A stretch of 64,000 nucleotides of DNA from Termitomyces sp. T153 (lineage: Eukaryota > Basidiomycota > Agaricomycetes > Agaricales > Lyophyllaceae). Under the pieces are notes generated by a model. The model was not told the DNA's origin. It saw only the letters and a list, made by a program, of their open reading frames with translations, and made no database searches. Each line of letters starts with the position of its first letter. Positions within the stretch are counted from its first letter, which is position 1. Of this stretch, positions 1 through 64,000 are shown piece after piece. The position numbers were made by a program, and so were the translations under genes. The stretch spans positions 1 to 64,000 of the forward strand of contig JACKQL020000012.1 in NCBI GenBank assembly GCA_018296165.2, given 5' to 3'.

Positions 1-232
1 ACTTGTCTCAAATTTAAGGTTGTACCGGGAAAAAATTTCCTTTTTTGGCATCACCTTAATTTTTAATTAGAATTAGTCTAGAATTATTTTGATAGATTGC
101 TGGAGCATCTAATCAGCCCTTGTGCTCAGTATCAGGCTTGTTACATGCCAAATAATAAGCAAGCAAAATTGGTTTTATTATAGTTATATGAAAAGAGAGC
201 ATATAGTAAGCATATGATGTATTTGTATATTC
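1..232. other. AT-rich flank downstream of the left paralogue
   Basis: No gene is visible. This is the 3' flank of the minus-strand gene that ends at 233. It is AT-rich and shows no telomere-type repeat and no terminal inverted repeat that I could match to the right side of the three-gene block. Confidence 0.5.
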
Positions 233-3200
233 TTAGGAAGACCCTTGTTCTCTAGCTGCCTGACGATCAGCATATCTTTTTCGTGCTTCCATAATGCCAT
301 TGCCAGCAACTTTGATTGGTGCAAAATCACTGCTCTTTGTATTAGCCTCAAATGCACGCTGCAACATATTGCGAACACTTGCTGCAGGGCCACTTTCTGC
401 AGATACATCTGACCCCTTAGCCTTCTTGTTGGTCTTCTTACTTGTGCTCTGAGTCTTATCAGGTGCTAATGCATGATCTTAGAATATGCATTGTGTAAAT
501 AATAAGATCATCTTACTAGGAGATGACACCCGCTTTCTCTTGACTGGTCCTTCAGACATGGAAGATTTGCCTTTAGCAGCTAGCAGATTGCAATGAATTT
601 GAGCCAACACTAGAAAATATCTCATTGCATACCAGCTGTAATCATTAAGGCTGACATGACTACATTTTTGAAATCTTAGTTTCTTTCCTCTGCAGATAAT
701 AAGAATGACATACCTTCCTCTGCAGACTTGTTAGAAACCTCTTGTTGTTGTGATTCTTCCTCCTCATCTTCTGCCTCAGATCCTTTGTCTTCTTGCTCAC
801 TGTTTGCCTGTTCTCCATCATTATTTTCACTGCCATCCAAATCTTCTATATCTTGATCATTCTCTGTATCTTGCTCCTGTTCATCAGCTGTACCAGATCC
901 ATCTTCTGATTCCAGATCCTCTTCAGTTTCTGAGTCATGCTCTTCAATTTCCTTGACTTTTCCCTTGCCTATTAAGATGTTAAATAAGGATCCAAGGTAT
1001 AAATAATATCCCTGACTGATAGAAGCATTCTGAGGCACTGCTTTAGATGGAGCAAATGTTGGTGGACGACGAAAAATCTTCTCAGGCTTTCTTGGCTTCA
1101 ACAATGCTTGCTGGCGCTTCATACGAACACCTTCAAGTCGAACCAAGTCAGGGTTGACATCATGTTCACTGCGGTTTAATAGTGCCATGTTTTCTGGTGA
1201 ATGCCATTCAGCAAGCTCTTCAGTCGTAGGAAAGACTGAATAATCATGCAGCACTTCCAGCTGCTCTGCAAGTCGTTTCTTGTTTTCATAGCTGAGAGGA
1301 ACGTTATAGTCATATTGGTCCTGATAAATGTACTTTGTGGAATGTTCCAGTTGTTCCAATATAACCTGAAAAGATGTGTCTTAGTGTTTGACATGAGCAG
1401 ATAATAAGACGCACATTATGCAGATCCTCAAGCACTCTTTGCACTGGTTTCTTCAAAGTTTTGACTTGGCTGTCAGTCTTGGGATCTGTTGCTATACAGT
1501 GAAAGAGAGGGCTCTTCATGAAAATGTCATGGATACTGCGAAGTGCATGGTTGGCACTAGTCACTTGAGATTCAACAGACCGCATTGAATGATAGTTTGT
1601 GATATCGTCAATAAGCTCCTGTGTGAGGCTGTCTTCTCCATTGTCTTCTCCTTCTGCATAGGCCTTGGGAGGAGCTATATCATACCAACGACTCCAACCC
1701 TTTACTTCATCCAAGATCATTTGCACTTTTGGATTGGCAAGATAGACTGTATCCCAACCCTCATAAATGTTGCGCCTGTCCTCCCCATCACCATCATCAT
1801 CTGAATCACAAAGCCCAATAAGAGCATAAGGAATATGTGCAGCTATCCAGAAAGAGCTAGCCAGTTGTCGAAGTTTGTTGGTCCGATTTTTGTGGCCACT
1901 TTTTATTTCAGGCATCTCTTGCCACTTGAAAATAGTTGTCTGCATAGCTTGCTCCAACAACCATGGCTCTGTGTGGACACACTTCTTTGGATTGTGAGAT
2001 TCAAGATGAGAATATGCATCGGCAAGGAGCTCTTCATCACCCTTGTCCAAAACAAGAATCAAAACATCAACAATGCGATTCATGCCTTGTAGGACAGGAT
2101 CATTGTTAGGTTGACCTTTGAGCTTGGGAACTTTATACAGATGAGGTGGTGCATTGATATGCAAGGGATGATTGGCTATATTGTGAGCCCGAATATCCTC
2201 CAGGCCAGACAGCCTAAAGCGGAATAGAGTGGCAAGCCATTTGTTGATAGCCATTTGAAAGTCCATAGTATGGTCCTCAGGATGCTCAGAAAAATAGAGC
2301 TCTTTGAGAATTGAATAGACAGTAGGAGTGCCTGGACTGTAAGTGGTTTGACCTAGCATATGATGAATCATAGGTTCATAGTGACCAAGAATCTGTGGTA
2401 TTAAGAAATCTTAGAATCATCTCAGAGCAGATAATAAGAACACACCATAATCATTGATTCTTCATGTATAGCCATGTGATCGCAAATTGGTACAATAAAA
2501 TCAGTTATAGGGAGTGGATGGGCTGTGTCGTAGTTGGGATAAAAGAGACTATGGCCAATCTGTCCATAAGTGAGCCACTTGAGCTTGCCAGGAATTTGTG
2601 CAATGATGTTTTTAGCAGAGGAATCATTTGCAAATTGGAGTTGAGCATCCTGAATCCACTTGGTAACCTCTTCAAAGAGTATGTCGGTGTAGAGTGTATA
2701 GGTTTCAGCATATTTGGCACGCATATTGTCATCCATTTGATCACTTTTGAATCCAAATAGATTGAGCCCAACATTCTGCCAGGCTGTGTCAGCAGTTTTC
2801 AGTGCTGTATAAAAGGCATCGTCGAAAATGTCAAAGCGAGTCTGCTTTGAATTGAATGCCAATTGATTGAATGCCCAGAGTTTTTTTCGAACTTCATTAT
2901 GTGCACTGTGGGAAATAGGATTGGCAAAGTATGCCATAGCATCTTCACCTGTATCTGGAAAGACTGTCATGGAGTGATCAGAAAACAGAATTTCAAAGGT
3001 GAGGGCCATCCAGTGCATATATGTTATGGCATAGGCACTTGATCCACGCCTCCAACGATTGAGAGCTGTGATGGTGAATGGCATATCCCTATGGAAATAG
3101 CTGTTCAAGCAGAGGCGAGAGTAGGCATAGGTGAGATGTGTGGAGCTTAGAGCCTTTCGGATGCGTTGGCCCTTGGAATCATTCTGCTCAACAAGTGAAT

Positions 3201-4371
3201 TGAGAATCTTTGTGATGTTTCCAGAGTTGACACCATGCTGTCCATTGAGTGCATCGAAAAACATAGTGAGGGTGTTTTGCACGGTTTCTTCAACTTGGAA
3301 AATCAGCTTGTTACTAGCCAGTTCAGTCTTGATATGAATGGCATTGGGATGAGCATTGATTTTGTCTGGATTAGAAATCTTAGTGTCTGCATAATGAAGC
3401 TAATAAGATAGGAAGAATCCCACCGAGATCCAGAATTTTAGCAACCCAAGTGACTTGTTGTAGCTCCTTCTCCAAAGCTTCAAGCTCTTTGATCAATGGT
3501 TCACGAGATCTAGCATTTTTTCCTTTTTCATCCCAATTGTTGATTTTCTGGCTAAGATCATAATAGGCCTTGAGCTTGTCTTGGTAGACAAAAGTGCGCA
3601 ACAGTTCCAATCGATGTCCCCCATTTCCTAAAACAGGAAATAGTTCTTTCTCTGCAGCAGTTGCATCCACAAAAGCTTTTCCACGCCATTCTGGTAAAAA
3701 CTCGATTGTCCTAATTGCACTAGTGTCAAACGTAAGGCACTGGGTGTTGAGAATTTTGGGACTAATCAGAATCAGGATAGCGTTGACAAGGTCATGGTTC
3801 TGAAGGTCTCTTCCAAAGTTGGTACTTTCCCAGAGGCCTTTGAGATCAGTGTACTTCTGTGGACGAGTATTGATGACAGCTCTGCGAAGTTCAGCTGTGA
3901 TTCCAAGGCCGTTGTCGCTCAGAGCAGGCCAATTAACATAACCCAGAACAGCAGCATTAATAGCATCATGAAGGAGTTGGCCTTTCTTGGCTTCCTTGAG
4001 AGTTGCTTGAGCAGCTTCGTCAGCTTTGACCAGCTGAGAATGGGCCTTTTGATAGGCCCTTGGTCCCTTAAAAAAATATAAGTTCAGATGGAAACATTAG
4101 TTAGTAACTGATAGACTACCTGAATTCTTGCATTTTTAACATTCTTGAGACTGCCAATGATATTTGTTGTCTAAATGAGATCTTAGAAACTGCTCTGGTC
4201 ATTTAATAAGATAGTTCTTACCTTTGATGATGACTGGCAAAATAGAAAAACAATCAAGACATGTAATGCAGATATCAATTCAGACTTACTCCGGTAGTGT
4301 TCTGATCATGTCTTATTATTAGCAATTGTAGATTATAAGATTGAAACAAACAGATGCACCTTGGGAGGCAT
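233..4371 (-). CDS. Unrecognised 1177-aa protein, left paralogue of the pair flanking the recombinase-helicase gene
   Basis: I do not recognise the family. Spliced by hand the gene has 12 exons: 4360-4371, 4290-4301, 4222-4233, 4120-4170, 3424-4066, 2446-3365, 1415-2392, 1039-1365, 714-968, 633-659, 516-579 and 233-465. They sum to 3534 nt, an exact multiple of three with no internal stop. The start ATG gives MPPK, followed by two 12-nt micro-exons (NTTG, SSSK). The 643-nt exon is exactly the same length as its counterpart in the right paralogue, and the next two exons differ from theirs by only 6 and 9 nt. Shared blocks include PVLGNGGHR, FHRDMPF and WHSPENM. Residues about 986-1070 are a dense Asp/Glu tail, followed by basic stretches (VKRKRV, KKTNKKAK) that look like nuclear signals. 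No enzyme motif is visible. Most introns carry the TCTTA...TAAGA palindrome. A nuclear, chromatin- or DNA-associated role is only a guess. Confidence 0.85.
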
Positions 4372-4770
4372 GGTTGACCTGATTATGTAATCACTGATGA
4401 AGATCAAGTTGGAGATAGTGGTGGTAAGAGGTCAAGAGATGATTTCAAACTCAGATGATTAATCATCAGTGAAGTTTAGGGCAGGTCAGTGGCCAAGTCA
4501 TGTGAGTAAGCTTTGAAAAATTCATTTGTACTATGAGATTAAACAAGACCAGATATGATGAATGTCAGAATCTTAATAACAGCTCACTGAAGATAAAAAG
4601 ATGCAATAGATGAAATTTGAAAGTTCTTGATTTAAAGCAGTTACTTCAAATTAAAATGCACAAATTGACAGACATACTTTTCAAGCCTCTGAGTTAGAGT
4701 AGTCAAATATAAAAACAGTCTTTTTGTGTGTATAACAGAATGAAATAACAATAAATAATAAAGAGTTCAA
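4372..4770. promoter_or_regulatory. Spacer and putative promoter of the left paralogue
   Basis: This 400-bp spacer separates the end of the recombinase-helicase gene from the start of the left paralogue. It shares two short motifs with the region upstream of the right paralogue: TTATGTAATCA (plus-strand reading, 4383-4393, 12 bp before the ATG) and TTTAGGGCAGGTCAGT (4475-4490, about 104 bp before the ATG). The second paralogue has the same two motifs at 13 and about 107 bp. I see no other gene here. Confidence 0.5.
4383..4393 (-). promoter_or_regulatory. Shared start-proximal motif TTATGTAATCA, left paralogue
   Basis: Plus-strand reading; it lies just upstream of the ATG at 4371. The same core TTATGTAAT stands before all three genes of the block, which suggests a common initiator or transcription-factor site. 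The function is inferred only. Confidence 0.45.
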
Positions 4771-7700
4771 TTACACCCTGGTTCCAGCATACCATAGAAA
4801 AAGAGCAGACATGTTAGTTGAATGGCCAACAATGGGAGTGTTATTGATCCACTTGGTAAAGTGATCCAGAGTTGGCCATTTGGTACTAAAATGGTCTTCA
4901 GCCTTAGTCCTAAGATTTGGATCAAAATAAATGCCAAAAGCAATGGGTGCTAAGACATCCCTGGAATTAGGATTGCATCCTTGAGCCTTTGGAAGGATAT
5001 CTCCATGCAAAGAGTCATCAAGTTGAGGAATGTGACAAAACCAACACACTGCAGGGTGAATGCGAGGATGATAGCGAATTTGCCGTTGCCATGCTCGGAA
5101 TACTGCAACATCAGCATCTGGCAGGCTTGTATCAAGTGTATTGCAAGCAGTGATGGAATGCTTTGCAGAGTCAACACCACAAAGATCACAAAAAGCACAA
5201 GTGTCTTGAAATAGTGCAAGTGCTTCGTGCAATTGCTGAATATACAATGCTCCAGTTTGAGAACGTTCCACACGATTCTTCTTGGCCAGAGTCATTTGAG
5301 TATGAAAAGAAGCTGATGCATCTTCAAACTTGCGCTTAAGTTGAGGTCTACAAATTTGAATAAATACTATCAAACCCAGGTTTTATTATCTGCACTCACT
5401 GTGTAGATGGCAGAGCTCTATTGATAAAATCCACAGGTCTAGAAATGCCTTTCCTCTCTAAAGACTTCATCTCAGGCCTGTCAATGGATATTAATCTTAT
5501 AAAACAATAATGAAGTTTTTAAGACTGACTCTGAGCAAGCTGAAATCGATCTCAAAATAGACATAGATCGAGTGATTGAGGAAGTGCCACCAGATAATAT
5601 GTTGGGCTGCTCAGTGATAGCCTTAGAGAGATTAAACTCTTGGACATGTCTAGACACTAAGGCAGTAGTGCTTGATGGCTCACTTCTTCCTACATTTCTG
5701 TATAAATGTGTTAGAAGTGTTCATAATTGTAAAATAATATAGAACACACTGTACAATTGCAGGCACCAAGCATCGAGAACATCTTGGACTATTTTCAGTG
5801 ACACCACAAGACATTCCCTCCTTATCAGTGAAAGAAGTAATGCTATAGCGAATGCAATGATTTGAGCGATATATCATTGTCCACATAGCCTTGTATCCAC
5901 GGTGATCAATACCATCTTTAGGAGGATGCTGATATTTGCCCATGTTCGATTTATACCGTGGAATGATGACACATTTTGCCCATTGTCCATCTCTACCTGC
6001 TCGGCCCACTTCTTGAGTAAAACCAATCATTTGTTTGGGTGTGCCAGCATGAATCACAAGTCGAACATTGGGATAGTCATTGCCAGCTCCAAATGCATTG
6101 GTGCAGACCATAACTTTGTGGATGCCTTGAATCCATCGATGATATATGGCCTCACGCTTTTGATCAGCCATGCTTTCTCCTCCTTCATAAAAATCACATC
6201 CAAGGGCCTCAACAATGGGTCGCCCCTCTTCTTCCTTCAAAGAGACAAAAATGAGAGCTCTATCACTCTGTGTGAATGTCTTCATTTCTGCATGCAGTGT
6301 TTCTAAGACAGCTGCACATGTTGCCTCGTGTGACCTAGTTGGTGAATGCATAATGTATTCCAATTCGGGTCGGTCGGTAGACATTCTGATTCCAATCCAG
6401 TCATGTGTTAGGCCAAAGGCTTTAGCAAGGGCCTTTTCACTAGCAATTGGAATTGTTGCAGACAGAACTACAAGCTGCACTGGAATTGTGCGAACATCTT
6501 CCAAGTGCTGGAGAGCTGGCCGAAAATCATTATCTGTAAGAGCCAGCTGGCCTTCATCAAAGATAAAACGATTGACTTTCTTGGTATTGTGTATTCTGGC
6601 AACTGTTTGGCGCCACCCAGGTGTACGAGATCGATCAGCAGAGACCAGAATCAAAGCATGATTGCCTGTAATTATTTCTTCTTCTGCTCCAGTATAATGT
6701 TCAAAGGGAATCTTCATTTGTTTAAGTTTCCGCTTATAGTCACTGATTAGTGACTTGAGAGGAAGAATGACCACAGTGACTTGGCCCCCTTCTATCAAGG
6801 CTGGAATGATTGCCAGCATTGTTTTTCCAGCTCCTGTTCGCAAAAAGGCACAAACATCTTGTTTGAGTTGGAGCACTGCTATAACTGCATGCTTTTGTTC
6901 AGGAGATGACCATGTTGCTTGTGGATTATGGAGTGCAGCACAAAGTCCTGCCAGAGCAGCTGACTCAAGATCTATTGAAACAATTTTTAACATCATTGTG
7001 TTGAAAGGAAAATTCATCACATACTGCCAGTCAAATCATATTTTTCAATTTGTGGAGATGAAATATCCTGTGTGATGATTTCTACTGGACCATCACTTGA
7101 TAATGCATCATGAATACTGGCTTTGTCATCAGTAACATAGCTGAGGTCACCATCTGAGATATAAGAGCTCTCAGAAGGAGCTGGATTAGAACTGGAGATG
7201 TTGAATTCTGAGATGAATTCTCTGTTGAGCAGTGGAGATGATGTCAAAGCAAGGCTATTTTGACATGTTTGAGTATTTCTGTCCTGTCCATTTTGACTGG
7301 CATATAACTTCAATGCATCCTGGATTTCAACTTGCAAATTTGTCCCTGCAATAGAACAAAGCTTAATCTTATAATATGAAAGCAAAGATAATAAGATCTC
7401 ACTGAAATTAGTTAAAGCTTGCTCAATTGCAGTGGTCACTACATGTTGAACAGCATTGGGTATCCCTTGTAACACTTGTTCAGTGATAGCACTGGTCATT
7501 TCAGCAGTGATTTTTGTAGCAGATAATGTGGGAGCAATTAAAGATCCCTTGCTTGAAGGTGAAATAGCACCAGCTTGAACTAGTTTGTCAAAGTGGATTG
7601 CTTGGCAATCATAATAGGCCAGTCCAAGACCTCCAGGTACAGCACGAGAGATGATTTGCCAATCTGTACTGGCATCCAAATATAATGGCAGTACATCTTC

Positions 7701-10487
7701 AGCCACTCCAGAGAGTGCATCTGCACTGAGGCCATAAATGCGGTTTTCAGTGCGACGGCTATGTGTTGCTTGCTGAGCTGAGATGGTGTCTTGCTCATCA
7801 ATTTCCATTAGATCATCAAGTCCAGAGCATAGCTTGCGTCGAAAAGCAATTGAGACTTGTCTCCATGCCTGCAATCCAAGCTTTACACCAATGGTCTCCT
7901 CTGTATAACTTTGCATAATACGAGAGACCTCAGTGGAAGTGAAGAGCTTGCCATTGTTCACAAATAAATGATCACGATAGAGTTGACGTATGTCTGGGCT
8001 ATCATGATGGCATATAAATGCAGCCAACTGAGCAAAGGGACGAGCAATAGCAAGATTTTGAATAATGAGATCAGAGGTGACTCCATCAAATGCATGAGGA
8101 ATGAGCTTTTCTGAGCCGGTGAGAGCTGTTCCTTTGTGATAAGTAACAAGCATGGCCAAGTATTTGCCAAAAGCCACACAATTCCGATGAGTTGATGTGG
8201 CAATATTTGTATAAGTCATTGCTGTGAGCTCTGTACCTCGACCTGGTGCACCACCCAGCATCTGTCCACGCACTAGCAAAAGGCCTTCAAATTGAGCATA
8301 TTGATATAACCAGGAGCGAAGAATCATTTTATTCCATGTTAGAGTTCCATCTTCATGTTCAACAGCAATGAAGCGTTTGCGAAGCAGAGGATCCTTCAGA
8401 ATGGCAGTGATTAGACTGTCACAATGCTGGTTGAAGGGATTGCGAGGGTCTGTGATGAAGGAATAGCCAACAGCAGTATTGGTTAAATCATCTGCTAGAT
8501 CATTGTACTGGGCATGTAAGTTCAGGCCACATAAGACATTTTGTTGCCAAGCCTTGATCAAAACATGTTCAATCTTGACAAAGGTGCATTGGATGTTGCT
8601 AAATGTGACTTGACAGCCTTCATAAAGCATTGTTTGATAGTGCTTGCGATCAAGCCACCAAACACGAGGCAAAGCCATTGTTGATTCAGCAATAGCAGTT
8701 GCACGATGTTGCAGAGATCGCAAGGAGTTGAAGGTGGAATCATATTTTTCTGTGAACCATGGTGCAAGCAATTCCATCTGGAATTGAAAGGAAGTTGTAG
8801 GATCTAGTTTGACTTTGCGATAGATTTCTATCATGAAGGTGTTTCGCATACAATATTCAAAGCGAGCAATTGGGCCAGTGGTATATTTTGGATGCTTGAA
8901 TGATCCATCAGGCTGCAGCATCATCAATGCTAGACAGACAATGGTGGGATCAGGGAACAGATTATCTTGATTTGGTGTCCAAGTGTGTGTCCATAAAGCA
9001 ATCAAAATTCGCAGCACCTTCATAGATAGTGCAAATGCATGTGGATCAGAAATGGCATCTCGAAGATCATTCAAGCGCTTGTCAGCTTCAGAGGAAAGTG
9101 GAAAGACAAGGCTTGTGGATGGTCGCAATAGCATGGCAAGCAATTGAACAACTGGAGTGGTATATTCCTTCATTCTGTGAATATGATCTTGATGGCAATG
9201 GAATGGCTGGTTGTTGATACCACTGTATGGCACGATCTTAGTAAATGACTAGAACAGAAAATAAGATACCTACTCTTTAGCAGGATCTGGAGAATTTAAA
9301 CGTTGGAGAATAAGCTCTGGAATGAAGCTGAACATGTCTTCAGACCCAAGAAATAAACTGTGTACAGCTTCCACCAGTCTTGGAAATTCAGTGGTCTTGA
9401 CTGGAGCCACCAGAGCAAGCAACTCATCAATTGAATGATTCTTGATGAGCTCTGACCAACGATTGGATTTGAGCCAAGGACTTAAAAGTCTAGGATCAAG
9501 TCTGTGGCCAGTTGGCTTGCCATCTAAAGCTTCCATCCTGCTTCGCAATTCATGAATAATTATTTGGGCTGGCTGCTTGATTGGTTGCAATGCAGGAGTA
9601 ATTGGAAAGAATGATCGATGCAAGGTGTGATTCAAGCGCTGAGCATAAACTTGGGTCCATGTAGTTGGAACTGGCATTGTGTTATGCTCCATATTATGGT
9701 GTTTGAGCATGCTAGATTGAGCACCATAAACTTTATTGCATAAGTTGCATTGCCAGGCTGAATGCACAGATAAACCCAGAATTTCATCCCTGATAGCAGT
9801 ATCCATAAGAGGAAGTTGGGGTGAGAGCATGAGCAGGGCTAGATCCTCATCTACTAGCTTTTGGTCAAGTCGTATTCCACAATCACCATGCTGGTTTTTA
9901 ATGTGCTCTACCATATGGCCAGGTGCCAATGCAATAGAGCAAGTGAGACAGATTAGGCAAGCAATATTGGTGTTATATGCAATGCCAAATTTTTGAAGAT
10001 AGTTGGGATGAAGTAGTTGTGATTTGACTTGTCTGTCATTTTTAGTTTTCTAATAAAAAGGTATTAGTAACAAAATGAGTAGTCAAATGTTGAGTATACC
10101 TGACAGTCACTAGAATCATCATTAAATCCAGTATCAGTCATTCCTGGTGGTTGATTCTGATGATCTTAATAAATTCAAGAGCATATAATAAGACATAGAG
10201 CATACCACATGTCCCAGCCAGTGGCACTGAGAACTGTGAACATGTTTTTTGAGACTAAGAGTAGAGTTGTATTGGTGGCCATTAGGAAACTTGGAGCATA
10301 TGCAGAAGAAATTATTTGTTTCAGAATCTCGATGCAATGTCACAGTAGTGTTGAGATATGTGACCTCTACAGAGTCAACACAAGTTCGAGTATGAGCATC
10401 ACGAGCTGATTTTGCTTGAGCATAGGTCTCTGCTTCAAAAGACTGTTGACAAGTTGTGCAAGAAGCAAAAGCAGTGGTTTGAGCCAT
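4771..10487 (-). CDS. Zinc-finger / tyrosine-recombinase-like / RecQ-helicase fusion protein (1766 aa)
   Basis: Nine exons: 10206-10487, 10100-10156, 9274-10049, 7403-9222, 7025-7345, 5750-6971, 5530-5697, 5400-5477 and 4771-5347; they sum to 5301 nt, in frame. The N-terminus has a C2HC-like motif (residues 10-36), a CxxC...H...H motif (about 144-168, resembling OrsD/DUF3505) and a classical C2H2 finger (about 214-236). The middle looks like a tyrosine recombinase: Arg in GRGTEL (about 700), Arg in QAWRQ (about 826), His in THSRRT (about 859) and Tyr in RIYG (about 868). The C-terminal half is a superfamily-2 RecQ-type helicase with GAGKT (about 1132), DEGQ in place of DEAH (about 1224), LSAT (about 1254) and QEVGRAGRDG (about 1405). 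The last exon holds Cys pairs (CAFCDLC, CWFC), probably zinc-binding. Fungal telomere-linked helicases share the OrsD plus RecQ design. The recombinase reading is my inference from motif order; no structure or alignment was run. Confidence 0.85.
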
Positions 10488-10817
10488 AGATTATGTAATG
10501 ATCACGTGATGTCTGCTTTTGGAAGGTAGCAAAACAGGAAAGAGTTCCAACAAGTCAGGATCAAAAATTCCAGGAACTGTACATCTTAATCAAGTCAACA
10601 AATACAAATCCCGGCAACTAAACAAATGACCGAAGCATGCAATCTTTTCAAAGTTACACCTTAGATGATCTACAACTAATTGAATCTCATACCCTCCTTA
10701 CAGTCACTTTTTAGATATTACAAAGACTAGCAATTTTCATTGCCATTCAATGCAATACACTTCAGAAAAGCAACAAGTTATATGCTATAATCCAAGATAT
10801 CAAAGGCACTAAGAATT
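10488..10817. promoter_or_regulatory. Spacer and putative promoter of the recombinase-helicase gene
   Basis: This 330-bp gap lies between the stop of the right paralogue and the start of the helicase gene. The motif TTATGTAAT lies at 10491-10499, only 3 bp before the helicase ATG. It is followed by the palindrome ATCACGTGAT, which contains a CACGTG E-box. The GGGCAGGTCAGT motif of the two paralogues is not present. Confidence 0.4.
10491..10499 (-). promoter_or_regulatory. Shared start-proximal motif TTATGTAAT, recombinase-helicase gene
   Basis: Lies immediately upstream of the ATG at 10487 and matches the motif before the two paralogues. Confidence 0.45.
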
Positions 10818-13800
10818 CTATGGAGAAGAAGCCATCTCAATATCCTTGTCCAATGCTGCACCTCCAATAGAGCTTTGAGAAGCAGAGACCACTTTCTTGG
10901 TTGAAATTGGCATTGCTGCTCCTTTGCTACTACCACTGTCACCCCCACTATGATTCAACTCAAAGCTCTTCTGAAGCATATCACAAACACCTTCAGGACC
11001 CCTGGGTTTCTTGGCATTGGCTGGTCCATGTTCATGTTGTTCAGCTGCTCAAAATGAATCTTATAAAAACATCAGAACAGATAATAAGACAAGCATACTA
11101 GATGTTGAACGACTCCGCTTGCCCTTGACTGATGAACTTTTTTGAAGAGCTGAAGATGTCCCTGAAGCTTCCTCTGAAAATGGTCTTAGAATCTGCCAGG
11201 TCACTTTATAAGACTGAGTAGCATACCTCTTGGTTCCAATCCACCTTGATCAACCACATCATCATTAGAAGTCTTGGTCTTCCCCTTGCCCTTGCTAGAG
11301 CGTGCTAAGGTATAATCATAAGCCAGCCAAGATCTTTTTGTTACTAAAACACTTACATGCAGACCTTATAGCAGCAACAGTTGGTGTACGAACAAAGGAC
11401 TTCTCTGCATGTTTTAATTTCTCCTGGGCAGCCATACGTTTTTCACGAGCACGTTCCAAGCGTAGCACATCACGATCCTCCTCTTTTTCAGTCCGGTTCA
11501 AAAGCTCCATGTTCTCTGGTGAATGCCAAGCAATCATTTCTTGATTAGTCGGAATCCAAGGAAATTCAGGCAAGGGTAACATCTGCTTGTGAATCATTTC
11601 AACATTTTCAGAGGTGAGTGGATTGTTGAAATTATAGTCATGTTGCAAAAGATGCTTGGCTCCATTTTGCAACTCTTCAAATGATGCCTGTAGACAAAAC
11701 TATCTTAGAATCTGACCAAGTCAAATTCTAAGACTCACCTGATGAAGGTCTTCCAAAATACGTAAAAATGGCCTTTTTAATGTCTTCACTGGCTTGTTGG
11801 TCTTTGGATCATTCACAATGCAGTGATAGAGTGGATTTTTCAAAAAGAGCTCGAGCAATGTTTGATGTGTAGTATTGACACTCTTCACTTGAGATTCCAG
11901 TGAGCGCATAGAGAGGAACTGCTCAACATCTTCAATTAATCCAGCCTTGAGGATGTCAGTTGAGTTTCCTTCAGCTGCATATTGATCAGCAGGGCCAATG
12001 CAGTACCAAGCTGGCCAATCCTTCAAGTCATCCACAATGCATCTGACTCGGGGATTCTTCAAATATGGAGTATCCCCTCCTTGATAAATGTTGTCAGTGT
12101 CATCAAGTTCATCATCACTATCCAAGTCAATGCAACCATAGAGGGCATGAGCACCAATCCAAAAGAATCGAACCAAGTGCCGCAATTTGTTGGTTCGATT
12201 TTTATTGCTCTTCTCCATCCCTGGGATTTTGGTCCACTGATAGCAAGTTCTCTGCAGAATATTCTCCAAGATGGCACCATCTGTAGCTTGTTCATTCTCT
12301 TCATCAGATCCAAGAGTTGCATAGCAATCCTCCAACTCATCACTGTCAACACCATCTATAATACCAGCCAGGATAGGAATCATCTCTTCCATTGCTTCAA
12401 GATGAGGATCACCATTGGGAGGACCAGTGAGCAATGGAACGACCTTGTTGAAAAGGTATGGTGGAGCATTTTTCTCCTTTGGATGGTTGGCAATGTTGTA
12501 ACGACGAATGTCTTCTAAACCAGAATGACGAAATCGGAAAAGAGTGCCTAGCCAATTGTTGATGGCTATCTGGACCTTTCTAGTATCAGCTCTGGGATTT
12601 TGCTTCTTGTAGGCAGACCACAATACTGAGTAGACTGTTGCCGATCCACTAGTATATGTGGTTTGACTAAGCATTGCCTGGACCAGAGGTTCATAAAGAC
12701 CAGCAATCTGTCCAGTCATTGAGCATCTTAGAATATGACCAGAGCAGATTATAAGATCTCACCATAATCATAGATTCTTCATGCTCAGTCATGGCATCAC
12801 AAACAGACATGATGAATTCTGCTGTGACCACAGGATGAGCTGTATAATACTTCGGATAAAACAATTGACCTCCAAGTTGGGCCATTGTAAGCCAATTCAA
12901 CTTGTTGGGAATTGCATTGATGATCTTCTGAGCCACTGGATCATTGGCAAACTTAGCATGAGCAGATTTGATCCAGCTATCCAAGTTGTCCAAAAGGGAG
13001 GTCATATAAACATCAAAGACCTCCTTCCCATAGTTGGCCATGAAATCATCATCGAGCTGGTCACGATTATAGCCAAAAGAGTCCAATTTGGTCCGATAAA
13101 TGCTAGATGCATTCTTCAAGAGGCAGTAGAATTTGTCATCCAATATATCGAATCGGGTTTCTTTCTTAGAAAAGTCAAGACCATCAAATACCCAGAGTTT
13201 CCCAAGCAGCTTGCGTCTCATTTGTATGAATTCGTCAGAACCAAAATCTTCAGAACTTGGAAGTGTGGAAAAGTCAAGGAGAGAATGGGCAGAAAATAGG
13301 CATTCAAAAGTGAGGGCCATCCATTGGAAATATACGATGGCATAGGCACTGGAAGCACGACGCCAGCGAGTCAATGCAGTGACTGAAAAAGGCATGTCAC
13401 GATGAAAATAGCTGTTAAAGCATAGGCGCGAATAAGCATAGACAAGGTCAACAGAGGACAAAGCTTTGATGATACGCCGATCCTTGCTTTCAGTCTGAAT
13501 TGTGAGAGATGACAGAATCCTGTTTATGTTGTCTGCATCAACCACATCCTGTTGATTGAGTACGTCGAAAAACATTGAGAGTGTGTTTTGCGCAGTTTCC
13601 TGGACTTGAAAGATCAACTTGTTGCTGGCCAACTCTGCCTTGATTAAAGCAGCATCTTCATGTGCATTGATCATGTCTAATAAATTGTATCTTAGTTTTT
13701 ACTCTGAGCATTTTATAAGATGAAAATATCGCACCCAAATCTAGTACCTTTGCTACCCAAGTCACTTCTCGAAGTTCCTTCTTCAAATTCTCCAGCTCCT

Positions 13801-15775
13801 CCACCAAGGGCTGTCTAGAGCGAGTGTTCTTGCCAGTGTCATCAATTTTTGCGATCTGTGCAGTGATATCTTTGTACACCTCAAGTTTGGGTGAATACTG
13901 GAAAGTGCGCAACAGATCTAGGCGGTGACCACCATTGCCCAGAACAGGCATCTGCATTTTCTGCTCCTCAGTTGCATCTGCTAGTGTGAGTCCCTTCCAG
14001 CCTGGCAAGAATTCAATCATCTGCATATCTCTGGTATTGAAGGTCAGAGATTCCATTTTGATAGTCTGCTTGCTGACAAGAACATATATAGCATGTTCCA
14101 CAGAATGATTGTGAAGGTCTTGTCCATTGTTAAGAGCTGTCCACATGTCCTTGAGATCTTTATAATGTTGGGGGCGGCTGTTAATGAGAGCTCTTTGAAG
14201 CTGTGCAATCAATCCAAAGCCAAGATCACAGAGTGCAGGCCAGTAACAGTAGCCCATGACAGCTGCCAAGATAATATCATGAAAGGTTTGTCGTTCCTTC
14301 ACAGAATCCAAAGCAACTGCAGTCAGCTCCTCTGCCTCATCCAGTTTTCTTTGAGCCTTTTTAAGAGCTTTAGGAATCTAAAAAGCTAGCTGAATAGAAC
14401 ATATAACAGGTTTAACAATTTCTTCCAACCTGTTTATCCAGATTTGTGATGCTTCCAATTGTGGTTTTTCTGGGCTAAAAGTATTTCTTAGAATCTGCTC
14501 TGAGCAGTTTATAAGATAAGCAGAAAATACCTTGCTAGCTCCGGAATCACTAGTTTTAGTAGACTGACAATGGATCTTAGAATCTGCTCTGAGCAGTTTA
14601 TAAGATAAGCAGAAAATACCTTGCTAGCTCCGGAATCAGTGGCCTTGATGGACTGACAATAGATCTTAGAATCTGCTCTGGACAGTTTCTAAGATAGGTA
14701 GAAAATACCTTGCTGGTGCCGGAATCACTGGCTTTGATGGACTGACAATGGATCTTAGAATCTGCTCTGAGCAGTTTATAAGATAAGCAGAAAATACCTT
14801 GCTGGTGCCAGAATCACTGGCTTTGGTAGACTGACAATGGATCTTAGAATCTGCTATGAGCAGTTTATAAGATCAGTAGAAAATACCTTGCTGGTTCCAG
14901 AATCAGTGGCCTTGGTAGACTGACAATGGATCTTAGAATCTGCTCTGAGCAGTTTATAAGATAAGTAGAAAATACCTTGCTGGTGCCAGAATCACTGGCT
15001 TTGATGGACTGACAATGGATCTTAGAATCTGCTCTGAGCAGTTTATAAGATAAGCAGAAAATACCTTGCTAGCTCCGGAATCAGTGGCCTTGATGGACTG
15101 ACAATAGATCTTAGAATCTGCTCTGGACAGTTTCTAAGATAGGTAGAAAATACCTTGCTGGTGCCGGAATCACTGGCTTTAATGGACTGACAATGGATCT
15201 TAGAATCTGCTCTGAGCAGTTTATAAGATAAGCAGAAAATACCTTGCTGGTGCCGGAAACAGTGGCCTTGGTAGTAGACTGACAATGGATCTTAGAATCT
15301 GCTCTGAGCAGTTTATAAGATAAGTAGAAAATACCTTGCTGGTGCCGGAATCACTGGCTTTGGTAGACTGACAATAGATCTTAGAATCTGCTCTGAGCAG
15401 TTTGTAAGATAGGTAGAAAATACCTTGCTAGTGCCGGAATCACTGGCTTTGGTAGACTGACAATGTATCTTAGAATCTACTCTGAGCAGTTTATAAGATA
15501 AGCAGAAAATACCTTGCTGATTCCAGAATCACTGGCTTTAGTAGACTGACAATGGATCTTAGAATCTGCTCTGAGCAGTTTATAAGATAAGCAGAAAATA
15601 CCTTGCTAGCTCCGGAATCAGTGGCCTTGGTAGACTGACAATGGATCTTAGAATCTGCTCTGAGCAGTTTCTAAGATAAGTGGAAAATACCTTGGAGGAT
15701 GACTAAAAGAAGGAAAATGTGGAAATCAGCAAACAATCACTTTAAAAAGTAAATGGACAGTACTTGAGATGCCAT
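10818..15775 (-). CDS. Unrecognised 1246-aa protein, right paralogue, carrying a 13-fold mini-exon repeat
   Basis: Paralogue of the gene at 233-4371, family unknown. I resolve 23 exons: 15764-15775 (MASQ), 15691-15702 (SSSK), thirteen mini-exons between 14531 and 15634, then 14430-14474, 13735-14377, 12763-13676, 11739-12707, 11357-11687, 11227-11304, 11099-11173 and 10818-11047. They sum to 3741 nt with no stop. Residues 9-152 are a Ser/Thr/Lys repeat (STKASDSGTSK and variants), one 11-residue unit per mini-exon except a single 12-residue unit; this part is absent from the left paralogue. The body shares ESMIMV, TWVAK and FHRDMPFS blocks with that gene. The acidic tail of the left copy is missing here. 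The C-terminus is basic (VKGKRSRS, AKKPRG) and keeps the MLQKSFE/MLQRAFE block. The repeat is probably disordered. Function unknown. Confidence 0.85.
14475..15690 (-). repeat. Tandem array of 14 near-identical introns and 13 mini-exons (89-bp unit)
   Basis: Each unit is a 56-bp GT-AG intron plus a 33-bp exon. One exon is 36 bp (near 15273), still in frame. On the plus strand every intron shows ATCTTA...CTGCTC...GAGCAG...TAAGAT or a close variant, a near-perfect palindrome. On the coding strand introns start GTATTTTC and end TTGTCAG, except the last (14475-14530), which ends CTTTTAG. Unit starts (GATCTTAG) fall at 14573, 14662, 14751, 14840, 14929, 15018, 15107, 15196, 15288, 15377, 15466, 15555 and 15644. 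Introns look more uniform than exons, in which Ser/Thr, Ile/Thr and Ala/Thr/Ile swaps occur. The left paralogue has one single intron at the same place (4171-4221). Confidence 0.95.
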
Positions 15776-16549
15776 TGATCTTATCGCTTATGTAATCAAG
15801 AACAGATGATTCCTTTTAAGGATGGTAGTGGTTGAATGTTAAGAAGACAATTGAAACTCAGCTGAAATTTGATCTAGTGACTTTAGGGCAGGTCAGTAAT
15901 TTGATCATGTGATCTTCAATGTGAACCAAAGGAAGCAAACCTTGAGGAATAGCAAAAGAATTAAAATGATTCTATCTTATAATTTGACTTGGGCAAATAA
16001 TAAGACTGAGCTATTAGAACAGATTAGTGATCAGATAATGACTGATGCAAACAATAATAAGAATAAGTTGTAAGATCCATAAAATGTGTATTAATTGTTG
16101 GTTTTATGAATTTTAAGCAGACAATTACTAGTAGGATTAAGCTTTCACTTTGATAAAAGTGGGACACATTCCAAAATATTACTTGTCTGAAGACTGTGAG
16201 TTATTGTCAAGTTGCTTAAATGATTCATGCAATGCTTAGTACTGCTCATCCAAATATACAGACAAGTAAGAAGGGACCAAAAGCAGCTGAGAGCCATAGA
16301 ATTTTTGAAAGGGGGCCCAATCAGATTTGAACACAGAAATCACTAAGTTTGTAGGAAAGATGTCTATCATGCTGTCTTGAAAACTAACCATTTGAAATCT
16401 GAAGCTTAAAGCTAGAATCTAATTGCTGGGAACTTTGACAATTCTGGATAATTTCATAAGCTCAGCCCCAGCTATGAGCCAAGTTTCTAGTAATACAGAC
16501 AATCCACCTTCTAATAGCCTAAAGCAGAGTGGCAAGAGCAGTCCAGGTC
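15776..16549. other. Upstream region of the right paralogue, no gene seen
   Basis: AT-rich DNA with the two shared promoter motifs in the first 125 bp. One more hairpin-like TCTTATAATTTGACT...ATAATAAGA occurs near 15974-16006, outside any gene I can model. I see no supported coding sequence. Confidence 0.5.
15788..15798 (-). promoter_or_regulatory. Shared start-proximal motif TTATGTAATCA, right paralogue
   Basis: Lies 13 bp upstream of the ATG at 15775. The second shared motif, TTTAGGGCAGGTCAGT, follows at 15882-15897, at nearly the same spacing as in the left paralogue. Confidence 0.45.
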
Positions 16550-18115
16550 AATGTTATCTTAGAAAATGTCTAGGTTAGATTCTAAGTCTGGACCAATGCC
16601 ATCTCAGAAAAGGACCAGATAAGGTCCTAAGCTGTGAGGATCATTGGGATCAACTATCTTGAAAAAGAACCAAGTCAGGTCCTGAGCTATGAGGATTGCT
16701 GGAATTGCTCAGCCAAGATGATCCCTCAAGAGCAGTCCAGACTAATGCTATCTTAGAAAATGATCTGGTCAGATTCTAAGTCTAGGCCAATACCATCTTG
16801 AAAATGACTAGGTAAGATCCGAAGAGTGGGTATCACTGGGATCGCTCAGCCAAGATGATTCCTCAAAAGCAGTCCAGACCAATGCTATCTTAGAAGATGA
16901 CCAGGTTAGATTCTAAGACTAGGCTAAAAAAGGACTGGATAAGGTCTCTAAACTAGGGATCGCTGGGATTGCTTAGTCAAAATGATCCCTGAAGAGCAGT
17001 CCAGGCCAATGCTATCTTAGAAAATAACCAGGTCAGATTCTAAGTCAAGGATGGCTGGGATTGCTCAGCAACTCCTGGCAATCCCATAGCAATCCCTTAG
17101 TGTGAGCCCTCCTGAAGCCCAAAAACGGTAGCAAGAGCAGGCCGAGCCAATTTTATCTTAGAAAATGACTAGGTAAGATCCTAAGAGTGGGTATCGCTAG
17201 GATCGGTCAGCCAAGATGATCCCTCAAAAGCAGTCCCGACCAATGCTATCTTAGAAAATGACCAGATTAGATTCTAAGACTAGGCTAAAAAAGGACTGGA
17301 TAACGTCCCTAAACTAGGGATCGCTGGGATCGCTCAGTCAAAATGATCCCTCAAAAGCAGTCCAGACCAATGCTATCTTAGAAAATGACCAGATTAGATT
17401 CTAAGACTAGGCTAAAAAAGAACTGTATAACGTCCCTAAACTGGGGATCACTGGGATCGCTCAGCCAAGATGATCCCTCAAAAGCAGTCCTGACCAATGC
17501 TATCCTAGAAAATAACCAGGTCAGATTCTAAGTCAAGGATGGCTGGGATCACTCAGCGACTCCTGGCAATCCCACAGCAATTCCTTAAAGTGAGCCCTCC
17601 TGGAGCCCAAAAACAGTGGCAAGGGCAGTCCAAGCCAATTTTATCTTAGAAAATAACCAAGTAAGATCCTAAGAGTGGGTATCGCCAAGATGATCCCTCA
17701 AGAGCAGTCCAGACCAATGCTATCTTAGAAAATAACCAGGTCAGATTCAAAGTCAAGGATGGCTGGGATTGCTCAGCAACTCCTGGCAATCCCACAGCAA
17801 TCCCTTATCTAGAGCCCAAAAAGGGTGGCAAAGGCAGTCCAAGCCAATTTTATCTTAGAAAATAACCAAGTAAGATCCTAAGAGTGGGTATCGCTGGGAT
17901 CGCTCAGCCAAGATGATCCCTCAAAAGCAGTCCAGGCCAATGCTATCTTAGAAAATGACCAGGTCAGATTCTAAGTCTAGGATGGCTGGGATCGCTCAGC
18001 GACTCCTGGCGATCCCACAGCAATCCCTCAAAGTGAGCCCTCCTGGAGCCCAAAAATGGTGGCAAGACCAGGCCAAGCCAATTTTATCTTAGAAAATGAC
18101 CAGATGAGATCCTAA
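16550..18115. repeat. Non-coding complex satellite built around the TCTTAG hairpin
   Basis: About 14 copies of a hairpin of the form CTTAGAA...GACC.GGTC...TTCTAAG recur, at roughly 16556, 16751, 16882, 17013, 17153, 17247, 17377, 17501, 17641, 17721, 17852, 17944 and 18088. They are separated by conserved linkers such as GATGATCCCTCAAAAGCAGTC, or by a longer linker beginning GTGAGCCCTCCTG near 17100, 17590 and 18030. Unit length is irregular (about 90-140 bp) within larger blocks of roughly 240-480 bp. No open frame of note runs through. The stem is a relative of the intron palindromes in the adjacent genes. Confidence 0.85.
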
Positions 18116-18185
18116 GAGTGGGTATCGCCGGGATCGCGGGAAGGATCGCTACCACAGTGGGTATTCCAGCGATGTATATAACTAG

Positions 18186-18450
18186 TTCCTCCTGGAAGAA
18201 CAGATTGACTGACTGGATAGCTGCCAGTAATTGTTCCTCCTGGAAGAACAGGTTGACTGGTTGGATACTTGCTAGCAATTGTTCTTCCAGGAAGAACAGG
18301 TTGAATGGCTGGATACTTGCTAGCAATTGTTCCTCCTGGAAGAACAGGTTGACTGGCTGGCTGGGTACTCTCCAGCAATTGTTCCTCTTGGAAGAACAGG
18401 TTGACTGGCTGCATACTTGTCAGCAATTATTCCTCCTGGAAGAACCCTGG
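18186..18450. repeat. Minisatellite of about 49 bp, six copies, with an inner palindrome
   Basis: Copies are centred on CCTGGAAGAACAGGTTGAC near 18191, 18239, 18288, 18335, 18387 and 18435. The copy at 18280-18298 contains the exact palindrome TGTTCTTCCAGGAAGAACA. Open frames across it are repeat artefacts. Confidence 0.85.
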
Positions 18451-18454
18451 CCTG

Positions 18455-18790
18455 CTACCTACTCTACACTTTAGCTTTGTACTCTACTCCCTAGCTCCCT
18501 ACTCTAGCCTACTTTACTTTCTAGCTCCCTACTCCACTCCCTACCTTCCTAGTCATCTTCCAAGCTCTGTCTGCTCTGCTCCCTAGTCTCCTCCCTAGTT
18601 TGCCCTGCTCCCTACTGTACTCCCTAGCATCCTACTGTACTCCCTCCCTCCCTACTCTACTCCCTACTCTCCTAGTCATCTTTCTAGCCCTACCTACTCT
18701 GCTCCCTAGTTTGCTCCCTACCCTGCCCTGCTCCCTACTCTCCTAGTCAACTTTAAAACCCTACTTGGACCCTAGTATCCTCTAGATAAC
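18455..18790. repeat. Pyrimidine-rich degenerate repeat (TACTCTACTCCCTAG type)
   Basis: The plus strand is a long run of C/T-rich short repeats based on CTACTCCCTAGCTCC. No gene is present. Confidence 0.8.
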
Positions 18791-20499
18791 ACACTAAACA
18801 CTGGCACTATTCTCGTTGTTTCGATTCTTTCTGTCTCAACACATGAATTACTGTTGATCGCGTCAATATTTTAATATCAAGTCAACACGTATTAAACTCC
18901 TTCTCATCCTCGATTAACTCAACGTTGAACGAGATGTCGAGTTTTGAGGGCTTCGTACGATTTTGACCAGTTAGTGCTTGTAGTGTTACAATTATAATAT
19001 CCTGAGGACCACCTACTGCCACTGTTTTTCTTTTATAGTGAGAGGACCTGGAGTGGGCCGTAATTGGGTGGAAGGTTAAGTGGAAGGATCTGTCGTAAAT
19101 AGCAGTGGTTCTTATAAGCATGTGGAGATTCTGAATGCTAATAAGAGTATGAACATTCCTGAACACCGCTGAACCGGTACAGGACGACACAGGGGGTTTC
19201 AATGCGCACCGATCGCAGTTTCCGACGTTTCAAATCCAAGCAACGAGTACAGGTGTTTTGGGATGTTTGGCCATCGAGGGTATCAAACTGTTGTTGCGGA
19301 ATTCATGGAGGTCTCCGGACGATCCAGATGAATGTGCGCCAGGGGCTGTCAGGAGTGACATGCGAGAGGCTAGCCTCAATCGCTTTGATTACGTATTGAA
19401 TCAATGTTCGCGTATGAGAGTTCAAGCAAGGAGGTATAAACTCTGTGAGATCCGATGTAGGATCTCAAGGAGAGGAACGTCGACCAAAAAGATACGCACG
19501 AGTAGACATCACTGCGTTCGACGGCTGCAGACGTATTTATCAATTCATGGCGAAGTCGGTCCAGACCGGTATTCGAAATGAGTCGTTATAATTGATGGGC
19601 TGTGTTATGGGCAGCTTCACGCAAGTAGCAACGGCTCCCGCGCCTCCACGCGTTAGTTTGTTATGAAGCTGTGAGAACTCACTACTGTTGCCAAAGCAGC
19701 GGTTGGCAAGAGAACACGTAGAAATAGCTCTTGTTACAGATTAAAAAACCCGGTTTTTTAAACTTTCAAAAACATTAATTCGCTCTGCTAACAAGAATCG
19801 AGAGAACTCAGAATACGGTATCGAATTGTCCTGACGATACATGTATACGCAAAGCTATCGATAACATGAGCGCACAAGGGAGCAACTTGAATGTTGCTCG
19901 TGTCTGGTTCGGAGTCCGTTCCGTTGAGCCAAATAAAGCCAAGCCGAAACAAGATTCCAATCAAATTTGTTCTCAACACACAGCCTTTGACATTATCACG
20001 GTAGAAACAGTACATTTCCTGGTATTCGATTGACTAAAGCCAAGTACGTTGCTTCCATGACGTTTATTTGCAAGTAATCTGTTGATTTCGGCTGGGACTT
20101 AGCGGACGGAGATTATAGTGGGCCTTCCTCAAGTTCGCCCGCCGGTGTTTAGAGGCGAAGACCATTTAAATGTGCGCAAGTTCGGATAGTTTATCAAATA
20201 AGAATCTACTGGGACCCTGAGTAAGGATCTGGGCGCCTTTACTCCAACTTCTTTGCAGGAGATCCAGGTACGAATGCCACGAGTTTTCTCGGATCAAAGA
20301 GGTTCTATGACATAACCTCGCTGGAATTCTCTTACAAACCGCATTCTTCGCTCATGAGATTGCGATAATACTATTGACACCGCTTTTGGAAGCATTTTTC
20401 TCAGTGTTTGACTCAGAATATGTGGCTCACGAAACTTATTTATAAGGATTTGCTCTGTTGTCTACCACACTCACTGGCTCTTGTTTTTGCGCCATTGTG
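18791..20499. other. Intergenic region upstream of the polyketide synthase
   Basis: Here the base composition changes from CpG-poor, repeat-rich DNA to normal CpG-containing DNA. Short frames exist (for example 19258-19581) but none shows a recognisable domain or a convincing exon structure. The last few hundred bases presumably hold the promoter of the synthase gene; I see no clear TATA element. Confidence 0.5.
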
Positions 20500-23400
20500 A
20501 TGATCACGCGCGACTCCCTCGACCTATACTTGCCTATCTTTGCGGGTCAGGGAACATCTGCCGCAACCGCCCCCAAAACTCGTGAGACAGCTTTATCCGA
20601 TGCCTCTTCATCGTCCGGGACACTACTCCTCACAGCGTGCTTTGAGGCATTCCACCACGAGCTGTCTTATTTACCAGCTGGCGACTTCTCCGTGCTCGAT
20701 ATTGACCGGGCAGACTTCTCGTTACCTAAAGATTTGCTGTCGACTCCCGAACAGCGTTACGAACACAACGCTGTCGTTTCAGGATCTACGATTTTCCTCA
20801 TCCAAATTTTACGATACCTCGTGTTCGCAGAGACAACGCGTATCCCGATCAACTCTGTCACACCATTCAGCGATATCCTAAAAGGCAATATCGAACACGA
20901 ATTGGGGATCATCGGCTTTTCTTCAGGCATACTTCCCGCCTGTGTTGTTGCTACGTCGTTCTCAACCTTGAGTTACGTCACAAATGCAGTTGAAGCCTAT
21001 CGTCTGGCAATCTGGGTCGGGATTCGTTCACATCTGTACAGGGTGCAAACTCTAAATGCTGCTTCACTCGATTCGAATACCGATCTACCCTGGAGCTTGG
21101 TGCTTATAGGAATTACCAAAGTCGATGCAGAGAATGCTCTCGCGACATATAACAAGGTACGAAGTTAGAAGTAACTCAGCTCACATGCTAATAGTATTTT
21201 GCCGTTTTACTCAAACTTAGGGAAATGACGAGGCTAAGCTTTACCTGACCGCAATCATGAACGACACGTGTGTCACCATATCAGGTCGCCCAGACATTCT
21301 TTCCGATTTCTCCACTTTCCTCGCAACAAACGTAAAAGTAATTATTCATAAGACATCTCTCGGCACTCTGTATCATTCACCCATCCATGCCAACTCTACT
21401 CGCGATCAGGTTTTACGCGATGTCGTAGCCAGGAGAATTCGCTTTCCCGAGTTCTCTGATATCCAAGTACCCATCCGATCAACATTCACTGGCGATGCCA
21501 TCACCAAAAACGAGACTTCGGGATCTCTCTTAGAACTTGTGGTCGACCTGCTCCTCGTTCATCCAGTGAATTGGAACATTATGGTTGATCACCTCATCAA
21601 GTCGCTCCCTCAGGATACTCATATCCGACTTCTTAATGTAGGACCTGGCCTCGGCTTGACTCGAAGTATGGAACGAGTACTTCCTCGAGGTCAAGTGTCG
21701 ATATTCGACCTGAGTACAGCCAGCATACAGTCACATCCCCAACCTCCGCCAAAACAAGAACCTATCGCTATTATCGGGATGGCTGTGAATATGCCTGGAG
21801 CTCCGAACGTTTCCAAACTCTGGGAAGTTCTCGAGCATGGCATCAATACGGTCTCTGAGGTAAGTGCTTCCTTTCTTCTTAAGTAGCCTTTTTCTGAGGC
21901 GATTCTTGAGATTCCTGGGTGTCGATTCAGGATCTCGGACTACCAAGAAAGCAAGAACTCCCAACGATATATGAAAGCGCGTACTGGTAATTTCATCGAA
22001 GGTGCCGATGAATTCGACAACAAGTAAGTTGACGCTTGAGCGTTCATACTATGCTGAATTTTGCTCCAGATTTTTCAAGATTAGTCCTCGTGAGGCGAAA
22101 AACATGGATCCTCAGCAACGTATTCTATTACACACTGCGTATGAGGCGCTCGAAGACTCAGGATACGTTCCGAACTCGACGCCAACAAACCGACCCGAAA
22201 GCTTTGGTTGCTATATTGGTGTTTCCACTCACGATTACCTACAAAATTTGCGTGACAATATTGATGTTTATTATAGTCCTGGTAAGCCTTAATGTATCCG
22301 GTTGTTGGTTTCAATGTACCGATCATCTTCAGGTACGCTGAAAGCTTTCTTAAGCGGGCGAATATCATATGCGATGCAACTCAGCGGCCCATCTATCGTC
22401 GTAGATACGGCCTGCTCCTCTTCAAATGTTGCTCTTTATCACGGTGCACGAGCTTTGATGAATAGAGATTGCAATGCCGCTTTGGTCGGCGGCATCAACA
22501 TTATCACTAGTCCTGATGTAAGCTATTTTCGACACCTTGTCCATTGCAGACATTGCTTATCCTAGAAATGGCTATAGATGTTCCTAGGACTTGACCGAGG
22601 ACATTTTCTGAGTCCTACAGGACAATGTAAATCATTTGACGCAGCAGCTGACGGTTACTCGCGAGGAGAAGGTTGTGGAGTCTTCGTGCTGAAACGCCTG
22701 TCTGACGCTGTTGCCGACAATGATCGTATACTTGGTGTAATCCGTGGTATCGAAGTCAATCAGAGTGGACGCGCCCACTCAATTACCCATCCACATGCAC
22801 CGACTCAGGCCGCTCTTTTTCGACGCGTCTTGAAGAACTCGAACATTGATCCCAACCGAGTTAACGTTATCGAGGCTCATGGCACGGGTACTCAAGCAGG
22901 TGATCCTCATGAACTAGAGAGTATCAGAAGCGTTTTTTCCGCTCAACGAACTGTCAATAACCCGCTGCATATCACTTCCATCAAGGCAAACATTGGCCAT
23001 CTCGAGGCGGCCTCAGGATCCGCCGGTCTTGCGAAACTCCTTCTTATGTTTCAGCACCAGACGATTCCTCGTCAAATATCCCTGTATACGCTCAATCCAC
23101 GGATAACACCCCTCGAAAATGACCACACCATCATTGACTCTGTGTCCGTTCCCTGGCATCCTGCCCCTAACGGTTCAACAAGGATCGCGATGCTCAATAA
23201 CTTTGGAGCTGCAGGATCTAATTCAGCGTTACTAGTCGAGGAACACCAAAAGCCTGTCGTCACCTCCAATTTTGGGGAAACACATTTTCTGTTTGGGTTC
23301 TCAGCGAAAACTGACTCAGCGCTCGAAAGTCTTCGCTCAAGATACCTGGACTTTCTCGAGAATCCTGGAGCATCCAGTCTTGCGGATATCGCATACACAA

Positions 23401-26400
23401 TGACAGCGCGCCGACTGATTTACGACCATCGACTGGCCGTCTCCGCTGACAGCAAGGAAGATCTCATCATCAAACTACGGAGAGCACTACCTTCCCAGGC
23501 TACTCCAAAAGATGCTCGAACTGTGTTCGTTTTTTCTGGCCAAGGTGGTCAATATCTCGGAATGGGACGATCACTATATCAGAAGTCTCAACTTTTCAAA
23601 TTCCATGTTGATGAATGCCATGCTATTCTTAGGAAGGAAGGCTCTCCCGGAGTTCTACCCATTCTAACAGCCGACTCGCCGACAAGTGGACTTGCCGATC
23701 TAGAAGAGTTTGAAGCCTATCAGGCTTCTATATTCACTCTTCAGTATGCTATGGCGAGGTTGTGGATCTCTTGGGGAGTTTCTCCAGCGGCAGTGGTAGG
23801 TCACAGGTCAGTTGTTATTTTCAAGCCTCATCATTCACAATATTGAATTTGTCTAAGTTTAGGAGAATACGCCGCATTAGTCATCGCTGGTGTAATGTCT
23901 GTAGAGGATGCCTTGCACATCGTCGCCCATCGTGTCCGTCTGATGGTGCAAAGATGTGCCGCGAATGAAACTGGGATGATCGCTATCAATCTCGGCCCAA
24001 TTGCATTGCACGATGTATTGAGCGCTTCTACAGAGTTCTCTGAACTATCTATTGCATGTTATAACAGCCCGATTGACTGTGTACTCTCTGGACCGTTGAT
24101 GAAGCTGAAAGCTCTCAAGGCACATCTAGATGCAGAGATCCGCTGCAAGAACGTCTTGCTTGCCGTTCCATTTGGATATCACAGTCAAGCGATGTCACCA
24201 CTTTTAGAAGATCTCAATATTATTGCCCAGCGTGTAACACTGAACCCACCGAACATCCCGATCGTGTCTAATGTTCTCGGAGAACTCGTCCATCCTGGCG
24301 ATCACTCCATATTTGTTGCCGACTACTTCGCGCGTCATTGCGCAGAACCTGTGCAGTTTGACAAAGGTATCCGGTCTTTGGTAGCTTCCTGTTCCTCGAC
24401 TCCGATAGACCTGTGGATTGAGATCGGGCCTCATACAACCACGCTCCCCATGATCAAAGCTAATCATAGTCTGAGGCGCGGTAACATTCTTATCGGCTCT
24501 CTACGCAAGCAGCGGGACGGGTGGGAGACTTTGACGGGAAGTCTAGCTCAACTTTACAGTAGTGGCATAAACGTTCGATGGCGAGACACCTTCGCACACC
24601 TCCAAGGAGTTAAGTGCATCAGCCTCCCTTCTTATCCCTTCTCTCCATCGAAGTTCTGGGTTGAGTACAAGGAACATCTGCAGACTTCCGCTGCCCAAGC
24701 ATCGTCGACGTCGTCTTCGTCCACGGGATACTCGATGTTGGGGAGCTGGGTTCAATGGCCATCTTCTGAGAATGAAAACACCGCAATCTTCGAGACACCT
24801 ATCGAGAAAGTGGCTAGATGGATCAATGGCCACAGTGTTGGAGGCATGCCACTCTGTCCCGCGTCCGTTTACATCGAGCAGGCTCTTTCTGCCATTCACT
24901 TGACGTGTGCTCACCTTGATCAAGCCCTACAGGGCTCCCATGCTGCCCTTCGTAAATTAGTATTCGCCAAGCCCTTAGTCCATGATTCCTCCATTGAACG
25001 AATTCTCATCACGACAGTACAAATTCAGACTGGCTCCGGTACATTTAGAATCAGTTCTCGGATGTCATCAGCAAAGGACGAAGACACTCATGCTTATGGA
25101 GAATGCCGGCTACAGCCAACTACCTCAACGCTCACGAAATTTATACGGACTTTGCCCACAGTTTCTCGATATATAGCAGCTGTCTCCAGGGCCAGTTCTG
25201 GCATACATCCCGAAGTTTTTTCCGCCAGAACAGCTTATGAAGTTATTTTCCCTCGCGTTGTTGTATATTCGAAAGAGTATCGCTCAATAAGGTCGCTTAC
25301 TGTCGATGCCAGCAACATGGAAGGATGTGCAGACGTGAGACTTCCCGAGGATTATAACGGCGGCAAGTTTGTCGTACATCCAGTATTTTCCGACACTTTG
25401 CTTCACGTCGCTGGATTTGTGGCCAACCTTCAAGGTGGTGCTGATGACGCATTTATTTGTAGCGAGGTGGACAGTATTAAGATCCTCCCCGACTTAGTTG
25501 ATAATGACGCGTCATACACAATCTATTGTAGCAACTCTTGGGTACCAGAAGATGAGATGGTGCTCAGCGATGCCTACGCCGTTCTTTCTGGGGAATCGAA
25601 GAAGATTGTTGCTCATATCAAGGGCATACAATTCCGTCGCGTTCGACTTGACAGGTTAAAAAGAGCACTATCATTGACCTCGAAGCAAAATACTGTCCAT
25701 CCGTACAAAAACGCCGCCTCGTTGTCCTTCGAGGTTGAACAAAACCCAGCTATCAAGACTTCGAGTATAGCTACTATCGTGATCAATCTCGTCTCAGAAA
25801 CCTGCGGTCTTGCTGCTCCAGAACTTGACCTCCACATGGATTTAGCCTCTCTCGGTGTCGATTCTCTGATGTCGATCGAGTTATTTGGTCGTCTTGGGCT
25901 TGCATTTACAGCAGCACATCTCAGCGCGCACACGCTATCATTTTGTACCACCGTCGCGGACATTATCCGTGAAGTCTCTACGAAAATGTGTGTCAAAAGT
26001 ACCGGAAGTGACTCTCCTATAACGGTGTTGAGTGGTGCGTCGACTCCTAGGACTCTTTTCCCGGAAGACGCTCCATCGGATTCGACACAAAATGAGGAAC
26101 TCGATGTCAAGGATATTCTAGCTTCCGTTCTCGGTCTCGCCACTTATGATATCGACGACGACGTGGATTTCGACTCCCTTGGTCTGGATTCTCTGACATC
26201 CATCGAAATGTTCCATGCAATCGAAAACGAATTTGATCTCGAGCTCCCAAGCAATCTTTTGACCACCTATCGTACCTCTCGAACCCTCCAGACTTACTTG
26301 ACTTCCAGGCTATCTAAAATCGCGAAGGTCCGGCATCCAGAGATTGTACACGAGAAGCTTAACCTTACCATACCGACGAACACAGACACGAAGTTTAAAA

Positions 26401-27314
26401 CTTTGCGGCTGGAAGTCAACCCTATTTCAGTACAATCATCGAACAGCAATCGGCTTCCTTTGTTCTTTATCCATGATGGCAGTGGCCTTGTCAACTACTA
26501 CGAACGCCTTCCTCCGCTGGATCGACCAATCTGGGCAATACACAACCCCAATTTCTCTACCAGTCAGCCCTGGAATAGCATTTCCGAGATGGCGAGAACG
26601 TACGCAAAGTTGATCGCTAATCTTATCATAGGCCCCATAATAGTTGGAGGTAAGCATCTGACGTGTCAATTCAAATATAGAAATTACATTGTTCTCCTGA
26701 CAGGATGGTCATTTGGCGGGGTGGCCGCATATGAAGTCGCTCGACAGCTTGAACTTCTCGGTAGAACAACGCAAGGTATTCTCTTGATCGATGCACCTAA
26801 TCCTGTCGGACACGTTCCCCTATCCGACTCTATAATCAACACAGTGCTTCATCTTCAGCGTCGAAGCATCATCAGCTCTGAGATCGGAAGGCTAGTGAAG
26901 GCACAATTCTCAATGAATTCGCGACTACTTGGCAATTACAAGCCTGAGCCGTTTATGCACGATTCTCCGCACCTAATCATGCTTCGTTCAAAAGAAGGGT
27001 TCAAGCCACCTCATGTCCAGGTCCCCGCTTGGTTATCGGATCGTACACGGCCCGAGGCAGCGATTTCGGGGTGGCAGACGCTATCGAGGGGCCACGTAGA
27101 TATTCTTGACATACCCGGACATCATTTTGAACCATTCCATCGAAACAATGCAAGTGATTTGTTATTCAACTGCATAACCTCATGCATATCTGACGACGTC
27201 AATAGATTGAAACTACATCCCTGCGAATTTCGCAAGCATGTGCTCGTCTGGAGCAGCTATAGATCCCTCTCGAAAGCTATTCGAGCTCTGGAACAAGTTA
27301 CTTACTATTTATAA
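20500..27314 (+). CDS. Non-reducing polyketide synthase, SAT-KS-AT-PT-ACP-ACP-TE (orsellinic-acid-synthase type)
   Basis: Eight exons: 20500-21156, 21221-21859, 21911-22023, 22070-22281, 22333-22517, 22578-23806, 23858-26649 and 26704-27314; 6438 nt, 2145 aa, in frame. The start ATG lies about 10 residues before LPIFAGQG, the usual N-terminal SAT motif. Domains in order: SAT, with GFSSG at the usual nucleophile site; KS from about residue 400, with DTACSSS, EAHGTGT and [12 protein letters not shown] from about 917, with FSGQGGQY and GHSLGEY (rebuilt across an intron); product template, with [12 protein letters not shown] and HPVFSD; two carrier domains, LGVDSL (about 1678) and LGLDSL (about 1784); and thioesterase, with GWSFGG and GHHF. 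Such enzymes release simple aromatic acids such as orsellinic acid from acetyl/malonyl units in the cytosol. The product here is inferred from domain order only. Confidence 0.95.
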
Positions 27315-27421
27315 TTGATTATCGCTTAGAAAATATGACCTTTTGTTGTTACCTTTACCTCGCATTTAATTGTACGGTACTCCAATGACATGTATTTAAT
27401 TGTCTGAGAAAATCAGAAGGA

Positions 27422-29506
27422 CTAGTCGATCCACGTCGGCTCAACAATAAACTTTGCCCTGGGTTTATATTGACTTTTGTGGCCTGGCGCAGGCCGGGCC
27501 TGCATGCGCAGCTGTACAGTACGATGGACTTTCACACCGTTATCGCGTTGTTTTGGTATGATCCGAGGGTCAGCCCTATTCGGTCTAGGGTCATGCCACG
27601 GTCAGTCAATTGCACGAAATAACAAAAAGGAAGAGCACATACGTAAACTTGCTCACCCATTTATTGTTACCCCTCTGATATCGCAAATGGAGCGGTAGGA
27701 TCTCGAGGATCCACCAACCCCACTTCAGCTGTAGCTGGTCGTATATCGGCGAGAGGGCGTCCTTTAGATCCTCGAGCTCCTCGTCGATGACCGTATGATT
27801 GTTCGTGGTGATGATCACGCTTGGTGCGGCATTAGCCTTGCGGTTCCAATACGCTCTGAGACGTTTTAGGAGTCCATGACGCGTGAGCTTTTCCATGAGT
27901 TCTGTTGATGCGTCGAGACGTTGTGGAGAGCGAGGAAGGACGATAGGGTAGAGTGTGGCAGGATCTAGACCGATGGTGCGGAGCGCGTCGGTGTCGAACA
28001 TGATACCTGTGTTCGCTTTGAAGCATTCACGTACCATCCAACGGAGGGGTATGCGAGCGAGGGAGTGCCGAGTCTTGTTGGCGACAGAACCTCCACCAAC
28101 ATCTGGCGAAGTTGGTTCATAATGGTTGTCATTCATTCTGAGACAGAGGGACATACCACAATGACAGCCCTAATGAGAGTATGGCAGAACATTGAATCGT
28201 TGGTTTTCTTCATCGAATGAATGAATGAAAGAACATACCGCAAACCAGACCTCTTCAACGTCCGTCTCTACATGGTTCCCATCGGTCGAGTATAACCTTT
28301 CATAGCGGTCTAGTATTCTATCTGCCGATACCTTCGTACGCCTTTGAACATCATGATGATATTCATTATGATATTTCTCATTATCGGGATCAGGTGTTGG
28401 TACTCGAATAGTGTGCACCCCCAATGTCTGTTCATGATCGTTCGGACGGTTCCAGAAGTTTGCTTTGAACTTTGCACGACGTTCGTCCAAGGCGATAGCA
28501 TGCCGGAAAGTTTTGACGCTCTTGTTGGACGCTGTGAAGGGGAGTCGCTTAGGGATGAGACCAACGGAGTCGACAGTGTCCCTACATATATACAATATCA
28601 ATAAAATCATGTAAAGTCGTCAAACCATGTACCAAACGCCGATGAATTCGATTGGGACTGAGGATGCAAAAGCGAGCTTGAATGAATTTGACTGTTCCCA
28701 CCCAATAGGGTCCGTTCGTGTGTACATCTTGTATGCGAACGGAACTTGCTGGTGGTTATCGGCGGGAAGGAGACCGACTTTGTGAACCATGCCCGCGAGG
28801 CTATTTATTACTCGTCAATCAATCAATTCTCGCCAATCTGTCAAATATAACAGACCTCCGAGCTGTATATGCGCCACGTGAAAAGCCTGGTGAGCAGTAC
28901 TATTACCATATGTAACAACTGGTAATGCTGCGAATGGACAAACCGAAGATACAGATTTTGTCTCCTTCACGATCTGAGGACTGATGAACAAGTCTGCGAT
29001 GATGTACCTTAGAAGCTATTCTTACAATTTTGCATGAGAAATTCATAACCGCCTGTGCGGTCGTTCGGTCAGATGATTCTCAGTACAAACCGCCTCGCCT
29101 ACCCATCACATGGTGATTGAGATTCCACGCAAACATCTCATCGAGAATCTATTAAATGCTTAAACCTGTGACTGAAATATGAGATGTTAGTGCACGGACC
29201 TTGGAAACTTTAGCAGTCAAGGGTGTTGCTATTTGTGGGAATACGTAGGTACCTATTCCAGCCTAGTATTCCGTGTTAGCTGGACCGCTGCTCATGAAAA
29301 AAAGGCCTCACCTGGTAATAAACCATCTGCTTATGCGGGTCATTCTTCTTCAAAAGCGAGACAAGTTCGACGATGTTCGAGTTGTCCGAATCGAACTGGT
29401 CTCCGGTACCGTCAAAGCACAAGACGAGAGTGCGATGGTCATGATCGGGAGGAATGACTGGAGGCAACTTAGGTGTAGGTGCCGGGACTTTTTCTAGATC
29501 CATCAT
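27422..29506 (-). CDS. DUF2235 (alpha/beta-hydrolase-like) protein
   Basis: Starts MMDLEKVPAP, then LVLCFDGTGDQFD, the hallmark of DUF2235 proteins, which are abundant in mushroom-forming fungi. Further blocks across exons are QMVYYQ, AGIGTY, GFSRGAYTAR (the putative Ser nucleophile), LAGMVHKVGLLP, DTVDSVGLIPKRLPF, RRAKFKANFWNRP and EVWFAGCHCDVGGGSV. The last block is restored only by splicing a 13-nt micro-exon that encodes GCHC. A final exon ending FIVEPTWID follows an intron near 27600-27660; its stop is at 27422-27424. At least eight short introns are needed and I did not fix every boundary. It converges on the polyketide synthase, with only about 100 bp between the stops. Catalysis is presumed (lipase/esterase-like), but the substrate is unknown. 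Confidence 0.85.
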
Positions 29507-30449
29507 AATCGTTATCGTTACGGCGAGACTCTGCACTGGGGAGACGTGGGCGACAAACAAGTTCAACGAGACTGGCCCTGGCTTATATTTTTGCGGCTGT
29601 CCGAATAAGATGACAGCGGAAGCCGAAGAAGGCGCGCTAGGCCGAAGGAGGAACAAGTGTTGGCATGCCATTGACTCAATACATCGGAGGTCAAGAAGAC
29701 CGCAGAGTCTGACAGGTGTATTGAGTACTGAGTACTTATGTACACAGTCTGGACGGACCAAGTAAAGTTACGGGGTCTCTGGGGGCCATCATTAACGAAA
29801 GCAAAAATTGGCAGTAGTGATACTTCTGGATTAGGCAAGACACACGGCCAAAAATAGCGCGCTACTCGTTGGCTCTTATGTTGAGTACTGGAGGCATTCA
29901 AGTTGAGCCTACAACTGAAGAATATTCAAGTATGACATGGTCTAAAAAAATATAGATAGCTACATAAAACACTATTTCTTAATTATTTAAAATTAAAGGC
30001 GGGACAATTCTATTTTATACTACTGCCCAAAACGTATTGCTACTTAAGGCTCAGGATCTTTTACACAACCAGTACGGTCCAGTAGATCGCTATGAGGCCA
30101 CGCATCTTAGATCATACATACATATTCTTGGAAGCCTTTCTACATATTGTATATGCATATCTCCGGGCGCCGACTTCTCAAGGGCGATACATGTTGAAAC
30201 TGAACTTATGAGGTTAGAAGTCAAATTCGAGCCCAACCAGCTCCGAAATACATGTTTGACTCAAATATGAGGCAGGGACGAAAACCATCTATAACATGCC
30301 AACGTGTCAGTTTTCAGGTCTATAAGACCTACCGACAAAATTCCGCATAAGAACGAAATTCTACAAACACACGATAGTCAGATGCCCTAGATAACGTTTA
30401 ATAAGGTATACACTACAGTCGATGGGAAAAGGGCTAAGAGTACGTACGG
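29507..30449. other. Intergenic region, no gene seen
   Basis: Upstream of the DUF2235 gene. Only short frames without domain content are present. Confidence 0.45.
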
Positions 30450-32440
30450 CATGTCCACATCAATTTGTAGTGCTTTGGTTGGTCCGTTGGTACATTGAAC
30501 AAAATGTATGGAGCATGGAGTGAGCTTCCTAAATGCCGGACAGCGGGGGTACTCTTGTTTGCTTATGAGTATCCTGTCAACTTAACCACAAGTGATAGAT
30601 ACCAAGTGCGAAGGTTGATTGATGCTGAGGGCTAACACTAAGCACCACTTGTGGATAATGTTGAAAGTGATAAAATCTAGCAGATGCAAATACAGGAAGT
30701 TTGCAGGTAAAATTCAGCCTCAGTCTCAGAACCGATTGTTTGAACTAAAAAAACTACACACTGAGGACCGGGCTAAGTATCTATCGCAAAACAGTATACG
30801 ACCTAGGACATCCGGAGACAATTCATGGAGACGTTCACGTGTAAGGAAAAGGAAACGATATACGAATTCAAAATTCGATTCCAGATTAGTAGATCTATAA
30901 TACTCGCACAGACTGTCACGTCACGAGTGCTTCTAACCGAACAGGACAGAGGAGGGCGACGACTCGAAGACTCGCCTCGCAAGTAAGGATGTGTAGACAG
31001 CCTACCGCCAACACCGTCGTCAATGGAAGCAGTGTACGTGGATCGTGAACGACCAACTCACCGACTTGACCAGACAACGTTTCCTGATCAAAGAAAATTA
31101 GATGGGTGGACCCGCCCTGCTGTGCGAAATAACACCTTTTTTGGAAGCCTCGTGGCGAAGAAAAGGACCGAGCGACGAGTCTGAGTGATAGATATACACA
31201 GGCCCTACTCGCAGCTTGGTTTGTCTGAATAACAGATGATCCCCGTGACCATCCACAGCTAGACCAATTATAAATATGCCGAATACCCACCCATCGGCCA
31301 TCTATAGCTAGCTCCACAATGTGAGTTTCGGGAGCTGGAAGGATGATCGAATCACGTCAATCCACTTGGGTCTCAAAGAGATAATAAGTGAGCCTGGTTA
31401 TGAAGCTATGTATAGATCAGAAATTAGATATCAGCCAATATCAGCCAGGTACGCTAACTGATGAGAAAAATCACTGACTTGAGTGATTTTGGAGACGTCC
31501 GTTGGTGGAATTCCACGTGTGGAGCATTGAGTGGATATCCCAAATGCCGGACTTGTATTTGCTTTTGTCAGTTGTGAGGTCATGAGTATCTTGTCGTGCG
31601 GCTCAGAGTTATACTTGAGCACGAGGAATACTAAGTACGGATACTGATGCCAACGCTGCGAACGCCACCTGTAGATGATCTCCTGGCGTGGCATCGTTGG
31701 AGTGACGCATGATTGCAGGGAGTATGCAAGGCCAGCACGATGAGAACAAAATAGTCAGCGACCTAGACGAGTTTATAATCTAGGGGAGCAAGTGTGAGAA
31801 AAACGAAACAACATACGAACCTCAGTAGGTACTTACGCACACTGCAGCGTAACGAGACCTGCTAACTTCTGACCGAACAGAATAATGGGCATGACGACCC
31901 AGAGGCTCGCCTCGCAAGGAGGAATATGTAAACCTTCTACCGCTGACACCGTCGTCAATAGGAGCAGCATGCGTGAATCGTGAACAACAACCAACCCGCC
32001 CACTCGGAAGCGTCCCTTGATCGAAGAGCCGTAGATAGGTACAAAACCCTTGTCCGATACGTGACACGTCTCCTTTTGTCTAGGCCGTCTCGGAGAAAAG
32101 AAAAGGACCGGCACAGGTGGAACGACGAGTCTGAGTGAGGTCCTCATTGCCTGAACACACAACCTAATTGTAAGTCCGCCGAAAAACCCATTGTCTGTAC
32201 ATAGATAGTTCCAATATGCGGGTTGGAGTAGCTTGGAGGTGAGCCTGGTTGTTTCGAAGCTACATATCGATGAGAAATCGGAAATTAGAATAGATGACGG
32301 AGAGAGGCGCGTACTGTCGCTGATAAGAAAACGCACCGACTTGCGTGGTTTTGGACACTATTGCTATGTATTAAAGCACAATGAACGGCGCAGTTCACGT
32401 AGGTCACGAGAGTAGTCGCAGACGGGTAACCGCGAAAGGT
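30450..32440. repeat. Diverged tandem duplication, about 1 kb per copy
   Basis: The first copy, about 30450-31460, and the second, about 31470-32340, align in blocks: GTCCGTTGGT then AAATGCCGGAC; GACTCGCCTCGCAAG versus GAGGCTCGCCTCGCAAGG; CACCGTCGTCAAT; GTGAGCCTGGTT. A third partial start (ACCGACTTGCGTGGTTTTGGAC) appears at 32335. Both copies give a similar minus-strand reading (VVHDPRTLLPLTT / VVHDSRMLLLLTT), but no complete gene can be built. Confidence 0.6.
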
Positions 32441-32910
32441 AGATATAAAGAAGTACAACGAACCTAGCTACTCAGCCCCTCATAGTTAGCCTCAATGTCC
32501 AGCTCTTGCTTTTCCCAGGAGGGATATCTGGCACTTGACAAATCTCTGGACTCAAGAAATCAAATTTCTTTCTGCAAGTTCAGGTCAAACCCTTCGTTGA
32601 GGAAACTTCTTGTGCCCAACCCTTTGTATCACCTTGTGATTGGACAACCTCAGATTAAACCTAGGTAATCAAGTTCCTGGCAGATCCAGGCTGACCATGC
32701 TTAGACAAGTTTGTCTTTTTACGCTCCTATCCGACTTCGTGACATCCTAGGAGTACATTCATGATGGGCATGTACAGCCTCGTTGATAGACCATACATCC
32801 AATCCAAGACCCGAGTTCACACACAGCACATGTACAGAGCGGCGGCTACAGCATCCAGCCAAGCGTCTATTCCCTCTCTGCAACGCCTTTATCTACCTCA
32901 GAGCACTATT

Positions 32911-34094
32911 ATGTCCTCCGAAGTCGAAGTCCCTCCTATGACAAAACCACCCAACTACCCGAAAGCAATCTTCTACAAAGCCACGAACGTTGTAATCAAT
33001 GGGGGGACATACTCAGCCGTTGCAGGCAATGTGTACAACTATGTTGGTAGTACGCATAATGAGCGCTCGTGGAATTCAAAAGGTTGAGAATGCGACGGAT
33101 TCGTATAACGATTCCTCGATGAAGGTGAGGAGGGAATGTGAGCAATGTTTCTGACATCGGACAGGGCCAAGGCATTGATTTTTAGGCAGCAGACACAAGG
33201 AACAAGTTGAAATGTGCAACAGATTCTGCCAGCTTTTCTCCACGTTTGGTAATTGATACGGGTATGAATTCACCATAGATAGTTGATCGCAAATCTCATG
33301 ATCTCACAACAGCAACGGGTAGGACAGACGACACGGAGGAAATTCAAGAACGCAGAGGAGTTATGGAAGGAGCTGCTCACAGACCCGTGGTAGGCTTGGC
33401 TAGTCTTCAAGATACTAGTACTGACGTTGCACTGCAGTCACAGCAGGTGCATGCAAGAGACCCGAGGGAGCCAAATGGAGATAAGGGCCTGTCCGTCGTT
33501 ACAGCCCCTCCCTGCGCCGTCGACTTCGTGTCATCCGAGAGTGGCTTGAGTTCCACGGACACAAATAAGGAATCATCTCAAACCACGGGAAGACTATGGA
33601 CGAATAAACCGACAGAGATGAAGAATACATGTGTGGAAGTTACTACTGTAACAGAGACTCAAAGGCCTGCTGCGGGACAGAATTTATTGTCGACCACTGG
33701 CACTTTGAGTATGAAAAGACCAGCCTCAGACACGATTATCGACATGGAGAACCCATTCGGGATTCTACAAGTTCAACTTCCTCATCCGTCCGTCGCAAAT
33801 CAACATCAACATCCGTATATGTCGATTCCTCCTGCCATGGGTTGCCCAAATTTCGGCCCTCCTCAGGGATCTGCACATGTTACACCTAGTTTCCCGCTCC
33901 CGCATCCGCTGACACAGCACTCTCTTCGACACGTGCGCTCTCCGCATGTACTCAAAGTGGAGTTGAATGCGTACAAGGACTCGAGGAATCCATTTGCGAG
34001 TAGAGTTACGGTAGAACCGACGTCAATGCAAGATGTGGACGGAGACAAAGAACAAGACCGAGATGCAGATGGGCACGACAACGAGAACAACTGA
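32911..34094 (+). CDS. Hypothetical protein with N-terminal GGTYSAVAGN motif (338 aa)
   Basis: Three exons, 32911-33082, 33186-33248 and 33313-34094, sum to 1017 nt in frame. The N-terminus (NVVINGGTYSAVAGNVYNYV) resembles a short motif that opens many otherwise unrelated basidiomycete hypothetical proteins. The rest is Ser/Thr/Pro/His-rich and looks disordered, with a charged C-terminus (DVDGDKEQDRDADGHDN). It has no enzyme motif and no membrane segment. An in-frame ATG further upstream (32761) would add 50 residues; I chose 32911 because it directly precedes the conserved motif. Function unknown. Confidence 0.6.
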
Positions 34095-36188
34095 GTGCGT
34101 GGTAGGATGTTGTCAAAGAGGACCATGAGGCTCGAGGGGTTGTAGATCGTTAGCGCCTTAACGAAACATGAATCAGATTAGATCAAAGGCAGCACGGTAT
34201 CAGCAGTGAAGAAAACATTATTACTTACCTGCGAATTTAGGTTGCATCACTTTGGCAGTGTAATTGACAAAGATACGTACATAGGCAGGAATCAGATCGA
34301 ACAGATTGAAAGGGTAGGAGCGTACAATCAGGAAGTTGCCTTAGAGCCGGATACAAGAGGAAGAGGGGGGAGAGGGTAAAGGAGACTTCAAAAGTTCTTA
34401 AGCCGATACCACAGTGCCAGCGAGAGTTGAGTAACACGCATGATTATACCACGGAGTGGCACGTTTAGAGTCGCATCTTTAGTTGGCTCAGGCAGAGACG
34501 AAGACAACTTGACATCGCACAATACATATAGAGGGTGAGTCTCTAGATCTTGATTTTCATGGAGCACGGAAGTATAAACACAAAGCAGAGCGCGAATGCA
34601 GAAGGGGTCACGTCATCAGCCTTTAATAATACAGGGTGGTTAGAGCGCGCTAGGGCGCCCACATACACTAAACTAGTAATATAGATTCGAAAGAGTCCTC
34701 GGTTCAACGAAGGAACGACGATAGATATTGTGCTGAGCTCCGACCGGTCCGTTGAGTTGAACGACGCCCGATGGCCACTGACGTCAGTATAAATGTTTGC
34801 TCACCAGACATTCAAAGATACAACATACTTGACCGTGGCCATGGTGGAAGATAGAAAAAAAGTAATGATACGACTGCGTCCGAAGTCTTTGATTAGATTA
34901 GATCGGCAAGGATCACCGTCGCTTGACTTTTTATTTCCCTATCAGCCCCATACTTTGCGGACTGTGTAGCTTCAAGCTTCAAGCTCTATCTGACCCGATA
35001 TCCAGCGTGTGCTCGTGTCATCGTGCTTGGGGCAGAGATACCGTCAATGCATCATGTCGGGAAAATGTTCGAAACATAATCAGACAAAGCGATCACGCAT
35101 CAGGGCAAATTAGGCCTGGCTAGAACTACAACATATTAGGCTGAGGCCTGACTGCCTTACCAGAACATATCAGGCCCAGATCACTGATCTGATAATGCTC
35201 CAAGTATTTTTCCACCCTTCAGGCTTCAAGACCCAAGATCCTACTCGTTATATTGTACGAGTAGTCACGAGTTTCCCAAGAGACGGCGCTATCTGATTGC
35301 TTACCATCGTAGTATGAACTTTCACAGTGCGCTCTAGGTCTGGATAAACTACCCGCTACATGTCAGAAGTAGAATTAAATCTAGATTTCATACTTCTAGC
35401 CGTCGCAGAATTGATGTTGTGAGTCTTGTGGATGGAACTTGATGTTGACAGCTCGTCCTTATCATTCAGAATATATCGATATCGGAAATGACTTGGGTGT
35501 GTTGACAATCACAACCGACTCGATCTCTATCATAGCATACGGGTGTATAAGCCACCATTCTGTTTAAATGCCGTATTCGCCATTTGTTGTGAGACACGGA
35601 ACGATAAAGGAATATGTACTGCTCCGTCTTCCACCAACAACTATCTTTCGATTCGATTGCAACCATGATCCTAATACTACACAACTTGCTGTGGTAGCCG
35701 TAATTCTAGTGGAGAAAATCAAGCAGCACCTCCACGCCGATTCTTTTCTATCCCAGACAGATATTATTGGGCATGAATTCTCCGGCTGAATATCGCATCA
35801 CTGGTCCGGGTAGATAAGGAATTCCTTCCTCTCTGAGGGTCATGGTCACAAGAAGCTCTCTATATGGGAGCGTTTGGAAAGTCTAATAAACATCGTCGTG
35901 GCATCTGTCACCAACGAAAGAATTTGCGACCTCTCCGGTCTACAGTTCTTCTCTTATTGTCATTTCCCTCGCTCCGTTTGATCGGATCTAGATCCGCTTC
36001 ACTATCAGGACCATTCGTTTACGGTCACCGTTTTTCATCTTAGGATCTCAGCTCTTAACGATGAACTTCAACTAGAGCTTTTCCGCATTCAATAACTTTG
36101 AATGTCCAGGAACATTTGAATCTATCCGTTTCAACCAGAAATCATCCATATGTACATAAAACTAATTCTATATAGTTTATACAGCATT
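34095..36188. other. Intergenic region of about 2.1 kb, no gene seen
   Basis: No frame on either strand shows a recognisable domain or coherent exon chain. Small palindromic AT stretches occur but no clear repeat family. Confidence 0.45.
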
Positions 36189-37755
36189 CTAAGTCAACTT
36201 TTTCGTCTTGTGATCCAGAGCACCCGGCGCCAACACACGTTGTGCATTTCCCTCTTTATTCTTGTAGAAAACAATGTCGCCTTCGTCCTCAATGAATATG
36301 CATTGACTGAATGTTCTGTAGAGAGCGCGGAAGGTATTCTATGTGGTAAACTTGAGTCGACACACAAAATGTAATACTGGTCAAGAGCTTGCCGTTGAAT
36401 CATAGTTGTAGTCTTCCTTGAGAATCTTCTTGATCGCCTCCGTCACATATGGTTGATTGTCTTTTTTGTGATAAGATAAGCAGACAGAATGGTGAGAAAT
36501 TGTGTAACATACAGAAAGGAATTGATGAGAAAAGGTGGTGTGCAACATGATCATGGGAGACATTGTGGAGGAAGAAGCGTCCAGCCCAGCCCAAGAGGGG
36601 GCGATCAACGGTAGAGATAGCACCACGAAGGAACGACCACTGCGTGGCACGGTAGTGGGCAATTGAGGGGTCGGAGTGGTGGAGGTATGTTAGCATGACA
36701 ATCCAGTGGTTAGCCAACTACTCATCCGCGTGTTAGCTGGATGAAAAAAAGTACAAGAGTTACACACGAGATAGGGAACAAAGAAGAATTTCAGGAAGTT
36801 ATGGAAGCCGACTTCGCGAGTCCAGAGGTAAAGAATGCAAGACATGGCAGACAAACCAATGTTAGAGGCGATGATGCCTTTACGCTCATGAGGCTTGAAG
36901 AGGGGTGAAGAGGGTTGAAAGTGCTGTCAGGAAGACGGCAAGTGAGATCTCGAGGGCAATACATGGAAGTAGACGCACGTTAGTCCAGGGTGGATACATT
37001 TGATTGCCCATGGCATTTGTGAAGAGGTAATACTGCCAACCGAGCACCTGCATGAAGAGCATGCGGAGAAGGGTGTAAATTGGCGTCTCCTCGAACATCT
37101 CATGGTAGTCGTTGACTTTGGCGATATTCTCGGGAGGTAAGCCGTATTCGGAACGAGTCCGGGGAACGAAGTTCTCGTCGCGCTCGATCGACATGGTCGC
37201 CTTGTGGTGAGCGTGATGACTCGACCTCCACGCGTAGTAAGGAACAAGAATAAACTGTGGCTACAGTCAATGTTGTAATCGAAGGGCACTTGACACAAGC
37301 GTACGGTGTGAAGACTATAGCCAACAAGGTGGTTGAACCAAGGGTAGTTTGAGAGCGAACCGTGACCAGCCTCATGCGCCATGCACCACCAACCCGCTAG
37401 AATCACGCCCTGCCAGTGCCAGTAAAGCGCCCAAAGACCCCATTTCACGGCAATTCCGACATGAGGGGTACCACACTCCTCGACAAGGAATTTCGCAATC
37501 GGGTCAATCAGCCAGCCAAGTTTGTACACGATAACGGCACAGGTCACATCGCGAATGACATATAGTAGGGCTTTGAAAGTATTTTTCTCATGGAGATGCT
37601 TAGGTATGACCGAGTGAACTTCCTGCAATGTCACCTAGATCGGTAATGAGTACTGACTACTTGACAATATAAGCAAGCAAGTCTACCTTGGTAGGAGTGA
37701 ACGGCGTTGCCAACCGTTTCTTGAATTCAGGACTGTCCTCAAAGAGAGAAAACAT
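36189..37755 (-). CDS. Fatty-acid desaturase, delta-12 (FAD2-like) family, copy A
   Basis: Membrane di-iron desaturase that inserts a double bond into oleate-type acyl chains in the endoplasmic reticulum. The start MFSLFEDSPEF is followed by VTLQEVHSVIPKHL. Three His boxes are visible: HEAGH, SHHAHH and HVAHH. Hydrophobic segments lie between boxes one and two and before box three. The C-terminus TFRALYRTF...IFIEDEGDIVFYKN is typical of the family. It is recovered only by splicing a GC-AG intron at 36339-36392; otherwise the protein would end early at NYDSTASS. The first box has Ala where copy B has Cys. The gene is divergent from copy B across about 0.9 kb. Exact regioselectivity (desaturase, acetylenase or conjugase) cannot be read from the sequence. 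Confidence 0.9.
36339..36392 (-). other. GC-AG intron in desaturase copy A
   Basis: On the coding strand the intron begins GCAAGC and ends CATAG. Removing it joins DYNYDST to NTFRALYRTF and restores the conserved family C-terminus. Confidence 0.75.
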
Positions 37756-38666
37756 TCTAACAATTTGATAGGGAAAAGTGAGTCAATCCACTAAGAACAG
37801 AGTCCTAGGCAGAGATGAGGGAGGTATGGGAGTAAACTGATGTTGAAGGTGCGTATTTAATGCGCTGAAGATGGGTCGGGGTAAATGCCATACGGAGAGA
37901 ACGGTTTCCGACATCGAAGCCAACATTAAACTCAGTCCGGGTGAGGAAAAAGAATTTATGCACACGTGACATTCAAACTCGAAGTCCTGGGGAAATGTGG
38001 ATAGTTACCGAGTGCCACTTTGCTCTGATCGGTCCTGCGTCTCATACTCTGGTCTGTTCTTCTGCTCTCCAGCCTTATGATCTATCGAATAGGCTCGCTC
38101 GCCACATGCACTGCCTCCCACGACATTGATGAAAGCTCATTTGCTCTCGGTTGCTAGTCTTTGCTGAAGGTGCGGTTGTGTCCATAGGAAAATGCAGAAT
38201 CTTACAACAATCACTTATCATCAAGGTTTTTCATTTTTTCTTCATCAGAACTTCATTCTTCAGTCGCCCAAGCTCGGTGGTTATGAAAAAATTATCTCAC
38301 ACTTATGTCTTATGTTGTACCATCATGTCATTTAAAAGCTGCTCAGTCCCGTGTGCAACCCGATTCAAGATCTGTATACTCTGTTCCAACGTAAGTCCTC
38401 ATTCGCATGCCACTGGCTAACCATCGATGGCTTGGAAGACCTATATTTGCGAATATGAATGTACGTTATCCCCATGGACTAGGTGGGTCCGGGGTTCCGG
38501 GTGACACCTTGTTTCCCATTTCGCAACTGTTCTCTTGGTCCATCAGTCATCCAAAGTAACGAATTTCACGCATCTACTTCTATACAGTGGCTTAGTATAA
38601 ATACGCATGATATAAGAGGATGAAGACGTTCCTTTCACCTACAGCAGTCTCCGTAGCTTCTACAGC
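37756..38666. promoter_or_regulatory. Bidirectional promoter region between the two desaturases
   Basis: 911 bp with no supported gene. The start codons of copies A and B face away from each other here. Possible TATA-type elements are AGTATAAATA near 38593 on the plus side and TTAAATACG, read on the minus strand, near 37860. Shared control of the pair is inferred. Confidence 0.5.
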
Positions 38667-40465
38667 ATGGGTGTCTTGAATGCCGACAATTACTCTGAGG
38701 ATGCACTTCCCGCATTCACTCCCATGTCGTGGTTTGTGCCGTCAACCTGGGCTTATGAAAACATATCTAATCATCTGTTGTTTGATTCAGGTCTCTCAAG
38801 GAGATCAAAGCTGCTATACCCAGAAAATATTTTGTTCGAGACACACAGAGAGGCCTGCTCTATTTTGCTCGAGATGTCTTGATGGCGGTTGTGGCCTGGT
38901 CGCTTGCTACCTTCATCGATCCTTACTTCAAGCAGACTGTGACCAGTGAACTTCTCACTCCGACTGGGGCAGAGGTCATGCGCTGGGCTGCCTGGGGGTT
39001 CTAGTGAGCTGCTACCCTGGTAGTTTCTGTGACTTATTTCCTTGCCATTGACTGAATTCACAGCTGGTGGTTCCAAGGTCTCATCTTCACCGGTATCTGG
39101 GTCATTGGCCATGAAGTTAGCATGAATCCTCTGTCTAGATCTCCATTATTGACATTATTGATATTCTCTTCAGTGTGGACATGGCGCCTTCTCCGATCAC
39201 AAGATCGTTAATGATGTTCTTGGTTTTGTAGGTCTGTCGCCACAACTTTTTCATTGCGCTAATGAGGCAAGATCACGCATACCTTCCTCTGGACCCCATA
39301 CTTCTCGTGGAAGATCTCGCACCACCGTCACCACAGTAACCATGCTTCAATGGAGCGTGACGAAGTCTATGTTCCGAAGACGCGTGAGGATCTGAATATT
39401 CGTGACGAATCTGACGGACACAAGATTGATTACGATGAATACTTCGGTGATACCCCCATCTATACCCTCTACATGTTGGTTCGTCAACAACTCCTCGCTT
39501 TCCCGGCATACCTTCGTAAGTTCCCCGCAGCCAATCAATATACCTTTATAACCTAATTCAATTAATGAACAGTTTTCAACGTCTCTGGCCAGAAGAACTA
39601 CCCGAAGTGGACAAACCATTTTGATCGTGAGTAATTGTCCTCAACAAATTTTATCAGTGACTCATCCCTTACAATTTCACAGCCAATTCTATCCTATTCA
39701 CCAAGGCTCAGAGGAATGCTGTTATCCTCTCCAACATTGGCATTGCCTTCATGGTCTGGGCTGTCAGCTATTCCTGCTCCACGTTTGGCATGTCCACCGT
39801 TGTCAAATACTATGGTATTCCTTGGCTCGAAGTCACTCACTGGTGTAAGAGTTGCTGTTTTTGTTCTGGCATTTTCCGTCGAGCTCATTCTGAGCGCCTA
39901 GTTATCATGATTACCTACCTCCACCATACTTCCCCTGAGCTTCCTCATTATCGTGGCAAGGAGTGGAACTTCCAACGCGGCGCTGCGGCCACAGTCGACC
40001 GTAACTTCCTCGGCTGGCAGGGACGCTTTTTCCTCCATGACGTTGCTCATTATCATGTCATTCACCACGTGAGTGGCCTTCCGGCTCCGTTCCTTTCGGA
40101 TTTGACTAACCTCTTTTCTTAGTTCTTCCCTAAAATGCCTTTCTGTATGTCCTTGGTACTTTGTTGATTCTCGCTCTTCATTCTTTCATAGATCACGGAG
40201 CTGAAGCTACCCAATATCTCAAGACATTCATCGGTGACCACTACGTTTATTCCAACAGCCCCGTTTTCAAGGCTCTCTGGGAGAGTTACAACAAGTGCCA
40301 GTTCGTCGAAAATGAGGGTTCGTAATAACCGTTATGTTCGTTGCTCTTCCGAATGCTTACATGTACCTGTTCCAAGGGGACGTTCTCTTCTACCGCGACA
40401 AGAAGGGTCGAGCTGTCCGTCGGCCCGCCGATCACTATCGCAACACTGACACCAAGATTCAGTAG
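38667..40465 (+). CDS. Fatty-acid desaturase, delta-12 (FAD2-like) family, copy B
   Basis: Start [12 protein letters not shown]. Exons 38667-38731, 38791-39003, 39064-39115 and an exon from 39174 splice in phase to give [10 protein letters not shown]...YWWFQGLIF...[11 protein letters not shown]; further exons run to the stop at 40463-40465. His boxes are HECGH, SHHRHH and HVIHH. The last exon gives [14 protein letters not shown], the normal family C-terminus, after a short intron beginning GTTCGT near 40319. Compared with copy A the boxes differ at HECGH/HEAGH and HVIHH/HVAHH, and the N-terminus is unrelated, so the pair is an old duplication that may have split its function. Endoplasmic-reticulum membrane enzyme by family. 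Confidence 0.9.
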
Positions 40466-41413
40466 ATTGTTTTACCTGAATGTGCAAATTTCCTGCGATT
40501 ATTATCAATCGGCACCTTCCTTATGTAATTCCACTCTTAGACATTAATATTGATGTCAGTTCGTACAATCCACGTTAGTTAAAAGGTCCTTGTGATCCGC
40601 AAAGTTTGAGCTTGCGAGATTCGACGTCTGTCCATCGTGCTAAGCGTCGAGTCAATTATTCTTTTGTTCTATGCAACGGCTGACACCCTCCTCGGAGCTG
40701 AATTTCCGGACACAGAACTTCTATCTCGAGCTTATATCCGCTGTCGCTTGACGAGAAGAGCTTTTGCACACGAGAAAATGTTCGGAAGCAAGGTACAAAA
40801 GGATCTGAAACAGCAGTAATCCTACTCAATCCCTTCTGGATGTCCAATCTGAATCCATGTTACATTGCGAACCTTGCTTTGCGGACTATGACAGAGAGTT
40901 GAAACGTGCTCCTTACGTGCCGCGGTAAGCGCGAAACCTGTAGGCCGTTGCAAGCGCAGCGTAATCATCACTAAGATCTAAGAGTAAGAATCAGTTGTAT
41001 GCAGCGCCATGACTTGAGCGTGCATAGCATTCTGAATTAGTCGACATGTAACACGTGAGATATACCGGCCCTGTGAGTAGTATCCGTTTCATCTGAGACA
41101 AAGAATTGTTTGGAATCTAGGATGATTGCTTGAACCTTACATTCACTAGCAGCACCCAGAAAGGATCATGCCGAAAAGAATGGCATACCTGCAAAACTTC
41201 AAAACCAACATTAGATCGGCGACGTAACATAAAAGAACATTAGAGAATAGTCAAGGAGCAAGTATCATATCAATCAGTTGACGACAAGCACGGTTGTCAG
41301 GTTGAGTTGCCGTGACTCTGGAGAAACAACACGTTAACATGACATGCATTCCAATCTGGAAGTTCCAGAATACATCATTTGATGGGCGCTTGTACCGGGC
41401 AACAGAATATCCT
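40466..41413. other. Intergenic region, no gene seen
   Basis: 3' flanks of desaturase B and of the metallophosphoesterase. No domain-bearing frame on either strand. Confidence 0.5.
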
Positions 41414-42741
41414 CTAATCCCTCAAATCGACGACGACAGGCTGAAAACCAGGCCCGCCAGCAGGAACGCGCTGTCCTACACGCCACGTCCCCTTTCCCGC
41501 CGGAGAATTCGACGCATTCACAAATACCGTCTCGTGCAGCCTCTGCGTGCCATCTCCATCTTTCCCAGTATCCTTTCTATCCACAGCAACATCTGCATTT
41601 CCATGACAATCTTCGTCTGGCTCAAAGCCAATATCTAAATCATCCATGTTTTCTTCGTCTTCGTCATCATCGTCATCATCGTCGATAACGGTGACCTCAG
41701 GTAACGTATTGGTGTCTTCGGGTCCCCATGCGTGGACGTGAGCGCCTCGCGACTCGTGGATGTGGCCGAATACATGGAGACGTGGGCGTAAGCGAGGTAA
41801 ATGGTTGCGTAGATCTGCACATCCAGCGAAATCGAGTGACTGGGTACGATCGAGAATACGGGCGGGCGGACCGTGGGTCAATCTATGAAAAGGGATGAAG
41901 TGAAAGCGTCGCCAAATAGAGTGAAAGCATACAAGATGTCTGTAGCGGGAAACTTGGATAGAAGAGCTGAAGATGGGATATCTCAATATGATGAGGCAGA
42001 TGAAAAGGGACGGGAGTACCTTCTCCGTATTCGCGATTGTAGTTGAATGCCCAGTTGTGGAACCATGGGGACCACTTTAGTGATATGTGAGTGCAGAGAT
42101 TATGGTGGACGAAAGAGTGTTGTCACTGACAGGAGAACCATACACGCTCCACAATCTACCTTCTGGTTTCGTCCGAAACGTATAAGATGAATCTTGAAGA
42201 TACACTACACCTGCTTCTCGTGCGCGTGGTCCAGTGAGTAATTCAACAATCTTTGCGCGCTCCTGACAGACCACAATAAGAATAAGATGGAGTTGTGCGC
42301 CCCTGATCAGAATCGAACTACGCACCTGTTTTCCAGCAGTACGATGCCACCGGTGATATTCCTCCTGATACCAGTCTTCGTGAAGTGTAAGATCATGATT
42401 TCCCGCGATAAGTCTTATTATAATCCACTCAGCCTCCCGCAAAGACACGCAGCCAGCCATACGCATCAAACTCACATTTTCGTCTTATGTGGCAGCTGAT
42501 AGATCCATTCCATGACCTTTTCAAACTCTTTGAGAAGTCCCAGGTTCGTCAGATCTCCAGAATGAAGCAACACGTCACCATCGGGAATATCGAATGTTTG
42601 AACGTGGGTGTCGCTGATACACACGAATCGTGTCCAATCTGAACCTGGAACTGCAGCGAGTTGGTGAGGATGGTATTCTAGGTGAACTACCGAGTCTGCT
42701 GTGCTCAGAGCGCGTGGGACGTACTGCAGAGTCCCGCTCAT
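41414..42741 (-). CDS. Calcineurin-like metallophosphoesterase (MPPED-like)
   Basis: The exons carry the ordered metal-binding motifs of the calcineurin-like superfamily: ISDTHVQ, GDLTN, AGNHD, THGPP and FGHIHESRGA. The start is MSGTLQYVPRAL and the protein ends VVVDLRD. Introns occur after YQLPHKTK, after the segment ending RTAGK (the GTGCGTAG donor near 42327) and around the VYGSP/WSPWFHNW junction. An acidic run of eight Asp residues, followed by EDEENMDDLD, lies between the GHIH motif and the C-terminal FVNASN segment; this is an insertion near the last metal-binding site. The fold suggests a phosphodiesterase or phosphatase using two metal ions. The natural substrate is unknown and there is no signal peptide. 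Confidence 0.85.
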
Positions 42742-44391
42742 GACGGTGGTTTGAAGTATGTTAAGTCTTCGGAACTCGGAATTTCATCAAGGACATAAAT
42801 CATCTCTCGGTACCGAAAAATGATGTCGCTTGGATGTCGCTTGAAGACCTGAAAGCCTCCATGATCGCCGTATTGAATCACTATCCGAGTAAAAGCTGCT
42901 TGCCTCTTGAAATATCGAAGATGAATACCAATCGAAATAAGTCGGCAAACTCATGTTGGATGCATTCCCTTGTGGAGCTCGAGCGGTGGTGCGTTCATGA
43001 CTGTCGGATACATTGGACACGATATGTTGCCAGCTGAGAGACGTATAGGCGAGCTTTGGTGAATATAACATATAGTGTTGCTGGGTATACTTCTCAATCG
43101 AGATCAGAGCCGCCAAGACGAGATAATGGAGTCCTGTGTCTTGACTGAACTAGCGGCATAGAATGCGGTGACACCCTTTCCTCCATAATTCATGCGAACG
43201 AGACCCATTCGTCATAGAAAGACTCGCTTGCGCACTATTTTGTTCCATGGGACTGGGAGCCACAAGGCGTAGGGCGACTTGGTCGATGGCGGGGAACAGA
43301 CACCCAACGGTGGTTTAACTAGGAACTACTAGTTGCTGCAGGAAATCATCGAGATCTGAATATATACGCCAGACATTGATCTGAAGGGAGGAAGTAAATT
43401 CGTTCAATTTTGAAATCGAGGCACAGATTTCCTACGTGCTCCAGAGCGATAGTCGGCATGTGTACGATGGTGAAGAAGTTTGGTAGGAACCGAGTGAGGC
43501 TGAGCCGGAGTGTATATCCAGAAGTACATAGAATGCATACCGGCCGAGTTGAATCGAAGGATATTCTACGGCGTCGCCTCACTGAGACATTGTGAGTTCA
43601 ATACCCTAGAAATGTGTGCTGACACCGGATTATACATAACAGAGATGAGTGAATGTCAAAACTTCGATCAGCTCAGAGAACAGGCAGGTACACGAGTATT
43701 TGGGATTACTATCACTACTCCCAGATCTGTGCAGCGATCGGGCCATACAGGCATCCGTCGAAAACTGCATAAAAGACGCTATGAAGGTCACAAGTACAGC
43801 GCGAGGCCCTGGATATAGGTCGAGCGAGCACCTCATCTATTTATACGCAACTCGACGAAAGAGAGGGAAATAAAAAATATTACATAATGTTGCAAGATTC
43901 TCAAGATCTCACGGGTTGATTGAGCTCTACCTGCCCATTTCTGCAGGCAAGTATTTGCCTTTCTCTTTTTTCAGCCTTTCTCGTGCTCACGACCTTTTGC
44001 GCCAATACAGGACTACTAGACGTTCATGTAGTGCGAATCTTACTCTAGAATCTACATAGGCGCCATGTCCTTGTTGCTTTCCTCCCCGCTGCTATGGGAC
44101 TCTACTATACTCATCCTGGCTCAGATGTACTTCGCCGCACCAAACCAAGCCCAATTTCAAGCACGCATGCGGAATGCGAGGAATTCCTGTTGCTCGAACT
44201 AGAATACACCCTTTCGACGCGTTTGAAACGACTTTTGTGCTTGATAAGGAAGCAGACGCGTCGATCTATAAATACGCAAACCTTATTTGCCCGCCTATAA
44301 AGACCAACGACGCGTCGACGTCTCTCCATCGAACATCCTACCACCACAATCGACAATTCTAAATCCAAACAACGCTCCTTAGCAATCAACT
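42742..44391. other. Intergenic region of about 1.65 kb, no gene seen
   Basis: Several short frames of 60-110 codons exist on both strands but none has a recognisable motif. The last 100 bp precede a secreted-protein gene and contain TCTATAAATACG near 44266, a likely TATA element. Confidence 0.45.
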
Positions 44392-45377
44392 ATGAAAATC
44401 CCAACAACCGTTCTCCTTTCTGTCTTTGCCTTTCCGTATCTCGTCAATGCCCGGCCCTCCTCCATATTAGCGAACCGTATGCCTTTTGCTGACTTATATC
44501 AGCCCGCCTTTGACCATATTGCGATAGACCTTGACGCCCGCGACGGACAACCTCCCACAACCGCTCTCGGAGGCACACCCTCCAATCCACTTGGTACCAC
44601 AGCCAAGTCCTTCCCCGGTGGCGGTACGTAGTTCATTTGAACACCGCCTTTTTCTAAAACCTCGTTTCTCGATATCGTATTAGGCAGCACCAACGAAGAC
44701 AACGATATCCTTACAAAAGGTCCTCTTGCCAAGGGTACGCTCGCACGCATGTTTCCAACCTTCCTCTAGGCTTATTGATGGTTGCAGGACTGATCTCACG
44801 CTCGATACCTGACATCGAAAGACCCTGGACCAAGAGACAGCCAATAGACGATCGTGCGCCTCCTTTCCTCTCTCTCGATATCTACTCAGATTCTACCTTG
44901 ATGCAGCTACCGAAGGTGGTCTATATACAGACAAGTCGTATCGCTATTTCACAGAAGCAGGCAGTACGTCCTCTTTTGTTCTCGCTTGGGACAAGAGCGT
45001 TCATTATCATTATTGATAGGTTACGATCTTGATAATAAGTCTCCTGTTTCGCAAATGGGAAAAAGTGCGTTTGGGCTTGCGTTTGTGTTCGTGTGCGAGT
45101 TGGAAATGCTGATGCGCCATTTCCTCCAGGCCTTAACAAGGGATCATCGGCGGAATCTGGTTTGTCGTTCGGCTTTTCTTTTGAATTTCGACTAATCGAT
45201 GACTATGAAGGCGTGCCAGTGGGTAAAGAGCTGACGGACCCTAAAGTCGACAAAACCAAATCACAGCTAGGACCATCGAATCCCAGTACGTTCTATGCGT
45301 TGTTCGACATGAGTGTCGACCGGCTTATTTTCGGCTACCCCAGCGTCTACGGACTTCGTAGAGGTTATCCGCCGTGA
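44392..45377 (+). CDS. Secreted hypothetical protein
   Basis: The first exon encodes a clear signal peptide (MKIPTTVLLSVFAFPYLVNA, cleavage probably after NA). It splices at 44623/44684 to GSTNEDNDILTKGPLAK and at 44734 to GLISRSIPDIERPW in consistent phase. The middle (about 44900-45090) cannot be joined with certainty. The last exon ends LIFGYPSVYGLRRGYPP. A region GLSFGFSFEFRLIDDYEGVPVG precedes the stop. I recognise no family. It lies just upstream of, and on the same strand as, the ferritin-like gene. Since such proteins usually have a signal peptide, the two could in principle be one gene, but no in-phase junction was evident. Confidence 0.5.
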
Positions 45378-45493
45378 GCAGGCTAGCGGGTCTGATGTTC
45401 GTGGGCTTAAGGCGCGGCGGGGTGGGTGGTTCTTAGCGTAACGAATTGTTCCATTTGTACTAAATTTATTATTACGATCTATCTAAATCAGCG

Positions 45494-46619
45494 ATGGAAC
45501 CGGTCGAGAAGCGTTTTCACGCACACAACAGACACCCCCGATCCCGCGTCTTTTCGAAACGCGATTCTCCTTCCGGTTCGTCTTGTTCCCACCCGCCTCT
45601 CGATATCCTTTTATGTTTCTTTTCGCTCACGAACTCGCTTAGACATCGACATTCTGAACTTTGCACTCACATTTGAACATCTTGTCTCTGCGTTTTACAA
45701 GACCGGGTTGGAGCGGTATGGCGCGAAACAGTTCCAGGAGGCGGGGTATGAAGTATGGATACGCAAGCGGTATAAACAGCTTGCGAAGAATGGGAACACG
45801 CATGTGCAGTTTTTGGAGAGTGCGCTTGGGGAAAGGGGTGTAAAGGCGTGTTCGTATGATTTGTAAGTGGCTTCTTCTGGTTGTTCATTGGAAGGGTGCT
45901 GATATGAGATACATGTAGGAAGGAGAAGGATGTGAAAGAGTGGGTTAGCAAGTCATTCGTCATTGAGAATGTGGCGGCGTCGGCGTGGAACGGTGTTGTG
46001 GGTATTCTGCAGGATCGCGTGGGTTATATGTGTCTGCTATCCGAAAACAAAAAGGAGCTGATTGTAATGTTCGTGATAGGCTTACCAGACGGTCGCGGCG
46101 TCTATCATGGGTGTCAAGTCTCGTCAAGCGGCATGGATAAACTCCGTGGTAAGAAAGTCGAATGCATGGAACACGCCATTTGAGGTTCGTTTGTACTCCT
46201 CTATTAACACGCTCGTAATGACGAAACAATCATCCTAGACTCCGCTCGACATGAACCAGATCTACTCGATAATCTCACCATTTATCATACCTGGCTCGTG
46301 CCCGTCAACCAACGCCCCCATACGTGCAACGCCTTTCCCCGCTCTACATGTCCCGCCATGCCATCCAGGGTCCGTCATCACCCTCGAGTTTGACGCGTCC
46401 TTGGCGAAAGGAGCAGAGAAGAAGAAGGAGCAGCTGTTTGCGGCGTTCGTATCAGGAACGGGGACGGTGTTTGTTTCGATGCGAGAGGGGAGGAAGGTGG
46501 AGGTGCCGAAGGGGTTGGTGGGTATTGTGTATGTATTTGTGACGAAGGATGGGGGAAAGGTGGGCACTGAAGGGATTGTGGCGGGTCCCGGTGTTGTGTG
46601 GTTTGGGTTTAGGGCGTGA
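45494..46619 (+). CDS. Ferritin-like domain protein, Rds1 family
   Basis: The first exon, MEPVEKRFHAHNRHP...KRDSPS, joins in phase across the intron that starts near 45572 to DIDILNFALTFEHLVSAFYKTGLERYG, the first helix of the fungal ferritin-like (PF13668-type) domain. Later blocks fit the family: GNTHVQFLESALG, ASAWNGVVGILQD and PLDMNQIYSIISPFIIPGSCPSTN. The C-terminal part, ITLEFDAS...LFAAFVSG...VYVFVTK, is the usual all-beta tail. The family is linked to stress and sexual development in yeasts (Rds1), but its biochemical role is unproven. The first exon lacks a clear signal peptide, so the true start may lie further upstream. Confidence 0.75.
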
Positions 46620-46893
46620 GTGTAGATGGACAAGAAGTCAAGTAGAATTTTTCGAATGTATTTTTAGGCAATGGGTATCACAAGTGGTCGTAGAATCAGT
46701 AAGAGAGGATGGAGTAGGGAGAGAAAAGCGCAGGGAGGGAAATACAGAGGTCCTTTTATTCGGAATTCATAGGAGATAACACAATAACACCATGCTTCTC
46801 ATGAAGGTACAAATCAACACTTCCTCATTGCGATAAGGTTCCATCTGTGTCATATCATAATACTAGAGAGATCTTGACATACACTCTTTATCT

Positions 46894-49769
46894 TTATCGC
46901 ATGTTTATACCCCCCCCTCGCAAATCCTTCCACACCCCCCTTGCCATCTCCCCCAAGCCCACTCTTGCCTCCCACACCGGAAATACAATTACAGCTCCAC
47001 ATGCCCCAAATGCCCAGATAATACTGAGTACGACCCAGACTTCCAAGGCACGTACGGAGAAGAGCGGCTGCGCGAAGAAGAGGGGGAGGGGGATTAGGAT
47101 GAGCATTACGAGGAGCTGGGGATATGTCAGTCATTTTTGGTGTGGAACAGCAGGAAGGGAGAGGAAGGAATAGACGAACGAGAATGATAGAACACCACGC
47201 GGCGAATCTGAATGCTTTGTTGAGCTGTACGGGATCGAGATCTTGGTCTTGTGTGAGTCCGGCGGGGGTGATGGATTCGATGTCGGTGTCGATGTCGTTC
47301 TCGATTTTCGTTTTTTCTTTCTTGTTTAGTTCCTCGTTCTTGTTTTTGGCACGCTCGTTGTCTTCTACGTGTTCTCCTTCCGCTTGCTCTTGCCCTTGTT
47401 CGCCCTCCGTGATCATAGATTCTGAAGAGTGTGCAAGACGATGAGGTGCGTTGATTGCTCGCGTGATATCAAAGTCAAAGTCTGCGGGGTACTGAGCATA
47501 TGCACCACTGTCAGCTATGAGTGAGAGGATAGTGAGGAGGCGATACATACGAGATACGATCCCCCGACTGCAATAACACCCCCCACTCCGATCGACGCCA
47601 GATTCCCCGCCAACATCTCCAGGTCTCCTCCACTCGTCTACACCGTGTGGACACCAAGCTCTTGAGTACGATACATATAGCACTAGGTAAGCTCAAGACA
47701 CCCACCACAACGTCGACAACCCCGTCGTTCAGCCCCGCTGTAACACCAACCCATACCCCCACGCCTGCCATGAACCCGACGATCGCGCCCGTGATACATG
47801 CGGTCTTGTTTGCTTTGCGCCAGGTTATGCTTAGTGCGATGGGGACGACAGCGGAACCGAGGACGACGCCCATGAATGTCTGTTGGGGTGTGTCAGGTGA
47901 GGTTTATTTGGAGGGAGAGGTGAAGGGACATACGTAGAGCCAGCCCATGGATACGCCGATGTAGAAGAACACGAGACCCGCTAGGCTCATTATTAGAGCG
48001 TACACTGCAACCTATGGGATCATCGTGAGCTATTGAAAGAGGAGTGCCACGATGACGCACCATCCAATGCGAGACCCTCAAGATCTGTAGTTCGTTCGCT
48101 TGCGGATTTATGTATCTCTGCCCATCGTTTCATAACATTACAACTTGAGGGCACACACTCACGGACCTTGTACACATCATAAGTCAAAATCGAGGACACC
48201 GCAATGAGTTCTGCGGACGTAGCGGACGTGACTGCTAGGAAGAGAAGAACGAGCATCGCAGCGGCGCCGGACTTCCCCATCAGTGCTGCGGCTGCGGCTG
48301 GTGCGGGAAGACCAGCGGAGATGTCGGCAGGTGTAAGAATGCGCATGGAAGGGTCGCCGCGAAGTGCGACGGCTGCGAGGCCGAGGGTCGTGGCAAATGT
48401 GAATGGGATTGCAAACCTGTGGGTGAGTAGACGTGAATAACATCATCGAGGAAAGGAATAAAAAAAGATACGGAATTGACCCACCAGGCAACACCACCCA
48501 GCAGATATGCCTTTACACAGCTCGCGGGCTTGCTCGCAATTGCGCGCTGCCAGTACGCCTGGTCATTAAACACGGTTGCAAAGTTCCCTACAAGATTGAT
48601 CACGCCGAAAATGAGCCCGTTCTTCGAGTGCATGGTGAGGTACGAGCCGTGGGCGTTTCCTGGGACAGGAGAGGCGGCAGAGGCGGCGGTGAGAAGGTTG
48701 TGCATAGCGCGGATGCTCCCAATTTTTGGGGAGGTCGTGTAAATTGTAAGGGTGAATGTTAGGATTATGGCAAGCAGGACAGTGGTGTGAGCACTGTGCG
48801 CAGTTGAATAGGGAGAAGGGAAAGGATTGGGGGGACGTACTAGTCGCAGAGTAGGGTAGCACGCATGCCGCCGGCGATAACATAGATCGAGACGCCGAGT
48901 GGGATTAGGAATATTGCCTGTGTACATGCCATCAGAAGGTGGTCATCGGAGAAGGACAAGGATGTACGGCAATTGTGCTCATTCCTGTAAGATCAGTGAC
49001 TGTCGCTGAGCCGCCAAGAACGAGCATCGACGAGACGATGATATTCGTCGAGAGTCTGTGAAATTACGATGTCAGTGAGTTTCAAACAAAGACTACACTG
49101 CACACACCCGAAAAACAAAAATACACCATGAGCGAGTGTTCCCCATCGTTGGCCCACGATCTCGAGCCACGTATGCGCGTTGGGGGCATTTAGTTTGAGT
49201 TTAGCTGCGATCTGCAACAATCAGCGCTTAGTGAGGTGTCGAAGTGGAAAACAAATGACGCGACATACCTGTGCAAAAAGCAAAACCTGGACCATAGCAC
49301 CAGCGCCATACCACCATGGGCCCGAAATTCCGTATCGATACGCTACCGCGCTGGATTGTAACTACAGCCAACATCAATTACATAAATGCAAACTTAAGCT
49401 TTGATCTGAGATCACACCCACCAGCGTCGCAGCCCAAGTCCACGCCGACACAATCCCCGCCGCGATAAGACCGGGCTTTACGCTCCGTGATGCACTGCTG
49501 AACTCTTCAGATTGCGAGGGACTGTAGACTGTGTAGCGGGATTGGAGGAAGGTGAGCATAAGCATGAGGACGCTGAAGAAGAGGCCAATGCCTGCGTCCG
49601 TTCTTTCAGTCACGATTGGATAAAAAGGAGTTGAATTGGGGTACATACCGATCACTAGAGAGAAGGAAATTGAAAGCGGTGAGGTGAGACGAAAGTGAAC
49701 GAAAATGAACGTACCAACACCGTACCCCGCGCCTTGGGGAAGCACGGGTGGAGGGGAGCTGCTAGACAT
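46894..49769 (-). CDS. DUR3: Urea/sodium:solute symporter, DUR3-like permease
   Basis: Start [17 protein letters not shown], then [18 protein letters not shown] and [50 protein letters not shown] and [12 protein letters not shown], all strongly typical of fungal DUR3 plasma-membrane urea permeases of the SSS family. Later exons give [19 protein letters not shown] and [20 protein letters not shown]. About fifteen hydrophobic segments are spread over many short exons. A long charged, Glu/Lys/Asp-rich segment (after HRLAHSSES) precedes the last two membrane helices and is probably cytoplasmic. The C-terminus is [11 protein letters not shown]. Expected role: uptake of urea (and perhaps polyamines) with cations. 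DUR3 genes are normally nitrogen-repressed; I looked for GATA sites but cannot assign any with confidence. Confidence 0.9.
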
Positions 49770-50500
49770 GATAGTTGTTAAATTGGAAACTCCGGTTCTG
49801 AAAAGCCTAGCTCTTGCACGTTAACAAGCAAGCTTATCGTCAAATACTTATGTACCGATAAACGCGGCATGCCAAGTGTTAGAAGAGCCTGGAGCGGCAC
49901 GGTGCACTCCATGCATTCCACGACAAAAATAAAGGTTAGATAAGAAGGTTATCCTGCAAATCCGAAGCAAAGTCAAAAAAAAAAAAAAGGGTGATGGGTG
50001 TCCGTTCCAGGTGCCAAGCTACAAGCTATCCTACATATAGCAACCCATATGAATGTCCCGTAACCGAGGATACACGACATGATTGAGCGGGAGCCATGCT
50101 CGGTGAAAAGGCGTACACGGATATCCGTACATCGTCAAGTTTAGTTCGGAACTGCGGGTCTAACTCCGAACACTTGAATGACAGCTATGTACATCAAATC
50201 AGTCAATCATGTCCATTCGAAGAGATTTGGCCGTACACTATTCTAGATTTCAAGATTAAATATCGCTTAGAGAGACCGGGCCAGCTGATCAGGGTCAGGT
50301 GGAAAGGCTTTTACTTCTCTTGGTGACCAACTTGGGATCATGATCTTGTTTGAAATAGCCGATCCAAATACTAACTCCAAACAAATGCACAAGAATGATG
50401 ATGATGATGATAGTTTTTATTTATTTAGAGACCTATTTTCACACGAATTACATCTTGATCAATAGTGTTCTAGGTCCCGCAGTACATAAGGGGGTGGTAA
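49770..50500. other. Intergenic region with poly-A and GATGAT microsatellite
   Basis: Upstream of the urea permease. It contains a poly-A run at about 49976-49988 and a (GAT)n tract at about 50397-50411. No gene is supported. Confidence 0.5.
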
Positions 50501-51780
50501 TTATGGACACTCCAATTAGTTCTCCAGCTAGATCCCTTTTCAGCTGATGCCGGTTATGCCTTGCAGCCACTTTACTACAATTTGACTTTCTCAGAGTTCA
50601 TACTACTTCCCACACCAAGTCCTGCCCATCTGCTGTTAATGTGCCATCCCAGTTTCTAAACTCCTTTACCTTCAGCAATGCTTGCTGGTGGTCAGCTGGT
50701 ATTAGGCATGAATCCGTTTTGCTTTTGCTTCTGACACTGAGCTGACCAGCCAAGGCCCCACAACTCTAAACCTCATCCCACACACAGATGGTATTTTTCA
50801 GATTGTGCCAGATCCAATCCATTTGGCAATGAATTAGGCCAGCAAGGGTGCCAGGCTAGATTGGATGAACCACCCCAACCAACCCAGATCAACTTCATGC
50901 TGTTCCCAATTAATGGATCACTCAGTACTTTGGCAATCAATCCAATGCTGTTGAGCCTATCTTTCCCACCCACTGGTACACCAGCCTGCTTGGTCTACAA
51001 GGTACCTCTCCCAAATCTGCTGCTTTGGGGATCCCTCTCTTTTTCTGATTGGGCACAGGCATGGTGATGTCATTGCCTCCTCAAGTCATGTGCTGATTGG
51101 TTGATCATCTTTGGCTTGCACAACAAAGCCTCCCTAGTCAGGCATGTGAGAGTGGTGGCTTTCTGGTGGTGTTGAAACAGCCCATGTGGTGTCTAAGGTG
51201 TTTTCCACACAGGTGCACTCAGTCAAAACCCTGACCTTGCACTCACAGATCATGTGATCTACTGTGAGATGTGATGGTGCCAGCTGAGCCACCATGCCCC
51301 CCAAGAACACCAGGAAAGCACAATTGGAATGAGTTTTCATCAACATCATAGATGGATCAATGAGAATAGGCATGGGTGAATGACAAGGATAACCATTATG
51401 AGTACTAATAGAATGAAGCAAATCTGGGGTACTGAAGCATGGAAAGAGGGCTGTCAAAGGTTCAGATAACCAGCATTGCATGTGGATGGAAGGTACATTG
51501 AATGGATAGAGGGAAGCATGCATTGTTGATATAGGATCAGTCACTCAATAGAGCACAGAAAAGATGATGACCACAATAGTACATGGGCTAGATTGATTGA
51601 CTCCAAATAGTGACACTATCCCAGCATCAGGAGGAAACCTCCCCATCCCAGTTTTGTATAATTTCTTAGGAAACACCATTTGCATCCAATCTCAACTATG
51701 AATAGCAGAGGTTGTCTTTTGGTCCTTTCTCTGCTTAGTGTTATCTAGAAATAAAAGGTCTTAGGGTGGACTAGAGTTGG
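50500..51780. other. CpG-depleted, decayed sequence without a clear gene
   Basis: Open frames such as 51134-51544 (minus, 136 codons) show no recognisable domain. CG dinucleotides are nearly absent, unlike in the 19-50 kb gene space, which suits old, methylation-mutated repeat DNA. Confidence 0.45.
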
Positions 51781-51784
51781 AAAA

Positions 51785-52510
51785 TTTCAGCTAGAGTGCA
51801 TGTTGAGGGGAGTAGGGTGTGGAGTGAAGGGACTGAGAGTGCAGGGTGAGAGGAGTGGGATACAGAGTGCAGGGTGAGGGGTGGGATACAGATTGCAGGG
51901 TGATGAAGGGACTTGGGGTGCAGGGTGAGAGGAGTAGGATATAGGGTGGAGGGTGAGGAGAGTCAGTGGAGAATGAGGAGACTCAGGGTGGTGGGATACA
52001 GAGTGCAGGGTGATGAAGGGACTTGGGGTGCAGGGTGAGAGAGTAGGATACAGGGTAGTAAAGGGAGAGTCAGAGTGGAGGGTGAAGAGACTCAGGGTGG
52101 AGGGTACAAAGTGAGGGGACTCAGGATGCAGGGTGAATAGACTTAGAGTGCAGGATAAAAGGACTGGGATACAGAGTGCAGGGTGAACAAACTCATAGTG
52201 AAGGGTAAGAGGACTGGGATACAGAGTGCAGGGTGAACAGCCTCAGAGTGAAGGGTAAGAGGACTGGAATACAGAGTGCAGGGTGAACAGACTCAGAGTG
52301 AAGGGTACAGGGTGAGAGAACTCAGAATAGAGGGTGAACAGACTCAGGTTGGAGGGTAAACAGACTCAGAGTGCAGGGTAAGAGGACTGGGATACAGAGT
52401 GCAGAGTGAACAGACTTAGGGTGAAGAAACTAGGGTGCAGGGTGCAGGGTGAGAGGACTGAGATATAGGGTGCAGAGAGAGGAAAACTTAGGGAGAGGAA
52501 AACTTATAGA
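51785..52510 (+). repeat. G-rich degenerate minisatellite (GACTCAGAGTGCAGGGTGA type)
   Basis: About 20 degenerate copies of a unit containing GGGATACAGAGTGCAGGGTG and GACTCAGAGTGAAGGGT lie in direct orientation, with a period near 35-45 bp. The plus strand is strongly G-rich and C-poor. Confidence 0.85.
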
Positions 52511-52729
52511 CACTTGTACTGACATGTTACTTGGCAGGTATGTGCCTTCCTACTGAATCTGTTGTAGCTATGTAGCTGTTTGGCTCACAGTAAGAAGGCA
52601 ATTATGCAGCACAAGTCACATGTCAGTAAACATACTACCAGTCATTCTGCTACTTAGAATAGTACAAGTACACCATTGATGATAGCACAATCAATGCTAA
52701 ACATTGTTGTTGACAGGTTACTAGACTCA

Positions 52730-53075
52730 GAGTGCAGGATGAGCATAGTAGACTTGGAGCACAGGATGAGGGGACAAAGCTTACAGAATAAGAGGCTAGA
52801 GTAGCATATAGTAGGCAGGGTGCACACCTAGCAAGTAATCAACAAGCTATGTGACACAGTGATACAGAGCACTCCATTTGTGATGGATAAAGCAGCACAA
52901 GATGGGACTAGACTCAAGATGAAGGATGAGGGGACAAGGCTCACAGAATAAAAGGCTACAGTAGCATACAAAAGGCATGCACACACCTAGCAAGTAATTA
53001 ATAAGCTATTGTGACACTATCTGTCACATTGATACAGAGCACTCTGTCAATGATGAATAAAGTAGCATTTGCCAC
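52730..53075 (+). repeat. Tandem duplication of about 170 bp
   Basis: The segments near 52730-52900 and 52905-53075 share GGATGAGGGGACAA, CACACCTAGCAAGTAAT and GATACAGAGCACTC in the same order. It sits at the end of the G-rich minisatellite. Confidence 0.75.
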
Positions 53076-54900
53076 ACTAACACACTCTAAGGCATGCTCA
53101 TCCACTCTGCTTGCCATACCACCAAAATTCAAAAGATTTGATTGTTCAACAATTAGTGTTGAGCTCATTACACTCACAATTGAAGGAGATGTTTTGCTTA
53201 AGCAGAGAGACCATTGATGGTGCATCATTCAATACTCATGTGCTGATAATTCCTCATTGGCATTCTGCCCCATTCAGAACTTGCATGCATCCACATCCTT
53301 TCTGCTATTCCCCACAAGAATTGACAGAATCATGCACATGTCATATCTAATAAGACCATGTGATTTAGGGTGTTAGGCTACCTTAATTTACTTCTTGATT
53401 GTGATGTGCACTACATCTACCTCCTTCCCATACTCTCTAAGTGGTCAGTCACATCAGTATTGTACATCTAGCATTACAAAGGCTGCTCTTGAAATACCAC
53501 TGAAATCAACTGAAGCCAGGTCCCAAGTTCCCAAGTCAGACAACATCATGCACCACACCCCAGAAATATCTCTTCATTCTAGTCAACAAGTCATTAATCA
53601 TGGCCTGCTCCCTACTCATCTGGTACATAGTACATGCTATGCAAATTTGATCTCATGCACTCCACAAGCCAATCAAACCCCTCAGTTTGACCTGTTGGCA
53701 CCACCCCTGCACTTTCCAGCAAGGCCACCACTATGCAGACCCAGGTATGACAGCCACTCCCCCCATTGGTGAGGAAGTGGTCCATTCTGTTCCTCAGCAA
53801 AAATTGCTCCAGTTGTCCAATACTTACTCACACCACTTTCCAGGTCAATCTGGCAGCTCACAACAGAATTCCTGCTCAAGGCATATTCACAGCCACCAAA
53901 CCTGCCCCCCATTATTACATGCACCAATCAAATAATAACATCCATGCTTACTCCAGCCCCACATAACCATGACCATTATCAACAGTCCATGTGTCAAAAA
54001 TCACTGAACCCAATGGCTCCCAGTACACTGTGGCAATTTTCCTAAACCTCACAAGTTAGCAACTATGTATCCTGCCCCTTTCACATCACATACCAATGAA
54101 GGAGTGTGCAGCTGTCTAGGTGTCAAGCCCTCATTGCTACCACTGAAACCATCAAATACTGGATTCTATAACCTCTGCACCTCACCATAACATCAGAAAT
54201 CAGCACTGGCTGTGGACAGTTGGGCATGACAATGATCAAGAGACCACAATATGCCCTTCACAAGAGAAATGATCCATTCTAAGCTTGACACCATCACTCC
54301 ACACTGACAGGCTGTGCCACTGGCCCTGGCCAGAAGGCCATGATACCTATTAGCAGGCAAGAATGTGACCTCCATGTGAGACATAATTCATCCTAAGCTA
54401 GACACCATCACTCCACAATGATAGGCTGTCCATGCTATATTGGTCTCCATCTCTTGCTCATGCTCCTAAACCAGGCAATACTTAGTGACTCTTGCCTCTA
54501 TCTCATCCCTCTTCATTGATGCTCAAAGCTTTGCCAACCTATGCTATCATCACCCATACTAAAACCTTTCATACTCCATCTCCTCATTTCAACCCAACTT
54601 AACCTTTGCCCAATTTCCACTTGACCTCAGAGTCAGTCCATTTCACCTCACTTGACCCCACCTCCCCAGATTTCCCATCTGATCACACCCTTCCACATGC
54701 CTGGCCTCTTTTTGACTCCTTTGTACACACAATAAATGTTGCTATTAAGTGGCTCCTTTACACTACTATACTTGGCCTTATTGCAGGTACTCTAGACATC
54801 ATAAAAAACTTCTTTCATCCATGCCAAACCACTCCATTAATCATGCAGGTTACTCTTATTCATTACTTTGACAGTGCCTCCTGCTGACATGTGCCCCTTC
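53076..54900. other. Decayed, CpG-poor region without a supportable gene
   Basis: Frames of up to 125 codons (53395-53772, plus) exist but show no motif. A short duplicated element, CTAAGC(T)(T/A)GACACCATCACTCCAC, occurs near 54280 and 54394. Confidence 0.4.
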
Positions 54901-54929
54901 TTATCTGTCAGCTCCTAAATATTGGCCAC

Positions 54930-55640
54930 CTCAGCAACCAAAACATTCTTGATTGAAGCCATCAAGCTCCTTTTGTCCCAGGGCCTGAAGAGACTGTAAA
55001 ATGCCTTATGCACAACACCATTGTCAAGTACCAACCTGCAGCTTACCTCTACCCCTATGACTCCTGTGAAGTAAATGCCCATAACTTGCTTTTTGCTCAG
55101 TCCACCATTCTTATCTCTTGAGTTCATTGCCTCATCAAATAGAAAGACTATGGTTTGATAGTCATGGATTACATTCCAGGTCAGACTCACTCTGTCAAAT
55201 CACTGTCTACTTTTTACAAGCTTGTTATACAGGCAAGACTTTGGTTCAAGTGTGGCCTAAGCTCTCCACCTGAAAAAAATCTGCATTGTTTGCACTCTGT
55301 ATAAGTACAATTGCCAGCTCCACCACTTGACTGCACCAGCTAACACACTCCCTAGTCCCATCACTTGCTTTGCGCACTCCATGAGGCCTTCAATTCAGTC
55401 TTTGGCAATGTCTACTCCACTTACAGCCCATTTACCTCCTATTTTCACCTTGCTCAATATTTCAATGAATGGCAAAAATGGATTGCCAACAGATATAACC
55501 TTAACTTGGATACTCCTTTTGATGACTCAAAGCCCCTTGTCTTTTTTACATCAAGACATTAATCTGTGCAATGTCATCCTTGGAACAGATGGCCAGAAAG
55601 AATTTGGCCTGAGTTACCCACTGACTAGATAAGCTGTCCC
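54930..55640 (+). pseudogene. Remnant of a protein-kinase-like (APH-family) gene
   Basis: The plus strand reads TVKCLMHNTIVKYQPA, then YGLIVMDYIPGQ, and further on FNEWQKWIANRYNL and, after a frame change at a T run near 55545, HQDINLCNVILGTDGQ. The last segment keeps the HxDxxxxN catalytic pattern of aminoglycoside-phosphotransferase/kinase-like proteins, which are common in mushroom genomes. In-frame stops (near 55119 and 55139) and the frameshift break it. Confidence 0.65.
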
Positions 55641-57350
55641 CATATTGTCCAGTTATATTCATGAGAGCTATTGCCAAGGACTATTGAGGTGTTTCCTTAG
55701 TGCTCAAGAGTAGCCTGAGTTGGACAATATTAGGCCAAAGACTAGCATGGGCCTTTTTGCCCAGGTGCTCATGCATTGGGCATGATGAGGTGCATGCAGG
55801 GTGCTGCTTTGTAGAAGCAATGTGCCTTTTCTAGAAACTAGAGTTGCAATGCCAGACTAGTACTGTACCTACTGCAATCTAGGTGTCCTGGAATTTATAA
55901 GTGAGCCTGCTGTTACATAACTGTGGGTGGGTTCAGTGGTATGGGTACAGGTATGGGTGCACTTGAACCAGTCAGAAGCACTCATGATGTCAGTGGTGGT
56001 TGAAATGAAAAGCTGATGATTGATAGTTGATGGATGGATCAGTATGTTTAGTGTTTCCTGAAGATGTCCGGAGTCTGTGATTGGTGCCCATTGACACCTA
56101 TGCAGCACTTAGGGTATAGTGAGATGAAGTGGACTGTTTTCATAGTCCGTTGGCTTGCTAACCCTTTTACAGAATTGAATAGTCAGGCCATCTTCAGGCT
56201 AACCACACCTTACCTGACTTCACCTTGCCCTCACCTCACCTGAGTGGCATGATATTGATATTACATTGCAGAGGTTGGTATAGGTTTGAGTACTGATTAA
56301 GTGCTTCACCTTGAGCATTCTGGCTAAGCTGCATGCCAGTGCCTGGGGTGGCAATGCAAATGTAATAGCTTTTAATTGGGGATGTACTTACATATAACAA
56401 ACAGGTCTGAATAGGATGTACATATTAATAGTTTTGAGCTTTTGTAGCACCTGAGTAGTACATTGAGCTTGAGTGCAGTTGAAGAGGAACTTGGTTTGGT
56501 TTACCTTTGCAGGCTGTCAGGGGCTCATTGCTATCATTAGATTTGGTGTAGGCATCAGCATTGTTAGAGTCATTATATTGTTGGTTTATGGAGTGATCTT
56601 CACTAAGTCCCTGGAAGATATTTGCATGCTCCATGCACAGCAAAGCTCAATGCAGTGGCACACTTCCAGTCTCCATAGACATAGTGGTTGAAAGGGTCAT
56701 CCATATCTAGTGTTAGTGCTATCATGATGTGGAGAGGGTTCCCCACCTACCATGCATTGTTGCACATGACAATAAGTACCCAAGTCACCTAATCTACCCT
56801 TGCAACATTGTTTTAACTTTTGATGACTTGTGACAGCTTGACAACTTACAACAGCTGGCTAACTATTGCTGCTTGCTTCCTCTCAATGCTGAGGGAATTT
56901 TCCTACATGCTACATCCTCATGCAAATGGGTACATCATTGCTACCAGAACTTTGATTTTCTTAGAGTTGTTGTATGCTCTGCTCCAACACCACTCTATTC
57001 TGCTGCCAGCACCAGCAGATATTGCTCCCAGATGAGTCAGATGTGGTCTGCATGTATTGGATGTGGTCTGTGCATAAAACACTAAGGAACACACCACCCA
57101 ACTGTGCTTCTATCTTCCTGAGGAAGAGTGGGGCATTGGGTTTGGCTGAGAGAGATCATGAGTTATAAGTCCACTTCATTTATAAATTGTGCTTGCAATG
57201 CTATGCACAAATGATGAAAACATGCTGGATTGCTATGGTTGAACACATATGAAAGCTCATCTCCAGTTACAATCTGTGCTTCTCTAACACACAATAAGAA
57301 GGTCTAACACTACCCCTAGTCTTATTACTGGAATTGACAATGTGGAATTG
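55641..57350. other. Decayed, CpG-poor region without a supportable gene
   Basis: Short frames on both strands without recognisable domains. Confidence 0.4.
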
Positions 57351-57790
57351 ACATCATCAATGGTATCTGCATGGCTGGAGGTTGGCTGGAGAATGCTGGA
57401 TTGTGAGTGCTGAACAGGTCATCATTGATGGTATTTGACATGGCCTAAAAGAGGTGGGAGTGGGAGGACAACAAAGACAAGAGACAAGTAAGTGATGGAA
57501 GGGTAGGGTAGAAAGGAAAGAGTGATTATGAGTCCAGGACTATGATAACAATATAAAAGGAAGTAAGAGTGGGGTGTTGAAATATTTGTCAAATACAGGC
57601 TGTTGAATTATGGTGCTACAGAGTGCATGAGAGTTGAATAGATTGTTGTTGACAGGAGAATGCTGGAATGTGAGTGCTGAATAAGTTGTCATTGATGGGA
57701 TGCTGGAATGCAAATGCTGAATAGGACATTGTCAATGGTATTTGTGTAGCTGGAGGATGCTGGAAAGTGTGTGTTGAATAAGATGTTGAT
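57350..57790. repeat. Dispersed minisatellite, GGATGCTGGAATGTGAGTGCTGA type (block 1)
   Basis: Several copies of a unit of about 55-60 bp, carrying TGCTGGA(A/T)(T/A)GTGAGTGCTGAA and GTCAATGGTATTTG, occur here. The same unit returns at 58915-59300. Confidence 0.75.
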
Positions 57791-58914
57791 GTGCTCCTAT
57801 GCTGCCTAGCTGCCATGCAGGAAACCAAAAAAAAGGCCTAAACACTGATGATTAGATAGGGTAGCTGGCAATAGGAAGTAATAAGGGCAAGTCAGTAACC
57901 ATCTCAGGAAGCAAGAGCTTATAGGTGGAAAGGGAAGATGGAAGAATCAAGTGAGAAATATTGCTATTGCTAGCCCAAATTGCCAGATAGTAACAAGAAG
58001 TTGCTAAGTGGCTGAGTAATGGAAGGAAAGAGAGAGACAAAAGAGTTGCCAGGATGAGTTGGTAAGAAAGGGAAATTAAGCAATAGAAAGGAAGTGGAGA
58101 AGAAAAATGAGTGAAGTCAATATAAACTGGGGGATGAATGCAAACTAGTCACTAGCATTGCTAAGTTACAAACACTAAGAATGCCCACAGTCAGCACCCA
58201 CACTAGATCAAATATGAGGTTGTCAAGATGTGTTGCTAAGTTGTTAACAATGAAGAAAGAGAAAGCAATAAGAAATCTGAAGCTGGTAAGCTGAGAGCTG
58301 ACAAGAAGAACAATACTCTGTTGGTTGCTTGTTGTCTCTATGTACAGGCAGTATTTATACTGTTTGTAGGTATAGTATTTAGAAAGGAAATATTTGTTGC
58401 TGCCAGCAATGGCATTTATCAAAGTGTGCCTGATACATACTGGATGTCAGTGTGGTAACCAAGTATTTGTATGCAATGTTGACAAGATGCACAATAAATG
58501 TCAGTAACAATAAAAGAGCATACTCAATGTCAATATCTGAAGTGTAGACACTATTCAGATATGTTTGTAAGCAAGACAAGAAAAATGATAAGTAAGAAAT
58601 CACATGACCTTTAATATGTCCATTTTTGAGAAGGGGTAGGTAAGGTCACTAGCAATTGTTGTTAAGGAAGGTCTCAGCCTTGTAATTCTAGATCCAAAGG
58701 CTAGACTCCACATACTAAAACTCATGATCCAGCAATCTCAAAGTTGCTGAAATCCCATGCACTGGCTACATTGTTTCTGACCTTGGAGCTAAATCCCACA
58801 TGATGAGGTCATGTGACTTGTACAAACCTGTGCTGTATCCATATCAGGTGCTGCTCATATAAGATAGTCCTAGATATCAATAATGGTGCCCAACAACAAT
58901 TGGGTCTTATTAAG
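57791..58914. other. Decayed, CpG-poor region without a supportable gene
   Basis: A-rich on the plus strand, with many GGAAG/GAAAG words. No domain-bearing frame. Confidence 0.4.
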
Positions 58915-59300
58915 GTTGTTGACAGGAGGATACTGGAATGTGAGTGCTGAATAGGTCATTGGTGACAGGAGGATGCTGGAATGTGAATGCTGAATAGGTT
59001 GTTGTCAATGGTATTTGCATGGCTGGAAAATGCTGGATTGTGAGTGCTGAACAGGCTGTTGTTGACAGTATTTGTGTGGCCTGGGGTTGTTGAATTTGTT
59101 GTTAATGGTGAACATGAGTGTGCTGAATTTGTAGTTGTCAAATGTATCCACATGAAAGGTGAGTGTTAAATAGGACTGTATCTATGTGAAACATGAGAGA
59201 TGAAGAGGGCATGGATTGCATGAAACATGAGTACTCAATAGGTTGTCATCAATAGTATTCATTCACATGGCTGGGGTTGCTGGAATGTGAGTGTTGAATC
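58915..59300. repeat. Dispersed minisatellite, GGATGCTGGAATGTGAGTGCTGA type (block 2)
   Basis: Second block of the 55-60 bp unit seen at 57350-57790, with at least five degenerate copies. Confidence 0.75.
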
Positions 59301-60929
59301 ACCTTGGCCTATGGACATGTTCAAATATTGGCTGGTAAGTTGGTCCTTCTTCCTTACTTATTGGTTGCAAACTCACAAATGAGATAAACTTGTCCCACAT
59401 CCCCCTTTCTGAGCAATTTCAATTTGAGGAAACTCAATTGCCTCAGTAAAATACTAGCAATTGCTCCCATTGGTGAGCAGTGGCACTATCAAAGGATTTT
59501 CTAGACAGCACAAACATTGACAGGTTTTCCATTATGGCCCTCCATGCAAAATTTGCTGTCCTCTTAGAGCAAGCAAACATTTACACATCCAATCCCAATG
59601 CTCAAAGTCTCCAACCAGAGACTATCCAAAATAAAAATAAGCCAACTCAAAGCTGTCATTGACCAGTTCAAAAGTCAGTTTTCAATGGTCAATTGAATGA
59701 ATATGGAGGAGGAAGAAGAGGAAGCCACATGAAGTAGAGCAGGGGAGAGGGACAAAGAAAGACAAAGAAAACAGAGAAAGACAGAACAGGGAGTTTGAGA
59801 GTGCAAGGCACACACTACAAGTGGTTGAGACAGCCTGCATACATGACACACTGATAAAACATAGAATACAAACTTGAACCTCAAGCACTAACTTTCTGAG
59901 ATATCACCTCACCCCACCTACCTATGGATACTAGGAGTATTTTGCAATGTCACCAAGTTCATCACACAAGCCACAACAAATTTGTGAGGAAAGCTCTACT
60001 AGCCAACACTAAAGCTTGAGCAGGAGTCATGATTTTTTTTACTATTTTGTGTCTACTATACTACATTTTCAATCTTCTACATAGTCTGAACTGATGATAA
60101 AAATGATTGTACTGCTAGGAGTTGTGTTTGGACAACCAAGGTTGCTTGGACAGGTGGAGTGAAACATTGGCAAAACTCAAGCAACTAGCTTGAACAATCT
60201 GTATCACTAAAGAGTGGAAGTTTGTTAGACAAGCTTGTCATTCCATGGTTGAATCTGCATTTCCACCTAGATTTCCAATTTTCTGCATAGTATATCTTTC
60301 ACCTGTCCAAGCAAATGTCATGTGATCCAAGTTGTCAACTTTTTTGATTAGATTGAACAAAGATATGCCCAAGCCATTTGCAACAATATCCAACATACAA
60401 TTCAGAGTAATGAGACTATTATCCTCACCATGACATCCAGATTTCAAAGATTTTTTCTTGTATGGAAGCAAGGTGAAAATCTGCTGCCACAGAAGAGGGT
60501 GGTAGAGAGCTAGCATTGTGTTTTCCCCTCTGAGTAGTTGTTTGTTGACATCTAGAAGCTCATGATATGTGAAAAACCACTCAATAAGTTGCCTTGCTTT
60601 GAGATGGTCTTCTGAGTGTGGTTGAGCTGGAGTGATATGATAGCATGTGGACTCAACCTGTCAAAATATCCCCATACAAACAGTGCCTCTGCAATCTCAA
60701 AGTAATTGCATAAGCACACTAAATTGAGAACACCATTGAAAGTCAATACATTTGGGACATGCATCATATCCAATTCTGTTGTGCATTGTTCACAATGAGA
60801 AAACAGAATATGACAATGAGATAGATCAACTGACCTAAGCCACTATTAGGTGTCAAGAAGTTATGGTGAAAGAGTGTTAAAAGACATGTGAGCATCATTT
60901 GAGATGCTGTCATATTGGGGCTGAGCAAA
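59301..60929. other. Decayed, CpG-poor region with two unassigned minus-strand frames
   Basis: Minus-strand frames 60238-60516 and 60552-60773 are adjacent and could be exons of one relic, but I recognise no family in either. Confidence 0.35.
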
Positions 60930-61330
60930 TAGTGAGGTCTGGAGTTAGTTAAGAATGTTTGGGATCATAATCATGAGCACAGAGTTTGTAATGGTGTTAG
61001 AGTTGAAAGAATTTGGGCACAATAAAGGAAATAGAATCAAACAAGATGAGAGCAAAAATAGATTGAAGTGGAGATACAAAATAATAACAAGACAATAATG
61101 GAGATAGAGACAAGACAAGACTAAGAAACTGAGGTAAGAGAAAACATATCACAAAAGATAGAGAGACAAACAATCAGAGCATAGGTAACATTAAGCAGAT
61201 GATATCAAGACTAGAGTATGGGATGCTACTCTACAACTTATATACTGACTACTGAACAGCTCCAAGAGTAGTGGGTCTGGTGGCAGGGCTTGTTGGGGCT
61301 GTGCAGAGTTGACAGATGTCAGTTGTGATC
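60930..61330. repeat. Direct repeat, left copy
   Basis: Shares with 63650-64000, in the same orientation and order, GAGTTGAAAG, GAGACAAGAC, AATATCAAGACTA/ATATCAAGACTAGAG, GATGCTACTCTA, CTTATATACT.ACTACTG and CAGAGTTGACAG. About 2.3 kb lies between the copies. Confidence 0.7.
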
Positions 61331-61717
61331 AGAGGGCAGGCTGCAGCAATATAGTGATGGGATTAGATGGAAATGCAGGCCACCCTAGGGTTGTTGTGAT
61401 GCTCTAGAGCTGATTGGGTAAATCAAGGTGACAAACCAGTGACATATGCCAGCATTAGGAACAGAGAGGGAGAGTTCCAGGGCTTAGGAGAGGCAGGAGA
61501 AGCATTGAGAGCTGTGGAGAATGTGTCAGAGTTAGCCAGAGGGCCATCAAGTTTGCCAAAGAAGCATTGGAGTTGCCTGGAGTGGGTGCTAAGGGTGAAC
61601 AAAGGTTGGAGGAGTTTGAGGGAGTGTTGGGGGGAACTCTAGGAAAGCAAGGTGGCTGGAAACAAGGTCTGGGGTTCTGGGAGCAGGTCATAACAGAGAT
61701 GGAATAAAATAGTAAGA

Positions 61718-62120
61718 TTACAGAGTCATTCTGGATTTCAGAACCACCAGTTTAAGGTCCCAAAGCTCATCATTGACTTTCTCTGGATCATAGGAACTAC
61801 CAACAAACAAGTCAGTCCTAGTAAAAGCCTCTGGTATGCTCTGAGATTTAGGAGTGGCAAGGATCCAAAAATTAATGCCTGTATCTACATAAATGAATGT
61901 TCCAAATCTGTTGGTGTTAATGTGATAAGGGTGCAAGGTCCTGCCAGGAGATGCAAGTTCCCATCACATGTCCATTAGAGAATAGTTTTGATTTTCTTTG
62001 CAACTGCCTCTATCAAGGACTTCCTTCCATGCATTCCAGCAGCTTTGGTAAGGTTGTGGTGGAAAGGAGTTGTGAATAAGAGGGGTATCAAGGGCATTGA
62101 TAGCTTTCCAATTTGGTAAG
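61718..62120 (-). pseudogene. Remnant of a JmjC-like protein gene
   Basis: The minus strand reads QSCWNAWKEVLDRG, then WELASPGRT, then HPYHINTNRFGTFIYVDTG, INFWILATPKSQS and NDELWDLKLVVLK. This resembles the JmjC/cupin-like basidiomycete proteins with an H-x-(D/N) pair followed by a GT(F/Y) segment. A TGA stop directly before WELAS breaks the frame, and the C-terminal half is not recovered. Confidence 0.5.
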
Positions 62121-62999
62121 TGGGAAGTGTCCAGTAGATCTTTGGGTCATGCTATTCTCTCTTGATAGTTAGCCTTAGCCAACTAATTTATTTGACCGAA
62201 CATATCTGTGTTTTATCTCACTAGAATGTGAACTACTCTTACCATGAACATGGAGTGATCTTTCAAGGGAGCCTAGAGGGTGCAATGGAACTTTGTAATC
62301 TGTACTGCTGGAAGGGCTGCTCCATAATGAGAATGTGCCAATGACAAAGAAGGTTAAGAGTTTGTTGAGGCTCTGAACTCTCATAAGTGGTGTTGGTCAT
62401 AGCATGTATGGTAGATGTGCCAGAGTCAGGGCACATGTGTCAAAGAACACCATTGAGGGAATTAGCCTCAATATGTTCAAAAGGCCAGTCAGCAAATTGT
62501 ATCTCCCATTCAAACTGTAAACAATTGATGAATCAGAAATCAGAAAATAAAGGCAGGCAGAGGGAGAAAGAATGTACATGAAAAGATGGTGTGTATGTAT
62601 ATGGGTTGTCTGAATTGACTATGGGAAAACTCCAAGCACAAGTACTGCATTTCTGGTGGGAAGAATGCAGTTAATGATGGATATACATTGATATCAGATT
62701 GGGTGACAATCTGCTCATCCTCTAAGGTAACTAATCTCAAAGAGGCTGGTTCAGGGTTCTGATATGCAAACTATATCAGTTGAACTTGAACTTGCAGTGC
62801 AGTGCCATAGACCAAACTTACTGAGTCTACCTCATTAAAATCAATCATAACCATCCTCTTTACATTTCCTTTTCAATGACCTCTCCATTTTTGCCAATAT
62901 AGGGCTATTTTTTTATTAGGAGTTTTCCCTTTACTCTTTGTTGGTCATTCCTTCTCTTTCTTCTTTTTCTTTGTCCCATTTTTTTTTCTTACTATCCTC
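62121..62999. other. Decayed, CpG-poor region without a supportable gene
   Basis: No coherent frame. It may hold further pieces of the JmjC-like remnant. Confidence 0.35.
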
Positions 63000-63235
63000 C
63001 TTCAGGTCATCTGCTGGCTGTTGCTCATCCTCTTGTTGCTTATCTTCTTTGTTATTAGTACCAACTCTAGGATCATCATCAAACTTGTCTGAAGGTCCCT
63101 CATCCTCAGCATCAGCATCCTCAGTGTCAACTCTAGAACCATCATCACCATTATCTTCTGAAGGTCCCTCATCATCAGTGCCAACATCATTAGCAACAAT
63201 TCAAGAACTATTATCACCATTGTCTGAAGGTAAGG
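63000..63235 (-). repeat. Coding-type repeat encoding an acidic tract (relic)
   Basis: Three degenerate copies of a unit of about 60 bp that contains CTGAAGGTCCCTCATC. Read on the minus strand they give DDEGPSEDNGDDGSR- and DEGPSDKFDDD-type acidic peptides, interrupted by one stop (after DNGDNSS). Confidence 0.6.
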
Positions 63236-63649
63236 GAGTCGAGTCAGGTTTGACTTCTTATCACTGCTTGGGATGGTTTTTGAATAAGTATGTTTGTCTT
63301 GGGACATGTCAGGTTCTGCTGACCACAGGGGCTCAGCTGCACTGGGCAAGTCCTTACTAAGCAGATGCAATGTCCTGTGCTTATAACCTAGCACTCTGGG
63401 GTTGGTGCAGACTTCAGATACTTGCAAGGGGAAGCCAAGAAAAGCAGTCTGAGCAAGTCCAGAGTGGTCCAAGAAAGTATTAGATCAAGTATATTAAATG
63501 TTGGGCTTGGGCAGGTGTCAGGTACAAGTCCATAAACAAGTGTATGGGCAGCAGGGTAAGCGGAGGTTTTGCAAATGATGGAAGCAGGGCTGGAGCTTGA
63601 TGGGGGATCAATCAAGAGTGATGGGTTCTGAGGCTGAGTATAGGGCAAG

Positions 63650-64000
63650 GTCTAGAGTCATTATAGAAATGTTGAAAGGGTCATAGCATGTGTGTGGAGT
63701 TCATAATGATGTCAGAGTTGAAAGGAGCTTAGAAATGATAAGGAAACAAAGACAGATAAGATGAGATGAGACAGAATTGAGAAACAAATAGATTTGAGAC
63801 CAAAAGTAGAAATAGAGACAAGACTAGAAAACATAATAGAAAAAAAACATAGGACACAGAAAACTAAGTAAAGCAATATCAAGACTAAGGTAACAGATGC
63901 TACTCTATGTCTTATATACTAACTACTGGACCTCCTCTAGGGACTGAAGGTGCAACAGCAGAGTTTATTGGAGCCACACAGAGTTGACAGGTGTTGGTTC
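63650..64000. repeat. Direct repeat, right copy (runs off the window)
   Basis: Partner of 60930-61330. The two may be long terminal repeats of a decayed element or the shared 5' part of two tandem gene relics; the window ends before this can be judged. Confidence 0.65.

Follow-up and report, generated by a model that had tools for sequence, protein, structure and literature searches.

A Predicted Tandem Array of Mini-Exons and Near-Identical Introns in a Gene of Termitomyces sp. T153

Introduction

Tandemly repeated exons were reportedly the subject of a 1988 paper on Schistosoma mansoni. The SmPoMuc genes of the same species are described as carrying a 27-bp exon 2 that is tandemly repeated together with its flanking introns, in up to ~20 copies, in the 5′ region; the intronic parts are more than 94% identical, and the genes form a multigene family whose members recombine (PMC2576457). 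Near-identical small introns between similar-sized exons are described for the spidroin genes of Argiope MaSp2 and flagelliform silk, where the MaSp2 introns are homogenized within the gene to a mean similarity of 97.6% (PMC9779670). The schistosome micro-exon genes (MEG) have many short exons, mostly multiples of three (PMC10526429), and titin PEVK is another case of short repetitive exons (PMC6469411). Fungal introner-like elements and symmetrical sister introns are sequence-related, internally symmetrical introns found at several gene positions (PMC8469720; PMC4457414).

Here, we describe an exon-intron array in the first 64,000 nt of a contig of Termitomyces sp. T153 (JACKQL020000012.1, called C12 below); this whole stretch is referred to as the window. 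An earlier note on this DNA held that no gene of such a design had been described, a statement that has to be withdrawn, as SmPoMuc (PMC2576457) and the MaSp2 and flagelliform silk genes (PMC9779670) precede it. As in SmPoMuc, a short exon of a length divisible by three is repeated with an intron and encodes a repeated N-terminal segment (PMC2576457). However, the SmPoMuc unit is ~1 kb long, with long introns and microsatellites, compared with 89 nt in the window array, and SmPoMuc has a signal peptide and has expression and splice variants documented by cDNA (PMC2576457), whereas the splicing of the present array is predicted from sequence. The likeness drawn here is one of architecture. The spidroin genes share with the window array the near-identical small introns between exons of similar size; they differ in encoding animal silk with poly-A ensemble repeats and, in some cases, in alternating two intron types (PMC9779670). 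The array introns have a palindromic core, and the spidroin account, as far as it is cited here, mentions none (PMC9779670).

The MEG, which share the many short exons of 3n length, have introns of ~0.1-5 kb and encode secreted proteins, with no uniform tandem array described in the source cited (PMC10526429), whereas the introns of the present gene are 51-61 nt long and its N-terminus, MASQSSSKSTK, is without a hydrophobic stretch by inspection. Compared with introner-like elements, the related introns found here are restricted, in the strict form of their core, to one subtelomeric gene set instead of being genome-wide, and the array copies spread together with their exons. SP7-like effectors, in which a single conserved intron precedes the first repeat (PMC11333574), were considered as a counterpart and set aside. 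No fungal precedent for repeated exon-intron units was found in the open-licence literature. New here are a probable fungal case, a unit of 89 nt, a relic copy that bridges the unit to its source, and a palindromic intron family. The locus appears to provide a compact fungal version of an architecture known from animals, and a relic copy hints at how the array may have begun.

Results and Discussion

Gene Models and Array Architecture

The array is part of a minus-strand gene, gene2, modelled at 10818..15775 as 23 exons encoding 1245 aa from frame, splice signals and the paralogue. In the product, a repeated N-terminal tail rich in Ser, Thr and Lys precedes a conserved body. Residues 165-1100 match P0001 (42% identity, 99% coverage) and P0002 (42%, 88%), both of Termitomyces sp. 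T159_Od127, which were the only two proteins found for the body. For the repeat segment (residues 1-168), no homologue was found at E up to 0.001 among 7992 candidates scored. A SidE_PDE domain was considered for gene2 and rejected, the Pfam match of one gene2 piece being weak (E 0.0047) and under its cut-off, and NCBIfam gave no match for the two gene2 pieces searched. The A1 profile gave nothing credible against solved structures (best E 0.19), and the AlphaFold2 model of P0002, made with 4 sequences, had a mean pLDDT of 38.8.

Repeat finding and a splice-site parse of the minus strand divide the stretch 14475..15690 into 14 introns and 13 mini-exons. Tandem Repeats Finder places a single array of 89-nt period at 14486-15694, with 13.6 copies, 90% matches and a score of 1887, and the unit is a head-to-tail repeat that holds both an exon and a predicted intron. 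In the predicted splicing, 14 of 14 introns are exactly 56 nt long, GT-AG and in phase 0; all 14 start with GTATTTTC, and 13 end with TTGTCAG, the last one ending with CTTTTAG. Twelve mini-exons are 33 nt long and one, at 15278-15243 (minus strand), is 36 nt long, so that every length is a multiple of three and all are in frame. The array is flanked on the minus strand directly upstream by a 12-nt exon, SSSK (15691..15702), which is also kept in the left paralogue, and directly downstream by the exon PRKTTIGSITNLDKQ (14430..14474).

The mean unit-to-unit identity is 90.7% over the 13 units, with the extra codon of the 36-nt exon excluded. The difference per site is 5.6% in the introns and 15.7% in the exons, indicating that the introns are the more uniform part. 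Unit 7 is identical to unit 12, and unit 6 differs from unit 11 at a single site; these near-identical pairs are a sign of a possible block duplication inside the array.

These results bear out most of what the earlier note had said of the window, namely that near-identical introns separate in-frame mini-exons, that the 89-bp repeat is a splicing unit (each copy parses into a predicted GT-AG 56-nt intron and a 3n exon), that splicing is needed for the gene to close in frame (the spliced model being open for all 1245 aa), and that any skip of mini-exons preserves the frame, since all are 3n and all introns are in phase 0. The array shows how a coding repeat could expand or shrink by whole units without risk to the frame.

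The left paralogue, gene1, was modelled in part at 2446..4371 on the minus strand. As also claimed earlier, it has one intron (4221-4171) at the position of the array. The two genes start with MPPK|SSSK|TTNIIG (gene1) and MASQ|SSSK|[array]|PRKTTIG (gene2), and they have flanking exons and intron positions in common. The predicted gene2 introns outside the array are 51 to 61 nt long.

Copies of the Array in the Genome

The DNA of the same genome (72.4 Mb, 307 contigs, the window being the start of C12) was searched for copies, which gave 14 matches. The census of arrays comprises eight full-length, three truncated and two diverged relic copies. The expansion had been attributed to the window copy only; with 13 arrays in the genome, it is not a single case and belongs to the family of the right-hand paralogue.

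The full-length arrays are on C12, C81, C110, C123, C60 (two), C105 and C3. Those on C12, C81, C110 and C123 each lie 14474 bases from the contig end. Over 4216 bases, C123 is identical to the window, C81 and C110 differ from it by 1 base and C60a by 5 bases; some of these close copies may reflect haplotypes or duplicates made in assembly. The number of mini-exons per full array is 13 in the five C12-type copies, 13 in C105, 14 in C3a and 12 in C60b, and the number of units thus runs from 0 in gene1 through 2 in the C4 relic and 3 in the C1 relic to 12, 13 or 14 in the full arrays.

Several copies are damaged. The truncated arrays, one on C81 and two on C3, are 5′ fragments fused to satellite-like sequence. 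The second array on C60 (C60b or L008, C60:22182-23384, with exons of 33, 36, 54 and 75 nt) is of full length but lies in a truncated gene whose body matches the window to ~13492 and then passes into satellite sequence. In C105 (L006), a 1-base deletion in the body near window position 13957 breaks the frame relative to the window; it is either a sequencing error or a real mutation. In the C1 relic (L039, C1:2232501-2237500), the duplication takes in all of the 5′ block with the main exon that follows the array and stays in frame there, and the downstream exons have many stops. The C4 relic is frameshifted by inspection, with a protein match that is only piecemeal.

The truncated genes L008, L041 and L042 were all observed to break into one satellite sequence, ACTAGTTATATACATCGCC (in gene orientation). 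L041 and L042 are cut within the array, L008 within the body; the same satellite sequence borders the satellite near window position 18150.

Coding Character of the Mini-Exons

The mini-exons of the 13 arrays were collected as 117 copies from 12 loci. Their lengths are 33 nt (106 copies), 36 nt (9), 54 nt (one) and 75 nt (one), all multiples of three, and no stop codon occurs in the 117 mini-exons. The 54- and 75-nt exons are both in C60b and both contain internal 21-nt repeats, which account for their extra length and keep the change at 3n; as C60b is without its body, these two exons derive from a truncated gene. The open mini-exons of C1 and C4, both decayed downstream, may only be inherited.

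In the predicted frame, the subtelomeric 33-nt units (18 distinct ones) have a pN/pS of 0.20; the two remaining forward frames give 1.91 and 1.22. The reverse frames give 1.93, 0.33 and 2.42, the low value of 0.33 being that of the frame in which third positions fall on the forward ones. Heterozygosity is 0.269 at third positions and 0.079 at the other two (permutation p = 0.0037). Adding the C1 and C4 units (22 in all) gives a pN/pS of 0.35 (p = 0.025). The window array alone, with 11 distinct units, gives 0.17, compared with 2.35 and 0.96 in the other frames (p 0.007); the value is 0.18 when C3a is included (13 units) and 0.20 with C105 (14 units). Since the arrays exchange sequence, the 28 distinct mini-exons are not independent and the permutation p values are optimistic; the substitution figures are best taken as indications rather than as strict tests. 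Taken with the 3n lengths and the lack of stops, the low pN/pS in the predicted frame makes the mini-exons look coding.

These data bear on the possibility that the array is an expanding satellite without effect on any protein, in a subtelomeric gene family that is dying or silent. The relics on C1 and C4, the truncated copies on C81, C3 and C60 and the frame break in C105 are of the kind that such decay would leave, and the adjoining non-coding tandem repeats carry the same kind of palindrome as the array introns. However, a silent satellite would not be expected to show a codon-type substitution pattern, which is present even in the window array alone, or exon lengths that are only 3n, and the window gene is open over its whole length with homologues at 42%. 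We consider this explanation improbable.

Splicing of the Array

The reading that we regard as likely is that the array represents a coding minisatellite with an intron built into each unit; its length changes would occur in the DNA, and its introns are each predicted to be removed constitutively. It proceeds from direct observations: the architecture, the frame, the coding-type substitutions, the link of the C4 relic to the next exon and the differing unit number among copies. On this reading, gene2 would be expressed with all introns constitutively spliced, each 56-nt intron being removed individually by intron definition.

The distance from a donor to an acceptor in the array is 56 nt for the nearest pair and 145 nt for the next. 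As the donors and the acceptors are nearly the same throughout, the pairings are indistinguishable from sequence alone; the nearest acceptor of each donor is the right one and the sites are all alike, which makes intron definition probable. The array thus provides a natural test of splice-site pairing, with 14 near-identical donors and acceptors and 33-nt exons between them. A single retained intron, whose 56 nt are not a multiple of three, would shift the frame.

The earlier note had proposed combinatorial splicing, in which the mini-exons would be skipped in many patterns and one gene would yield a ladder of proteins. The phase-0, 3n mini-exons and near-uniform splice sites are compatible with this proposal, as any pairing keeps the frame; SmPoMuc transcripts are described as ranging from 1 to 100 repeats (PMC2576457), and numerous exon skips are annotated in Cryptococcus neoformans (PMC2219887). 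However, a skip would require an intron of at least 145 nt instead of 56 nt, intron definition is the mode presumed for fungi, and the alternative events reported for Ustilago maydis comprise 12/193 exon skips and 114/193 intron retentions (PMC2219887). With intron definition in fungi and this bias toward retention, the introns are expected to be removed one by one, and the differences in unit number are already visible at the DNA level. Skipping therefore appears less likely than constitutive removal, and we give the ladder of proteins little weight.

It is also conceivable that the array is removed as a block, as one intron of 1216 nt from 15690 to 14475, giving a short form as in the left paralogue. 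The frame would be kept, with SSSK joined to PRKTTIG, and the product would resemble that of gene1. However, 1216 nt far exceeds the other gene2 introns, and neither the conserved mini-exon frame nor the low pN/pS would be explained; block removal is thus considered very unlikely. Gene predictors are likely to overlook or misjoin mini-exons of this kind.

Origin of the Repeat

The C4 relic has the order of two mini-exons, STKATDASLSK and PTKITIGRLIK, followed by an exon starting with PTKNTIGSLK. Mini-exon 2 shares 23/33 nt with the exon downstream of it and likewise 23/33 nt with mini-exon 1, which in turn matches the representative array unit at 24/33 nt. When the representative array unit is compared directly, the match is weak with the window downstream exon (16/33, p 0.007) and not significant with gene1 (12/33, p 0.10), so that it is C4 that serves as the bridge between the mini-exon and the next exon. 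With C4 as the bridge, the unit probably began as an intron joined to the opening 33 nt of the exon behind it, and this opening stretch of the downstream exon (the C4 counterpart of 14430..14474) is the likely source of the repeat.

The coding minisatellite would accordingly have arisen in steps. As the initial step, an intron was most likely duplicated along with the opening 33 nt of the exon behind it, after which the duplicate exon would have diverged to STKASDSGTSK. The intron-exon unit would then have been amplified through unequal exchange in a recombining subtelomere, and such exchange would be the driver of changes in unit number. Each unit would add 11 residues to the Ser/Thr/Lys-rich N-terminal tail, presumably a flexible segment, and the length of the tail would be set mainly by the number of units in the DNA, with the frame kept.

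Palindromic Core of the Introns

The array introns contain a near-palindrome of ~31 nt, TCTTA-N21-TAAGA, exemplified on the minus strand by 14486..14516, with the same or nearly the same core in the others. The same kind of core is present, also on the minus strand, in two single-copy introns of gene2 (12708..12762 and 11688..11738) and in a copy upstream of gene2, outside the coding introns (15975..16005). Many palindromes of this kind occur in the non-coding tandem repeats at 16558..18116, which have periods of 127 and 223 bp. Overall, the core, 30-31 nt long, is found in single-copy introns of gene1 as well as gene2, at helicase-gene sites, in the stretch upstream of gene2 and in a large number of satellite units.

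In the first 18.2 kb of the window, TCTTA-N12-26-TAAGA occurs 38 times against 0.62 expected, with 14 of the 38 in the array; these cores are located in introns, an upstream region and a satellite. In window positions 18200-64000 (45.8 kb), it occurs 0 times against 0.64 expected. The strict form, TCTTATTAT-N13-17-TAAGAT, was searched in the whole genome, and all 58 matches are on nine contigs (C1, C3, C5, C12, C60, C81, C105, C110 and C123), eight of which have an array or relic; some of the strict matches on C5 are strings identical or nearly identical to gene1 introns. The reversed-pattern control for the strict core gave 0 matches in the whole genome. As the strict core is confined to the contigs of the module, the array introns belong, in terms of this strict form, to an intron family private to the module. 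Genome-wide introners are not supported as an explanation on the same grounds, together with the empty 45.8 kb beyond 18200.

A motif model trained on 10 non-array introns of gene1 and gene2 reached maxima of 41.0 in the array, 34.8 in the upstream and satellite stretch and 31.8 in the helicase region. The other 45.8 kb gave no score above 13.5, and 5 shuffles there went up to 18.3. Site 9236, which was located by its motif, is the one helicase-region site above the shuffles (max 13.5; p 0/2000); site 10163, 30 nt long, scores 8.7, and the site near 7366 is not prominent. In leave-one-out scoring, the intron interiors beat permuted ones in 10/10 introns (p 0.0015 or less), six of which are three homologous gene1/gene2 pairs. 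In the intron census, the motif is present in 18/22 introns, where the array is represented by 2 and where eight introns, four in the helicase gene and the last four of gene1, were found by looking around the motif. One of these eight, tlh_5510, starts with GC and is not trusted, and a helicase-gene intron near 10100-10050 without the motif was left out. At the positions placed by frame, splice signals and paralogue, the motif is present in 9/13 (array counted once).

An RNA hairpin was considered as a general reason for the palindrome and is not supported, as only 2/22 folded introns have z below -2. In a separate folding of four array introns, two have z below -2 (-3.45 and -2.75) and two do not, so that most introns show ordinary folding stability, and in the array intron variants a pair is often broken without compensation by inspection.

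A further proposal is that the ~31-nt palindrome is private to the subtelomeric module, supplied most of the intron cores of the module (those of gene1 and gene2, and less surely those of the helicase gene) and, as a hotspot of recombination or slippage, drove the amplification of both the satellite and the exon-intron unit. We regard this as possible but doubtful. If it were true, an invading intron would have become the engine of protein repeat expansion; the data give hints of introns as a possible unit of expansion in recombining subtelomeres.

Chromosomal Setting

Between the two paralogues, at 5680..10049 on the minus strand, lies the region of a RecQ-type helicase gene with some copies of the core. 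The gene matches Bloom helicase at E 7.6e-25 and has DEAD and Helicase_C domains; its match to the RecQ family model is under the curated cut-off. The gene presumably resembles the telomere-linked helicases. The module appears to be subtelomeric, judging from the contig ends, the helicase and the distal satellite. Four tandem copies of TTAGGG do not occur anywhere in the assembly. The satellite lies distal to the module on C60 and C3 and has a period of 802-803 bp on C60 (C60:1-3000).

A polyketide synthase gene adjoins the subtelomeric module at window positions 20446-27314. Against a Termitomyces sp. 'cryptogamus' protein it shows 87% identity with 52% of the query covered, and against one from Lyophyllum shimeji 59% identity with 96% covered. 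Like the homologues of the gene2 body, these matches agree with an origin in Termitomyces (Lyophyllaceae, Agaricales). More minisatellites, with periods of 20 to 110 bp, are present at window positions 51793-52384.
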